Assembly: GCA_019448385.1 (NCBI GenBank)
Contig: JAGTXO010000073.1
Span: 1 to 64,000 of the forward strand
Reading direction: 5' to 3'
DNA length: 64,000 nt
Origin: Diacronema lutheri
Taxonomy: Eukaryota > Haptophyta > Pavlovophyceae > Pavlovales > Pavlovaceae
Every line of letters begins with the position of its first letter. Within the stretch, counting starts at the first letter, position 1. The translations under genes and the position numbers were made by a program. Under the pieces are notes generated by a model. It was given only the letters and a program-made list of their open reading frames with translations, made no database searches and was not told where the DNA came from. Shown here in pieces: positions 1 through 64,000 of the stretch.

Positions 1-1301
1 CCTCGCACTTTGCGAGCCAGTCGCCGCGACGTCGTTATCCTCTCCGTCGCACGTACCCGATCGGCCGGGCCAAGCGCGGCGCCTTCAAGGACACGACGCC
101 CGACGTGCTGCTCGCGCACGCGCTGCCGCGGCGCGATCGGCGCGCAGGCGGTGCGCGCCGAGGACGTCGGCGACATCCGCGGGGCAACGTGCTCCCCGCA
201 ACGGCGCCATCTTTGCGCGCATGGCCCAGTTCCAGGCGGCATCCCCCACTCCGTGCCCTCGCAGCGGTCAACCGGCAGTGACGTCGGGCCTGCAGGCGGT
301 CGCAGACATTGCGTCCGCGATCCGCGCGGGCCACATCGACGTGGGGATCGCCGCGGGCGCAGAGTCGATGAGGACAGGCATGGGCGACGCGGTTCCGCCT
401 TTTTCGCAGGAGGCCGTCTCGCCTGCGCTCCCGCCGCCGACTGCTCGTTCCGATGGGCATCAGTCAGAGAACGTGGCGGCCAAAACGGTGTTACTCGCGC
501 GACCAGGACGCGTTCGCGGCGCGCTCGCACGCGCTCGCCGCGTCGGCGCAACGCGAAGGGCCGCTTCACCGCCGAGATTGTGCCCGTGACGCTCGCCGAC
601 GGCACCGTGATCTCGCACGACGAGGGCATCCGGAGGCGACACACGACTGCGGATGGCCTCGCCAGGCTGCGGCGCGCGCACGCGCACGGCGCCGAGCGGC
701 GAAAAGCGCTCGCCACGCACCAAGGCGCTACGCGTCCGCCTCGCCGGGTCGTTCTCGCCGTTCGCCACCAGCCACACGACTCATGGTCGCCCACGCCCAC
801 GGCGCGCGCCGCAGTCCCGCTTTCAAGGAGGGGGCACAACGACCGCAGGCAACAGCAGCCAGGTGAGCGACGGCGCCGCGGCCATCGTGCTCGCCTCGCG
901 CGCCGCCGCGCATCGCCTCGGCCTTGCCCCGCGCATCATGGGAGTGCTGCGCGGGTATGCAGTCGAGGGCGTGCCGCCCGCGGAGAGGGAGCGAGTTGGC
1001 CCGCTTTTGCGATCCCGCACGCGCTCGCGAAGGCAGGGCTCTCGCAGGCGGAGGTGGGCGTCTTCGAGATCAACGAGGCTTCGCCTCGCAGGCGCTCTAC
1101 TGCGTGCGCAAGCTCGGGATCGAGCCCGTCGCGCGTCAACCCGAACGGCGGCGCGATCGCGCTCGGCCACCGTCGGCTGCACGGGGCGCGCGGCAGGTCG
1201 CGACGCGCTTCACGAGCTGCACCGCACGGGCGAGCGCTTGGCGTCGTGTCGATGTGCATCGGCACGGGGTGGGCGCCGCGGCCGTTTTCGAGCGCGCGTG
1301 A
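1..1301 (+). CDS. 3-ketoacyl-CoA thiolase, 5'-partial, frame interrupted
   Basis: This encodes an acetyl-CoA C-acyltransferase of the peroxisomal type, which cleaves 3-ketoacyl-CoA in the last step of beta-oxidation. Family segments appear in order but in different frames: an N-terminal block reading [11 protein letters not shown] and [14 protein letters not shown], then [21 protein letters not shown] followed by a GAESM motif (both within frame 2), [24 protein letters not shown], and the C-terminal [13 protein letters not shown] and MCIGTG blocks. The gene enters from the left edge and ends near 1301. The frame changes at least five times without any space for an intron, so it is either a young pseudogene or poor consensus sequence. 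The next two genes show the same problem, which favours sequence error. The family call is safe; whether it works is not known. Confidence 0.75.
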
Positions 1302-1321
1302 GTGCGGTTTCAAAGCACGGG

Positions 1322-2831
1322 CTATTTGGAACACCTCCTCCAACCACGCCTCCTTCGCCGGCCGACCGAGCATCGATCGCTGCCAGCCCGCGAAACCCGC
1401 GCGAGGCCGTGCAGGCGAGCGCGGCCCCGGGGGCGGCCGTGCTCGCAAAGGCGGGCTGCGCACGGCGAGCGCGAGCACGGCGAGCGCCGTCGACGCGAGC
1501 GCCGCGCGTTCGCCGATGGTGCGCGCGGCGCGCTCGAATCTTCGCATGGCGGCGCCAGCGTGTGGGCAGTGTCTGCGTGCGCTCCCAACGGCTGAGCGCC
1601 TCGTTTGGCGACCCGGCCGAGCCGAGCCCGCAGCGCGCTCTGCCGCGGCGAACGGGCCGCCGCCAACGAGCGCGAGCCATCGCCGGAAAGTGCTCACGCC
1701 CCGTCGCTCGGCGTCGCCATGTCGAACGCGAGCTGCCTGCGGCGTGGCTGCTCCGCTGGATCGAATCCTGCCAGCCATCGTGAAACGGTCTTTCTTGGCA
1801 TTGAAAACGCCAGTGCCATCGAGCGCGAAGAAGAGGGACGTGGAGCGCGTCGCCGAGCGCGGCGCGCACGCGCTCGGCACCCAGCGCGGCACGGACGGCA
1901 GCTGGATGCCGACGAGCACGCGCGTCGCGAAGGGCGCGGCGGGTACGAAATGGAGGGAAAGTGGGTTGCGCGCCCAGTGCGGTATGGCGTAGCGCACGTC
2001 GACGAGGCTCGGCGCGGCAAAGCGGCGCGTCGCGTTCATCCCGGCGGTGCGCACGTCGTACCCGCCGTGCCGCATCTCGAAGCCCTCCGCGCTCGGTTGG
2101 TCGAAATGGCCGGCCGTTCCATGGGGATCGCGCCAGCGGTCGCGCCAAAGGAGCCGAGGCCCGCGTGCAAGAAGGGCGCGTGCGATGGGTCGAGCGAGTT
2201 CTCGACCATGGACTCGAAGCTGATGGGCTGTACGTTGAGCTCCCACGACAGTTTCTCCTCCCCCTCGAGCGCCGGCACGGCGGTCGCGGCCGCGCGCGCG
2301 GCGCCTTCCGCGCACGCTCTCGAGCCACACCCACACGAGGCCCGCGCGCACGGCGACGGGAAAGCTGCGCACGCACGTGTCGGCCGAGGCACAGAGCCTG
2401 GCACCGAGCGCGGGGCTCGGCGCGCTCGGCACATCGACGCACGCCCCGCGCTCGTCGAAGCGCCAGCCGTGAAATCGGCACGCGAGCGTGCCGTCCGCGC
2501 GCACGGCGCCAGTGGAGAGGGGCGCGAGCCGATGCGGGCACGCGTCCTCCGCCGCAGCCCAAGCCGGTGGCGCCTTTCCAAATGACGAGGCGCTCGCCGA
2601 GCAGCGTGCACGCGTTCGGACGGGTCGGGTCCGCGTACGACACGGGCATCGCCGGTAACCACTGCCGTGACCACGGCGAGGCGCGCGGCTCGGCCGTCGC
2701 GGCGTGCTCGGCGGCGAGGGTGACGCGCGCCGCCTGACGTGCGACGCGCGGCGCGGCCGGCCTGAGCGTTGCCATCTTGCGGCCTGAGCGTCGCCGACGG
2801 CGAGGGCCAGCAAGATGGCCACGCGCGACAT
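1322..2831 (-). CDS. Rieske-type pheophorbide a oxygenase-like protein, frame interrupted
   Basis: A Rieske mononuclear iron oxygenase of the PAO/Tic55/chlorophyllide oxygenase family, which acts on chlorophyll breakdown or synthesis products at plastid membranes. The ATG at 2831 opens an Arg/Ser-rich leader that looks like a transit peptide. The Rieske centre is visible as [12 protein letters not shown] followed by CRFHGWRFD (CxH and CxxH ligands). The mononuclear iron region reads [18 protein letters not shown], close to the family's ENxxDxxHxxxxH motif. Two hydrophobic stretches lie near the C-terminus, as in PAO. The frame changes a few times along the gene, so the exact 3' end (about 1,302-1,330) is uncertain. 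It starts 32 bp from the divergent bestrophin gene. PAO is the best match; another family member is possible. Confidence 0.7.
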
Positions 2832-2863
2832 TCTCTTTCGGCCGGCTGCCGCGCGCGCACGCG
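2832..2863. promoter_or_regulatory. very short divergent intergenic region
   Basis: Only 32 bp separate the putative ATG of the Rieske oxygenase (2831, minus) from that of the bestrophin (2864, plus). Any promoter for the pair must overlap the 5' UTRs or coding sequence. No TATA-like motif is visible. Confidence 0.4.
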
Positions 2864-4108
2864 ATGCGATGGCGCGTCCTTCAAGTGCTCGCCATCGCGA
2901 CGCTCGCTGCGGACTGGCTGCCGGGCGCGGCGGGCTTCACTTCGCTCGCGCATAGGGCCGTGTGCGAGCGCACGGGCGCGCTGCTCCGCACCGCGCGCCG
3001 CTCGCCGCGCGCGCGCAGCGCGCTGGGCGCGCGCGCGCACCTCAACGACCCGGCGAGGAATAGCCCTGCGCTATCGGTCGGACGATTGGGCGAGGAACGT
3101 GCTCTCGCTGCCGCGCTCGAGGGTGCTCCGCCGCGGTCTCCTTCCACCTCCTTCCAACGTGATCACGTGCGCCGCGCTCGTCTTGCTCAAGACGCGCCAC
3201 GCGGTCGCTCTTTCGCTGCCCGCGCTGCCGCACACGCTGCTCGCGGGCTTCCTCGGCCTCCTGCTCGTCTTCCGAACCAACAGCGCGTACGCGCGCTTCT
3301 GGGAGGGCCCGCGCGCAGTGGGGCACCGTGATGAATGCCTCGCGCAACCTCGCGCAGCTCGCGACGATCCACGTGCACCCGCTCTCCATCCCGCTGTGCG
3401 CGCGCTTCCTCGAGCTCCTCGCCGCCTTCCCGCTCGCGCTCGCGCACTCGTGCCTCGCCGGCTCGATACCCGTGCCTGCGCGCGTGCTCGACGCGCTCGG
3501 CGGTAGGCCAAGCGGCGGCCTCTCCCCCGCGAGCGCGATCTGCCTCGAGCTGCGCGACGCGCTTGCACGGCTCGCGCCGCTGCTCGATTCGTCCGGCTGC
3601 GAGGGCAAATCGTTTGCGCAGATGCTCTTCCACCAGGAGCGCGTCTCGGACATGAGCCGGCTGGTGGGCGAGCTGATCAACGCGCTCGGCGCGTGCGAGC
3701 GCATTTTGCGCACACCCGTGCCGCCTCACCTACTCGCGGCACACGTCCCGCTTCCTCACCCTCTGGTGCTTCTCGCTCCCGCTCGTCGTGTATGACGCGC
3801 TCGGCTGGCGGACGCTGCCCGTCGTCGTCGGCGTGTGCTGGGCGCTCTTCGGCATCGAGGAGATCGGCCATCTGATCGAGCAGCCCTTCAACCGCGTGCG
3901 CGCTGCCGACGAGTCCGTTACGACCGACTTTGCCCTACGCGGGCTTCTGCTCTCCTCGCAGGAGCGGACCACAAAGCTTTACGACTACGGCATGCCCGTC
4001 GAGCTGCTCGCCGCCGTGATCGCGGACGAGGTTGACGCGATCAGCGCGGCGCGCGAGCGCTTCCATCCGATCACGAGTGAAGGTACGGGCGTTTCGATCC
4101 CTCGTTAG
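2864..4108 (+). CDS. bestrophin-like (VCCN1/UPF0187) anion channel, frame interrupted
   Basis: A chloroplast-type bestrophin. Plant VCCN1 relatives are voltage-dependent chloride channels of the thylakoid membrane that tune the proton-motive force. The N-terminus (MRWRVLQVLAIATLAADW) looks like a targeting sequence. It is followed by YRSDDWARNVLSLPRSRVLR, a hydrophobic segment, LLVFRTNSAYARFWEG (the bestrophin RTNxAYxRFWEGR signature), then NASRNLAQLA. A later part reads FLTLWCFSLPLVVYDALGW and GIEEIGHLIEQPFN, the family's conserved IEqPF segment. The coding frame shifts by one base near 3,060, 3,315 and 3,735 with no room for introns. The stop is TAG at 4106-4108. Family assignment is firm; integrity is not. 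Confidence 0.8.
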
Positions 4109-4651
4109 TACCTATATACGGCGCGGTCCGGGCTGGTCCGGCCAGTGTAAGGCTGAGAGTACGACCCGGGTCGTACAATCAAGGGTTAAAAGCCAGCCAA
4201 TGAGCGCTCGAGGGGTCGGGGCGAGGCTTATGACGAGCCTAGGACCGAGACACCCTCCTGACCGGCCGATTTGGAGTAGAATTCGGGGTCGAGCGGGCGC
4301 GGCGGACGGAGGGCCCGAGCCGGGCCGACGGAGGGTCCGACCCCGGAATGCGGGCGACCGGAAGGCTTGGGTGATTTACGCCTAGTAGAATAGAATGGCG
4401 GATTCCGGGGGGGCTCGCAACTGGCATCGCGCAAGCTGAGGCCCCCTGACTGACCGGACCGCGCCGAGTGCGCGTGCACCCCGTGGAGGGCGCGGCCAGT
4501 CGGACACTCTTCGCGACTGAGCTCGCCGCGGCATACCGTGCGCTGCGCCGGCGCGCTACTTGCCGTTGGCCGAGCTGCGGGTGTTGCGCACCGCCGTGTT
4601 GCGCAGCCAGCGGCTGGATGCGCCGGTGGCCGGAACCTTGGCGCGCTTTGG
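4109..4651. other. intergenic region with a perfect 18-bp palindrome
   Basis: No coding frame is convincing here. The one clear structure is GTACGACCCGGGTCGTAC at 4159-4176, a perfect palindrome about 50 bp past the bestrophin stop. GC-rich imperfect repeats of cggacggaggg type follow at about 4,290-4,340. The region lies between the 3' ends of two convergent genes. Confidence 0.4.
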
Positions 4652-4829
4652 CTAAGCGACCTCGGCCTGCACAGACTCGAACGCGTGCGTAAACTCGAGG
4701 CGTTGCAGGTGGCGAGCACGTGAGTTCGCGTAGGAGGTCTTGTACTCGGTGGCCTGACTGTCGACCGACGAGAGCTTGGGCGAGTTCGGCGGCACGTTGG
4801 CTCACTTGGGCTCGGTGCGCGGCTCTGCC

Positions 4830-4862
<33 letters not shown>

Positions 4863-5697
4863 CTTCGGACTCGCTGCCCGGCTCTGCCTGTGCGGGCGCG
4901 ATGCACTCGGACTCGATGCCCGGCTCTGCCTTCGTGGGCGCGGTCGCGGGCACGGGCGCGCCCTCGACCCCGTCGCGGTTTGAAGACATCGAACTCGACG
5001 CACACGCCGTGGTCCTTGAAGTCGGTGGCCTCGCTGTCGTTCGCGTAAGCCTCGGGCGAACTCGCAACGAGCGACGACATCTCGGCGTGGAGCCAGCACA
5101 TCTCATGCTGCACCGCGTGTTCAGGTTCTCGAGCGCTCCGTTGAAAGAGTCACTCTCACCGAGGCGCTCGCTGCACCACACCAGATAGCCATCGAGCTTG
5201 TGAGCGTGCTCGTGCGCCCGTGCGAGGTCCTTGGAGAGCGCGTCGGCGCGCGCGCACATGCCGTCGCATGACATGGCCGGTGTCATGCTGTGCTTCCAAG
5301 GCCTGGTGCTCGGCGTTGAGCGTGTCGTGATCCTCGCGAACGAGCTGCAACCAGCTGCAGCAGCCGCGCGACGCCGCTGTCGCCGACGATGCGCTGGAGC
5401 ATGTGGCCCATGAGGTGTGCGCGGCACGTGGCGAGCGCCACATTTTTGCGCAGCAGCGCGAGGATCCGGGCGCCGCGGACGAGCCGGCCCATGCACTTGA
5501 GCGCGTAGATTCGGCCGCACATGCACGCGCCGACGACCGAGTCGGCGGGCCCGCCGTCGAGCCAAAAGTTGGCCTCGGCCGCATCGCGGCGGCGGGCGAC
5601 GCGCTGAAGGATGCGCACGCGGTAGTGCCGGTCGACGAGCAGCTCGTCGCCGAAGATCTCGTCGGGCAGCAGCTCGGAGACGTTCTGGGGGTACATG
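4652..5697 (-). CDS. hypothetical protein with Cys-rich/helical N-half and AEPGxESE repeats
   Basis: I do not recognise this gene. From the ATG at 5697 it reads MYPQNVSELLPDEIFGDE, then ACMCGRIYALKCMGRLV and MGHMLQRIVGDSGVARLLQL. In another frame comes a helical stretch with DHDTLNAEHQALEAQHD and ADALSKDLARAHEHAHKLDG. The C-terminal half has Glu/Pro/Ser repeats (AEPGIESE, AEPGSESE) and two related segments, SPEAYANDSEATDFKD and LSSVDSQATEYKTSYAN. It ends FESVQAEVA at 4652. The peptides read like real coding sequence and follow one another, but two or more frame changes are needed, as in the neighbouring genes. Function unknown. Confidence 0.4.
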
Positions 5698-6117
5698 CTG
5701 TGCGAGCGTGCACGCGACGAGATCTCGTCGGGCGTGCCGTCCGTTCGTTCAGAGCAGAGCGCGTCGGACCGGCAGACAGACGATGCAGCGCGCGAAGGCA
5801 CCTGCGGCGCGCGGCGTGGCCTCGCGTGCCGTCACGAAGCCGCCTGCGCGCACTGCGGAGGCGGCGAGCGCGACGAGGGCGGGCGCGGACGAGGTGCTGA
5901 GCGGCGTCACGTACGCGCCCTCGCTCGCCGAGCTCGACGCCGCGGCGCTGACGATGCGCGCGGCGTACCACACCGACCGCCCCTGAGACGATGCGCGGCG
6001 CCCGCGGAGGACTGGTCCGTTGGCGCGCAAACCGTGGGCGAAAGGGCGCGAAGCCAACGGCCGTCCGCGCACGTTCAAACGCGCGCATACGGGTGGCATC
6101 CTCCCACCTTCGGCGCC
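5698..6117. other. intergenic, nothing assigned
   Basis: This lies upstream of the hypothetical minus-strand gene. I see only low-complexity GC-rich frames, no RNA gene and no repeat until the MITE-like end at about 6118. Confidence 0.3.
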
Positions 6118-6424
6118 GCTTTCTAAAAGGGTGTAGGGTGTAGGGTGTAGGATGCAAAACAAGCCCTCCCCACATTTGGGCCCGACGTCATTCCTTCTTC
6201 GAAGCCGTGACGTTACTCACATACGAGTACCTTTACTTAGTGTAGGATGTATCTATTCTCTAGGTATTTGCATAGTGTAGGGTGTAGGATAAGTACGGTT
6301 ATGAAAGTCCCATAGGGGGGAGAAGGAATGACGCTGTGACGAAAGAAGGAATGACGTCGGGCCCAAATGTGGGGAGGGCTTGTTTTGCATCCTACACCCT
6401 ACACCCTACACCCTTTTAGAAAGC
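6118..6424 (+). mobile_element. MITE-like element, copy 1 (long terminal inverted repeats)
   Basis: A 307-bp non-coding element with terminal inverted repeats of about 80 bp. Each begins gctttctaaaagggtgtagg and contains three GGGTGTA heptamers, then a gatgcaaaacaagccctccc block and gggcccgacgtcattcc. The AT-richer interior (cacatacgagtacctttac) stands out from the GC-rich surroundings. A second copy lies in inverted orientation at 6669-6976. It has no coding capacity, which fits a non-autonomous DNA transposon. I could not define a target-site duplication because the palindromic flanks hide it. Confidence 0.7.
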
Positions 6425-6668
6425 GGCGGCGCCTCGGAGCATGGCGGCTCGACAGCATGGCGCCTCGACAGCATGGCGTCGTCCAGCGTGGCGTCCAGGA
6501 TGGCGACTGCGCCCGGGCCGTGACGCCGCGACGTCGTTCGGCTGCGTCACGGAGGAGCGCCATCCGTGCGCCACGGAGGAGCGGCAGGACCACGACGCGG
6601 CGTGACGCTGGACGACGCCATGCTGTATAGGCGCCATGCTGTCGAGCCGCCATGCTCTGAGGCGCCGC
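6425..6668. repeat. palindromic spacer between the two MITE-like copies
   Basis: The spacer is itself an inverted repeat. The left arm (about 6,424-6,494) carries agcatggcggctcgacagc and catggcgtcgtccagcgt. The right arm (about 6,601-6,672) carries their reverse complements. The axis of symmetry is near 6,547, so the whole 6118-6976 block forms one long palindrome. Confidence 0.7.
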
Positions 6669-6976
6669 CGCTTTTCAAAAGGGTGTAGGGTGTAGGGTGT
6701 AGGATGCAAAACAAGCCCTCCCCACATCTGGGCCCGACGTCATTCCTTCTTTCGTCACAGCGTCATTCCTTCACTCCCTGTAGGACTTTCGTAACCGTAC
6801 TTATCCTACACCCTACACTATGCAAATACTTAGAGAATAGATACATCCTACACTAAGTAAAGGTACTCGTATGTGAGTAACGTCACGGCTTCGAAGAAGG
6901 AATGACGTCGGGCCCAAATGTGGGGAGGGCTTGTTTTGCATCCTACACCCTACACCCTACACCCTTTTAGAAAGCG
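6669..6976 (-). mobile_element. MITE-like element, copy 2, inverted relative to copy 1
   Basis: This is a reverse-complement copy of the element at 6118-6424, aligned along its full length with only scattered substitutions and small indels (for example cacatctggg against cacatttggg). The terminal GGGTGTA repeats and the AT-rich interior are both preserved, so the two copies are recent or are kept alike by conversion within the palindrome. Confidence 0.7.
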
Positions 6977-7078
6977 GCGGCGCCTCAGAGCATGGCGCCC
7001 GCCCGCTCGAGCCGGACCTCCGCGCAGCCGGACTCGCCCCGCCCCGGGCTGCTCTGGCTGGGCGACGTCGTGCGCGCC

Positions 7079-7390
7079 TCAGAACGCCGCGCTCGCCACG
7101 CGCACGTAGCCCTCGTCCGGGTCCGGCTCGGGCGCCGCGTCGCGCACCGAGCGCGACGCGGCCTCGACGCCCGGCGTTTCGGCACGCGAGGCGACGGATG
7201 CCTCGTCCGGCCGGCCCCACGGCAGCTGCAGCTCGAGCTGGCGCTGGATGATGCGCGGCGTCGCCACGCGCCCGTGCTGCACCTCGCGACGTCGCGCGCG
7301 CACGTAGAGCACGATCGCCACCGAGCCGCTGAGGCCCATCATCGCGCCGAGCAGCACCGAGATTGTGGTCTCATTGTCTGCTTGGGCGCG
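7079..7390 (-). CDS. putative terminal exon of a single-pass membrane protein
   Basis: Weak call. A minus-strand frame ending in a stop at 7079 reads NETTISVLLGAMMGLSGSVA then IVLYVRARRRE, a hydrophobic helix followed by basic residues. An acidic tail (EPDPDEGYVRVASAAF) comes next. This looks like the membrane anchor and cytosolic tail of a type I protein. No convincing upstream exon is visible, because the next kilobase on this strand is antisense to the helicase remnant. It may be the surviving end of a gene cut by the insertion, or chance. Confidence 0.25.
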   Translation of the reverse strand, partial: RAQADNETTISVLLGAMMGLSGSVAIVLYVRARRREVQHGRVATPRIIQRQLELQLPWGRPDEASVASRAETPGVEAASRSVRDAAPEPDPDEGYVRVASAAF

Positions 7391-7553
7391 AACGGAAAAC
7401 GCGCGAAGGGTGGCGACGAAGATCGTTGGGTTGGGTTGGGCCACCGGCTCCCGAGGATTGCTTGTGGCGCTCGACTGACCGTTGGCCCAGCTTTTTTTTT
7501 TCTCGAACCTACTGTGGAGCCGCCTGCAGCGTGATCTCCCGCGCACAACGACC

Positions 7554-9940
7554 ATGGCCGCCATCGACCTGCGCGCCTTCGACGCGGCGCTCGTCAACTG
7601 CGAGATCGTGAGCACGCGGCCGGTCAAGCCGAGCGAGCAGGCGCGCACGGTCGACAAGCTGAGCTACGGGCCGTCGCGCCGCGCGCTCGCCTTCGTCTCG
7701 CCGCCCTGCGTCGTCGACTGGCCCGAGCTCACGGGCGACGGCAACTTTGGCACCATGTACGGGCCGACGGACGTCGACAAGGCGGCGTACACGGCCGGCG
7801 TGACCGACAAGGAGCTGCCGATTGAAGGCGCGCCGCTCGCGCAGATGGACGCCTACTTTGGCGCCCTGCGCGCCATCGACGATCAGCGCGTCGAGACGGT
7901 GCACGCGCGCCAGAAGGAGCTGCTCAACACGCGCGGCCTCTCGAAGGAGGAGGTGCGCGGCAAGCTCTCGCCCGCCGTCAAGCCCAAGTACGAGGACGAC
8001 ACGCTCGCGCACACGCGGCTGAACATGTCGACGCGCACGTTCACGTGGGCGGGCTCCGAGCGCGTCGTGCCGCTCGTCGACGCGCGGCGCGAACCGGTCG
8101 ACGAGATCCGGCACGAGGACGTCTGCGCCATCGCCACGCAGCTCGACCGCGTCTACACGGGGCTCACGGGCTCGATGTTTGGCACCAAGTGGAACGTGTG
8201 CGGGGTCATGCTCCTGAAGCGCGCCGAGCAGCGGCCGCAGCCCGGCTCGGACGCCTTCGCCTCGTACGGCGTGCCCGCCTGGGCCGACACGTTCGACTCC
8301 ACGGGGCTGTACGTGCCCGGCGAGCGCGAGCGCGCGGCGGCGCTCGCGGCGGTGGCCGGTCTGCGCACGGCGCGCGCGCCGGCCGGGCCGGGCGGGCGCG
8401 AGCTCGCGCGCGCGCAGGGCTACCATCGCGCCGAGCGGGCTGCGAGCGCGGCGGCGGCGCGCGCGGCGATGGCCGAGGGCGGCCAGCAGTGCGCGCTCCA
8501 CGGCGCGGTCGTCAAATCGGCGCTGCGCGGCGTGGGCAACCGGCTGCATCTTTGCGACGCGCCGGGCGGAACGGGCAAGACGTTCGTCGAGCGCGCCATT
8601 ATCGCCGCCGTGCGCGCGGATGGGCACGCGGTCGTCGTGGGCGCGTCCTCGGGCGTCGCCGCCACGCTGCTGCCCGACGGCCGCACCTTCCACTCGACCT
8701 TCAAGGTGCCCGGCGGTGCCGACTCCGACGGGCAAGCCGTTCAATGGCGTGCCGCGCTCCGAGCGCGGGCGCTCCCTGGCCGCCGCGGCGGCTGGTCGTG
8801 TGGGACGAGGCGCCGATGCAGACGCGGTGCCACCTCGACTCGCCTGATCGGTGTTTGCGCGACGTGACGGGCGTCGACGAGCGCTTCGGCGGCGAGACGC
8901 TGCTGCTCGCCGGCGACTTTCGCCAGTGCTTGCCGGTGGTGCGGCGCGGCTCGCGCGCGCAGATCGTGCGCTCCTGCCTCAAGTACTCGGCGCCGTGGCA
9001 GCACGATCGGCAGCACGCCTTGGTCGAGAACGTTCGCGCCTCGAGCGCGGCGCGCGACACGGGCGACGCGCTCGGCGCGGGCGAGTGGGCGGAGCTGCTG
9101 CGCAGCCCCGGCGACGGCGCCGTTCCCGCGGCGGTGCCGGCGGCCGGGGCCATGCCCGGCGCATTCCCGCTCGATCCCGTGCAGCTGCCCGAGGCCGTCG
9201 GCGGCGTCCCCATCCGCGTGGGCTCGGCCTACCCGACGGAGCTCGTGACGACTTTGTCCACGGCGCGACGTGTTGGACCGACGACGGCTCGCTGTGCGAC
9301 CGCGCGGTGCTCTGCGCCAAGCAGACGGACGTGGCGCGGATCAACTGGCTGGCGATCGGCCGCTTCCCGGGCGCGGCGGCGAGGTGCGCGTCGGCGGACG
9401 AGCTGGCGCGACGACGGGGCGGGCAAGCAGATTGCGCGGGCGTCGGTCGAATTCCTCGACTCGCTCGAGCACGCGCAGATGCCGCACCGCGTCCTCGACC
9501 TGAAGCCCGGGATGGTGGTGATGCTGCCGCGCAACCTCTCGCCCGGCGAGGGGCTGTGCGGCGGCACGCGGCTGATCGTGCGCGGCGTGCGCGCCGGCGG
9601 CCGGCTGCTCGAGTGCGCACGCCCCGGCGCGGCCGCCGGGCGCGACAGCACCGTGCTCGTCGCGCGTGTCGACCACCACTCGCCCGACGACGGCACGTTC
9701 GCGCTTGTGCGGATGCGCCGCCAGTTCCCCGGTGCGGCCGGCGTAACGAGGCGCAGGGGCAAGCGCTCGGGTGCGCGGGCGTGTGGCTCGCCGAGCCGTG
9801 CTTCACGCACGGCCAGCTCCACGTGGCCGCTTCGCGCGTCGGGCACACGTCGCGCGTCCGCTTTGCGCTCGGCGCGGACCTCGTGACGCGCAGCGTCGTC
9901 TTCAAAGAGGTGCTCCGCGCGGTCAGCGGTGGCGAGGCGG
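7554..9940 (+). pseudogene. PIF1-type DNA helicase remnant of a Helitron-like transposon
   Basis: An SF1B helicase of the kind found in Helitrons. From the ATG at 7554, about 300 residues of unrecognised N-terminal sequence precede the Walker A block (CDAPGGTGKTFVERAI) and GASSGVAATLLPDGRTFHS. Walker B follows as LVVWDEAPMQTR, then LLAGDFRQCLPVV, LKPGMVVMLPRN, and the C-terminal NEAQGQALGCAGVWL and FTHGQLHVAASRV, a signature of Helitron/PIF1 helicases. The frame is interrupted about four times without introns and one segment before NEAQGQ looks shortened, so this copy is probably dead. I found no HUH replication-initiator domain, so the Helitron label rests on the helicase alone. Confidence 0.7.
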
Positions 9941-11458
9941 CGGCGGCGGCGCTCGCCGCGGCCGCCGTCGCCGCCGCGCGCGAATGCGCGGCGGCGGCGC
10001 GCGGTGGCGGCGGGCGCGGACGGCGCGCGCGGCGCCGGCGGCGGGCGGCGCGCTGGCGGCGGGCGCGCCGCCGGCGCGCGGTGCTGGCCAGCACCCGCCG
10101 GCGCGACGCCCGCCGCGCCGCTCGCGCCGACGCGCAGCCGTCGGGTGCTCGCCAGCACCGCGCGCCGCGCGACCGGCCCGCGTACCTGCGCGCCCTTCTA
10201 GGGCGCGCAGGGCGGCGCCAATGCGGCCGGCGCGCAGGGGCCTCACGCTGGCGCGCTGCCCGCCGCCGCGTGGGTCGCCGCTGCGCGCGTGCCGTCGGCG
10301 CTGCCGCCGCCCGGCGTCGCGCTCGCGCCGCAGCCGCAGCCGCCGCCGCCGCCGTCGCCGCCGCCTGCCGCCTGCCGGCAAGCTGGGCAAGTGCGCAGCG
10401 GCGGCGACGGCGGTGCGCGACCCGGCGAGCAGGCGGCGCGCCGCCGAGCCGGGGGCGGGCTCCGTGGGCGACGAGGCTCGCCCGCCACTCGCACTACTCG
10501 CGCGCCAAGTGCGCACAACGCGCCCCCCCCCCCCCCCCCCCCACCCCACCCCCCGATGAATTTAATGCTCATACCATGGCGTCGCGCCACGGCAGTACGC
10601 CCGTGGCCCCGGCGGCCAGCCTCGCGCCGCTACGCCGTGTCGTCGCGGCCGGCGCACACAGCGAACTGTGTTTCCGCGGCACATGCCCGGCTGCTCGCGC
10701 GCTGCAAGCTTGCCGAACTGCTCGCGCTGGAATGGCGCGTTGCGGGCGTGCCCGCGCACCGCGCGTGTGCCATGCGCGTTCCGGGAGCGCCGCGCCGCGC
10801 GCCAAAGCGGCGCGCGGCGGACGTGCGGCCTCGGGCCGAAGAGGGGCCGGCGCGACCGGCCGCGAGGCGGGCGCAGACGCTCGGCGTGCCGGTCGATGCG
10901 TCGTCCAAATCCGCGTCGGGCGGATGCGCGCCTGGGCCGGCGCTGCGTGCAGTCGGCGGGGCCCGGCCACGCGCTCGGGCGTAACGTTCGCGCCTGTTCG
11001 GCCGAGGCGCACTCGCCGTCCCCTCGCGCCGGCAACGTGCGTGCGGGCCAGCACGCAGGCAGCGTACGATGCCACGGCAGCGGCGAGCGCGTCCCCGCCG
11101 GTGTGCCGCTCGGCGCCCCGTCACGCGCAACGTGCGCGCCGCCCGCTGCATGCGCACGCATACGCGCGCTGGCAGCGTGCGCAAAATTGCCCGGGCAAGA
11201 TCGTCCCGCGCTCGCGCCGCCGACGCATCATTCCATGTGTCCGTTTCGGCATCTGCCACCATCCACCAGCCCTCGAAAGCCGGCTTGCGCGTGGGCGCCC
11301 GTCCGGTGCGAGAAGCGGCTCGCGTCCTCGCGCGGGGCGCCTCCGCGCCAGACGCCCGGCGCGCGCTCGTCTTGCCGCGCCACCACGCTGATCTGCGCCC
11401 AACCCTCGCTCGCCAATTCCCCCGTCGTCCCTTCTGCGTAGCCCGCAACAGCGCGCGC
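9941..11458. other. non-coding or unrecognised region upstream of the USP gene
   Basis: All frames here are open because of GC content, but they translate into Ala/Arg/Pro-rich sequence with no motif. A run of 20 C residues lies at 10523-10542, followed by an AT-rich patch (gatgaatttaatgctcatacc). It could hold upstream exons of the USP gene, but none can be supported. Confidence 0.35.
10523..10542. repeat. poly(C) run, 20 nt
   Basis: An uninterrupted C homopolymer followed by acccc repeats, one of five long C/G runs between 10.5 and 15.4 kb. The length in the assembly is probably approximate. Confidence 0.8.
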
Positions 11459-12881
11459 ATGGCGCGTGCACGGCGCAGCGCCTTGAGCAAGTTTTACGTC
11501 GTCGGTCGGCAGCCTGTGGAAGACGCGTTTGACGGCCCGATGTGGCCGGTGAGAGTGCCCGGCGTGCCGCGTGGTGAGCGCCTGCACGGCTTGCCGGGCT
11601 CGGCGCGCGCCCAGCCAGCCTCCCTCCATCCCGCCGCAAACCGTGCGTGCGCACCCCGCACACCCGGCGCTGCGCGGCGCGGCGCAGGCGCGAAGAACGA
11701 GGGCAACGCGTGCTACACGACGTCCTTATGCAATCGCTCTTCGCCCTGAACGTGCTCCGTGCGATGCTTCGCTCCGCTTCGCGCCGTGCCAACAGCGTCG
11801 AGAGGGCGCGTTTTCGGGACTTTGGCACGCTGATCGAGGACACCAAGGCGCCGACACGGCTGTGTCTTGTGTCCGTCATCGACGTCATCTCGGGCCGTGG
11901 CGCGCGAAGGACGCCGCAGGATGCCGCTGAGTTCTTCCGGTTGCTGCTCGGCCGAGTGCCCGGGCTCGCTGCGGCCTTCGAAGCCGACACACGCGTCGGG
12001 CCAGTGCTCGAGCAGATCGCCGTGCCTTCAGAGTCCGGCGAGGGCATCGCCGTACTCGTCAGCGTCGGCGGCGATGCGGCGCGCGCGCTTGCACACGCTC
12101 TGGGGGGCGCCGCTGGGCCGCCGCGGGATGGCCACACGAACGCGTGCCACTCGGGCGTGCTCACGCCAGCCAGCATTGCTGTCGAGGCGCCGCGCACGAC
12201 GCGCGGCAATGGCCCGCAGTGCAAGAACAACCGCGCGCTCGTGTGCGCGCCGCGGCTGCTACTCGGCGGGCGCGACCACCTCCTCGTCGCCGGCGTGGTG
12301 CACGTGGGCGAGGGGCCGATGAGCGGGCACCTTGTCGCCATCGTGCTCCGCAACGAGGCTTGGCTTCCGTGCGACGACTACAACGTGCGGCGGCGCGCAC
12401 GGTCGCTCGGTGCCGCGACCGGCGGTCGAGCGCAGCCGCAACCGCCCCGTCCTCCCGCGCGGCACGCGCGCGTGGCCTGAAAGCTCGCGCGCGCGCCTGC
12501 CGCACGCACGCGCGTTGCCCGCGCAGATCTACAACGTGCCAGAGTCCGACGCGCTGGCGTGGGCAAGTGGTGCGAGCATGCTCTTTTACAGCCGGCTCGA
12601 CGTGGAGCCGTTGGACCCGGCGCTGGGCTTAGCGTCACCGCCGTCGGCCGCATCGTCTGCGTGGCCGAGCTCGGAGCCCGACGCGCCGACCTTGCCGGCA
12701 GCCTGGCCGCGGGTGCGGCAGATGGCAGCGGTGCCAACAGATGCGACGATCGGCATCGCGGAGACGGCTGCAGACATCTCTACGGCGGCGATCGGCCCAG
12801 CTGCGCGCGAGGCCCGCCAAGTTGTCTCCGTGACGCGCGCATTGCCAACAGCGGTGAGTGCGTCCTCGTCTCCGGCGGCCG

Positions 12882-12929
<48 letters not shown>

Positions 12930-13138
12930 ACACAACTCTCCCTACCTTCTTCCTCCTTTCGCACCTCGCACGCGCACGCCGTCCGCTGTCCGCTGTCCGC
13001 GGCCCAAATTGCCTTGCGGAAGCCGAGCAGGCAGAGCCCTGCTTGGATGGCTCCAGCGCGCATCTTGTGGATGGCGACGCTGTGGGCGAGCACGGACGCT
13101 CAAATGTGACCAGTGGCGCGCACGTGCACGTGCGCTAA
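11459..13138 (+). CDS. ubiquitin-specific protease (USP, peptidase C19) family protein, spliced
   Basis: A cysteine deubiquitinase. From the ATG at 11459, exon 1 runs to 11573. Exon 2 starts at 11688 and gives the Cys box AKNEGNACYTTSL with QSLFAL right after it. RTPQDAAEFFRLLL, the conserved QDAxEF helix, follows. The His box is SGHLVAIVLRNEAWLPCDDYN. Exon 2 ends at 12384 (GT donor) and exon 3 begins at 12527, joining CDDYN to IYNVPESDALAWASGASM and LFYSRL, the usual USP C-terminus. A further in-frame intron (12854-13030) carries poly(C) and CA repeats. The domain is short, with the finger region reduced. One base seems to be missing next to the Cys box, so the gene is either damaged or misread there. 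Introns suggest a host gene. Confidence 0.65.
12887..12934. repeat. poly(C) run of about 29 nt followed by a (CA)n tract
   Basis: This lies inside the proposed intron 12854-13030 of the USP gene, between the GTGAGT donor and a pyrimidine-rich stretch leading to the AG acceptor. Confidence 0.8.
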
Positions 13139-13476
13139 CTGGACGTCGAGCGTGTGCGCCTTGTCCGCACGTGTGCACTCACGTGCGTCTGCGGCGATCT
13201 GCCCGGCGTAGTAGTCCGCGCGCGCGGGAGCCGCGTCGGCAGTAGGAGCAGGATAACGTACTTGCGCCTGACGAGGACGGCGAGAAGTGCGGCTTTTCGC
13301 TCGGGGTCTACCATGCCGCCGAGGTTGGCGCTGGCGCGCGTGAGGCAGTCGGAGCGCGCTGGGCCCGGGTTGAAGGCCTCACCCCGGGGGACGGGAGGAT
13401 TCAAGGCGCCGAGCCGCTGCGGGTGCGGCGGGAGGCCCCGGGCGGGTGTGCTAATGCGGCTCGATGGCCGCCTGCC

Positions 13477-13512
13477 GGGGGGGGGGGGGGGGGGGGAGGG
13501 GGGGGGGGGGGG
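13477..13512. repeat. poly(G) run, 36 nt with one A
   Basis: Twenty G, one A, then fifteen G. On the minus strand it is a poly(C) tract ending just before a CAG that could act as a splice acceptor. Confidence 0.8.
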
Positions 13513-13914
13513 CGTTGGGCCGCCCGCGGAAACGGAGGTGAGCGTGTGGGAGCGGCGCGCGTCGGCGCGCGCGGCTGGCGTGCAGCACGGATAAGTCTTG
13601 TGTGGACTTCGCGGGGCGGATCCCGGTGCAGGGATTGCCGACGCAGGCCGCGAGCGCGAGCAGGGCGGGGATGAAGACGGATGATGGGGTTGGGGCCAAG
13701 GCCGCCGCACCCGCAGCTATCACGGTGGCAGCGACCGCCACGGTCAGTGCGAGGCTCGCGTGGCCGCTGCGCGGGCAGCTCGCCCGCCAGGTCCAGGAGG
13801 GCCGGCCTGCGGCCTCAGTGCCCAGCGTTGGGCATGTCAGCGTCTGCGTCTGCGGGCCCGCCACTGCGATGGCGCATTGAGCCTGGCGCACCAAAACGCA
13901 ATCGGTCCGCCGAT

Positions 13915-13915
<1 letters not shown>

Positions 13916-13946
<31 letters not shown>
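13916..13946. repeat. poly(G) run, 31 nt
   Basis: An uninterrupted G homopolymer. On the minus strand it precedes a possible CCAG acceptor about 40 bp further on. Confidence 0.8.
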
Positions 13947-15314
13947 CGAGGCGTGCGCGGGGGCTTGGGGTGGGCTCCGGGTGCCGGCGCTGTGCCAGCG
14001 GCGGGCTTGGTTGACGCCGTCTCGCCGGGGCCCTTGCGCCTTGCGGCGCGAGCGTCGCGGAGGGGCGTCGGCTGCGCTGGCTCCGCGTCGGCGGTGGCGT
14101 GGGGCAGGCTCTTGTGGAGGGCGGAGCGCTCGCGCACGAGTCGGTTGCCAAGGCGGGCTGTCTGCGTGCCGTTGGGCTGCGCTTGGGCAGGTAGGACCTG
14201 CGGCCTCGGGGGCGGGCGGGTTTTCGTGTTGGGCCAGGCGGCAACGCGCACCGGCCGTGTTCGCGGCCGGCAGGCGGACGTCCGCAGCGGGGCGGAGAAT
14301 GCGGGTGAAGCGCTTGCACGGGCGCGGTTCGCACCTGGCGGCCAGGCGATCACGAACCGTTGGGTCGCCCGGCTGTTTGGTGGAGCCGAGGGCAGCAAGG
14401 ATAGCGAGCTTGGCCGCCTCATCGGTGACGAGCGGCACTGTTGCCCAGCTCTGTACCTCGAAGCCCTGGATGTGCAGGCGTCGGGGAAGTTCCCGGCAGC
14501 GTCGCCTGCGTCCGTCGAGAGGCGGACCGAAGTCGCGCCCGTGCCCCCGTTGGCGACACCGAGCTCTCGCTCGTTCACACCGGCCCGCCGACGCGGGCGC
14601 GTGGTGCGCGCGCGTTGGGTGCGTGTCTGCCTCGAGCAGCGTGCCCAGTCGCAGTGTGGGCGCGTGTCCGTCTGCCTCAAAACGCCACGTGGAGGGGAAG
14701 GCGCGGGGCGGGCTCGCCGAGGAGGTGCCGCCGCTCGCTGCCACCCGGCGCGGGCTCGGGGCAGCCGTCTTCGGGTGCCGCGCTCTTCGCGCCATGCACG
14801 AACGTTCCGCCGCGCTCGCAGCGCGCGAGCGCACACACAGAGCGCGCGGCGACCCCGGTGGGGGCAGTGCGTCCCGGTGGCACTCGCGGGCGCGCGCCTG
14901 GCCTGGGCGCAGCTGGGCGCGTTGCCGCCCGCGCAGCGAGCCGCCCGCGCGCCTCGCCGCGCGCGCGCTTCGTCGCACGCGTGCGCCCTGCATGCACGCG
15001 CACAGCGCGCGGCGGCTCGGCGCAGTGCAAGGCAGAGCGTGCTGCAACGGTTGCGAGGGCGCGCACGCGCGGCGCGGCGCGCCCCTGTGTGGTCGCCTGC
15101 GCGCGGCGCGTGGTCCGGACGCAGCTCGGTGGCGTGATGCCGTTCGTGCAACACAGTGCGCGTGAGAGCCGCACGTGCACACCTGCAGTGCAACGCGGCA
15201 TTGCGCGCGTTGCGTGGGCGGAGCGCGGCTGGATGTGCTTGAGGTCGCGCAGCATGCCGCGCGCCGCGCGCTGTGCGGCGCAGCGAGTCGGCCATGCCCC
15301 TGGTCCTCGTCGCC

Positions 15315-15329
15315 GGGGGGGGGGGGGGG
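15315..15329. repeat. poly(G) run, 15 nt
   Basis: An uninterrupted G homopolymer followed by tggtggtggca. On the minus strand it again lies a few bases upstream of a CAG. Confidence 0.8.
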
Positions 15330-15848
15330 TGGTGGTGGCAACCAGGATCCGCCAGCGCGTGGTGGGCGCCGTCCAACTCCCAGCCAGGATGCGCCCCGTT
15401 CTTCCCCGACACTCTCCGTCCAAACCCGCCGCCCAGCCTGCCGCCGCACCCGCCGCCAACGCCGCCGCGCACCCATCCGCCGAGCTCACCTCGCGCGCGC
15501 TCGCGCTCACGCTGCGCGACGAGGCTGCGCAGGCCGGCGCGCGGCCGTGCAGAGCAGCGCAGGCCGGCGCGCGGCCGCGCGCGCGCGCTCACGTTGCGGC
15601 CGCGCAGCGAGCTTTCGCCGCGTCGCAGCCCCTCCGAGCAGCCACGATGCACGCCCCCGGAGGACGTTGGCCGCGCTCGGAGGCCGCGCTCGGGCGCGCA
15701 AAGAGAGGCGGCGCGGGCAAACGAGTAGGCTCGGCGCGCTGGCGGGTCCTGGTTGTGGGAGAGCGGGGCATTCTCCAGGGCATCATGTAAATTCTCCCAA
15801 GTATCATCCGGGCCGCCATCCGGACACTGACGTGCCCACAGTCTGCAG

Positions 15849-18800
15849 ATGGAGGACTCCGTGAAGGACGCTTTGCCCGGCGGGCGGGGCGGCTCGGACA
15901 GTTTCTCGCTGGCCCTCAGCACCATTCTGTCGCCGGGAGATACCCACCCCCACGTGGTCCCATCCACTTGCCTCATCGCCCTGCTGCGTTACGCGGATTT
16001 CGGCACGAGCAGGGTTAGGGTGGGCGACACGGGGTGCTCGCAGCATGCGCTCAAGGTGGCGCTGCGCAACCTGCGCAAAGCATGCGCGGATGCGGACCGG
16101 TTTGGGCAGGTGCTCGTGGTCGTGCTACCGCTCTGCCTCCGCGCGTCCAGCGGCCTCGTGCACTGGACGGCGGCGTACCTGCTCCTCGCGCCGCCCGCGC
16201 AGCGCGGCGCGCCGCCCGGCGCCGCGCTCGCCCTGCTCGCCGATTCGCGCACCTTGGGCAACGGCGAATCGGCGTACGCCACGGCGGCCGGCGTGCTCAT
16301 CAAGAAGCTTGCGCAGCGCATCGGCAGAACAGCGCCGCCCATCGATGCCTTCAAGGCGCCCCCGCAGAGTGGGGCCGCGTGTTGCTTCGCCGCGGCAACA
16401 GTCGCGGCCGAGGTCGTGGCGAGCGCATCGACGCTCTACGGCCGCCGCGCGAGTGTCCTTGTCGACATCAAGAAGGCTTTGGACGCGCGCCTCGCGCGCC
16501 TCACGACGGCCGCGTACGAGGAGACCCGCGCGCGCACGCTCCGCGCCGCCATCGGCGCTCTGCTCGGCGACCGCGCCAGGCGCTTCGGCCCGTTCACCCG
16601 CGAGGCCGCGCGGCTCGCCGAGGCCGCGCGGCTCGCCGAGGCGTGCGATGCCAGTGTCGGCGGATCCGCGCCCGACGGGCTGCTGCAGGCCGTCGAGGCG
16701 GCGCTGCGCGCGCCCGACGACCGCATCGCACGCACGGCCGCGCTCGACGCGCTCACGGGCGCTGCAGGCCGCGCGCTGTCGACGGCGGCCAGGCCGCGCG
16801 GCGCGGCGGCGCCAAGGCCGCCGTCGCGAGCGCCACCGCCGCGTGCGCCGCAGCGGCGCGCCGCCTCGGCGTGGGGGCCCCGACCATTCAGCAGCCTCGG
16901 CGGGGGCGAGGGCGACGGGGACGATGGCGACGCCACCACCGCTGACGACGGGGAGGGCGCGGAGGACGGGGACGACGACCCCGCGGGCGCGGCGGCTGCG
17001 GCGGTGGCGACGGGCACGGCGGCGACGAGCGCGGTGGCGGCGGGCGCGGCGCCAACCTCGCCGGCGGCGGCGGACGGCGGTGGCTCGGCGCCGCTCGAAC
17101 GCCGCTGCGTCTACACTGCGCCTGATGAGGGCGACGCGGACGCGCGCGTGTACGACGCCAAGGACCCCGAGCAGCTAAAAGCGGGCAGGGCGCGGCTACG
17201 GGCGAACAGCGGGCGCGCGCCCGCCGTGGTCGACACGCTTTTCGCGCACGCGACGGGCACGATCGTCACGCGGCAGCGCACGGAGGGCGTGACCGGCGCG
17301 GGCATGCACCACCTCGCCGCCCCGACGCAGGGCGCGGGGTACGGTACCGTCGTGCGGGCCGAGCTGGGCGAGCCCGGCTTCGCGGGGACGACATGGCACA
17401 TGACGTCGGGCGTGGAGAACCAGCCGCGCGCGGTACGAGCGGCCGCGCGCGCGTACGCGCACGACGGCTGGGGCGGCGTGTACAATGCGCACGAGGACTT
17501 TGCCGCCTTCGAGGGCTTGCCGCGGCTCGCCGCGCCCGAATCGCTCGCGGCCATCGCCGGCGGGTCGGCGGACGCGGTGTTCTGCTGGCGGTCCGGCCGG
17601 TCCGTCATCGGCGAGGTGACGACGGTTCACTTCAATGGCGACCGCGCCGCCGCCATCGACCACGCGCGGGCGCTGCGCGTCAGGCCCGATTGGCGCTCGC
17701 AGCCCAGGATCTACGAGGCGGCGTGCGGCGCGGAGGGCACGGTGCTGCTCGTGTGGGTCGTGCCCGACCGTCACAAGAACCCGCGGCTGGACTGGGCGCC
17801 GATTCTCGTCGTGATCCACCTGCCCGCCGACCCCGACTGGCTCGCGCGCGCCACGCCGGCGATCGCGAAGGCGCGGCGCGAGGTCGAGGACGGACGCGCG
17901 CGCGCGGAGGCGCGCGGCGTGCCGCAGCACCTCGCCTACACGCTGAGCCCACGCTTCCGAGGCACCGCGCCGCGCGGAGCCGCGCGCGTGCCGCCGCGCC
18001 TCGGCGCGAGCGACGCGCGCGAGGCGCGCGCGCTCGCGGCGCTCGAGCCGGCGCTCATGTTCGCGCCGGCCTGGCGGCGCGCGGTGCGCGCGGCGAGCCG
18101 CGCCCCCGGCAGTGGCGCCGCGGCCGTCGAGCGCGCGCTCGCGCGCCTGCACAACGCGCTCGAGCCCGATGACGAGAGCGCGCCCGAGTCGACGCGCGTC
18201 GCGCCGCTCGCCGCCGCGCTCGAGCAGTCGGCGGGCTGGCCGGCGGGCACGGCGCGCATGGCGGCAAGCGTGACCAAGGGCCCCGGCGTCGGAGATGGCG
18301 CAGGTGGCGACGAAGTGACCAAAGTGGAGGAAACGGCGAAGACGAGCGGCGACGGCTGCACCGGCACGCCTCCTCTGCGCCCGGCCGCGCGCGCGGCCGG
18401 CGCGGCGGACGACGGAGGGGCGGCGGTCGTGGCGGGCGTCGAGGGCGAGCGCGACGCACTCGCCAAGACGGGTGCCGGCGGCTGCGACGACGACGCTCGC
18501 GAGCCGCTGTCGGCCGGCAAGCCCGGCGCACTCGCCGCCGCGGCGACCGTCGGGGGTCTCGGCGAGCTCGTCGGCAGCCTATGCGCGTGGCTGGCGCGCG
18601 GCGCGGCTGGCGGCGCCATCGCGGCCATCTCCCCCGGGACGGCCGCGCGCGGAGCAAACGGCACGCCGCAGCGCGCCGAGCCGCCGGCCGCCGGCGATCC
18701 CGTCGCTCCGCACGCGCGCGTCGCCGCTGCGGCGCCCTTGGCGGGCAGCGCGGCGGCGCCGTCGTCGGCCGCGCGCGACGCGCAGCGCGGCGTCGCGGGA

Positions 18801-21800
18801 TTCGACGCGGCCGCGCACGCGCACGCGCGCGACGGCAGGCGGGCGGCACGGCGGATGCGCGAGCAGGAGGGGGTGGTGCACAGGGCCTTCCGCATGTCCC
18901 TCTGGCGCGACGCGACGTTTGTCGAGTTCGTTGAGAAGCTGCGCCCCGACGGCGGCGCGCAGCTGCTCGCGCGCGAGCCCACGCGGCGCGCGGCGGCGGT
19001 GCTGTGCGAGCTCGCGCGCGGCCGCGACGGCGCGAGCGGCGCGGCCGGGCTGCTGCACGAGATGAGAGCCGCCGATGCGCGCGCGCGCGAGGCCGCCAAA
19101 GCGGCGGAGGCAGCGCAGCTTGCGCACGGGACGCTGCGCATCGTGGCAACCGTGGCGCTGGGCGGTGCGGTCTTCGCCGGCATGTCAGCGCTGGTCGTTG
19201 CTTGCGCGGCGCGCACGGCGACCGGTGCGCTTTTTGGGGCCCGCCGCCCGCGGGCGGCCGCGCGCGGAGCCGACGACGCGCTCGGCACGCTGCAGCGCGC
19301 CAAGCCGCCGCCCGCCGACAAGGGCAAGCGCAGGCGCGCCAGAGCCAACGACGACCCCGTCGACGCGGCGCGCAAGGCCGTGGGCAAGGCGGAGGGCAAC
19401 TGCCGCAAGGCAGCCCGCCGGCTGCACCTCGCTGCACTGGGCGAGGAGGAGGCGCAGCAGCGCGTGCTCGACGCCGAGGCGGCGGAGCAGCTGGCGCGCT
19501 CGCGCGAGCCGGCCGGCGGCTGGGTAGGCAGCGCGCGCGCGCGCGCGCGCGCGCGCCCCGCCGCGCGCGCGCCCGTCGATTGGCGTGCGCGCAGCGCAGA
19601 ACGGCGCGCCAGCTCCGTCACCTGCGCGCCGCCGCGCCCGTGCCCCTCGCGCGCAGGGGCGCCCTGCGGACCTGCGGCTGCAACAGGCGCACTTTGGCAT
19701 GCGCGAAGATGCCGACGCGGATGTGCGCCGCGCGCACGAGGCGCGGCGCCGGGCGAGACAGGGTGTGGCGTGCGCCAAGGCCAGCGTGCGGCAGATGGAG
19801 GCGGCGTTGCTCAACGCGACGCGCTGCGCCACCGCGGTGCTCGCGCCGCGTGGCGTGCCGGAGGGTGACGAGCAGGCCGCGGCGAGAGAGCAGGCGGCGC
19901 TGGACCGGGAGGCGCCGCCGGCCGCGCAACGCGCGGCGCCGACGGCGCGCTCGCCCTCGGAGCCGCCGTCCGAGTGGGGCCCGCCAGCGGTCGGCCGGCG
20001 CCCGACGCCGCGTGCACTGTCGCACGCCGCGGGTCGCGGGGACGACAACCCGTTTGCGCCGCTCGCAACCGTCAGCGGCGATTGGTCGCCCACGCCGAGC
20101 TCGCGCTCGCCGTCCTCGCCGCCGCGGCAGCCGCCGTCCGACCGCCGCAGCGCGCAGCGTCGCAGCGCGCGCGCGCGGCCGCCGAGGCCGACCGTTTCGC
20201 CCGAGGACGCGCTCGCAGCCGAGCGCCAGGCGCGCGCGCTGTCGGAGCAGGCGGAGCAGAGGCGCGCCAAAAAGGCCGCCGCCAAGGCCGCGCGCCGCGC
20301 CGCGCGCGCCGCCGACAAGCGGACGGCGCGCGTCGTCCACGCGTGCGTAAGCGCCGCCTTGCGGCGCGTCTGCACGAGCGTCGCCACGGGCACGCCGCTC
20401 GCCGTGCTCCGCGAGCGCGCCGAGGGGCCGCGCGCGCCGAAGCCCGCGCCCGCGCCGCCACGCCGCGCAGCGGACGGCGGCCGCGCGCTCCGCCACGCGC
20501 GCCGTGCGGCCGCCGCCGCGGCGGAGCGCGAGGCGGCGGTGGCGGCCGACGCCGACGAGCGGTTCGAGCGGCAGCCCTCCGCCGCCCGGTTCGACGGCGG
20601 CGATGGCGGCGGAGGCGGCCACGTCGAGGCGAGCGCGCGACCGCGCGCCGGCGAGGCCGGCGAGGCTGGCGCGCACGGCGCGCCTGGCGCAGCGGGGACC
20701 CCGGCGGCGTCGCTCGCGTCGCGCAGCCCGTGTGATGCGCGCCGCACGGCACGCCTCCCGCACGCACGCGCCGCAGCCACCTGCGCACGCAACGGCGGCT
20801 GGGGTGGCAACGTCGGCGGCGACGTGTGCGGCGGTTGTTTCGGCGGCGGCGGCGTCCGTCGCGACGCCTGCGGCGGCGGCGACGCCACCTGCGGCTGCGG
20901 CGATGGCGGCGTCGGTGCTGGCGCTGGCGAGGCCCCTGCACACGGTGCGCCGGCGCGCGCGACGGCGTCGCGCTTGCTGCGCTTGCTCGGCGCGCCACGC
21001 GCCGTGCTCGGTGCGATGGCGCACGCCGCGGCCGTGTTGGCGCGCGGCGTGGCCGCAGCCGTCGCTGGCGTGCGCGCCGCCGCGCGCGCCGTGCGGCGCG
21101 CGCGCCGCCGAGCGCCTCGCGCGCGCCGCACGGCTGCGCGGCGGGCTCGCGGCCCGCCGATGCGCGACGTCGACGGCGCCCTGCGGCCCTCGCCGTCCTG
21201 GTTGCGCACACGCCTCGTCTGCGGCCGGCGCCTCGCGCCTCTGCGCCGCGCGGGCGCGCGCCCGCCGCCCGCACACGCCGCGCCGAGTTCCCGCGCGCGC
21301 GCTGCGCAACCCGACAGCGACGCGCCGGCGTGCGCGCCGCGGCGCTCGGCGCCTGTCGGTGCGCCGCCGCGCGCGCGTGGCCTGCGCGCGGCGCGCGCAC
21401 GGCGCTTCCTCGACGTCGCCGGCCGCGCGGCGCGGAGCGCGCGCCTCGGCGCGCGCATCACGCGCCAGCGCACGCCGGGTTCGCCATCGGAGCCCTGCAC
21501 GGCCGAGAGCGGCGACGGCGCGGGCGCCGGCGGCGTCGGCGCGGCGGCGCCTGGCGCGGCGACGATGCGCGCCACCGGCGCGCGCGCAGCGCGCGCTGCG
21601 GCGGCGGCGGTCGGTGGCGCCTCGCGTCTCGCGCGCCGCGCGATGGCAAGCGCCGCCGCCGCTGCCACCTCCATCGCCGGCGCTGCCGCCTCCACCGTCG
21701 CCGCCGCCGCCGTTGCCATCGGCGCGGCCGTCACGTCACCGGCGTTCGCCGCGGCGCGCGGCATGGCGGCCGCATGCGTCGCTGCCTGCGCCCGCCCCAC

Positions 21801-24093
21801 CGCCGCGCAGGCGGCCGCGTCGCGCGCGCTCGGCGCGCTCTTCGTGCTCGTCGACGCGGCCGACGCGGCGGGCGACAGCGACGCCGCGCTCGGCGCGCTC
21901 GCGGCCGCGGTCGACGCGACGGAGCTGCGCCCGCCGCCGGCCTTTTGGCGCGCGGGCCGCGCCGCGGCGTACGCACCGCGTCCGCCGCCCCTCGACTCGG
22001 CGCGGCCGCGCTACAACCGGCGCGCGCGCGCACCTAGCCCTCCCGTCGCGGCCGCGCGGCGCAATCTCGCGCGCGCGGTGCGCGAGCTCACGCGCGCCGC
22101 GCGCGCTGAGCGCGAGCGCGCGCCGGCGCCGCGCGGCGCGCGCGGCGGCGTGCTCCACGCGCTGCGCGCGTCGCTCCCCGTGCACGCGCGTGCCGCGCTC
22201 GGCACGGACGCGGAGCTGCGCGCGGACATCGCCGCGTTCGCGCGCGCGCGCCGCGAGCTGCACAGCCTCACCGACGCCGAGGTGGCGGCGCTCGCGCGCC
22301 CGGACGGGCCGCCGCTGCCCGTGCGGCTCGCGTGCACGGCGGTCGCGCGCGCGCGCGGCGTGACCGTGCTGCTCGACATCGTGCCGCGCGGCGGCGGCGC
22401 GCCCGAGCGGCTCGTGTGCCGCGCCCGTCGCCGCGGCGCCGCCACGCGCACGCCACGGCCGACAGCCGCCGTTATCGCGCGCGCGCCTTGCATAGCGGCG
22501 CGCGTTGGCCACACTGAGCCGGCGCGCGCGTGCGCGGGCGGATCGATCGGGGTCGCGCGCCTCCGTTCAGCGCGCCGCCGCTCTTGGCGTGGGGCGCGGC
22601 TCGACGTGCACACCCGCGAGCGGCTGGCCACACCGGTGCCAGGCCACGTCGTGGCCTGCGCCGCCACCTCGGCCATCGGCGCGTGCGTCGCTCGCGCGCG
22701 GCTTGGGCTTGCACGGCTGGCGCGCGCGTGGCCCTGCGCCTCCGCTCCACTGGCCGCTGCTGCTGTCGCCTTCGCGCCTGCCGCCGACGGTGTTTTCTGC
22801 GCCCCGCTGGGCGCTCCTGCATCCGCCTTCGCGCCTGCCGCCGACGGTGTTTTCCCCGCCGCACTAGCCGCTGCTGCATCCGCCTTCGCGCCTGCCGCCG
22901 ATTTTCCCGCCCCACTAGTTGCTCCTGCATTCGCCTCCGCGCCTGCCACCGACGGCGTTTTCCCCGCCCCACTAGCCGCTGCCGCTGCCGCGTCCGCGCC
23001 TGCCGCCGCGGGCGCGTCTTCCGCCCCACCAGCCATCGCCGCCGCGCCCGCCGCCAACGCGCGCACCGCCAACGTGCCCGTTGCCAACGAGGCTACCGCC
23101 ACCGAACCAGCCGCCCTTGAGCTTCCCCTCCAACCCGCCAACTCGGCGCTGCTTGCGTGGGCGGGCGACGCGGCTGCGCGCCGGCTGGCCGCCGCCGCTG
23201 CGAGCGCCGGCCTCCCGCAGGCAGAGGTGGAGCGCATCGCCAGCGGCGACATGCTCGCCTCAACCGTCGACGCGTGCTGCGAGGTCGTGCTGCGCGTGCA
23301 CGGGCAGGCCGGCGGCGGGCATGTCTGCCACGTGCCGCTCGCCGCGCAACCCGCGGTGTTTCAGGACGACGCCGAGCGCGCCGCGCTGCTGCACCGCCTG
23401 CGCAGCGAGGCGACAACGCAGGCTGTCATCGGCGTGTGGAGCCCGTCGGACGAGCGCGGCGGCGCGGGCGGTGACGACGGCGCGCAGCTCGCCTCCGGCC
23501 ATTTCACCGCGTTGCGCCTTGTGCGCGTCGCGCGCGCGGGCGAGCATCGCTACGACGCGGTGCTCGTCGACACGCTCGCGTCGCCCTGCAGGCAGGCGCT
23601 CATGCTCGCCAAGGCGATAACTGCCACGCTGCACGCGGCGGGTCTCGACATTTCGCGCGTGCGCCGCGCGCTGCTGCTCAACGAGGCGGCGCAGCGTGGC
23701 GCGACGTGCGGCCTCGCGATAGTGGGCGCGCTCAACGACGCGCTCGCCGCGGCGGGCTGCTCGTCCGCGCCGCGCACGTTCAGCGTGGCGGACATGTACG
23801 CTGTCGGCGAGCGCCTCCGCGTCGCGCTGACCGGCGCGGCCAGCGATCGTGCGCCGGGCGGCGTCTGCGCGGTCACGAGCGCGGTGCGTGGCGGGGGCAG
23901 CCCCGATCGCGCCGAAACGCCGCCGCAGACGCGCGGCGCCAAGGCCGCCGCTGGCGTCACCGCCGCCGCCACCGCCGCCGCCACGCCGCCGCCGCCCGCG
24001 CTGGGCGCCGCCGCCGCCGCCACCGCCGCCGCCGCCGCTGCTGCCGCCGCCGTGGCCGCGCCGCCACCGCCGCCACCGCCGCCGCCGGCCGGC

Positions 24094-24170
<77 letters not shown>

Positions 24171-27100
24171 GCGCACGTTCTTGAAGCTCGCGCCCAGGGC
24201 GCGCGCGGCCGCCTCGGCGCGTGAGGCGTTGCGCGCCGCGTGTGCGCGCGCGGACGCGGCGGCGTCGTCACACGCGTCGGCGCCGCACGCGCCCGCCGGT
24301 GCGCGCCGCCGGCGGCGCGCGGGCGCAGGCGAGCTGGCGCTCGCGGCTGCGCGCGCGCTCGCCTCGACGGAGCACGGCGATTTGACGGACGACGCGCTCG
24401 AGGCCGCCGTCGAGCAGGAGCTGGGCGACGAGCGCGGCCAACTGCTGCTGTGCACGCGGGGCGCAGCGGCGCAAAGGCCCGCGCTTTGCCGGCTCCTGAA
24501 GCACGCGTGCGCGTCGGCGCGCGCGGCGAAGCGCGCGCAATTCACGGTGTTCGTCGTGCGCGCGGCCACGCGCGGCGAGCGGGGGGGCGCCGCCGCGAGG
24601 CGCGTGGACTCGGTGGTCGAGCTGTCGTGCGCGCTGCACGAGAAGGCGGGCGCGCTCGGCGGCCTCCAGCGCGTCTGTGTGCGTGGCTTTGCCCTCGAGC
24701 GCCGCCGGACACTCGACGCTGGCGCCGAGGCCGGCGCGTCCGCCATCGGCCAGGACGAGCAGGTCGAGGCAGAGGCGGGCGAGGCGTGCGTCGCCGGCGT
24801 GACGATGGCCAAGCAGCTGCGTCAGTTTGCCGAGCAAGCTGCCCGCGACGACGTGCTCTTCCACGTCGCCGTGTCCGAGGCCGACGCCCACGCCCGGCTG
24901 GCGCGCGTTGCGGGTGACGATGTCGGCGCGTACAGCGTCGTGCTCGCAGTCGCCGGGCTCGTCTGGCTGGCCAAGGCCGACGAGGTTGCGCCGGCGGCCG
25001 CCCAGCCCGCCGCCGTGCCGCCCGCCGCCCCGCCTGCTGCCGCCACGTCCGCCGACGCCGAGCGCGACGCCTCGCCTTCCGACCGCCTGCGCGCGCTGAC
25101 GCTCGCCGTGCGAGTCGCGCTCGCGCGCGGCGTGCTGCGCCACCTCCTCGCCGACGCGTCGCCGGGCGCGTCCGCGACCGCTGGCGGTAGTTGCGCGACG
25201 CCCGTCGAGGCGGCCGCGTCCGACGCCGCGCCGCCCGCCACGGGCGTCGTGACGAGTGGCGTTGCGGCGGGCGCTGTGGCGGCCGCACCGGCTGCTGCGG
25301 GCGGTGCGATGGCGGGTGCATCGCCCATCACGCGGCCGGCGAAGCGCGCGCGGCGCACGCTCACCGCCGCTCCAGCCGCCTCGGCCGTTGCGGCCGCTGG
25401 AGGCGCACGCGCGGGCGCACGCGGCGCGGCCGGCGCGCCTCGCGCGCGCGCCGCGCGCGCGCCGGCCGAGTACGTCTGGCTTGCCATCGCGCGCCGGATG
25501 CTGGCGGCGCGACACGCGGCGGCCGCGGGCGGCGACTTTGTCGCGTCGTGCGTCGCCGCGATGCAGGCCGAGTACGGCGACGGCTGTGCCGTCGTCGTCG
25601 GCGACGCGCCTGATGACGCCTTGGTCGAGGCTGCGGCGGCGGCGCTGCTCGAGGGCAAGCACGCGGCGGTGAGCCTCGGCTGCGTCGACCGGCCGGCGGT
25701 GCTCGTCGTGCAGCGCGCCGTGGACGCGCCCACGTCGCGCGTGCACGGGTGGTGCGCGCACGCGGCGGGCGCCGCCGAGTTTGACGAGGGCGCCGCGCGC
25801 GACGTGTTCAACGCGGTCGTCGAGCGCGCGTGGGCGCTGCGTCCGGACCCGGCCGACGGCAGCCCGCCGCCCACGCGCACGTGGGAGGTCGAGCAAATCG
25901 CTGACGACGCGCCCGACCAGGCGGGCGTGGCCGCGCTGCGCGTGCTCTACGCGCTCGTCGCGGCGCACGGCCGCTACCGCTCGGCCGCCGCGCTCTTTGG
26001 CGCGATCGCGCAGCTGCACGCGCCCGACGCCGCCGGCGCGCGCGCGGAGGTCGTCGCGGCGGCGTGCGCGGTGCCGCCCGGCGCGCGGCCGGGCGCCGCG
26101 CCGGCGGCCGCGCGGGACGACGCGAGGGAGCGCGCATGGGAGGGCGCTCAGATCGCCGCGCTCGCCGTCGGCGCGGACGCTGCGCGCAGGCGTGTCGCGC
26201 CCGTGCGCGCGCTCGTCGACGCGCTCGGCACGCCGCCGACCTCGGCGATCACGGGCGGGCCGGCGGTCCGGCTCGCGGGCGCGGGCGACGGCGGCCACGG
26301 TGCACGGTGGGTGGGCGGGCAGGCGGCGACGCCCGCCGAGCAGCTGCCGAGGGAGCTGCTGCGCGCCTACCACGAGGCGGTGCTGTGCGTCACGCCCGGC
26401 AGCCTCCAGCTCGGCCCGGCGGCGCTCGACGCGGTCACGCGGCCGCGCGAAAACGACACGCTGGAAGGCCTCCTCGCGCGCGTCAGCTGGCAGTGCGGCG
26501 CGAGGGCGAGCACGTGCGCCATGCTCGCCACGTTTTCCGAGCAGGCGGGCACCGGCTCGCGCGTCGCGCTCAAGGCCCTCCGCACGAGCTCCGACCTGGC
26601 CGGGCTGACGGCGGCTGCGGTCGGGCAGCAGGCGCCGCAGACGCCGCCGCCGCCGCTTCTCGTGATGCTCGGCCGCTGCCCCAGCCCGCTCGTCGGCGGC
26701 GGCCTCTTCCCGCCCGACCGCGCGACGGGCGAGCCGGCGGTGCACGCGGCGACGTCCGAGCTCGCCGTCGAGCTGCTGCGCGACGCGCGCGCGCTGGCCG
26801 GCACGGACGGGCGGCTCGTCGTGCTGTGCCTCGAGGCGTCCAACCCGCTCTGGTTCTGCCCCAAGGTGCGCGAGCTCGAGCTGCCGCGGACGCGGTCGGA
26901 CGGCGTGCGCGCGTCCGGCTGCACCTGCCCTGCGACGTGCAGCGATGCGCGCGGCGCGGCGGGTGGCGCTGCCCGCGGCGCATCGACGCGGCCGGCGGCG
27001 CGCGCGATCAACAAGGCGGTGCTCGACCACTTCGTCGCGCTTTTCGGCCGCGAGGGCTTCGCGACCTTTGAGTTTGCGGGCGGCGGCGAGGCGAGCTGGC

Positions 27101-30100
27101 TGTGCGACAGCGCGGCCGGCACGACGACCGTCGCGGCGTGCGCGTCGCTGCCGCCGCGCATGGGCGATGGGCAGCTGGCCATCCGGCGGCACACGCTCGG
27201 CACGGGCGCCGACGCGCCGGCGCACGCCGTCGTCTCGCTCCGCGTCGCGCACGTGAGCCACGCCATCCGCCGCGCGGCGGACGACGGCGGCGCGCGCGCC
27301 GAGCGGATGGCGCGCGCCGCGCGCGCGTTCTGCGATGTGGCGGCCGCGCTGCGCGTCGACGCGATCCTGGCGGAGGTGCCCGAGGACCGCCCGACGGGCA
27401 CGCCCTTCCTTGGCGGGCTGCTCAAATGTTGGGACAAACGCAACGGGAGCTGGACGGCGCCAGCCACGCTCGCGCTCGGAGACGTGCGCGAGGTGGCCAA
27501 GCGGACGGCCGACGCAGCGGCCGGCCGAGCGGACGAGGTCCCTGCGGCTGGCCGTCCGCAGGTCGCGGCGCGCGCGTGCGCTGGCGCGATTGGCGGCGGC
27601 GCGGGCGCGGCGGGCGCCTCGGACGCTGCGCCGCGTGCACTGGCGGGCGCGTCGGGTGCGCGCACGGACGGCGGCCCTGCCGACGCACCGCGCCAGCTGG
27701 AGAGCCGCTACGGCGAGGCGAGCAAGCTCGACCTACCCCAAGATTCCACTACGGGCCGCGTCCTCGACGCTCGCGAGGCCCAGGACCGCGCGCGCGTGCC
27801 TGCTGCGCCCGACGGCACAGCGCTGCGCCGCGTGCTCGACGCCGTCGGCGCGGGCGCGCCCGCGCAGCGCAGCCCGCGCTGGCACGACGAGCGATGGGAG
27901 GAGGTCACGGGCAGCAAGGTTGGCGACGTCGTGAACGACAACGCCGGCGTCGCGCACGAGACGCTCACCGACGAGTACGTGCACCGGCGGCGGCGCGAGG
28001 TGCGGACCAAGGCGACGACCGCGGGCATCCTCGGCGAGGCCGTCGCGCTGCGCAAGCTGGCGGCCGCGTACGGCATCACCGTCGTGTGCAACCTGCCGAT
28101 GGTGCGTGCGGACCCGCACGACAAGAGCGCGCCGTTCGCCTTCTCGCCGGACGGGCTCGCCATCCTCCCCGAAAACAACGAGCAGGTCCTCGTCGAGGTG
28201 AAGACGCTCACCAAGGCGGGCGCCACGGCGCACGAGGACGGGCCGCCGCAGCCGCACCGCGATCAGCTGCAGCTCGGCATGCACGTCCTCGGCGTGAGCA
28301 AAGCGCTCTACGTGCAGTACCTCAGGCACGAGGACCGGATCGTCGTGCACGTCGTGACGCGCGGCGCCGGCTGGCTTGCATTCGCGCAGCCGAGGGTGCA
28401 GGCCTTCTGGGCGCGCGTCGTCGAGCGGCGCGCGCGGCTCGAGCGCGCGCGCGCCGACCACCCGGCTGCGAGCCGGCGGCACCGGCGGCAGCAGACGCCG
28501 GCCGGGCCGCCGCTCGTGCTCGCGCTGGACGGGCGCATCCCCGCCGCGCGCGCCGCCGCGCTGCACGCCGTCGCGCACGGCACCGCGAGCGCGGCGGCGG
28601 TGACGGCGGCGGCGGCGACGGGCGACGCGACGGCGTTGCAAGACGCGATCGCGGCGCTGCGCGCGCCCGTCGGCAATGCGGCGATCGCCAGCGCAGCGCG
28701 TGCGGAGGGCGCGGCCGTCGAGCGGGCGATCGCGTACCTCGGGCAGCCGGCGGGCGACGCCGCCGCCCGCGGCACGGCCGAGGCGGCCGAGGAGGAGAGG
28801 ACGGTCGACGCCGACATCTGCGCGTTGCTGCACCAGCTCGGCGCGAGCGTGGCGCACGTGCACGTCGAGGACGCGGATTGCGTCACGCGTGAGCACTGGG
28901 GCGAGGCGGTGCTCGCTGCAGCGGACGACCCGTCGAGCGCCCCCGCCATTTCGAGCGTCATCGTCGCGCACATCGTGCGCCTCGCCGGCTTTGGCGTCGA
29001 GCTCCCGCAGTCGATTCGCGTCGCCCCCAGCACGGCCGACTGGCACGAGGGCTGGCTCGACGTGCAGTGCGTGCTGCTGCGCACGCGCCGGCGCGGGCGG
29101 CGCGACGACGACTTTGTGGCCGTCGTCAGGCGCGGTGGGCGCTGGTTTGCGTGCGAGCCCGGCCGCGCGCGGCGGCTGCAGTGGCGGTCGGTCCTACGCC
29201 GCGCGCGCGGCGGCGTCGACGGGACCGGCGAGGAGGCGTTCGCGATCGTCTACGTGCGGCGCGGCGACGCGGCCGGCGACGCGGCTGGCGACGCGCAGGC
29301 CGCACGGGCGCGCGGCGGGCGCGCGCGCAGGCGCACGCGCGGCGGCACGCGCAAGCGCAAGCGCGGCGCCTCCGCCGGGCTCGAGGCGGCCGCGCCCGCC
29401 GGCGCGCCGGCTGCCGCGCCCGCCGGCGCGCCGGCGGGCGCTGCTCACCGCCCGCCCGCCATGCGCGCCACGGTCGCCGCGCGCACCACGCGCTCTGTGA
29501 CCGACGCGCTGCACTCGGCGCCTGCCGCCACGGTTGCACCTGTCTTCGACTGGCGCGCCGGCCGCCCGCCCCCCGCCGCTCGAGCCCGCCACCCGCGGCC
29601 GCGTGGGCGCGCGCCACCGGGCAAGGTCTGGGACAGCGTCTCGGGTGCGTGGGCGGACATGCCGACTGGTGCTGCCGTCGCCGCCGCGCCGCCGCCGCTG
29701 CCGCCCGCCGCCGCGCCGCCGCCCACCGCCGCGCCGCCGCCCGCCGCCGCGCCGCCGCCCGCCGTCGCGCCGCCGCCCGCCGCCGCGCCGCCGCCGCCGC
29801 CGCCACCGGCGGCGCTCAACCGCTGGCAGCACGTCGGCGCGGGCGGCAGCGCGGCGGGCCGGCGGCTCGCGGCCATCGCACGGCGGCAGCGCGGCGTGCG
29901 CGCGCCGCCGCCCACCGCGCGCTTCCTCGCCACGCTGCCGCCACCGCCACGCGACGGCCTCGCGCGCACGAGCAAGCAGGCGCGCGCGAGGCGCAACGCG
30001 GACGGACGGCCGGCGCACGCGCGCGCGGCCAACGCGCGCGCCTTCTACCGCGGCGTGGAGCTCGGCGTGCACGCGACGCGCGCCATCGTCGACGCGCGCC

Positions 30101-33100
30101 ACGCCGACCTGCCGCAGGCCGTCTTCGTGGCGGAGGCGCGGGCGATCGTCGCGCGCTCCGCCGGCGGCGGCGCGCTGCTCGCGCCGGACGACGTGCGCGA
30201 CCTGTGCGACGCGCAGACGGACGCCGATCGCGCTGCGATCTGGGCGTCGGTGGGCGCGCACGAGGCGACGCGCATCTTCGCGCTCGTCACGCGCAACGCG
30301 AGCTTGGCGGGCGCGGCGCTGCTCGTGCTGCACACGCCGGCGGGCGCGCCGGCGCGCGCGCTCGGGCTCGTGGCGACGCGCTCGCGCGCGCCGTCGACGG
30401 GCGCGCCGCGCGACGCGCACAGGGCGCTGGTGCAGCGGTTGGACGTGCTGATGGACGCGATCGCCGCGGCGCGAGGCGCGTCGCCGCTCGAGCTCGAACA
30501 CGCGCTCGCGCCCGAGCCGCAGAGCGCGTGCAACGCGCGTGCGGCCGCGCTGCTCTGCCTGCAGGCCGTCGCGGACGCGAGCGGCCGTCCCGCCGCTGAG
30601 GACGCGCTGGCCGCGCTCGACGACGCGCGCGGCATCGACCGGCACTGCCACGCCGTCCGGCAGCAGATCGAGGCGAAGCTCGCGTGGCGGCGCGCCGACG
30701 GCGCCGTCGGCGTTGACGGCGCCGACGGCGCGCCCGCGCTCGCGCCTGCCGCCGCACCGCCGGCGTGCGCGCCGGCGCACGCTGCCGGCGAGGCGGCGGT
30801 CGACCAGGCGATCGTCACGCGGGTGCGCGACGCGCTGCGCGCGTGGGCGACGACTGGCACCGCGCCCAGCGCGGCGGTGCTCGACGACGCCTGCGCCGCG
30901 TACACGGCGCGCGCACGCGCGCGCAAGGACGCGCGCACGGCGCTGGGCCCGACGCGCGCGGCCGAGCTGCTCGCCGCGGCCGCGCGCGGCGGAGCCGACG
31001 GGGCGGATGCCGCGCGCGCGCTGCTCGGCGGCACGCCGCGCCTGCTCGTCGTGCTCCTCTGCGTGCCCGTCGCCGCGCCGTCCGGCGAGCCGCCGCGCCC
31101 GGTCGGGCTGCTCGTCGCCGACCGGCCGACGGACGACTCGCGCCCGGCCGCGCTCGTGCGCTACGACTTTGCGCCGCTCGACGCGGACGTGGCCGTCGCG
31201 GTCGGCGCGCATGCCGTCGCGCTGGCCAGTGCGATCTGGCCGCTGCTCGCGGCCGAGGGGGAGCCGCGGCCATCGCCCGTCGTGCGCTCGCAGCCGCGCG
31301 GCGGCGACGATGGCGCGTGTGCGCTCGCAACGTTCGCGTGCCTCGACGCGCTGATGACCGCCAGCGTCGGCGCGCACGGCCTCGCGGGCGGCGCGGGCAT
31401 GCTGCCCGCGCTGGTCGCGCGAGGCGCCGCGGCCGCCCAGCGCGAGCGGCAGCTGCGCGCGGCCGCCGAGAGGCTGGGCGGCACGGTCGCTGGGTGGCCG
31501 GACACGGGCGCGAGCGCGGCGGGCGCGAGCGTCGACGAGGAGGCGCGCACGTACGAGGTCGAGGCGGTCGTCGACGAGCGCCGCAAGGCGGGCAAGAAGG
31601 TGACGTTCCAGTTCCGGATCAGGTGGCGGGGCTACGACGAGAGCGCCGACACGTGGGAGCCTGAGGCCAACGTGAGCAGCGACCTCGTCGCCCAGTTCCG
31701 CAAGACGCGCGACGAGGAGAAGCGGCGCGCGGGCGGATCGGGCAGCGGCAGCGGCGGCGCGGGCGCGGCGTCGGCATTGGCGTCGGCGCCGCTTCGCGCG
31801 CACGGCGAGTCGGGCGCCGCGGGCAAGCGCGCCGCGGCGGGTGCCGCCGCGAGCGCGCGCGACGCCGCGGGCGCGCGCGCGCCGAGCGTTCCCCGCGCGC
31901 GCGGCGTCGAGCGCGCGCGCGTGGACGAGCCCGCTGCGCCGAGCGCGCGCGCCGCCGGCGGCGCGACGGCGCGCACGCGCGGCAGCGTGCTCCCGGGCTT
32001 CGTGGTCAAGCGCTCGACGCTCAACGCGGGGCCGCAGGCGGTGACGGCGCAGCCCGGTGCGCGGAAGGAGCTGCGGCGCATCGCGGCGGCCGTGCACAGG
32101 CTCACGACACAGGCGTACCGCGTCATCAACAAGGTGGTGCGCGACGAGGCTGCGGTGGCGAGCGCGCAGGCCGTCGGCGCGGCGTCGGGCGGCCCGTCGA
32201 CCAGCGTGCACACGTCGACCACGATGGACAAGGGATCCGTCCGTGCGATCTTCTCGGCCATCGGCTGGCACAAGGACGAGAGCACGTACGGTGCAGCGCC
32301 GCGAGGCAAGCCCGCCGAGCAAGCCGCCGCGCAGACCAAGGCGGCGACGGCGCGCGCCGTCGGCGAGATGGCCGAGGGCGTCCAGCCCGTCTGCGCGGTG
32401 GGCCTCACGGAGATCATCGAGGCGGAGGCGACGCAGGTGTCCACCGCGTGCCTGATGCACCCATCGCGCGTCGTGAACGGGCTGCTCCGCGACGTCGTCC
32501 GCGCGGCAGTCGAGCGCGACGAGGCGCTCGTCGCGCTGCCCGAGATGCAGCGAAACGCGCGCGTGCGCGAGCTGTGCGAGCGGCTGCTGCGCGGCGACGT
32601 GGAGGGCGCGCGCGTCGGCTGCCCCGCCGCGCTCGACCGCCACCTGCCCGACATGGTCCTCCACAAGATCGACTACAAGTGCACGCCCACGAAAAGGTGG
32701 AACTACGACCGGCACACGACGCGCTACTTCCTCGTGCAGATCCGCACCCTGCAGCACGTGGCCGAGGGGCAGGCGCTGCTCTGCCGGCTCGCGCACATCC
32801 ACACGCAGCTGACCGGACGGCCGCCGCGGTACAATGTGGCGCCGCTGCGCACGCACAATGTGCGCGCGAGGCGTGGCTGCCGCTGCCGCCGCCGAGCGCC
32901 CAAGCGCGCGCGCCGCCGCCGTGCGCGCCGCCCCGCGGCCAGGTTGGTCACGCGCCCGCGCGCTCGCGCGCCGCGCGCTGCGCGCAGGTGCCGCGCAACG
33001 TGCGCCTCGCCGCGAGCGCCATCTGGGTGACGCTTTCGGATGACGAGCGCAAGGAGCTGCGCGCGCGGCTCAAGGCGCTGGACCTGCGCGACCACGATGG

Positions 33101-34492
33101 CGAGCCGATCAAGTGGACAGGCACAAACGGCAACACCCCGCCGATGTCGGACGTGCGCGTCAGGTACGCGGTCTTTGCGACGCGCTTCGACATCTCCAAC
33201 CGCGTCTTCGACTACGCCGGGCGCGAGCGGCCGCCGGCCGATCTGCCGTGGCACGCGCGGCGCTCGTGGGTTGGCCTCGCGCCGCTGCCGCGCGTGCCGC
33301 TCCCGGGCCGGCAGCCCGTCAAGTCGGTGGTGACAGATGGCGTCGCCGTGCACGCCGTCGGGACCGTCCTCGTGCCGAAGGCGCAGGCGCCGGCCGGCGG
33401 CTCGGGCGTCCTGCACCGCTGGCGCCGGCCGGACGGGCGCATCGCCGTCGCGCTCGGCTCCGAGCTGCGGCGGGCGATCGACGTCGAGGCGGCGGTCGTC
33501 GTCGCGGCCGACCCGAACATGGGCAACATCACCACCTACTCTGCGCACGTCGGGCGGGCGGCCGTCTGGCGGCAGTTCACGCAGCGCGCGCGCGCGCGCG
33601 CCGCGGGCTTTGCGCGCGAGACGGCCAAGACCAACGCGGCGCGGCGGCGCGTGCGCAAGGACGGGCGCGGCGAGGAGTTCAGCGTGGAGGCGGACGAGGC
33701 GCGGCTTGGCGAGGCGCACAGCGCCAAGGTGCTCGACGCGGGCAAATACATCGCCTTCCACCGCGAGAGCGCGCGGGTGCGCGAGCGCGCCGCCGAGCAC
33801 GTGTACGACGCGCCGGCGCGCCGGAAGGAGCGCTGGCGGCGCGACAGCGGCGGGCGGTCCAACGCGGCGCGCGTCGCCGAGGCGCTCATCGCGGCGCACT
33901 GCGTCGACGGCGTGACGCGCGACCGGCTGCTCGTGTGCGTGGGCAAGTGGCTGCGCGACCACAAGGGCGCGCAGCCCAAGGGCGCGCCGCCCGCCTTCCA
34001 GGTGGGGCTGCTGCGCGAGCTGCGGCGGCGCGGCGTCGCGGCCGTCTTCGTGCCCGAGCCGTACACGTCGATGCACTGCTCGATGCCGCGGCTCGCCAAG
34101 GGCGGCAGGCTGCAGCGCTGCGGCGCGGAGCTCGCGCAGAACCCGCGCCTGCCCGTGGCAAAGGGCGGCACGCGCACGGTGCACGCGCTCGTCATCTGCC
34201 CGGCGTGCAACGGCGGCAAGAAGCCCGTGCACCGCGACTACAACGCCGCGCGCAACATCTTCTACGACGTGCACGACATGGCGGCGCACGCGGCCGGGCG
34301 CGACACCACGTCGACGCCTGAGCGCTTTGCCCTCGTGCTCGCCTGGTGGGCGCGCGGCGAGGTGTGGGAGCGTGAGGAGCGCATGGTGCACGGCGAGGGC
34401 GACGACTGCGACGACGAGTGCGACGGCGACGACGAGGGCGACGACGAGGGCGACGACGACGACGACGACGATGGCAGCGGCGACGGCGGCGG

Positions 34493-34525
<33 letters not shown>

Positions 34526-34712
34526 AGGCGGCGGCGGCGACGACGACGATGACGGCGGGGGAGGCGGCGGCGGCGACGGCGGTGGCGACGACGGCGGCGG
34601 GCGCGGCGGCGGTGGCGGCGGCGGCTCTCGCGCCCGCACCCCCGCCCGCGGAGCTGCCAGCGCCAGTGCCGGCGGCGGCAGCGCGCGCGGGCCGAAGCGC
34701 GGCCGGCGTTGA
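15849..34712 (+). CDS. giant ~6,200-residue protein: Ulp1-like protease, YqaJ nuclease, chromodomain, Fanzor nuclease
   Basis: I read this as one spliced gene: exons 15849-19523, 19657-32859 and 32988-34712, with introns of 133 and 128 bp, both GT-AG and phase 0. They exactly account for the frame changes, and 6,201 codons remain open. Domains: Ulp1-like protease (residues ~20-240; H105, D132, C179), a transmembrane segment (~1094-1129) and coiled coil, Ala/Arg/Pro-rich linkers, a second Ulp1-like module (H2507, D2530, C2576), weaker related modules, a YqaJ exonuclease (~3957-4147), a chromodomain (~5189-5245), Fanzor (~5347-6080), and an acidic tail ending in basic PKRGRR. Proteases may process the chain. 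Fanzors are RNA-guided nucleases carried by eukaryotic transposons and giant viruses. I see no capsid gene nearby. An alternative is three adjacent genes, but the second frame has no ATG near its start. Confidence 0.75.
15906..16570 (+). other. N-terminal Ulp1/SENP-like (C48) protease domain of the giant protein
   Basis: The triad is arranged as in C48 proteases: LVHWTAAYLLL (H105), LALLADSRTL (D132), then PPQSGAACCFAAATV, where Q173 matches the oxyanion glutamine and C179, six residues on, the nucleophile. In Ulp1 the order is HW, D, QxNxxDCG. Here C178 replaces the usual Asp before the Cys. Complete by motif, so possibly active on a ubiquitin-like modifier or on the polyprotein itself. No profile search was possible. 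Confidence 0.55.
19524..19656 (+). other. intron 1 of the giant gene (133 bp, phase 0)
   Basis: Donor ..TGG|GTAGGC at 19524 and acceptor GCGCGCAG|GGG ending at 19656. It removes a (GC)n tract and joins REPAGGW to GRPADLRLQQ. Coiled-coil sequence continues across the junction, supporting the splice. The downstream frame lacks an ATG start nearby. Confidence 0.65.
22760..23010 (+). repeat. coding minisatellite, ~20-residue degenerate repeat
   Basis: About five imperfect repeats of a unit like SAFAPAADGVFPAPLAAAA, roughly 60 bp each (gcctgccgccgacggtgttt). They form a linker before the second Ulp1-like module of the giant protein. Confidence 0.7.
23120..23850 (+). other. second Ulp1-like module of the giant protein
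   Basis: Motifs in C48 order: SGHFTALRLV (H2507), YDAVLVDTL (D2530) and AAQRGATCGLAIVGALNDAL (C2576 in a CG context). The Trp usually following the His is Phe. The triad is present, so it may be catalytic. Confidence 0.5.
24061..24169 (+). repeat. GCC-rich tract coding for poly-Pro/poly-Ala
   Basis: A near-continuous (GCC)n run gives more than 20 alanines after a poly-proline stretch. It lies in frame within exon 2 of the giant gene. Confidence 0.8.
27850..28420 (+). other. YqaJ/lambda-exonuclease-like domain of the giant protein
   Basis: All family blocks are present and in order: SPRWHDERWEEVTGSKVG, GILGEAVALRKLAAAYGI, FSPDGL (D4057), VLVEVKTL (E4072, K4074) and HRDQLQLGMHVLGVSKALY (the QxQ helix). 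This is the PD-(D/E)xK fold of phage and viral recombination exonucleases, which resect DNA ends in 5'-3' direction. The catalytic D-ExK residues are intact. Confidence 0.75.
29690..29815 (+). repeat. Pro/Ala repeat tract (PPPxAA)n
   Basis: A short repeat ccgccgcccgccgcc encodes alternating AAPPP units, forming a flexible linker downstream of the YqaJ domain. Confidence 0.7.
31546..31713 (+). other. chromodomain of the giant protein
   Basis: The sequence reads YEVEAVVDERR, then FQFRIRWRGYDESADTWEPE and VSSDLVAQF. This is a canonical chromodomain with the aromatic cage positions (Y, W, Y/W). Chromodomains bind methylated histone tails and occur at the ends of integrases of several transposons, where they bias insertion to heterochromatin. 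Confidence 0.85.
32860..32987 (+). other. intron 2 of the giant gene (128 bp, phase 0)
   Basis: Donor AAT|GTGCGC at 32860 and acceptor GCGCGCAG|GTG ending at 32987. It joins LRTHN to VPRNVRLAASAIWVTL and connects the two halves of the Fanzor domain. A GT at 32836 is an alternative donor in the same phase. Confidence 0.65.
34400..34640 (+). repeat. GAC/GGC repeat coding for an acidic Asp/Gly tail
   Basis: A simple-sequence tract (gacgacgac, ggcgacggc) translates into DDD/GDG repeats after the RuvC-III motif. It is followed by a short basic end. Confidence 0.8.
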
Positions 34713-35111
34713 CGCACGGCCGAGCCGCGCAGCGGTCGACGCTTTGCGGGCTCTGCCCAGGTCGCGCGCGGCTGGCGACGCGTGCCGCGCGCGGCACGAC
34801 CGTGCACGCCGCCACCCGTGGCCGAGCGCGCCGCACCAGCCGGCCCGCTCCAACCGCCGTGCGGATCACGGACGCTCGCTACGGCTCGTCGGCGCGCGTC
34901 ACCTGCGCCAGCGGCCACGGCGCCGTCTGCTCCGGCCTCGTCGCGAGCAGCCCGACCGCTGCTCGCCGCCCGCACGCCGCCGCAGCAACGCTGCGCGTCG
35001 TGCTCCCCCGCTCGCCAAACGCGAAGAGCTCCCTCACAAGGACGTCCTTCCGAACGGCCCGCGCTGCACTCGGGGCGCGATCGTGCCCCTGATCGGATTT
35101 GGCTTGACCAT
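34713..35111. other. intergenic region after the Fanzor stop; candidate omegaRNA location
   Basis: A 399-bp gap between the Fanzor stop and the stop of BRF1 on the other strand. GC-rich, several short inverted repeats (for example cgcgtgccgcgcgcggcacg near 34,779), no open frame of interest. In TnpB and Fanzor loci the guide RNA usually overlaps or follows the 3' end of the nuclease gene, so this is where it would be expected. I cannot define its ends or the right end of the element. Confidence 0.3.
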
Positions 35112-37574
35112 CTATACTTCAGCGTCATCGACCTCGAAGTCATCGCCGCGCGCCTCGTGCTCCAGCGTGTTCAAGTCCTCATCCTCGGCCTCCTCACCCT
35201 CCCCCACGACGACGAGCGCGCCACCTGCCATGTCTACGTCCGCGTGCTGCGCGCCTCGGCCGTAGCCCTGCTCGAGCAGCGACACGGGCTGGTGCCTGGG
35301 CGTCGGCGTCGGCATTGCGCCGCCGCCACCACCGCCCGCGCGTGCGGCCGCATGCGTCCGACTCGCCAACGACGAGCGCATCGGCGGCATGATTGGCGGT
35401 GCGGGGGCCGGCGTGGGGCATGCGATCGCAGCAACTTCGGCCTGACCACCAGCGCCAGCCGCCACCGCCGCATCGGCCGCGTCACGCGCCGCGCCGCCGC
35501 CGCCCGTGCCCAACGTTCCGACATCCATTCCGACATCCATTCCGACATCCACAAACCCGACGGTGCGAATGGCGCCGGCGCGCGCGCCGCCGGCCCTCAC
35601 GCCGCTGCGAAGCGCGCTCGCGCCGCCGCCCGCGCCAACGCCGGCGCCGCCGACGCCGGCCGTGCCGCCGTCGTCCGCGCCGGCCGCGCCGCTTCCACCT
35701 CGCGCCGGCGCGCCCAAGTGGTTGCTCGCGGCAATGTCCTCCTGCATCGCTCGCCCGTTGAGCACGTCATAATTGAGGTTGCTCGAGATGCGCTTCTTCG
35801 CGAGCGCCGCCTCCGCCGCCTCGGCCGCCGTCCCGGCGGTGCCGCCCTTGTCGCGCGCTTTGCGCTTGTTCTTACGCTTCGAGCCATCGTCGCCATGCGC
35901 GGCCGCCGCAGCGGCCTGTGCGTCCTTCTCCGAGCGGTAGGCGAGCCAGTCGTGGTTGAGCTCAGTCCAGAGCTGCGTGCGCGCCGTCAGCTCGCGACTG
36001 TCTGAGATGAGGTAGGTCTCGAGCTCACTGTCTGAGAGGTCACTGAGCGTGTCCTCCTCCACATCCAGCTGCCCCTCGTCGCCATCATCGCCGCCCTCCC
36101 CGCCCGCGCCACCTTCGCGCTCGCGAGGCGCGCGAGGCGCGGCGACCCCCTCCTCCCCCTCCTCGCCATCGTCACCGCCCTCCTCGCCGTCCTCCTCCTC
36201 CTCCTCGCCCGCGCCCACGTTGTCGCGGCCGCGCGGCCGCGCGCTCGCCGGCGCGTGCTCGGCCGCGCGTGCGCACGTCGCGCCGCCGACGGGCGCGCCC
36301 GCGCGCTCCTCCGCCGAGCCGGCGACAATGAGCTGCGAGGTGGGCAGCGCCCTGTGCGCGGCGCCGGGCACGAGCTCGGCGTCGACGACCGGCGTCGAGC
36401 GCGCGGGCGTGCTGCCCGCCGCAGCGGCGACGACGACGGCAAGTGGCATGGCCGCGCCACCACCGGCCGTCCGTGCGCCCACGGGCGGCGCGCCCCGCTG
36501 GTGCGCGGCGGCGACCGCGCCGGGCGGCGACCGCGCCGCGACGGCCTGCACGAGGACGAGCGCGGTCGCGCTGATCGGCACCGCCTGCGCCAACGGCAGC
36601 TGCGCGATCCGGCCGGCGCACGGCTCGGCGCGCGCGTGTACGAGCGGTGTCGCTCGCGGCAGTTGGATGAAACGATCGCGGCATTCGACCAGCGCCTCGA
36701 TGCGCCGGTTGCGCGTGAAGGCGGGCGGGTCGGCTTCGACAAGCTGATCCAGATTGATGCTGCCGAGCTCTTGCGCCGTCAGCGCGCCGCACGCCGTCTC
36801 CTCAAATTCGCACAGCCGCTTGCGCAGCGTCACGTCACATATCCGCACGATGTGTACGAGCTCGCGCTGCGTGCGGCGGAAGCCGTGCACGCGAGAGGCG
36901 ACGAGGAGCGCGGCGCCGCAGATGCCCGACGGTCGCCGTCCCGTCTGGATCCAGTCACGCTTCATCCGCTGCACGAGCCGCAGCGCGAGTATGCTCACCG
37001 TGTGCATCTTGTCGCCCAGCTCGAGGCGCGAGGCGAAGCGGTGAATGTAGAGCGACGGGTCGATGAGCGGAAGCTGCAGGTTGAGCAGGCGGGTAAACTT
37101 GAGGAAGGTGGAGCCGAGCGCAAACACGTTCGTCTGCAGTACGTCGGAGAAGTCAATGAGCATGTGCGGCGTCTTCTCGCGCCGGCAGACGATGTACAGA
37201 CACGCGGCGACCACGTGCTGCGTCCGCCGGCCCTGGATGAAGTTGTGCTGGACGGCGAGGAGGAAGAAGCGCTGGGCGGCCTCGACGTGATGCGAGTTGA
37301 GCGACAGCGCGCCCGCGATGTGCGAGATCTTCCGCCGCCCGTTCGAGATCGTGATCTCGCGGCTCTCCTTGGCGAAGGACGAGCTCATGCCCGTCCCGTT
37401 CGACGAGATGAACTGGCCGACGACGGACGAGGCGCCGTTGGCATCCTCGGCGAACTGCACCTCGGAGACGATCGTGTTCTCCTCGATGACCGTGCCGCAG
37501 TTGACGCACACGGTGTCGCCCTTCGCCGCATCATAGTCCGTCTCCGTCGACCCGCAGATTTGGCAGACGAGCAT
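35112..37574 (-). CDS. BRF1: TFIIIB subunit BRF1 (RNA polymerase III initiation factor)
   Basis: BRF1 bridges TFIIIC, TBP and Pol III at tRNA and 5S promoters. The 820-residue frame from the ATG at 37574 is uninterrupted. It begins with a TFIIB-type zinc ribbon (C4, C7, C23, C26). Two cyclin folds follow, visible from AGALSLNSHHVEAAQRFF and VVAACLYIVCRREKTPHMLI to RRPSGICGAALLVASRVHGF. After a long, acidic, low-complexity linker comes the Brf1-specific TBP-binding block: LSDLSDSELETYLIS, LWTELNHDWLAYRSEKDAQ and KKRISSNLNYDVLNGRAMQE. The C-terminal tail has a short GMDV repeat. The linker is longer than in yeast or human. It starts 140 bp from the divergent voltage-sensor gene. Confidence 0.92.
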   Translation of the reverse strand: MLVCQICGSTETDYDAAKGDTVCVNCGTVIEENTIVSEVQFAEDANGASSVVGQFISSNGTGMSSSFAKESREITISNGRRKISHIAGALSLNSHHVEAAQRFFLLAVQHNFIQGRRTQHVVAACLYIVCRREKTPHMLIDFSDVLQTNVFALGSTFLKFTRLLNLQLPLIDPSLYIHRFASRLELGDKMHTVSILALRLVQRMKRDWIQTGRRPSGICGAALLVASRVHGFRRTQRELVHIVRICDVTLRKRLCEFEETACGALTAQELGSINLDQLVEADPPAFTRNRRIEALVECRDRFIQLPRATPLVHARAEPCAGRIAQLPLAQAVPISATALVLVQAVAARSPPGAVAAAHQRGAPPVGARTAGGGAAMPLAVVVAAAAGSTPARSTPVVDAELVPGAAHRALPTSQLIVAGSAEERAGAPVGGATCARAAEHAPASARPRGRDNVGAGEEEEEDGEEGGDDGEEGEEGVAAPRAPREREGGAGGEGGDDGDEGQLDVEEDTLSDLSDSELETYLISDSRELTARTQLWTELNHDWLAYRSEKDAQAAAAAAHGDDGSKRKNKRKARDKGGTAGTAAEAAEAALAKKRISSNLNYDVLNGRAMQEDIAASNHLGAPARGGSGAAGADDGGTAGVGGAGVGAGGGASALRSGVRAGGARAGAIRTVGFVDVGMDVGMDVGTLGTGGGGAARDAADAAVAAGAGGQAEVAAIACPTPAPAPPIMPPMRSSLASRTHAAARAGGGGGGAMPTPTPRHQPVSLLEQGYGRGAQHADVDMAGGALVVVGEGEEAEDEDLNTLEHEARGDDFEVDDAEV

Positions 37575-37714
37575 CGCGCCACCGGAAGGGCCCAGTGGAC
37601 TGCCGGCCTCGTCCGCTGACGCGGCCGCAACCGCCGGCGCCCTGCGGCAGCGCCGGCATCGGCGTTGCGCGCCGCCCGCGCGAGTGCGGGCGCCAGCCGG
37701 TCGCGTGCAGGCCC
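37575..37714. promoter_or_regulatory. 140-bp divergent promoter region, BRF1 / voltage-sensor gene
   Basis: This is the only space between two opposed ATG codons (37574 minus, 37715 plus), so it must hold both start regions. No TATA box is visible. Confidence 0.45.
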
Positions 37715-38500
37715 ATGTTCGTGGGCTCGATGACGAGCTCGCATCGCCGCGGCGCCCAGCCGCGCACGACGACGCCCCTATGGCAGGTGACCGTCGACGG
37801 CAACGACGACCTGCACCCGGCCGGTTGCGACGAGCGGCCCGACTGCGGCGCGCCGGGCCGCGAGGGCGAGGTGGGGATGCGGGAGCTGCTCTCGATTCTG
37901 GGCAACCGGCTGCTCCACTCGCGCGCGTACAACCTGCTCTACGCGCTGCTCATCGTGCTCAACACCGCGGCGCTCGTCGTCGCCGTCTCGACGCCCGCGG
38001 CCGAGCCGAGCCCGCTGGTCGCCGCGCTCGACGCGGCCATCACAGCCAGCCTGCTCGTCGAAGTGGCGCTCCGGATGCTCGTGCAGGGCCGCTCGCGCTT
38101 CTGGAGCGACGCGTCAAACCGCTTCGACTGCGCCGTGTGCGCGCTGTGCATCGTGACCCTATTCCTCACGCTCCTCGAGCCGCCGTCCGGCACGGGGCGC
38201 GCGGAGCAGGTGTTCACGTTCGCCGTCGTCGTCGTGCGCTACGCAATCCAGCTGGCGCGCCTCGCCGTCTTCGTACGCAGCTTCAAGCGCACGGCCTCCG
38301 GCTCGACGCCGGACATTGACTTGGGCTGCTCCTCGGACGACTCGCCGCTGCTCGACGACGATGATGCCGAGCGTCAAGCGGGGGACATCTCCTTCTCGCG
38401 CTTTGCTTACGGCGGCGGTGGCGACGGGCCGTGTGGCCACCTTGCGGCGTCGACGGCTGCGGGCCTCGGCGCAATGCACGAAAGATCCCGGCTGAGATGA
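37715..38500 (+). CDS. voltage-sensor-like four-helix membrane protein
   Basis: A 261-residue protein from the ATG at 37715. Four hydrophobic segments are visible: LYALLIVLNTAALVVAVS, LDAAITASLLVEVALRMLV, FDCAVCALCIVTLFLTLLE, and a last one, VVVVRYAIQLARLAVFVRSF, with spaced arginines like an S4 helix. S3-like NRFDCAV carries the Asp typical of ion-channel voltage sensors. There is no pore segment, so it resembles stand-alone sensors such as proton channels or voltage-sensing regulators. The C-terminus is hydrophilic with an acidic SSDDSPLLDDDD stretch. The Hv1 signature of S4 (RxxRxxR) is not exact. It ends 30 bp from the convergent kinase-hydrolase gene. Confidence 0.55.
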   Translation: MFVGSMTSSHRRGAQPRTTTPLWQVTVDGNDDLHPAGCDERPDCGAPGREGEVGMRELLSILGNRLLHSRAYNLLYALLIVLNTAALVVAVSTPAAEPSPLVAALDAAITASLLVEVALRMLVQGRSRFWSDASNRFDCAVCALCIVTLFLTLLEPPSGTGRAEQVFTFAVVVVRYAIQLARLAVFVRSFKRTASGSTPDIDLGCSSDDSPLLDDDDAERQAGDISFSRFAYGGGGDGPCGHLAASTAAGLGAMHERSRLR

Positions 38501-38530
38501 AGCCTTGAAATTGACACTCAGGCGAGGCGC

Positions 38531-40180
38531 CTAAGCGCGGACGCTGTCGACGACATGCCCCTTGAGCCATGCGATCAAGGGCCTGTGCACGAGCTCGCGC
38601 TGCTCGAGGAAGGCGCCGTGGCCGAGCTCGGGCAGCACAACGTCGGTCAGCGTGCACCCCTCCTTGCCGTCGTGGCGCGCGGCGCGCAGCGCGCCCCACC
38701 AGCGTCCGTGGCACGGCGTGAACTTGACGACCTTGTCGCGTGCACCCCACAGGAGGAGCACGGGCAGGCCCGTCGTCCTGCCGAGGCTGAGGGCAGTGGA
38801 GTAGAGTCCGAACAGCGGGAAGTCGAGCACCGACTGGAAGAAGGCGTCAAAAGCGTTTGGGTTGGCCTCGGCCTGCAGCACGAGCCTGCGCAGCGCCGCG
38901 ACGGCCGCGTCCGAGCCGGGCTCGACGAAATCGCGCTCCTGCGCGTCGAGCTGCGTCTTGCGCAGCACCTTCTTGAGCAGCGCAGGCGCGCACGAGGCGA
39001 AGCGGCGGACGGTGACCACCTGGCTTGGGTTCATCAGCCCCGCCGGCGCGAGCAGCGCGACAGCGACAACGTGCGGCGCGGCGCCCTGCCCATCGGCCGT
39101 GCGCGAGCCGGCCGGCCCGCCGTGGGCCTCGGCGTACAGCGCGGCGATCGCACCCCCCATCGAATGGCCGATCAGCACGACGGGCGCGTCGCCGAGGCTG
39201 AGGCTGGTGAGCAGCGTGCGCAGCTGCGTCACGTGCGCGCTTGCGCCAAATTCCGAGTCGGCTCGCATCGGCGTGTGGCCTCGGCCGACGAGATCATACG
39301 TGAGGACGGAAAGGCCAGCTTGCGCAGTGATCGCGCGCGCCATCTTGTCCCAGACAGCGGAGAAGTTGCCGATGCCGTGGATGAGCACGACCGTCGGCGT
39401 CCTGCTCGGCGCAATTGGCGCCGGCGAGGCCTGACCCCAGCCACCGTACGCCGAACGGGCGATTGGCGCGTCGGTGCGCGGCACGGTGTACATGCGGTAG
39501 TTGGTGCCGTCGGGCGCCTGCAAGCCCTTCCACGAGAGCCAGACGCGCGAGGCGGCGGCCTGACGCACGTCGCGGTACACAGCCTTGGGCTTGCGCGCCC
39601 CGTCAATCTTCGCCACGACGCTCATGTTGCCCGCGAGGTGATCGAAGACGGCGAGGATGCCGGGCAGCTGCTCGTCGTGCGCGGCGATCCGACGCTTGAC
39701 GGCCGACGCGTCCGTGTCGTCGGGGCGGCTGATGATGCGGTGCATGACCGACTTGGGCGGCGGGTTCGTCTTCGCGTGATACGTTCTCCCCGTCTTCGGG
39801 TCGAACAGCCGGCCGAGCACACGGTCCATCAGCTCCTCGGGTGGCACCTCGAGGAGGATAAACGCGTCGATGCCGATCCCGTGCGCGACCATCGCATCGG
39901 CCTGCGCCTTGGTGCGCGGGAAGCCGTCGAGGACCCAACCGCGCTCCTGACAGTCCGGCTCAGACAGCCGCTCGAGGACCACCTTGATGATCACGTCGTC
40001 CGCGATCAGCTCGCCCCTCTGCATGGACGCGTTGGCCAGCTTGCCAAGCGCCGAGCCGGACGCGGCCTCCTCGCGCAGGATCTGGCCGACGGCGAGGTAG
40101 ATTATGCGAAAGTCGACGACAAACCGCTCGCCCAACATGCGCTTACCCGTGGCCGGCGGGCCGTGCAGCACGATCCGCAT
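38531..40180 (-). CDS. adenylate kinase fused to an alpha/beta hydrolase
   Basis: A two-domain protein. The N-terminal ~230 residues are an adenylate kinase-type NMP kinase: P-loop GPPATGKRM (residues 7-15), GWVLDGFPRTKAQADAMVAH, LFDPKTGRTYH and the lid. The C-terminal ~290 residues form an alpha/beta hydrolase: VLIHGIGNFSAVWDKMA, nucleophile elbow GHSMGG (S340), LLLWGARDKVVKF (D482) and LGHGAFLEQ (H521), so the triad is complete. I start at the ATG at 40180, because MRIVLHGPP is the usual kinase start. An upstream in-frame ATG at 40315 would add an Arg-rich presequence (MQSTISLRNVRTFHALRTSR) that could target mitochondria or plastid, but that ATG lies in the tgcatt at the retroelement boundary. 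The two domains are normally separate proteins. Confidence 0.85.
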   Translation of the reverse strand: MRIVLHGPPATGKRMLGERFVVDFRIIYLAVGQILREEAASGSALGKLANASMQRGELIADDVIIKVVLERLSEPDCQERGWVLDGFPRTKAQADAMVAHGIGIDAFILLEVPPEELMDRVLGRLFDPKTGRTYHAKTNPPPKSVMHRIISRPDDTDASAVKRRIAAHDEQLPGILAVFDHLAGNMSVVAKIDGARKPKAVYRDVRQAAASRVWLSWKGLQAPDGTNYRMYTVPRTDAPIARSAYGGWGQASPAPIAPSRTPTVVLIHGIGNFSAVWDKMARAITAQAGLSVLTYDLVGRGHTPMRADSEFGASAHVTQLRTLLTSLSLGDAPVVLIGHSMGGAIAALYAEAHGGPAGSRTADGQGAAPHVVAVALLAPAGLMNPSQVVTVRRFASCAPALLKKVLRKTQLDAQERDFVEPGSDAAVAALRRLVLQAEANPNAFDAFFQSVLDFPLFGLYSTALSLGRTTGLPVLLLWGARDKVVKFTPCHGRWWGALRAARHDGKEGCTLTDVVLPELGHGAFLEQRELVHRPLIAWLKGHVVDSVRA

Positions 40181-40310
40181 CCGCGCGCCCGCTCCTGAAG
40201 GAGTCCCGACGGCGAAGGCGGGGCAGAACTCGCGCCTGTGGGGCGGGGACGGCCCTCGCGAGGTGCGAAGTGCGTGAAAAGTGCGCACGTTTCTCAACGA
40301 TATCGTTGAC

Positions 40311-40475
40311 TGCATTATCCGACCTTGTCTGGTCGCCTTGACCGAGTCACAAGGGTTTGTGGACACTCGCTGAGATATGTTCTAGGGGTTTGGTTGTGGA
40401 GTGGCGTTGGCCTTGGAGGACTGAGAGTCCTCCCAAAGGTGCAGAAGAGCACCTTTGGCGCCGGAGGGCGTCTTC
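40311..40475 (-). repeat. retroelement repeat beta, outer copy
   Basis: 165 bp, starting tgcattatccgaccttgtct and ending gggcgtcttc. Matched by 40616-40780 with a single difference noticed (ggtcgcc against ggtcacc). Confidence 0.85.
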
Positions 40476-40496
40476 GCGTTCGGGTGGGCGGGAGGT

Positions 40497-40621
40497 GCGA
40501 AGAAAAGTTGCAGAGCAGGGGGCTCGTCCTCGTGAGGCTCCTCGACTCTGGCAGATGTGCCGGTCTCCGGTTTCCTGCCTGTCCGGATAAAGCTCATTGT
40601 TACTGTGTAACAACCTGCATT
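40497..40621 (-). repeat. retroelement repeat alpha, inner copy
   Basis: About 125 bp (gcgaagaaaagttgcagagc to aacaacctgcatt), repeated at 46479-46603 at a distance of 5,982 bp. Confidence 0.85.
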
Positions 40622-40780
40622 ATCCGACCTTGTCTGGTCACCTTGACCGAGTCACAAGGGTTTGTGGACACTCGCTGAGATATGTTCTAGGGGTTTGGTT
40701 GTGGAGTGGCGTTGGCCTTGGAGGACTGAGAGTCCTCCCAAAGGTGCAGAAGAGCACCTTTGGCGCCGGAGGGCGTCTTC
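40616..40780 (-). repeat. retroelement repeat beta, inner copy
   Basis: Second copy of the 165-bp beta repeat, directly abutting the inner alpha copy. It shares the tgcatt junction with it. Confidence 0.85.
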
Positions 40781-40880
40781 CCCATCACCCCATCACAACA
40801 CTCAGGAGATTGGCTCCTTTTTTTTTCTTTTTTTTTTTGGGAAGGGTAACGGCGGTTGGGCGCGGGCACGCTGGCCAGCG

Positions 40881-42190
40881 GGGACATGGCGCAGGGCCGC
40901 GGCCACAGAACCACCGGCGCGCCCGGATCGACTAGGCCGGAGCCCGCGTCTCACACAGGCGCGCCGGGCCGCCTGGAAAGGCGACGTCGAGCCAGGTTGG
41001 ACATGGAGCGGAGCCGACCCGGGAACCACCCGGGAGCCGAAACGTGAAGGCGGTTGTCGCGGTGGATCTGGTCAGAGGGACATGGCGCAGAGCCGCGCGG
41101 GCGCGCCGTGACGCAAACGGGCGCGACGGTCTGGGCGGAGGCCCAGAACCACCGGCGCGCCCGGATCGACCAGGCCGGGGCCCGCGTCTCACACAGGCGC
41201 GCCGGGCCGCCTGGAAAGGCGACGTCGAGCCAGGTTGGACATGGAGCGGAGCCGACCCGGGAACCACCTGGGAGCCGAAACGTGAAGGCGGTTGTCGCGG
41301 TGGATCTGGCCAGAGGGACATGGCGCAGAGCCGCGCGGGCGCGCCGTGACGCAAACGGGCGCGACGGTCTGGGCGGAGGCCACAGAACCACCGGCGCGCC
41401 CGGATCGACCAGGCCGGAGCCCGCGTCTCACACAGGCGCGCCGGGCCGCCTGGAAAGGCGACGTCGAGCCAGGTTGGACATGGAGCGGAGCCGACCCGGG
41501 AACCACCTGGGAGCCGAAACGTGAAGGCGGTTGTCGCGGTGGATCTGGCCAGAGGGACATGGCGCAGAGCCGCGCGGGCGCGCCGTGACGCAAACGGGCG
41601 CGACGGTCTGGGCGGAGGCCACAGAACCACCGGCGCGCCCGGATCGACCAGGCCGGAGCCCGCGTCTCACACAGGCGCGCCGGGCCGCCTGGAAAGGCGA
41701 CGTCGAGCCAGGTTGGACATGGAGCGGAGCCGACCCGGGAACCACCCGGGAGCCGAAACGTGAAGGCGGTTGTCGCGGTGGATCTGGCCAGAGGGACATG
41801 GCGCAGAGCCGCGCGGGCGCGCCGTGACGCAAACGGGCGCGACGGTCTGGGCGGAGGCCACAGAACCACCGGCGCGCCTGGATCGACCAGGCCGGAGCCC
41901 GCGTCTCACACAGGCGCGCCGGGCCGCCTGGAAAGGCGACGTCGAGCCAGGTTGGACATGGAGCGGAGCCGACCCGGGAACCACCCGGGAGCCGAAACGT
42001 GAAGTCGGTTGTCGCGGTGGATCTGGCCAGAGGGACATGGCGCAGAGCCACGCGGACGCGCCGGGACCAAACGGGCGCGACGGTCTGGGCGGAGGCCACA
42101 GAACCACCGGCGCGCCCGTAGCGACCAGGCCGGGGCCCTCGTCGCATACAGGCGCGCCGGGCCGCCGAGAAGGCGACGCCGAGCGAGAGC
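40881..42190. repeat. 239-bp tandem satellite inside the retroelement, about 5.5 copies
   Basis: Successive units begin with gggacatggcgcagagcc near 41,078, 41,316, 41,555, 41,794 and 42,033. Spacing is 238-239 bp. A shortened first unit begins near 40,881 and lacks about 45 bp. The central units are nearly identical and the last is the most diverged. The unit length is not a multiple of three, and the frames it opens are by-products. It lies between the recombinase region and the 3' repeats. Confidence 0.9.
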
Positions 42191-42273
42191 CGAAGCATGC
42201 GGGCGACAGAGCCAGGCACGTGTGAGAGAACAAGAGAAGGAGAAGCCGAGAGCGAGCGCTAGCGAGGACGACA

Positions 42274-43300
42274 CTAGCTGCCGCCCGAGCGAGGCAGCAC
42301 GGCCACCACAGGGAGGCCTGCGAGCACCGCCATGGGCTGGGCGAGGAGGCGCTCGGACGACCGCGCGTAGATCGACGCCGACGACGGCGACGCCCATCGG
42401 CCAACGCGCTGGACGAGGTGTAGGGACACACCGGCGGCGAACAGCGCCGTGGCCGCGCCGATGCGGAAGCTGTGCGCGGAGTACGCACGCGCCTCGCCCG
42501 GCGGCACGACGAGCGCAAGGCAGTGCGCGAGGAGAGCGTCGAGCCACGGTTTGGCGAGACACGCGCCGCTGGTGTCACCGAAGAGCCATGTGTCGAGCGC
42601 CGGCTGGCGCGCGACGAGCAAGTCGGCGAGGTAGCGCGCGGCGTCAAGCTCGCCGCCGAAAGGGATGACTGTGGGCGAGTCGCCCCAGCGCGTGCCTGTT
42701 TGGTCGGTCTTGGACACGCCGGGCGTCACGGAGACCCCGTCGGCGCGCACGTGGACCGCAGCAGCGCGCAGGCGAAGCGCATCGCCGGCGCGTGCGGAAG
42801 AGAGCCAGAGGAAGGCGTAGAAAGCATGAGCGGCACCGAACGGGGGCGACGACCAGTCGATCGCGACACCGCGAAAGAAAGTGCCCTGACCGGCGGCGAG
42901 GAAGTCGAGGACGAGCAGCAGCGTGAGCGGGCGCTTGCGGCGCGCGAGAAGCGTAGCCGCACCGCCGGCGGCGGCGAGCCGCCGTTCGAGGCCCGCCTTA
43001 AGACGACCGGTGGCGCTTTCCGAGGCGACGGGGTGACCGCGCAGGCGGAGCTCGCGCTTGACGCCGAGGACTGAGAGCAAGGCGGAGTCCGGCTTGAGCT
43101 GGGCCCCAAATGAGCGCGCGCGCATCGTGTCGTAGCGCCAGAGCATGAAGCATGCGAGGTGCTCCGGTGTGGGCGTGAGGAGAGGCGCCGCGTGCGCGGC
43201 GCAAAACTGCTCCCGATGCGCCCAGTGGCGTTTGTCGGCGCGCGCGGTGCTGGGCGCACGCGTGCCTTCGGCCGTGAGTTCCACAGCACGCGCCGAGAGA
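42274..43300 (-). other. tyrosine recombinase region of the retroelement
   Basis: Motifs of the YR fold are visible: SSARAGDALRLRA (Arg I), AYSAHSFRIGAATALF (HxxR), QRVGRWASPSSASIYAR (GRW and the catalytic Tyr region). The recombinase replaces the integrase of LTR elements and joins a circular DNA copy to the target. It shares an open frame with upstream linker sequence. Confidence 0.75.
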
Positions 43301-43999
43301 GCGGTGAGCGGCGGCCCTGCGATGCGCGCCAGCTCGTGCGCACCGCCATTCGGGCGCAGTGCCGGCGCGAAGGAGTAATGCGCGCCGGGTGCCGAGGCTG
43401 CGCGCCGTGCCGTCGGGAGAACGCGGGGCGTGGGGCTGCCGGCCGCGAGCCCGGCGGCGCGGAGTGCCGTATTGCCGACGGCCCACGCGTATGGCGCGGC
43501 GGCTGGGGAATGCGCGGCAGCGCGTGGCTCACCGCCGACCAGAAGCTCGAGACGAGAGGGCTCGGGCGGCGGGGCGGAATAAAATGTAGGCTCTGGAGGT
43601 GGCGCGCGTTCCGAGGGCGCCCAGACGCGTGGCAGGTGCAGTGCGCCCGCGTGCTGCGGACCAGGGTGCGAGGCTTCGCCGACGCGCACCCCGGCGAGCG
43701 GCACGCGTGGGTTGTGGCGCGCCACGCGCACGCCGCTGGGCTCGGTCGCCGCGCTGGCGGTGTGGCGAGACGCGACGGTGGCGAGCAGGCGCGTCGCAGC
43801 CGCGGGCACGGCGACGCGGCGTGATCGCGCGCGCATCTGCCCGGCGAGGTCGCCGAGGCGAGCGTCGTCAAGGCGGCTCGCGGCGTCGACGCAGGCGTTG
43901 GCTTCCGACGTGATGTACTCGACACACAGCGTGCGCACCGCCGCTCTCGCGCACCGCAGTGTGGGTCGTTGGCGAGGGCCAGGTGCACGACGCGCACGA

Positions 44000-45100
44000 G
44001 CGGCGAGTGCGCGCGGCGCGAGTACACGATGGACGAGACAACAGTGCTGTCGGTGAAAGCGATTGTGGGGAGCTCGCACGTCATCGTATGGAAGCAGACG
44101 ACGCCGGCAAAGAAGGCCACAAAGTCGAGCACGGGCATGGGCAGCGCGAGAGCGGCGATTTCCGGCGGGAAGGCGTGCGCGAAGTAAAAGCCGTGGCAGT
44201 AGCCACCGATGCCCTTTTCGGACGCGTCCGTTGCCCAACAGACGCGCCCGCGTGCGCGCAGCATCGGCCGCAGGCCGACCGGTGACGCTGCAAATGAGTT
44301 GAAAGGGAACGTCGTAAGAACTGCGATCCAGCGAGAGCAGACGTCGCGCAAGTCGGCGGAGACGGTCGCTTGTGCGCCGGGTGACACCGCGTCGAGAGCG
44401 AACGCGTCGTACATGCCGTACTGGTGCGTGCGCGGGAGGTCGAGCGCGCCGACGAAATGCTCAAGCAGCCCCGCCAACTTGCGCAGGTCAGCAAACCTGA
44501 TGGGCGCTTGCCTGACGATTGCGGAAAGGCCGGCGGCGGCCCGCAACACTTTGTCCGCCGGGATGTGCACGCCGGCGAGCGGAAAAGTAAACCCGACGCC
44601 CAGGCTGGTGGTCGTGAGCCCGAACTGGCGCTTGCGCGCGTCCGCGCGCAGAAGGCCAAGTTCGGTGCAAACGTCGGTCCACACGTCGAGCAAACGTTCA
44701 GCGCGGGGCGCGCCGACGGCGAAGGCGTCCGCAGAAAGCAGCGGCCGCACGCTGGAGGACGAAACGACCCGACGCGGCGGGGCGACGCATATGTCCCATA
44801 TGACGCCTCGCGCCGCAGCGTGGAAATCAATCTGGGTGAGGACGAGGGCGCGTTCCGGCGCGCCGCGTTGACGGGGTCCTCGCGCGCAGCGAGCATGTCG
44901 CGTCGTTCGCGTGAGATCCAGGCGCAGAGCGCGCGCGACGCGCGGGGCAGGAGGATGTCCGCCGTGGAGGTCGGCGCGAACGCTGTGAACCGCTCTTCGG
45001 GCTGCGTCGGCGGAGCGGTGTTGGCCGCGTCGAAACGCGCGTCGGACATCGCAAAGGGCGCCTCGTGAAGATCGGCCGGAAGGTTGGGAGCAAGGAGAAG
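44000..45100 (-). other. reverse transcriptase/RNase H region of the retroelement
   Basis: The clearest part is the RNase H-like stretch RVCWATDASEKGIGGYCHGF followed by IAFTDSTVVSSIVYSRRAHS, with the connection region (LRKLAGLLEHFVGALDLPR) before it. This is typical of DIRS/Ngaro polymerases. The upstream polymerase core is poorly preserved in this copy. Confidence 0.6.
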
Positions 45101-46478
45101 AGCGTCGTCCGGCAGGTCGGAATGAACGCCGTAGGCCGGCATGACCGCCGCCCAGTCGCGATACCGCGTCGTGTCGGACAGGGGCTAATCGTGCTGCATG
45201 GACCCGCGAAGTGCGGCTTGTGCGTGCGCAGCTAATTCGCGAGTGGCGGCCGCCGAGCCGGGTGAGCGGCTAGGGAGGAGCGTCGCGCGAGCCGCGCGGG
45301 GCAGCGACGAGGCCGCAGCGAAGTGTGCTTGCGCGCGCCGCACCGACTCCGCCACGCGTAAGACATCCGGCGTCGCTGTGGCGGCGCCGCGCCACAGGCC
45401 GTCGGCGAGAGGCAGGTCGACGTGGACGAACACGGCGTGTACGAGGGCGCCGAGGACGGACTCGGCAGCCCAAGCGGCGCGTGCACCGGCGACGAGGATT
45501 TGCAGGCAAACTGCTTGTGCCCAGCGGAGCGCAAGGTTGCGCGGCAGCGCAGCGGTGGAGCACGGCAGGCGGCCCAGCTCGTCGCAGACGGAATTGTCGG
45601 AGGCAGAGGCGACAAAAAGGATGACGGTCGCGCCGTCGTTCGGGCGGAGCCACGCACACTCCGAAGTGTGAAGAGGTTCGCGCCGGCTTGCGGCGATGAG
45701 CCGGCCGGGGCGCCCTCGAGCACCGCAGCGCGGAGCGTCGGGAACAACGCCACGGCGAATCCGGCGCTGTCGTAAAGGAACTGGTTGCGGTGCGAGTCGC
45801 CGGAAAACAGTGAGACGAGCACTGCAGACAGCCGGGCGACGGAGGTGACGTGCGGGATGAAAAAACGAACCTCCGATAGCGCGAGCGCCAAAAATTCCAC
45901 CGTCGGGCTGAATTTTGGGCGCGGGCGTCGCGCGCAAAGCGCGTCGCCAAGGGCGGCGAGCGAGGCGAGCGCAAACTGGGTGCACGTGACGCCGTCGTCA
46001 GCCCCGTAAGTCGGCTCGGCTAGCTGGGAGACAGCGGAGCGGACGAAAGCAACGGTGGTAAGGCTGCCCGACAGGTCGAGAGAAAGGCGGCGAAGGCTCA
46101 CGGCGAGGCGCGCCCCGGAAGACCACACGCCTGCCCTAGAGAAAGTCACCGGGAGGCCGAAGACGGGGTACGCATCCAAGACGAAAGGGGCAGAGGTGAA
46201 GAGCGACGAAAAAACCGCCGCGGCGAGAGGGGCGGTCGTCGGCCACGGGCCTTCGTCCGAGGCGTACGAGTCTGCCCACGCCAGTGCGGCGACGCGCGCC
46301 GAGTCGTCCAGCGTAAGGCCGAGGATAGAGTGGTCGTCGGCGAGCATCTCCGTGAAGATGCAGAAACCGCACAGGGGGGTATCGAGCGCGAAAGTGGACA
46401 GGGTGTCGGAGCCGGCGAGCACGGAGAGCCGCGCCGACGCGCGAGGACGTGGAGATCCGCAACTCGCCGTAAGTGGAC

Positions 46479-46603
46479 GCGAAGAAAAGTTGCAGAGCAG
46501 GGGGCTCGTCCTCGTGAGGCTCCTCGACTCTGGCAGATGTGCCGGTCTCCGGTTTCCTGCCTGTCCGGATAAAGCTCATTGTTACTGTGTAACAACCTGC
46601 ATT
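46479..46603 (-). repeat. retroelement repeat alpha, outer (5') copy
   Basis: The 5' end of the element on the minus strand, identical or nearly so to 40497-40621. It ends aacctgcatt, 27 bp from the SFR2 stop codon. Confidence 0.85.
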
Positions 46604-46630
46604 TTAGACTCGTCACCCGAACTGAGCCGC

Positions 46631-48741
46631 TCAGCGGCGAGGCCGCACCAGGCCGTCCCACGCGCGGCGCAGCGCCCGCCCGGCGCGGCGCAGCCACGCG
46701 GCGTCGCGCCGCTGGCGCGCAGCCACGTCGCGCTGCACGGCGCCCAGCCACTCGGCCGCGGCCGCCTCGGCGCGCGACATGGCGTCGGACGCATCGCGCG
46801 CCGCGCCCGTGCGGAGCGTCTCGAGCGCGTCGCTCGCGCTCGCCAGCCCAGCGCGCACACCCTCGCTGAGCTCGGCAAGGGCAGCGCGCGCCGCGCGCTC
46901 GCGCTCGCCGAGCTCATCGTCCAGCGCGTGCTGCAGCGTGGACGCGCTCGCCGCCCACGAGCCCGCCAGCCGCTCGGCGAGCTGCTGCCAGTCCGTGGCG
47001 TTCACGCGGCCGAACAAGCGCTGCTCGACCGACGCGGCACGGCCGGCGGCGGGCTCGCGCGCGCCGTAGCGCCAGTCGCGCCTCGAGAAGCGGCGCAGCA
47101 CCGGCTCACTCAGGGCGCCCTTGCCGTCTGCCGCTCGACAGAACGGGCGCAAGGCGCGCCGGCGCGCGTGCGAGCGCACGAGCGCCCACGCGGCCGAGCG
47201 CTGCTCGGCGGTCACGTCGGCGGCGCGCGCGATCGCGCCGAAGAGCTCGTAACTGGCGCGCGGCTCGCGCGCAAGTCCGGGCGGCGCATCTGTCCGGTTC
47301 ATCGCGACAAGCCCAAACTTTGGGCAGTACCCGTCCGCCCATTCAAGGTTGTCAGTGATCGTCCAAAAGACGTAGGCGCGCACGGGCACGCCCACGTCGA
47401 TCGCGGCGCGCACGGCGAGCAGGTGCTCGACGAGGTACGCTGGTCGGAGCACGTCGGTGGAGTCGGCAATCCCGTTCTCCGTGATGAAGATTGGAACGCC
47501 AGCGTACCGCTTGCCAAAGGCGACGAGCACGCGGAAGAGGCCGTCGGGGTAGATGGCGCGCCCTGCCTCGGAGTACTCCTCCGACGCGACGAGCGCGACC
47601 GACGCGCCGTCGAGGATCTCCTGCCCGTAGTAATTAATCCCGATGCTAGATGTGCGTACGGGCGGGGGTTGCAGGCGCAGCCGGCGTGAGCGCACACCGC
47701 GCCGGCGGCGCGCACGCACGCGATGGGACCGCGCACCATCGCACATCGCACGGGCGCCGCGCGCGCGCACAAGTCCGAGGCGTTCGCGATCAGATCTTGG
47801 AAGTGGAACGTGGTGAGCAGCTCGGACATACGCTGCGTCGGCCTGTCGAGGACGGTCTTCGCGTTGTAGCATGGCACGTGGTGCGCCGCGCCGACGCGCA
47901 GGCGTAGGCCGAGCTGCGCGACAAACTCGTGCGCGGCGCGGTGCCCACGCGCCATGTTGGCCATCGCAACCGCATACGCACCCCACGGCGTGAAGCAGCG
48001 AAGTGAGTCGAAGGTGCTCGGCTCGGAGCCGGGCGGCCAGAGGCCGGCGCAGTACGTCAGCATCGCGAAGACGTGCGGCTCGTTCATCGTGATGACCGAG
48101 TGCACCGCGCGCAGCAGCGGCTCGTCCGCCCCGATCGCGCCGAGCACCGCGCGAGCGAAGGTCTCAAAGTGGCGCACCGAGCTGCTGTTCGTCCAGCCCC
48201 CGACCGCGCCCAGCCATGGCGGGAGCGAGTGGTGGAAGAGCGTGAGCATCACGCGCATGCCGCGCTCGTGGCACATGAGCATGATCTCGCGGTAGCGCGC
48301 CCATGCGGCCTGGTCCATCTCGGCCGCGCCGTCGGGGAAGAGCCTCGTCCAATCGGCGCCCATCCGAAAGATCGTCGCGCCCGCGCCGGCCGCGAGGTCG
48401 AGCTCGGCCTCGGGCTCGGTCCAGAAGCGCGTGCGCTCCTCTGGGCGCGCCGTGTTGTTGAAGGCCACCACCCGCCCCGCGCGCGCAAAGTCAAGCCACG
48501 CGTCGTGCAGCGCATCCTCAACGTGCGCGGGCGCCGTCGCGAGCCCAAACTCGAAGTTGTCGCCAAAGTGCGCGATGACCTCGCTGCCGGCCGCCGCAGC
48601 GTAGCGCTCGGGCACGTGCAGCCGCTCGCGGTAGAAGCCGAGCAGGTCAGGCGTCCCGAAATCGGTCGACTCGAACACGCCGAGCGCAGCCGCGTGGCGG
48701 AGAAGGACGAGCGCGCCGACCAGGAGCCCCCGCGACAACAT
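46631..48741 (-). CDS. SFR2: SFR2-type GH1 galactolipid:galactolipid galactosyltransferase
   Basis: In plants SFR2 remodels monogalactolipids of the outer plastid envelope during freezing or osmotic stress. Two exons, 48741-47771 and 47645-46631, with a 125-bp GT-AG intron (47646-47770). Splicing gives DFIGINYYGQE, exactly the SFR2/GH1 sequence. From ATG 48741 a hydrophobic N-terminus (MLSRGLLVGALVLLRHAAAL) is the likely membrane anchor. Signatures: FEFGLATAPAHVEDALHDAW, acid/base ITMNEPHVF, EYSEAGRAIYPDGLFRVL, nucleophile FITENGIADSTDV, YVFWTITDNLEWADGYCPKF and FSRRDWRYG, which SFR2 has and ordinary beta-glucosidases lack. The 661-residue product also has a long helical C-terminal extension. 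The gene is intact. It lies between the retroelement (27 bp away) and the cyclin. Confidence 0.92.
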
Positions 48742-49270
48742 GGACGATTCTCCTTGTTCCCTGCGACGCCACCGTATTTCCGTCCACAGGGTCGACGCCC
48801 TGATTTCGGCCTGATGTTGCGTGCGCCCTTTCGCTCGCTCCGTTTGTCCAGCCTCGGCCCCGTGCGCGCCCCTCCTGCTGACCCGCCTGTAAGCGTCGTT
48901 AGTATTTCCGTCCGCCGCCGTCGTTTCAGTATGAGTACCCCCATATGGGTACGTGTCGTACGAGGGAAGCCCGCGACGTTGCAGTTGCGGTGGGGGGACC
49001 GGCACAGGATCTGTCTGACTCAAGTGTTGGAACAAAACGAGGACGACACACAGAGGCCGATGCAGCTTGCCGTGCCTCGTGCGCACCGACAAACGCTCGC
49101 GCGCGCGACGGCGAGGCGCTGTACGCATCGCGCCCTTTGCTGGGAGCAGCGGGGCGGCGACGGTAGCGTCGGGGTCGGCCAGGCGGCCGCGCTCGCTCGT
49201 GCGGCAGGCGCGCCGTACCCAGCCGTGCGCCGCCGCGGCCGGGTTCGCCTGTGGCACGTGCCGCCGTGCC
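48742..49270. other. 529-bp region: SFR2 promoter and cyclin 3' flank
   Basis: No gene found. It includes the symmetrical site GTACCCCCATATGGGTAC near 48,936-48,953 (gtaccc and gggtac around ccatat), about 200 bp upstream of the SFR2 ATG, a possible regulatory site. Confidence 0.35.
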
Positions 49271-50169
49271 CTAGCTGACGATCGCCGTCTGGTGCATCGC
49301 GTGAAAGCCCATCGCAGCGCGGTAGCGGCTGGACTGCGCGTGCTCCATGGGCATCATATCGACGGCGACGACCGCCGGTTCCGCTTTGCCATGCGCGGCC
49401 GCACCGCCGCCGACGCCGGCGGGCGTGACGGGCGCACAGGGCGGAGGCACGGCGACGTGCGCGGCGAGGACGGCCGCGGCGGGCTTCCAGCGGATCTGGT
49501 CGTAGAGCGAGGTACGGTAGCGCTCGTACTGCTCGGGCGACACGTAGAGCGAGAAGGAGATCATCCGCAGCATCTCCATCTCCAGGTTGTTCACCTCGGC
49601 GTTGGTGATGCCGCCCACACGCGCGTAGTAGGCATTGTTGTAATAGAGGTCGTCAAAGAATTTGGAGGCAAGCATTACGCTGCGCACGCGAGAGCGGTGC
49701 GGACGGCGGCAGACGACCAGGCCGCGCGCACGGTGAGAGTCGGCCGGTGCGGCGCGCATCGCGGCGGCTCGACGGTCGTCCGCGCTCGGGGCCGCACGTT
49801 GGGCCGAGCCGAGCGGCGCGCGCGCGGCGTAGGCGGGGCCGCCCACCTGGTGATGAGCAGGCGGTGGATGTTGAGCGAGGTGATGACAAACTGCGGGTTG
49901 TACTGCACGACGAGGTCCATGTAGATGAGCGCGAGGATCATCGTCTCCTCGGAAATGCCCGCATACTTGAGGATCCGGTCGACGAGGTAGTTGCTGACGC
50001 TGATGGCTGGCGGCTTGGAGGAGTGGAAGGGGGTGATTTCGGCGGGGGAGACGGGCAGCTGGTCGTTTCGATTGACAAGGTCCGTCAGCAGCTGTGCGAT
50101 CACTTGCACGATGCGCTGGGGGCAGCCCGAAGGCGCAGCGGCATCCGGTGCGTGGCTCTGGGCTCCCAT
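49271..50169 (-). CDS. PHO80/U-type cyclin
   Basis: A cyclin of the PHO80-like (P/U-type) group, partner of a Pho85/CDK-type kinase and often linked to phosphate signalling. Two exons, 50169-49847 and 49679-49271. The 167-bp intron (donor CAG|GTGGGC, acceptor GCGCAG|CGT) joins NIHRLLIT to SVMLASKFFDDLYYNNAYYA without breaking the conserved helix. The N-half has RIVQVIAQLLTDLVNRNDQ, SVSNYLVDRILKYAGISEE and LIYMDLVVQYN. The C-half has VGGITNAEVNNLEMEMLRM and ISFSLYVSPEQYERY. These are the hallmark blocks of the family. 243 residues, intact. About 480 bp from the divergent NOM1 gene. Confidence 0.9.
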
Positions 50170-50649
50170 GCTGTGGGGCTGCGCGCGCGCGACGCGCGCG
50201 CATTGTGGATCGGGCGGCGCGGCGAGTGGTGATGCGAGCGGGCCGGGTGGTGGCGCGCATCGCACCGCGCCGCCGCACCGCGCCGCGCGGGCCACGCGAA
50301 CGCGCCCGCCGCGCATGGCCGCAGGGTGGCGCGGCGCGCACCGTGCTCGACGACCCGCAAATCTGATCAGGCCACTCGCCTGAGCTGCTCCTCCCGCTCT
50401 TCCAACTCCTGTGTGCCGTCCAGCCCTCAGTTCATACAGCAACTCCTCGTCGTTTGCGCGCGGCTCGACCTCCGCACCGAGTTCCTTGGGTCCGAGTAGC
50501 GCCCGTGTGCTGGTGGTGTCGTGGAGGAGCAGGGACACACCCTCCTCCGGTTCTCCGGGGCAAAATGGCTCTGAAAATCCAGTGTCGGGGCCGCGTGGAC
50601 ACGGGTCCGGGCGGCCTCGCTTTTTGAAGCGAGGCGCGTGGACAGAACG
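50170..50649. promoter_or_regulatory. 480-bp divergent promoter region, cyclin / NOM1
   Basis: Opposed ATGs at 50169 (minus) and 50650 (plus). No gene inside. The part near 50,490-50,600 is less GC-rich than the surroundings. No clear core promoter motif. Confidence 0.4.
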
Positions 50650-53613
50650 ATGGCGGGACCGCGCGCGGTCGTTCCGACGGCCAGGAGCGGGACGCCGACG
50701 GCGGCGTCGCGCAAGGCGCAGCGGCAGCAGGCGCGGCTCGAGAAGAAGAGCCGACGCGCCGTGCATGCCGCGCGCGGCCGCGCGGCGCCCCTTGCCGCTC
50801 GCGCAGCGGAGCCGCCGGCCGACGCGCGCCGGCCCGTTGCCGACGCGCGACGGCCGCGCGAGCTGCCGGCGCCAACGCTCGCGCGCAATGCGCAGGCGCG
50901 CCGCGGTGCGGGCAATGCCCCGCGCTCCAACTTTCACCGCCTCCTCGTGGAACAGGGCCTCGTCACCGACGGCGGCGGCGCGCGCGGCGCCACGAGCGCG
51001 TCCGTGCGCCGGTCGAGTGCGCGGACGGACGACCTCGACGCCGAGATCGACGCGCTCGAGCGAAAGCTCGGGATGCGCAAGAAGCAAAGCGCAGAGCGAG
51101 AGCGCCGCGCGCTCGAGCGCGACGGCTTCGGCTTTGCGCTTGAGCTCGACACGGCTGGCGCGGCGCGGCAGCAGCGTCCGGCGCGCGCGAGCGCCCGCGC
51201 CGGAGGGCCGGCCGCGCGCAACGATTCGGGCGCGGGCGACGGCGGCGAGGAGGAGGAGGAGGATGAGGAGGAGGAGGCGGATAGCTTTGAGGGCAGCGAC
51301 GCGGGTGAGGAGGGTGCCGACGGCATGACAGTCGATCGCGCCCTCGACATCCTCGACGGCGCCGACTCGTCGGGTGGCAGCTCCGACGATGAAGGCGAGC
51401 GAGAGGGAGAGGGAGAGGAGGAGGAGGTGAGCGAAGCGGACGGCGAGGAGGAGATGACTCTCGAGGAAGCGCTCGACGTGCTCGAGGGGGTTGCCGGCGA
51501 TGACGGCAGCAGCAGCGCACGCGACAGCAGCGACGACGATGGCGGCGCGTGCAGCAGCGACGATGCGAAACGCGAGCGGGGCGAGGCGGACGAGGACGAG
51601 GACGCGGAATTTTCGCAGCCCGAGCTCAGCGCGAAGCGCAAGCGTGGCGCGCGCGACGCGCCGCCCGCCGCCGCCGCGCCGCCGGCCGCTCGCGGTGCAT
51701 ACGTGCCACCAGCGCTGCGAACGCGCCCGGCGGGCGTTGGCGAGAGCGCGCAGACGGTGGCGTTGCGCCGCGCGCTGCGCTCCGGCGTGAACCGCGTCTC
51801 AAGCGAGAATGTCGACGTCGTCACCGCGGAGCTCGTGCGTGCGTGCGCCGGCGCGAGCCGCGCAGAGGTCGCTTCGCTTCTCTCGGAGGCCATCTTTGCA
51901 GCGGCACTCTCGCACGCGCTCGTGCTCGGCCCGCTTGTGCTCGCGTGCGCGGCGCTGGCGGCGAGTCTGCACGTGCGTCTCGGGATGGGCGTCGGCGCGC
52001 ACCTCGTCGAAGCGCTCGTCTGTCGCTTCGACGCGCTCTATGACGCGCGCGCCGCAAAGGCGTGTGTGAACGGTGCGCTTCTCATCGCGCACCTGTACAA
52101 TCTGCGCGTTGTGCACTGCGAGCTCGTCTACGACCTGGTGCGCACGATGGCGGCTGGGCTCGGCGTGAGCGCGCCTGCCCTCCCCGCCGCCGCCGCCGCC
52201 TCCGTCGCCGCGTCGCGCGCGCCCGCGCCCGCCGCCGAGCCACGCGCGCCCCCCGGCGAGCTCGAAGTGGAAGTGCTGCATGCAATGTTGCGTGCGGTCG
52301 GCGCCGAGCTTCGCAACGATGATCCGGCGGCGCTTAAGGAGATCGTGCTCGAGGTGGGCAGGCGCGCCGCCGAGCACGGCGGCGCGCTCGCGAGCGCAGC
52401 GCTTGGCGGCCGCGTGCTCGTCGGTGCGGCTGGCGAGACCAAGGCCGACGTGGCGGGCGCGCGCGGCGAGGCCGGCGGTGGCGGCGGCGAAGCCAAGGGT
52501 TCCGAGGCGTCGGTGCGCATGCAGGTGCTGCTGCAACTCGTGCTCGACCTGAAGAACAACAAGCAGCTCAGGGCGCGCGGTCGTGATGGCGCCGACGACA
52601 TGATTGCGCGCGTCCGCGCAAAGGTGCTCGGCTGCGGCGGCGGACGCGCGGCTGGCGCAGGAGGCGGCGGCGGTGGCAAGAAGAAGCGCGCGCGCGGCGC
52701 GGACGGCGGCGGCTCGAGCGCTGCGGAGCTCGAAGCCAAGGTTGAACTGTGCCGCCTGCGCGCCACCTGGGCCGACTACGCGAGTGCAGCGACGAATGGC
52801 CGATGGTGGCTCGTGGGCAGCGCGTGGGCGGGCGGCGCGGACGGGCGCACGCGCCGCGCTGGCCAGCCGGCCGACGACGGCGGCGACGAGGACGAGGCGC
52901 GCGAGGCTGGCAGCGGCAGCGTGGCAGGCGAGGACCGTGCCCTGCTCGCGCTCGCGCGTCGGCAGGGCATGAACACCGACGTGCGCCGACGTATCTTCGT
53001 CGCGGTGATGGGCGCGAACGGGCACGTGGACGCGTGCGAGCGGATCGCGGCGCTCAAGCTCGCGCGCGGGCCCGCGCGCGAGGTTGGGAGGGTGCTTGTC
53101 GAGTGCTGCGCGCAGGAGGCGGCATACAACCCTTTCTACGCGCAGCTCGGCGCGCGGCTATGCGAGGCGTCGTCAGACGAGGCATACACACTGCAATACG
53201 CCTTCTGGGACCACTTCAAGCAGCTCGCCTCCTATTCGGTGCGGCGCATCTCGCACCTCGCGCGGCTGCTCGGAGCGCTGTTCGGCCGGGGCGCGCTGCC
53301 ACTCGCCGCGCTCAAGGGCATCGAGTTTGGCGCGATGCACCCGCAGCTCGTGCTCATGCTGCAGATCGCGCTGATCGAGCTCATCGCCGAGCACGACGCG
53401 CGCGCGCTCGAGCGCGCGCTCGACAAGCTCGTGGTCGCGCAGTCGGAGGGCGCGCGCGCAGTCGTTGAAGGCCTCTTCCTCTTCTGCGGCGCGCCGCTCG
53501 AGCGCGCGCTCGAGCTGAGGACGCGCGCCGAGCGTGACGCGCTGGCGCGCAACGTGCAGCTGCTGCGCGCGCGCCTCGAGGCCGCCGCGCCGCTCGCGCG
53601 CGCCGGACGCTGA
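50650..53613 (+). CDS. NOM1: NOM1/Sgd1-like nucleolar MIF4G-MA3 protein
   Basis: NOM1 (yeast Sgd1) is a nucleolar protein needed for 40S subunit maturation and binds eIF4A-like helicases. The ATG at 50650 gives 987 residues. The N-terminus is basic (KAQRQQARLEKKSRR) with SNFHRLLVEQGLV and DAEIDALERKLGMRKK. A long acidic region follows. The MIF4G domain begins around AYVPPALRTRP and LRRALRSGVNRVSSENV, and includes VNGALLIAHLYNLRVVHCEL and LHAMLRAVGAELRNDDPAAL. The MA3 domain reads RQGMNTDVRRRIFVAVMGAN, AAYNPFYAQLGARLC and LQYAFWDHFKQL. The order and spacing match the family. No introns, intact. Followed after 193 bp by the channel gene on the same strand. Confidence 0.9.
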   Translation: MAGPRAVVPTARSGTPTAASRKAQRQQARLEKKSRRAVHAARGRAAPLAARAAEPPADARRPVADARRPRELPAPTLARNAQARRGAGNAPRSNFHRLLVEQGLVTDGGGARGATSASVRRSSARTDDLDAEIDALERKLGMRKKQSAERERRALERDGFGFALELDTAGAARQQRPARASARAGGPAARNDSGAGDGGEEEEEDEEEEADSFEGSDAGEEGADGMTVDRALDILDGADSSGGSSDDEGEREGEGEEEEVSEADGEEEMTLEEALDVLEGVAGDDGSSSARDSSDDDGGACSSDDAKRERGEADEDEDAEFSQPELSAKRKRGARDAPPAAAAPPAARGAYVPPALRTRPAGVGESAQTVALRRALRSGVNRVSSENVDVVTAELVRACAGASRAEVASLLSEAIFAAALSHALVLGPLVLACAALAASLHVRLGMGVGAHLVEALVCRFDALYDARAAKACVNGALLIAHLYNLRVVHCELVYDLVRTMAAGLGVSAPALPAAAAASVAASRAPAPAAEPRAPPGELEVEVLHAMLRAVGAELRNDDPAALKEIVLEVGRRAAEHGGALASAALGGRVLVGAAGETKADVAGARGEAGGGGGEAKGSEASVRMQVLLQLVLDLKNNKQLRARGRDGADDMIARVRAKVLGCGGGRAAGAGGGGGGKKKRARGADGGGSSAAELEAKVELCRLRATWADYASAATNGRWWLVGSAWAGGADGRTRRAGQPADDGGDEDEAREAGSGSVAGEDRALLALARRQGMNTDVRRRIFVAVMGANGHVDACERIAALKLARGPAREVGRVLVECCAQEAAYNPFYAQLGARLCEASSDEAYTLQYAFWDHFKQLASYSVRRISHLARLLGALFGRGALPLAALKGIEFGAMHPQLVLMLQIALIELIAEHDARALERALDKLVVAQSEGARAVVEGLFLFCGAPLERALELRTRAERDALARNVQLLRARLEAAAPLARAGR

Positions 53614-53806
53614 CGCGCGCAATGTCCGAAAACTGCCGCAGCGTTCTCCGTTGAGAGGCGAGAGATCGGCTACCACAGACCGGTCGTTCGCATGCCCGGG
53701 CGTTTTGACATCGCGTCGCGACTCGCGACCGCAGAACCGCGGGAATCGCGGGCCCACCATAGGGACAGTTCTCGGTTTTCATTTTGCCAAGGGCAAGCAG
53801 CCCCCC

Positions 53807-56800
53807 ATGACAAGAGCCCCATGGCGCCCGGCGGGCGCGCCGCCTCGCGCCACTCCGCCAGAGGAGCCGGCGGAGCCGGCGCCCGCGCCGTTCAGTGCGC
53901 TCGCCGAGCTCGCCGGCGTGCGCCCGGCGGACTTGCTCGTCGCGACGGAGCTCCGGCTCGCCGGCCGCGAGCTGACGGACGAAGTCGCGCACGAGCTGGC
54001 GGCGCTCCTGGACGCCAACCGGCTAGAGCACCTGGCGCTGCGGCGCTGCGAGCTGAGCGACGAGGGTTGGCGCGCGATCGCCGATTCGCTTAGTGGCTGC
54101 GCCTCGTTGCGCGTCCTCGACATGACCTGTGCCAACGTCGGCGACGCGGCGGGCGCGGCGATCGTGCGCGCGCTCGAGGCGGGCGGCTCGATTCGCGCGC
54201 TCGAGCTGGTAGGCGCGCCGCTCCGCGCGCGAGCGGCCGAAGCGCTGTGCGCGTGGCTCTGCCGGCCCAACGACGGCTGCGCCCTCGAGCGCCTCTGGCT
54301 CGGTGGCAACGCGCCGCAGTTTGACGACGCGTTCGGCGACGCGCTCGTCGAGCTGGTCCTGCGGCGCGTCGCGTGCGACGTGCGCAGCTTCTCCGAGGCG
54401 GAGGCGGAGGCGGAGGAGCTCGCGCGGCGGGTGAACCACGACGTGATTGCCTCGCACGACGCAAGCGCCGCCGCTGCCGACTCGGCGCGCGCGCAGGTGC
54501 CGCGCGTGGACGCGCCTTTGACGGACGGGCCCGTGGTAGCGGCGGCCGCCACAGCCGACGCGCGCGGCGACACGAGCGCCGCCGCCGCGCCGCGCTGGCC
54601 GCAGAGCCGGCCGCTTCGCGCGCTCGAAGAGTTTGAGGCGAAGCTGCGCACGGGCACACCAAAATCCGTCGCCTCCGCCGCGCGCTGGCCCGCGCGCGCG
54701 CTGTGCGCGCTGCAGGGCGACGAGTTGGCTGATAGCGTGTCGCGCGCGCTCGAGGTGGCGTACGTGACGAATGGCGACGCATGGCTGCTCTTTGGCGTGG
54801 AGCTGGCGGCGCGCTGCCGGCAGCTGTCGCCGTCGCTGCGCGAGCGCGACGGCGCCGAGGCGAGCGAGCAGGCGCTCGCCGCGTTCAAGCTCGTGCAGCT
54901 CGCGATCTGCGGCGCGGCGCGCCACCTTGAGGTGCGTGCCGCCGCGCCCTCGCCGTACCCGCTCGCCGCCCTCGGCAAGGCGGGGGCGCGCACGCCGTCC
55001 GGTGGGACGGCGGGCGGATTCTCCGCCTCCACGTTGCGCGCGCGCGCCGAGCAGCGCGACGCGCTTGCCCGGCAGCACGCGCGCGCACCATTCCGGTGGG
55101 ACGATCACCTCATCGCCCTCTCGCGTGCGGTCGAGGAGTCGGAGAAGCAACTCGTCGCGTTCGCGCCGGTGCAGCGCGCGCTGCTGCGCACGCTCCTCGG
55201 CGCCTTCTCGCGCACCGTCGAGCGGCACGCGTGGGCCACCTCGCGCCGCACGCTCGCGCCCTTCGTCGCGGCCGGCGACGACGCGGAGCTCGCGCTGCCC
55301 GTCAGCACGCGCGGCTCGTGCAGTGCGCGCGCGCGGCGGCTCGCGCAGGACGGGCTTGGCGCGCTCGTCGCGGGCTGTCTCTCGCTGCTGCTGCAGCCTG
55401 TGCTCTACGCCGTCGCCATGTTCGCGCCGCCGCTGCAGCTTCGCCTGCGCGAGTACGTCGACGCGCACGGCGCGTGCGCCGGCAGTGCGCGCCTTCGCGC
55501 CGCGCTCGTGCCGTGGTGGGACGCGCCGCTGTGCCGGCTGCTGCTCTCGACTGCGTCGCAGCTCGTGCTCGTGTACCTGCTCGTCGGCCTGCCGCCGCAA
55601 TATTCCAACAGAGCTCCACCCGCCGAGCTCACCGCCGCCAGCTTGATCATCGTCGGTTCTCTCGCGACGGAGGTGAACGAGCTGACGACGGGCGCGCGCA
55701 CGCCCGCGCGCGCGATCCGCGCCTACCTGAGCGACGAGTTCAACTTCTTGGACGCGGTCGGGCTCGGCTTTGGCGCCGTCGTCGTGGCCGCCGCGCCGCT
55801 CGGTGGCGACGCCATCGTTGACGGCGTGCACATCTGGCGCACGGCCATGCGGGCTCTTTCTGTGAGGCCGCACGCCGCGCGCGGACGCGCCGTTGTTCCG
55901 TTCGGCTCGCGTGGTTTGACGCCCTGCGCTCTGCGCCCGCCCCACCCGCGCCGCCGTCGCGTTTCGTCACAGCTGCTCTGCCTCTGCCTTCGGCCCGTGC
56001 GGCTCGCATACCTACACGCCACTTTTGGCCCCTACGTGATGATGGTGTGGAGAATGTTTGGGGACGTGCTCAAGCTGGTGGGCGTGCTCGTGCCGATCGC
56101 GGTCGCCTTCGCCGTGGCGCTGCACGTCACCTTTGACGACTTCCCCGAGGGCGCCGCGCAGCCGCTCACCGGCGTGCCGGGCTGGGCGGCGCAGAGCTGC
56201 GCGACGGCCGGCGACCCGGACGCGCAGAGCAACATGGAGGACGACTTCTCGACGAGCATCGGCTCGGCGCTCGTCGTCATCCTCGAGGTGGCGCTCGGCG
56301 CGTCGGACACGCGCCTCGCGTGCGCACGGGGCTCGCGCGCCGGCTTCCTCGCGTGGACGCTAGTTCTCCTCTGCTCGGTCGTAACGGTCGTGCTGCTCTT
56401 GAATGTGATCATCGCGGCCATGGCGAAGAGCTTTGACCTGATCTACGACGATCTGGACGTGAACGCGCGCTTCGTGCGAGCCAAGCTCATTCTCGCCGCT
56501 GGTCGCTTGCCCATTGCGCCGCCGCCGCTCAACCTTCTGGCCTTCCCGCACATGCTCTGGACGCACGTGGCCGCAGCAGGCGCGCAGCAGGGGCAGGTCG
56601 CGCCTACAGGCGGCGCGGCCTACGGCGGCGCGGCAGGCGGCGCGGCTGTGCCGGGCAGCACGGCGCCGATGAGCGCCGCGCTGCCCGCGCGTGACGAGGC
56701 CTTCTACGAGGCGGCACGATCGTACGTGATGGCGCACATTTCAGACGCGGATGCTGAGGAGCGATGGCGGCGTACCGCGGCTCGGCGGCAGGCGCGGGTC

Positions 56801-57010
56801 GAGGAGCGGATGGGCAAGCTCCTCGAGCGGCAAACCAAGTCGGACGAGCGCATCGCGCGCATCGACGAGACGCTTAGCGCGCTTGTCGGGCGCGAGCTCG
56901 ACCGACGCTTCGTGACGGTCGGCGGCGGTGGAAACGGCGGCCGCTTCAGCTTGCCGCCGAACCGGCTGCGCTCCCTGCCCGCCGCCCGGCACAGGCCGCA
57001 CGCCGAGTGA
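53807..57010 (+). CDS. LRR-containing TRP/polycystin-like cation channel
   Basis: Exons 53807-55861 and 55973-57010 (111-bp in-frame intron, donor GTGAGG, acceptor CACAG) give about 1,030 residues. The N-terminus has ribonuclease-inhibitor-type leucine-rich repeats ([40 protein letters not shown]). A middle helical part follows. The C-half is a six-helix ion channel: [19 protein letters not shown] (S2/S3), [18 protein letters not shown] (S4/S5 entry, restored by splicing), [17 protein letters not shown] (S5), a pore region with cysteines ([16 protein letters not shown]), and the last helix [20 protein letters not shown], typical of TRP/polycystin S6. A coiled coil ends the protein. Likely a plasma- or ciliary-membrane cation channel. 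The exact TRP subfamily is unclear. Confidence 0.75.
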
Positions 57011-57162
57011 GCGCGCTGCTTGCCGCGCGCTGCGCGGGCATCGGGCGTGCGACTGCAGCCGCCTCATCCGTGGGCAGAGTCTCCACGGGTCAGAGACTAC
57101 TCAGATTGAAGACAGTTGAGAACTCGTGGCTGCCACAAATTTGCCGTCGGTGCGTGGCCGGC

Positions 57163-58332
57163 ATGATGCGCCGACTCATGGGCCTGCGCGGCGCGGCCGG
57201 CGCCGCTGCGCTCGCGCTCGCGGGCGGATCGGGGGTCGCGTTCGCGACGCACATCGAGACGGACGTGAAGCTCGACTTCAAGGACGTGCTCATCCGACCA
57301 AAGCGCAGCACGCTCCGCTCTCGCTCCGAGGTGGAGCTCGCGCGCACGTTTCACTTCAAGCACTCCAAGCAGCAGCTCACGTGCGTGCCGCTCATGGTGG
57401 CCAACATGGACACGGTGGGCACGTTCGAGATGGCCAAATGCTTTGGCGCGCACAAGTGCATGGTCGCCATCCACAAGCACTACACCGTCGACGAGTGGGC
57501 CGCGTTTGCGCGCGACTCGCCCGAGGCGCTCGCGTACGTCGCCGTCTCGGCGGGCACGAGCCGCGCCGACCTTGACAAGGTGGACGCTGTGCTCAATGCA
57601 TGCCCGGACGTGCGCATGATCTGCCTCGATGTCGCCAACGGCTACTCCGAGTTCTTCGTCCACACCGTCCGCGAGGTGCGCGAGAAGTACCCGGCGCACA
57701 CGATCATCGCGGGCAACGTCGTGACCAACGAGATGACGGAGGAACTCATCCTGAACGGCGCGGACATGGTCAAGGTGGGGATCGGGCCGGGCTCGGTCTG
57801 CACGACACGCAAGCAGGCCGGCGTCGGCTACCCGCAGCTCTCCGCCACGCTCGAGTGCGCCGATGCCGCGCACGGCCTTGGCGGGCATGTGATTGCCGAT
57901 GGCGGCATCACGTGCCCGGGCGACGCGGCAAAGGCGTTCGGCGCAGGCGCCGACTTCATCATGTGCGGCGGGATGTTCGCGGGCCACGACGAGGCTGCGG
58001 GCGAGAGGATCGTCCGCGACGGCCGCGCGTACAAGCTCTTCTACGGCATGTCGTCGAGCACCGCGATGAGCAAGCACGCGGGCGGCGTCGCTGAGTACCG
58101 CTCGTCCGAGGGGAAGACGGTCGAGGTGCCGTACAAAGGGCCGGTCGCCGCGACGATCCTCGACCTGCTCGGCGGGCTGCGCTCGGCGTGCACGTACGTA
58201 GGCGCCTCGACGCTCAAGGAGATGAGACACCGCACGACGTTCGTGCGCGTCACGCAACAGCTGAATCCGGTCTTTGGCACCCACGACCTTTCCAAGGAGA
58301 AGTCGGCCACCGCGCCGCAGGGCGGCGGTTGA
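57163..58332 (+). CDS. GMPR: GMP reductase
   Basis: Reduces GMP to IMP with NADPH, linking guanine and adenine nucleotide pools. The ATG at 57163 gives 389 residues; an upstream extension would have to begin with GTG. Key blocks: [72 protein letters not shown], catalytic loop [20 protein letters not shown] (C213) and [20 protein letters not shown]. The loop and the length match GMP reductase rather than IMP dehydrogenase (no CBS domains). A hydrophobic Ala/Gly N-terminus ([19 protein letters not shown]) before the core may be a targeting signal, which is unusual for this cytosolic enzyme. Intact, no introns. Convergent with the exostosin gene 140 bp away. Confidence 0.94.
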
Positions 58333-58472
58333 CGCGCCGACTGTTGAGGCGCCAGTGCACGGTGACCCCTTTCGTGCATTTGATCTCGGCCGCGCGCGAG
58401 GCGCGCGGAGCGTCGCGCGCTGCCGGCACGCGACACCGATCAATAGTCTAACAGGGCTAGGAGGGGACAGGG

Positions 58473-60032
58473 CTAGGAGGGGGGGCTGTCCGCCACCGCG
58501 GCGGGCGCGCGTATGTCGCACGCACTCGGCGCGGGCGGGAGCCCCTCGGCGCGCCGGCGGAGCGCGTCCATGAGCGTGTCGAACGCGTCGGCTTCGCCCA
58601 GGTGCGCGCGCTCTGTGCCGACGCACGTGCCGTACAGCCGCGTCCACAGCAGCCGCCGCCATGCGCAGCCGAGCTCGCGCTGCATCGCGCGACGCCGCTC
58701 GGGGCCGAGCGCGCGGATCGCCGGCCCGAGCGTGGCTGCGCGCTCGTGCGGCACGTGCAGAGAGAAGAGCGGCCACGGGAGCGACTCGTCGAGCGGGTGC
58801 GCGGAGCCGGCCGCCTTGGTGATCACGGGGATGCACCCCGCGAGTGCCGCGGGAATCATCCTCTGCCCGTAGTTACCCGTCTTGCCCATGGGCACCATGC
58901 ACGTCTGCGCGCCGCGCAGCTCGGAGTACAGGTCAACGTGTTCGGACCAGCCGTCGGACGGGTCGACGACGAACGGGTGGCGCTCGGTCTGCAGGATGCG
59001 AAAGCCACTCGCGTTCCGCCATAGCCGCCATGGCTCGTATCGGCTCGGCTGCACGTCCTTCTTCGTCTGAATCGCGCCGGCAAAGAAGAGCGCGACGGGA
59101 CGGCCTGCGTCGACCGCGGCCGCCGCGGCCGCTTCGTCCGGCGCCGCGGCGCTCGCCGCGGCGGACCAGGGCGAGAGGCCCGTGCGAAGGCGCGCGCAGT
59201 CGCCGTCGGTTGGGTAGTCGTTCGTCCGCCTGAACGTGGGCAGCATCACGTCCTTGCCGCGCTGGAAGCAGATGTGGCATGGCGGGAACTCGCGTTTGAA
59301 GCGCGTGTCAGCGGCGCCCTCGAGTTGCAAGGCGCCGAGCAGCCGCTCGGCAGAATCGGGCGCGAGCTGGCGCCACCACGCGCTGCCCGGCCGCAGGTGC
59401 GCGGGCGAGAGCGCCGAGTGCGCGCCGCGCCCGAACCACACCGCCTGCCACGCCTCGGCCCAGCCATGCTCGGAGGGCGCAACGATGAGGTGCGTCGGCG
59501 TTGGCGCGTGCCTTCTTTTCGCGCCCTCGGCGCGCAGCGCCGGCGCTCGCGCGGCGGTGGCGGCTGCCGCGGCGGCGACGGCGGCGGTGCGGTTCCAGTG
59601 TGGCGTGCGCGTGCGCACCCAGTCGAGCGCGTGCACGACGAGCGAGCCCGCGAGCGAGCAGCCGTAGAGCCAGAAGAAGTCGGCCGTCTCCGGCAGCGCG
59701 GTGGAGTGCGCAGAGCGGAGGAGGAGATCGCCAAGCTGCTCGGGAAGGACCCACGGCGAACAGGCACGGCGCGCGGCGGGCGGAACGTTGTGCACAAAGA
59801 TGCGCGGACGCGCGCCGCCCGCGTCGCCGCGCTCGACCGCCGCGAGCTCGGCGCGCGCGCGCTCGCGCGAGTGGCCGCAGTCCACGCCCCACCGGCCGAG
59901 CGGGCACGCGCAAAAGCCGTATTCGCAACGGCCAACCGCCGAGCAGCCGTTCGGGCACGTGGGCAGCTCGGTGCGCAAGTGGTCGTAATGCACGCTCCAG
60001 TGCCAACGGCGCCACCGATCCGGCCCGAACCG

Positions 60033-60063
<31 letters not shown>

Positions 60064-61247
60064 CATTCGGAGCCGTCCGCTGCAAAGGCCGCGCCAGCCG
60101 CGCAATCGGCCGGGGGGGCGTGCGGCATGCGCGCGCGCTCGCCGCCCGGCAGCGCCCGGTCGAGGGCCGCGCCAATCTGCGAGAAGCACTCGCAGATTGG
60201 CGAAGCGTCGGCCCGCGTCGCGCCCGCCGCCGGCGCGACGCACCACCCCGCGCCGCTGCACCCGCGCTCGCACTCGGACGCGGCGAGCAGCGACGTCGGC
60301 GGTTCCCACCCGGCGGACGGCAGCGCCAGGTTCTCGACCGCCGCGCTCACGCCCTCACGCCGAGGCGGCGACGCGGCCGCGCGCGTGCGCGACGCGAGCG
60401 CGGCATCGTCGGCTGCGACGTCGCGCTGCAACGCCGCCACCCACGTGTCACCCACCGCCGCCTCGTCCAAGAGGTGCGGCTGCTGCGGACTGCGCGCGCC
60501 GTCGGCGAGCTCAACGCCCGACCACCGCGCCGGCGCCCATCGCGCGTGCTCGCGGAGCGGTGGGAGGAGGAGATACGGGTTGTTGGCGAGCTTGAAGTCC
60601 CAAGCAAAGACGGCGACGGCCGCCCAGTGCAGTTGGCCATCGGCTGCGCCGCCTCCGCGTGCGAGATCCGCGACCGTCGCGTCGGCGGGCGCGCGCACGC
60701 ACGGCACGCGCGCGGCGTACAGCATGTCGGCCGAGGCGCCCCACCACGGCGCAAAGGCGCCCGTGTGCGCGCCGGCGAGCGCAGTGACAGCCTGCAGGAC
60801 GCACGCGCACGGCAGCGGGCCGAGCCAACGGATCGGCGGCTCCTTGCCCGACGCGAGATTGGGCAGCTGGTGCCAGAAGGGCTGCGTGCTTAGGATGGAC
60901 AGGTTGATCGTCTCGCCGTCCGACGCCTCGCACGCCGGCATCGTGCGCGCGGCGCACGCAGGACCTGCGCGTGTGAGCGGGCAAGCGCACTCCCCCGACA
61001 CCTCGTCGCACGTGCCAACGCCCGAGCAGTCGTGCGGACATGCGCGCAGGCGCGCGCCCGCTCGCGGCGCCGGTGCGGCCGCAGGGCCGTTGCGGTCGAA
61101 CGCGGCGGCACCGGTGGAAGACATGGCGATGGCGGATGTCGCAGCGCCCCGCGAGAGTAGCGCGCGGCGCGACACCGCCATCAAGCCGAGTACCGCCACG
61201 GCTAGCACCGCGACCAGTCGCCAGAGTCGCGCCGAGCCGGCCGGCAT
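58473..61247 (-). CDS. exostosin-family (GT47) glycosyltransferase with EGF-like domains
   Basis: A type II Golgi membrane protein of 924 residues from the ATG at 61247. The signal anchor is LWRLVAVLAVAVLGLMAVS. Three Cys-rich EGF-like or laminin-type motifs follow: CPHDCSGVGTCDEVSGECAC, ECERGCSGAGWCVAP and CPNGCSAVGRCEYGFCACPL. The exostosin domain starts near PRIFVHNVPPAARRAC. It includes KDVMLPTFRRTNDYP, PVALFFAGAIQTKKDV, YSELRGAQTCMVPMGKTGNY and the nucleotide-sugar binding end GQRMIPAALAGCIPVITKAA. EGF-exostosin fusions are common in algae and probably make cell-surface or scale polysaccharides. Intact and without introns. It shares an 82-bp divergent region with the acyltransferase gene. 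Confidence 0.88.
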
Positions 61248-61329
61248 CGGATGGGGGGGGGGGCGCCGAACTGGCGTTTGCTGGCAAAAGTCTGAACTTC
61301 ACAAACTTGAAACTTTCGCTGTCGCAGAC
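61248..61329. promoter_or_regulatory. 82-bp divergent promoter region with a poly(G) run
   Basis: Opposed ATGs at 61247 and 61330. An 11-G run at 61253-61263 is next to the exostosin start, and a tttgctggcaaaagtctgaa stretch is less GC-rich. Confidence 0.45.
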
Positions 61330-62707
61330 ATGGCGCACACTTCGGCGCGGCGCGTGGGCAGGAGAGCCAAGGCGTACGTGCTGCTCACAATGAGCGCCTT
61401 CGCCGCGCTTTTCGGACTCGTGCTGCTCGTCATCGCGCTCCCCTTGCGCATCCTCAGCCTCCGCCTCTACCGGCGATGCTCAACGTGCATCCTCGAGTTG
61501 GTCGTGCCCGCATTTTTGCTCCCGGCGACACTCTCCGGTGCGCGGCGCACGCGTGGCGCGAGACGCGGAGCCGCGCCGACGAGCCGCGCGCGCTCGTGCG
61601 CCGATCGTCGTCGCACCGCCTGCAGGCCTCACGATCCGCGTGAACGACGAGCACTGGCGCATGGTGGTCGCGCCACGCGCGTGGTCGTTGCTCACAATCA
61701 TCATGTGCAACCACGCCAGCCGCATCGACTGGCTGATTGCGCTCTGGTGCGGCAACGTGGACGTGCCCGTGCGCGTCTCCTTTCTCACGGAGGGCCCGAT
61801 GCAATTCCTGCCAATCGTTGGCTGGATGCGCAAGCTGTGCGAGGACATCTTTCTGTGGCGGTCGTTCAAGGTGGACAAGGCGCGGATCGACGCCAACATC
61901 GCCTCGTTCAAGGCGACGGGCACGCAGCGCGCGCTCTTCCTCGCGATCGAGGGTGCGATCGTCGACCAGGGCGTGTTCGACCAGCACTACATCCGCGAGT
62001 GCAACGACTTTTGCGCCTCGCTCGGGTACGCGCCCTTCAACTACGTCCTCACGCCGCGCTACAAGGGTATCCACTCCCTCGCGCAGCACGCGGGCGCCGA
62101 GCTCTTCTCGGCGACGTGCGCATTCACACGGCGCGGCCGGATGCTCAATATCCAGCTCACCGACCCGGAGCGGGTCGTGCCCGACCTGTTCACCATCTTT
62201 GCTGACGAGGTGGAGGTGACCTGCCATTTCGATCGGTTGCTCGTCTCCGCCGAGCAGGAGCAAGCCAAGCGGCAATGCATGGCAAATTATAAGTACCGCG
62301 ACGAGATGCTTGCATGCTTCCACGAGCACGGTCGCTTCCCCGGCGGCCTCACTTACCGGCCGCTGCCAACCGAGCTGCGGAAGCGCGCGGGCTGCTTCGC
62401 GGCCATGCTCGCGTGCGCCGGTGTGCTTCCCGCGTACGCAGGCTGGCCCCTGCTGCTGCCCAAGCTGCTCGGCGGCATGCTGGCGGTGCTCGCGACGTGC
62501 CACGCGCTCGGCGAGCTCATCTCGGGCGAGTCGCGAGAGAGCATTCCCTTCGAAACGATCTTCAAATCGTTTTTCTACGCCGGGCGCGACGCCAAGCTGC
62601 TTCAGCAGCAGGCGGGCAAGAAGGTCGACTGCGAGCTCGGCGCGTCCGAGCACATTGCTGAGACGGCGCACATGCTCAGTCTGATGACCAAATTCCCCGT
62701 GAATTAG
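61330..62707 (+). CDS. lysophospholipid acyltransferase (PlsC/LPLAT, AGPAT-LCLAT type)
   Basis: Transfers acyl groups to lysophosphatidate or another lysophospholipid in the ER. Exons 61330-61537 and 61626-62707. The 88-bp intron (donor CCG|GTGCGC, acceptor CTGCAG|GCC) joins LPATLSG to LTIRVNDEHWRM. 429 residues. The N-terminal helix is AAFALFGLVLLVIALPLRIL-like. Catalytic motif I is CNHASRIDWL (H99, D104). Then come LTEGPMQFLPIVGWMRKL, FLWRSFKVDKARI, FLAIEGAIVD (motif III, EG), and YVLTPRYKGIHSLAQHAGAE (motif IV region). Two C-terminal hydrophobic segments follow. This pattern matches AGPAT4/5 and LCLAT1-like acyltransferases; substrate is not certain. Intact. Confidence 0.88.
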
Positions 62708-62795
62708 ATCGCTCACCTCGGGCGTGCGGGACAGGCTCCGTGCCATGTGCAAGCTGACAGAGTTCGAGCGCTGAATGCGCAACGCCGCCGGCGGC

Positions 62796-63852
62796 CTATG
62801 CGGCCTTGGCCTTTGGCGCGGGGCTGTTGTACAGGTAGATAGAGGCGAGGACGAGGACCATGCCCGCAACGAAGCGTGGCGCGGGCAACGTGCCTGCAAG
62901 GCAAGCAGCCGGCGGCCGAGGGCGGGCCAGCGTGAGTGACGTGCAGCAACGCTGTACGACGTGACGGGGGGCCGCGCGCGCGCGCGCACGCACCCGAGAC
63001 GATCGAGGAGAGCGCACAGGTGAGGACGATGGACGTGGGCTTGGCGTACGAGTAGAGTATGTTATCCGCGTACTTGAGCGTGGCCGGGATGAGCAGGCAG
63101 TTGAGCGCCTTGAGCGCGATGATGAGCCACACGTTGAGCGAGAAGCCACTCAGATCGATGCGTAAGCCATTGCCCTCAAAGCACATCGAGGCGAGGATCC
63201 AGAGGAAGATCCAGAAGGTCATCTGGATGTTGCGCGCCCACTCATCCGTGCCCTTCTCCTTGAGCAGCTTCTCGTAGTACACGTTGGGCAGCGACGAGAG
63301 CAGGGAGCCAAGGATCGCCCACAGCCCGCCCAGGTAGGCGTTCCCGCCCGCGACGACCGCGCGCGACGCCTCGGAGAGCTGGACGAGAAGTGAGCCACCG
63401 ATCAGCATCCCGAGCGCGCTCCACTGCTCGAGGCGCAGCCGCGTCTGCATGATGCCCATCATCAGCCCCGCCGTGAAGAGCAGCTTGGACTGCGAGAGGA
63501 CCTGATAGCTCTCGGCCGAGAGGTGCGAGAGCGCGAGGAAATAAAGAACGTTCTGCACCGAGTAGCAGAGCGAGACCCAGACGAGCGAGAAAGGGCGGTC
63601 GCTCACCGTATTGCGCAGCGTCGGCGCCACCCGCTTCCATCCGCCGCCGAACAGCGCGACCGCGACGATCAGGAGCGGGAACTTGGCGACCTCGCTGAGC
63701 AGCGCGACGCTCGTCGCCGAGTACGTCGACGTCCTGCGCGTGAGGTTGGTGAGGACGTCGGTGACGCACTTCTGCAAGACGAGCGCAACGAGCAGCAAGA
63801 ACGTGCGGTGGCGCAGCAAGAAGCCCTTCACACCCGGCTCGGGCGCAGGCAT
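62796..63852 (-). CDS. nucleotide-sugar transporter (SLC35A / UDP-galactose, CMP-sialate type)
   Basis: A Golgi antiporter that brings UDP- or CMP-sugars into the lumen in exchange for the monophosphate. Exons 63852-62994 and 62893-62796. The 100-bp intron (donor TCGG|GTGCGT, acceptor TTGCAG|GCA) joins SSIVSG to TLPAPRFVAGMVLVLASIYL. 318 residues. Signatures: LLLVALVLQKCVTDVLTNL, SEVAKFPLLIVAVALFGGG, VQNVLYFLALSHLSAESYQV, LSQSKLLFTAGLMMGIM, NVYYEKLLKEKGTDEWARNI, and LKALNCLLIPATLKYADNIL. About ten hydrophobic helices. The frame continues upstream of the ATG at 63852 without a stop, so a longer N-terminus is possible. It could supply substrate to glycosyltransferases such as the nearby exostosin. 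Confidence 0.88.
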
Positions 63853-64000
63853 CGCGGCGGGCGTCGGCGCGGCGCCGCGAATCGCGCCGCGCAGTACGCG
63901 CGGCACGCGCGGCCGGAGCGGCGAGAAGCGCGGGCCGACGGACACGACCTTTGGCCGCGCCTGACCCGCACCGAGGCTCAGCGCGCGCCCGACGGCGGGC
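63853..64000. other. 5' flank of the transporter gene, right edge of window
   Basis: No separate feature seen. The region may hold the 5' UTR or an N-terminal extension of the transporter. Confidence 0.3.

Follow-up and report, generated by a model that had tools for sequence, protein, structure and literature searches.

Results

The window analysed here is a 64,000-nucleotide stretch from the genome of the marine haptophyte alga Diacronema lutheri NIVA-4/92. It contains a mobile element of 31.0 kb (positions 4112 to 35117), whose right-hand gene is referred to here as the giant gene. Similarity between copies of the element stops at or near both of these points, and the flanks differ. The element begins with CTATATACGGCGCGG... 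and finishes with ...GACCATCTATAC; both ends are nearly constant between copies, and the flank beyond 35117 varies. At least 150 dispersed, near-identical copies are present in the genome. The initial annotation had correctly proposed a mobile element at this locus, but missed that the element is 31 kb, not 19 kb, and that it has at least 150 copies. If full length, the 150 scored copies would account for ~4.6 Mb of the 43.5-Mb genome; since many of them are shorter, this is an upper estimate for the scored copies.

Insertion of the element does not appear to duplicate the target site, as no immediate repeat longer than 3 nt was found in any of the 19 copies with both flanks (C36 has truncated ends, C32 and C33 lie at contig ends, and the 3' ends of C71b, C98, C17b and C84 were not found in the stretch examined; these copies were left out). 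Two of the 19 flanked copies share longer stretches located off the junction (39 nt in C101 and 16 nt in C5). Some contigs stop at the element end, which suggested insertion at chromosome ends. Match-position arithmetic revealed that both orientations occur at contig ends, and an assembly break at repeats is therefore the better reading.

The left part of the element contains an imperfect long inverted repeat (6111 to 6982; arms of ~370 nt, loop of ~115 nt) and a PIF1-like helicase gene on the forward strand (7554 to 9960), with Pfam matches to PIF1 (E 1.7e-15 and 1.8e-24) and Pif1_2B (E 6.2e-13); the 330-residue N-terminal part has no Pfam match. The helicase motifs are scattered over changing frames, through introns or frame changes, and the gene may therefore be defective or spliced in an unusual way. 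The frame changes are also found in the five near-identical copies compared. Another forward-strand gene (11578 to 12480) probably encodes a ubiquitin-protease (UCH/C19)-like protein, judging from a match to PF00443 (E 4.2e-5, 23.7 bits, cut-off 23.9). More exon parts of this gene seemingly lie in adjacent frames. The initial annotation had seen the giant gene but missed these two separate genes. Profile searches and a pattern scan recognised no transposase in the element, and Pfam searches of the element gave no match to a reverse transcriptase. A loose tyrosine-recombinase pattern, without profile support, occurs at 23,392 in the frame of exon 2 of the giant gene.

The giant gene is located on the forward strand. 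Exon 1 (15849 to 19523; 3675 nt, 1,225 codons), supported by the codon model and the frame switch described below, begins with an ATG at 15849. It is followed by intron 1 (19524 to 19656; 133 nt), exon 2 (19657 to 32859; 13203 nt, 4,401 codons, stop-free), intron 2 (32860 to 32987; 128 nt) and exon 3 (32988 to 34712; 1725 nt), the last encoding the Fanzor nuclease half and an acidic C-terminal tail. Both introns are GT-AG and phase 0. Translation of the joined exons runs uninterrupted through 6,200 codons, and the only stop in the frame of the 6,200-residue product is the terminal one, ending at 34712. The predicted exons and introns agree with the initial proposal of three long frames linked by two phase-0 introns. 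The intron 2 junction is also present in the annotated protein KFE25_006464, and intron 2 of the C71 copy differs in length by 2 nt. A single continuous mRNA is likely.

A codon model trained solely on host genes neighbouring but outside the element ranked the giant-gene frame first in 44 of 47 segments of 400 nt between 15,901 and 34,700; an antisense frame outscored it at 19.9, 23.9 and 29.5 kb. The optimal frame-switch points were 19522/19664 and 32810/32935, the first within 7 nt of intron 1. It is scarcely credible that the open frame is an artefact of ~80% GC DNA. Antisense frames do reach up to 1,291 codons in the same stretch, and the substitution test described below does not favour the giant-gene frame. 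However, not one of the 4,401 codons in the exon 2 frame is a stop, versus 9 to 48 stops in the remaining five frames. Across 200 Markov simulations of exon 2, stops averaged 30 and never numbered fewer than 15, and no open run exceeded 1,254 codons. The codon signal, the profile matches and the copy comparison likewise oppose an artefact, and the stop count together with the openness of the copies argues strongly against it.

It is unlikely, though a reading of some weight, that several separately transcribed genes (exon 1, the exon-2 frame and the chromodomain-Fanzor part) are merely bridged by a long open frame. The codon score is zero or below in four regions (19.5-20.3, 21.1-21.5, 22.7-23.1 and 32.7-33.1 kb); the introns fall within the outer two. 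The first three of these regions are consistent with separate genes, as are the ten in-frame ATGs in exon 2 before 24 kb and the annotated model KFE25_006464, which begins at an internal methionine near the Fanzor. Against separate genes, 88 of the 150 copies scored keep the YqaJ-containing frame open over 4,470 codons or more, in many lengths, the C36 and C71 copies are open across the weak-coding parts too, and the best frame switch coincides so closely with intron 1.

The pattern of substitution between copies is nearly neutral. Compared with the window copy, 52 of 173 substitutions in C36 are synonymous (43.3 expected) and 25 of 90 in C71 (19.4 expected); positions 22,741-23,054 and 29,571-29,639 were excluded beforehand, and without those exclusions the C71 count is 28 of 103 (23.4 expected). 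The same substitutions read in the two other frames include 50 and 56 synonymous changes for C36 and 28 and 27 for C71, so the test does not distinguish the giant-gene frame. Between 23.1 and 32.9 kb, 26 synonymous changes were counted versus 18.9 expected in C36, and 21 versus 14.6 in C71 (20 of 500 simulations each). This excess is not frame-specific, since the two other frames match it (23 and 27 in C36, 20 and 20 in C71). Neither copy has a new stop, which is weak evidence for coding: 2.2 were expected in C36, where 9.6% of simulations had none, and 0.9 in C71, where 42% had none.

One predicted reading frame joins YqaJ exonuclease, chromodomain and Fanzor domains, in the order originally proposed and with profile matches for all three. 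The profile searches for YqaJ and Fanzor, on which the initial annotation had staked its reading, found both domains. The YqaJ/lambda-exonuclease domain (27880 to 28290, forward strand) is assigned to its family by profile match and by a PD-(D/E)xK motif, with SPDG and EVK. The Pfam YqaJ profile (cut-off 22) scored 15 bits in the whole 4,500-residue frame, 22.1 bits with the domain cut out and 27.5 bits in the diverged C71 copy, which alone passed E 0.001 in a genome-wide search with the family. The NCBIfam lambda-exonuclease model matched the giant protein with E 1.7e-7, under the model's cut-off, and the YqaJ segment had no match among solved structures. The chromodomain (31552 to 31704, forward strand) matches PF00385 with E 7.4e-12.

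The Fanzor RuvC residues, all in exon 3 on the forward strand, are an aspartate at 33510, a glutamate at 34056 and an aspartate at 34236, with active-site spacing. The TnpB/Cas12f1 TNB domain PF07282 was matched with E 4e-6 (27.3 bits, cut-off 26.3); the NCBIfam TnpB model gave only E 0.018 and 14.3 bits, far under its cut-off of 100. Among solved structures, the top relevant match to exon 3 was a Cas12f1 (E 0.24). Of 8,000 candidates scored, the Fanzor query matched only the ENA protein P0004 (98% identity across 59% of the query) and D. lutheri KFE25_006464. For the giant frame (query P0002, residues 1230-4430), no homologue was found at E <= 0.01 among 1,402 candidates of 2,475-7,875 residues, and no relatives were found in prokaryote genomes. 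A second Fanzor family in the same genome (one copy, 10 kb) resembles the giant protein only in its RuvC/zinc part. Two AlphaFold models made without an alignment were poor, with mean pLDDT values of 43.1 and 36.9.

The N-terminal part of exon 1 contains motifs in the order H-W / D-S / Q-C, which we take to recall C48 proteases. The initial annotation had called this segment a motif-complete C48/Ulp1 protease. The Peptidase_C48 profile had no match in the giant-gene frames and segments searched in Pfam, and a genome-wide search with PF02902 gave nine matches, none of them on the window's contig. The first of the two poor models above (mean pLDDT 43.1), made for this segment, had no Foldseek match at E <= 0.001. 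Motif order alone speaks for a protease, and neither the domain nor the suggested role in polyprotein maturation is supported.

The right end of the element after the Fanzor stop (34713 to 35117, forward strand) is, by its position, a candidate guide-RNA (omega/reRNA) region. Its fold is not unusual (z-score -0.70), and it has no Rfam match.

Discussion

Fanzors in transposons are already known; Fanzor1 proteins have been described both from transposons of eukaryotes and from viruses (Bao & Jurka 2013, PMC3627910; Saito 2023, PMC10432273; Yoon 2023, PMC10711439). The Fanzor part described here shares with Fanzor1 the RuvC D-E-D with a shifted glutamate and the position of the gene at the right end of the element, the layout described for TnpB/Fanzor in PMC10711439. 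The same source gives the Ealt rule, by which the shifted RuvC2 glutamate lies six residues upstream of the zinc finger, as it does here (E5983-x6-C5990). RuvC1 is DPN, whereas DPG is near-exclusive, though not universal, in the TnpB lineage. A D-x-N is common to this protein and the active Fanzor SpuFz1, which is described as coordinating metal via D383 and N385 (PMC10432273). Unlike Fanzor1, the first zinc knuckle is C-x13-C, and the nuclease is the C-terminal part of a ~6,200-codon frame with a chromodomain and YqaJ. With phage lambda-exonuclease/YqaJ modules, the exonuclease shares the PD-(D/E)xK core with SPDG and EVK, but it is in a eukaryotic transposon frame with no recognised single-strand annealing partner. 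The giant Burro Gypsy elements (PMC6431247) likewise combine numerous domains within a single very long frame; however, Burro is an LTR retrotransposon, and no reverse transcriptase was matched here in the Pfam searches.

The element has in common with Helitron and Helitron2 a PIF1-family helicase, capture of extra genes and the absence of target-site duplication. It is conceivable, if unlikely, that it is a non-canonical rolling-circle Helitron that captured Fanzor, YqaJ and others, and whose lost Rep nuclease acts in trans. Among the matches listed, two of seven PIF1 relatives contain the Helitron domain PF14214, and Fanzor1 is known from Helitrons (PMC3627910). The single genome match to Helitron_like_N (PF14214) is on contig C63, and the 5' 100 nt of the element outperform most shuffles in folding (4 of 200 as good). 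In contrast, the window's contig has no Helitron_like_N match, no Rep domain was recognised, and a pattern scan found HUH-type patterns confined to frames without coding support. The ends are CTATATAC...CTATAC, not TC...CTRR, the A|T target is absent, and the 3' end has no clear hairpin and folds no better than shuffles.

YqaJ and PIF1 also occur in large viruses. Fanzor occurs in viruses as well (PMC3627910), and the locus could be what is left of a large DNA virus that became endogenous, instead of a transposon. This is very improbable given the sharp ends and the number of dispersed near-identical copies. No viral hallmark gene was found in the 13 open frames of the element searched in Pfam (all downstream of 7478), and two queries found no relative in viral contigs.

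With moderate confidence, we read the giant gene as the principal gene of a DNA transposon that is 31 kb long, present in high copy number and recently active, in which the Fanzor would cut, the chromodomain tether, YqaJ resect and PIF1 aid copying. The anatomy of the element is well supported, and from it we infer a mechanism of spread. An RNA from the right end, with the DNA flanking each copy as its guide, would direct cleavage of empty homologous sites by the Fanzor, and the chromodomain would keep the giant protein on methylated-histone chromatin. Relatives of lambda exonuclease resect DNA 5'-3', and YqaJ resection of the cut ends would leave 3' single strands. Pif1 acts in break-induced replication, and the element's own PIF1 may power the extended repair synthesis needed for copying. 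New insertion sites have no sequence common to them, so Fanzor homing alone cannot explain them; insertions at unrelated sites would require a further nuclease, hidden in unassigned segments of the giant gene or supplied in trans. It is rather doubtful that the element spreads by RNA-guided homing and repair with no conventional transposase, using a Fanzor, fused YqaJ, chromodomain and PIF1 from one element and largely in one giant protein.

No Fanzor in a single frame with a chromodomain and YqaJ was found in the literature searched, and the available part of the D. lutheri genome paper does not describe the giant element. The predicted frame would combine a chromatin reader with two enzymes, an RNA-guided nuclease and an exonuclease of recombination. 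Such natural Fanzor fusion partners are of interest for genome-engineering tools, and the role of Fanzor for eukaryotic transposons becomes testable in a cultured alga.

Results

The right-hand part of the 31.0-kb repeated element (window 4112-35117) is occupied by a giant gene with exons at 15849-19523, 19657-32859 and 32988-34712. The initial annotation joined these three exons into one spliced frame of about 6,200 codons; at these coordinates they do join, giving 6,200 codons. Host-trained codon scoring favored this frame in 44 of 47 scoring windows, with weak spots, and placed the first frame switch at 19522/19664, compared with 19524-19656 for the proposed intron 1. The second switch (32810/32935) falls about 55 nt or less from intron 2 (32860-32987). 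The same intron 2 splice point is used in KFE25_006464, an annotated D. lutheri protein matching the Fanzor part and itself a predicted model from a related copy. The annotation that predicts it used BRAKER2 with RNA-seq (PMC8379373). Intron 2 differs by 2 nt between the window copy and the copy on contig C71, and the exon length differences between these copies (12, -24, 33 and 18 nt) are all multiples of three; all sit in repetitive stretches, and the 33-nt difference consists of two neighboring gaps of 29 and 4 nt. Substitutions between copies come close to neutrality and do not distinguish this frame from the others.

The exon 2 frame is open for 4,500 codons in the window, 4,518 in C71 and 4,768 in the copy on C36. 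The segment encoding the YqaJ domain is found at 98-100% identity in at least 150 copies (150 scored of 235 candidates), two of which have a stop inside it. The frame around YqaJ spans at least 4,470 codons in 88 of the 150 copies, and 66 of these 88 range from 4,477 to 4,521 codons, with 22 lengths represented. It spans 3,600-4,470 codons in 27 copies and less than 3,600 in 35; the shorter frames may reflect decay, a deletion or the end of a contig. Frames of 5,200-6,136 codons, seen in a few copies, would fit an indel that brings an intron into frame. As evidence for the frame, the lengths in the copies are strong without being strict, because a frame shift could continue in another open frame.

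The initial annotation also assigned four domains to the giant protein. Three have profile support: YqaJ (27880-28290), a chromodomain (31552-31704) and the Fanzor nuclease half, which also retains the active-site residues D5801, E5983 and D6043. E5983 stands six residues ahead of C5990, and a D-E-D set with glutamate six residues before cysteine is the arrangement described for Fanzors (PMC10711439). The RuvC1 DPN agrees with D383/N385 of SpuFz1 (PMC10432273). The fourth domain, a C48 protease, was not supported: no profile matched in the giant-gene frames and segments searched, none of nine matches in a genome search lay on the contig of the window, and the predicted structure of the C48-like part was an unreliable model. 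Motif order alone keeps such a protease possible. Long stretches of exon 2 have no assigned domain.

Besides the giant gene, the element encodes a PIF1-like helicase and a probable UCH-like protease. A genome search for PIF1 gave 150 scored matches of 414 candidates, mostly at one score, that of the window copy; a Helitron N-terminal domain occurs in two of the seven relatives listed for the helicase. In the UCH-like stretch, the window copy lacks one base at 11720; each of the other five near-identical copies compared at this place has it. A shorter element type of about 21.6 kb, by coordinates (C14, C17 and C27), has both ends in common with the element, and its C27 copy carries YqaJ within an open frame of 4,099 codons. 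Within its left part, at 6111-6982, the 31.0-kb element contains an imperfect long inverted repeat, which short-type copies match in a different arrangement.

The borders were compared with the window in ten copies, using stretches right and left of the Fanzor. Similarity ended at 35105-35122 on the right in all ten; on the left, four stretches crossed the border at 4112-4120, five lay inside the element and one had no match. The element ends are nearly constant between copies: the 5' end CTATATACG and the 3' end CTATAC were each found in 13 of 15 copies compared, and CTATATACG also starts 20 of 20 further left ends, a sample preselected as full-length end matches. Comparison of 32 distinct left flanks with one another, and of 24 distinct right flanks, gave no common target sequence apart from G as the first base of 17 of the 24 right flanks, and none of 19 copies tested was immediately flanked by a repeat of more than 3 nt. 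Several copies have, immediately at their left junction, a separate repeat that ends in GCGTCGTTAGTA (L018, L039, L043, L060 and window 48781-48898), as though the element preferred to land there. For 60 bases or more up to the border, the window copy (before 4112) shares its left flank with a second copy, on contig C84 (L057, C84:189970-190099), suggesting either a segmental duplication or an assembly join close to where the window's contig begins.

To the right lie host genes for BRF1, an adenylate kinase/hydrolase, a MIF4G/MA3 protein, an ion channel, IMPDH, an exostosin and an acyltransferase. The BRF1 open frame (35112-37949, minus strand) adjoins the element, whose terminal bases provide the frame's TAG stop on that strand; insertion may thus have shortened this conserved host gene at its end. 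A tandem array at 40894-42184 (239-bp unit, 5.4 copies, 97% matches) has a counterpart adjoining an element copy on C17 (L026).

Discussion

Among the papers listed by literature searches that left out subscription papers and most preprints, no title or abstract describes a fusion of Fanzor with a chromodomain or with YqaJ; PMC3627910, PMC10432273, PMC10711439, PMC12477816 and PMC6338049 are among these papers. Burro elements (PMC6431247) are a precedent for very long multi-domain transposon frames. The assembly holding the window comprises 43.49 Mb in 103 contigs. The D. lutheri NIVA-4/92 assembly is reported with a longest contig of 3.042 Mb, an N50 of 852.26 kb, 73.25% GC and 22.9% repeats, the annotated ones mostly LTR and LINE; no word beginning with "transpos" occurs in the main text of that paper (PMC8379373).

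P0005, a database protein matching the element's Fanzor, is named from D. lutheri. Several other Fanzor families occur in the same genome (L001-L008, L052, L095 and L096), about 24-30% identical to that of the element in the nuclease part, with open frames of up to 1,779 codons; the three examined have DPG at RuvC1. A more diverged relative of the element's Fanzor, L097 (C59:71300-72300), is 89% identical to it, showing that this lineage is not only a recent burst.

The Fanzor sits at the right end of the element, 405 nt ahead of the terminus. A candidate RNA at this end would take its guide from the flank, as in the right-end Fanzor layout. First insertion at a new place would require a further enzyme; none was recognized, and a pattern scan gave no convincing candidate. 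The single Helitron_like_N match in the genome lies on C63, not on the contig of the window, and that protein may act on the element in trans. The Fanzor would cut empty homologous sites, YqaJ would resect the cut ends and PIF1 would drive the copying synthesis; together, we infer, these activities would give an element of 31 kb a coherent way of being copied.
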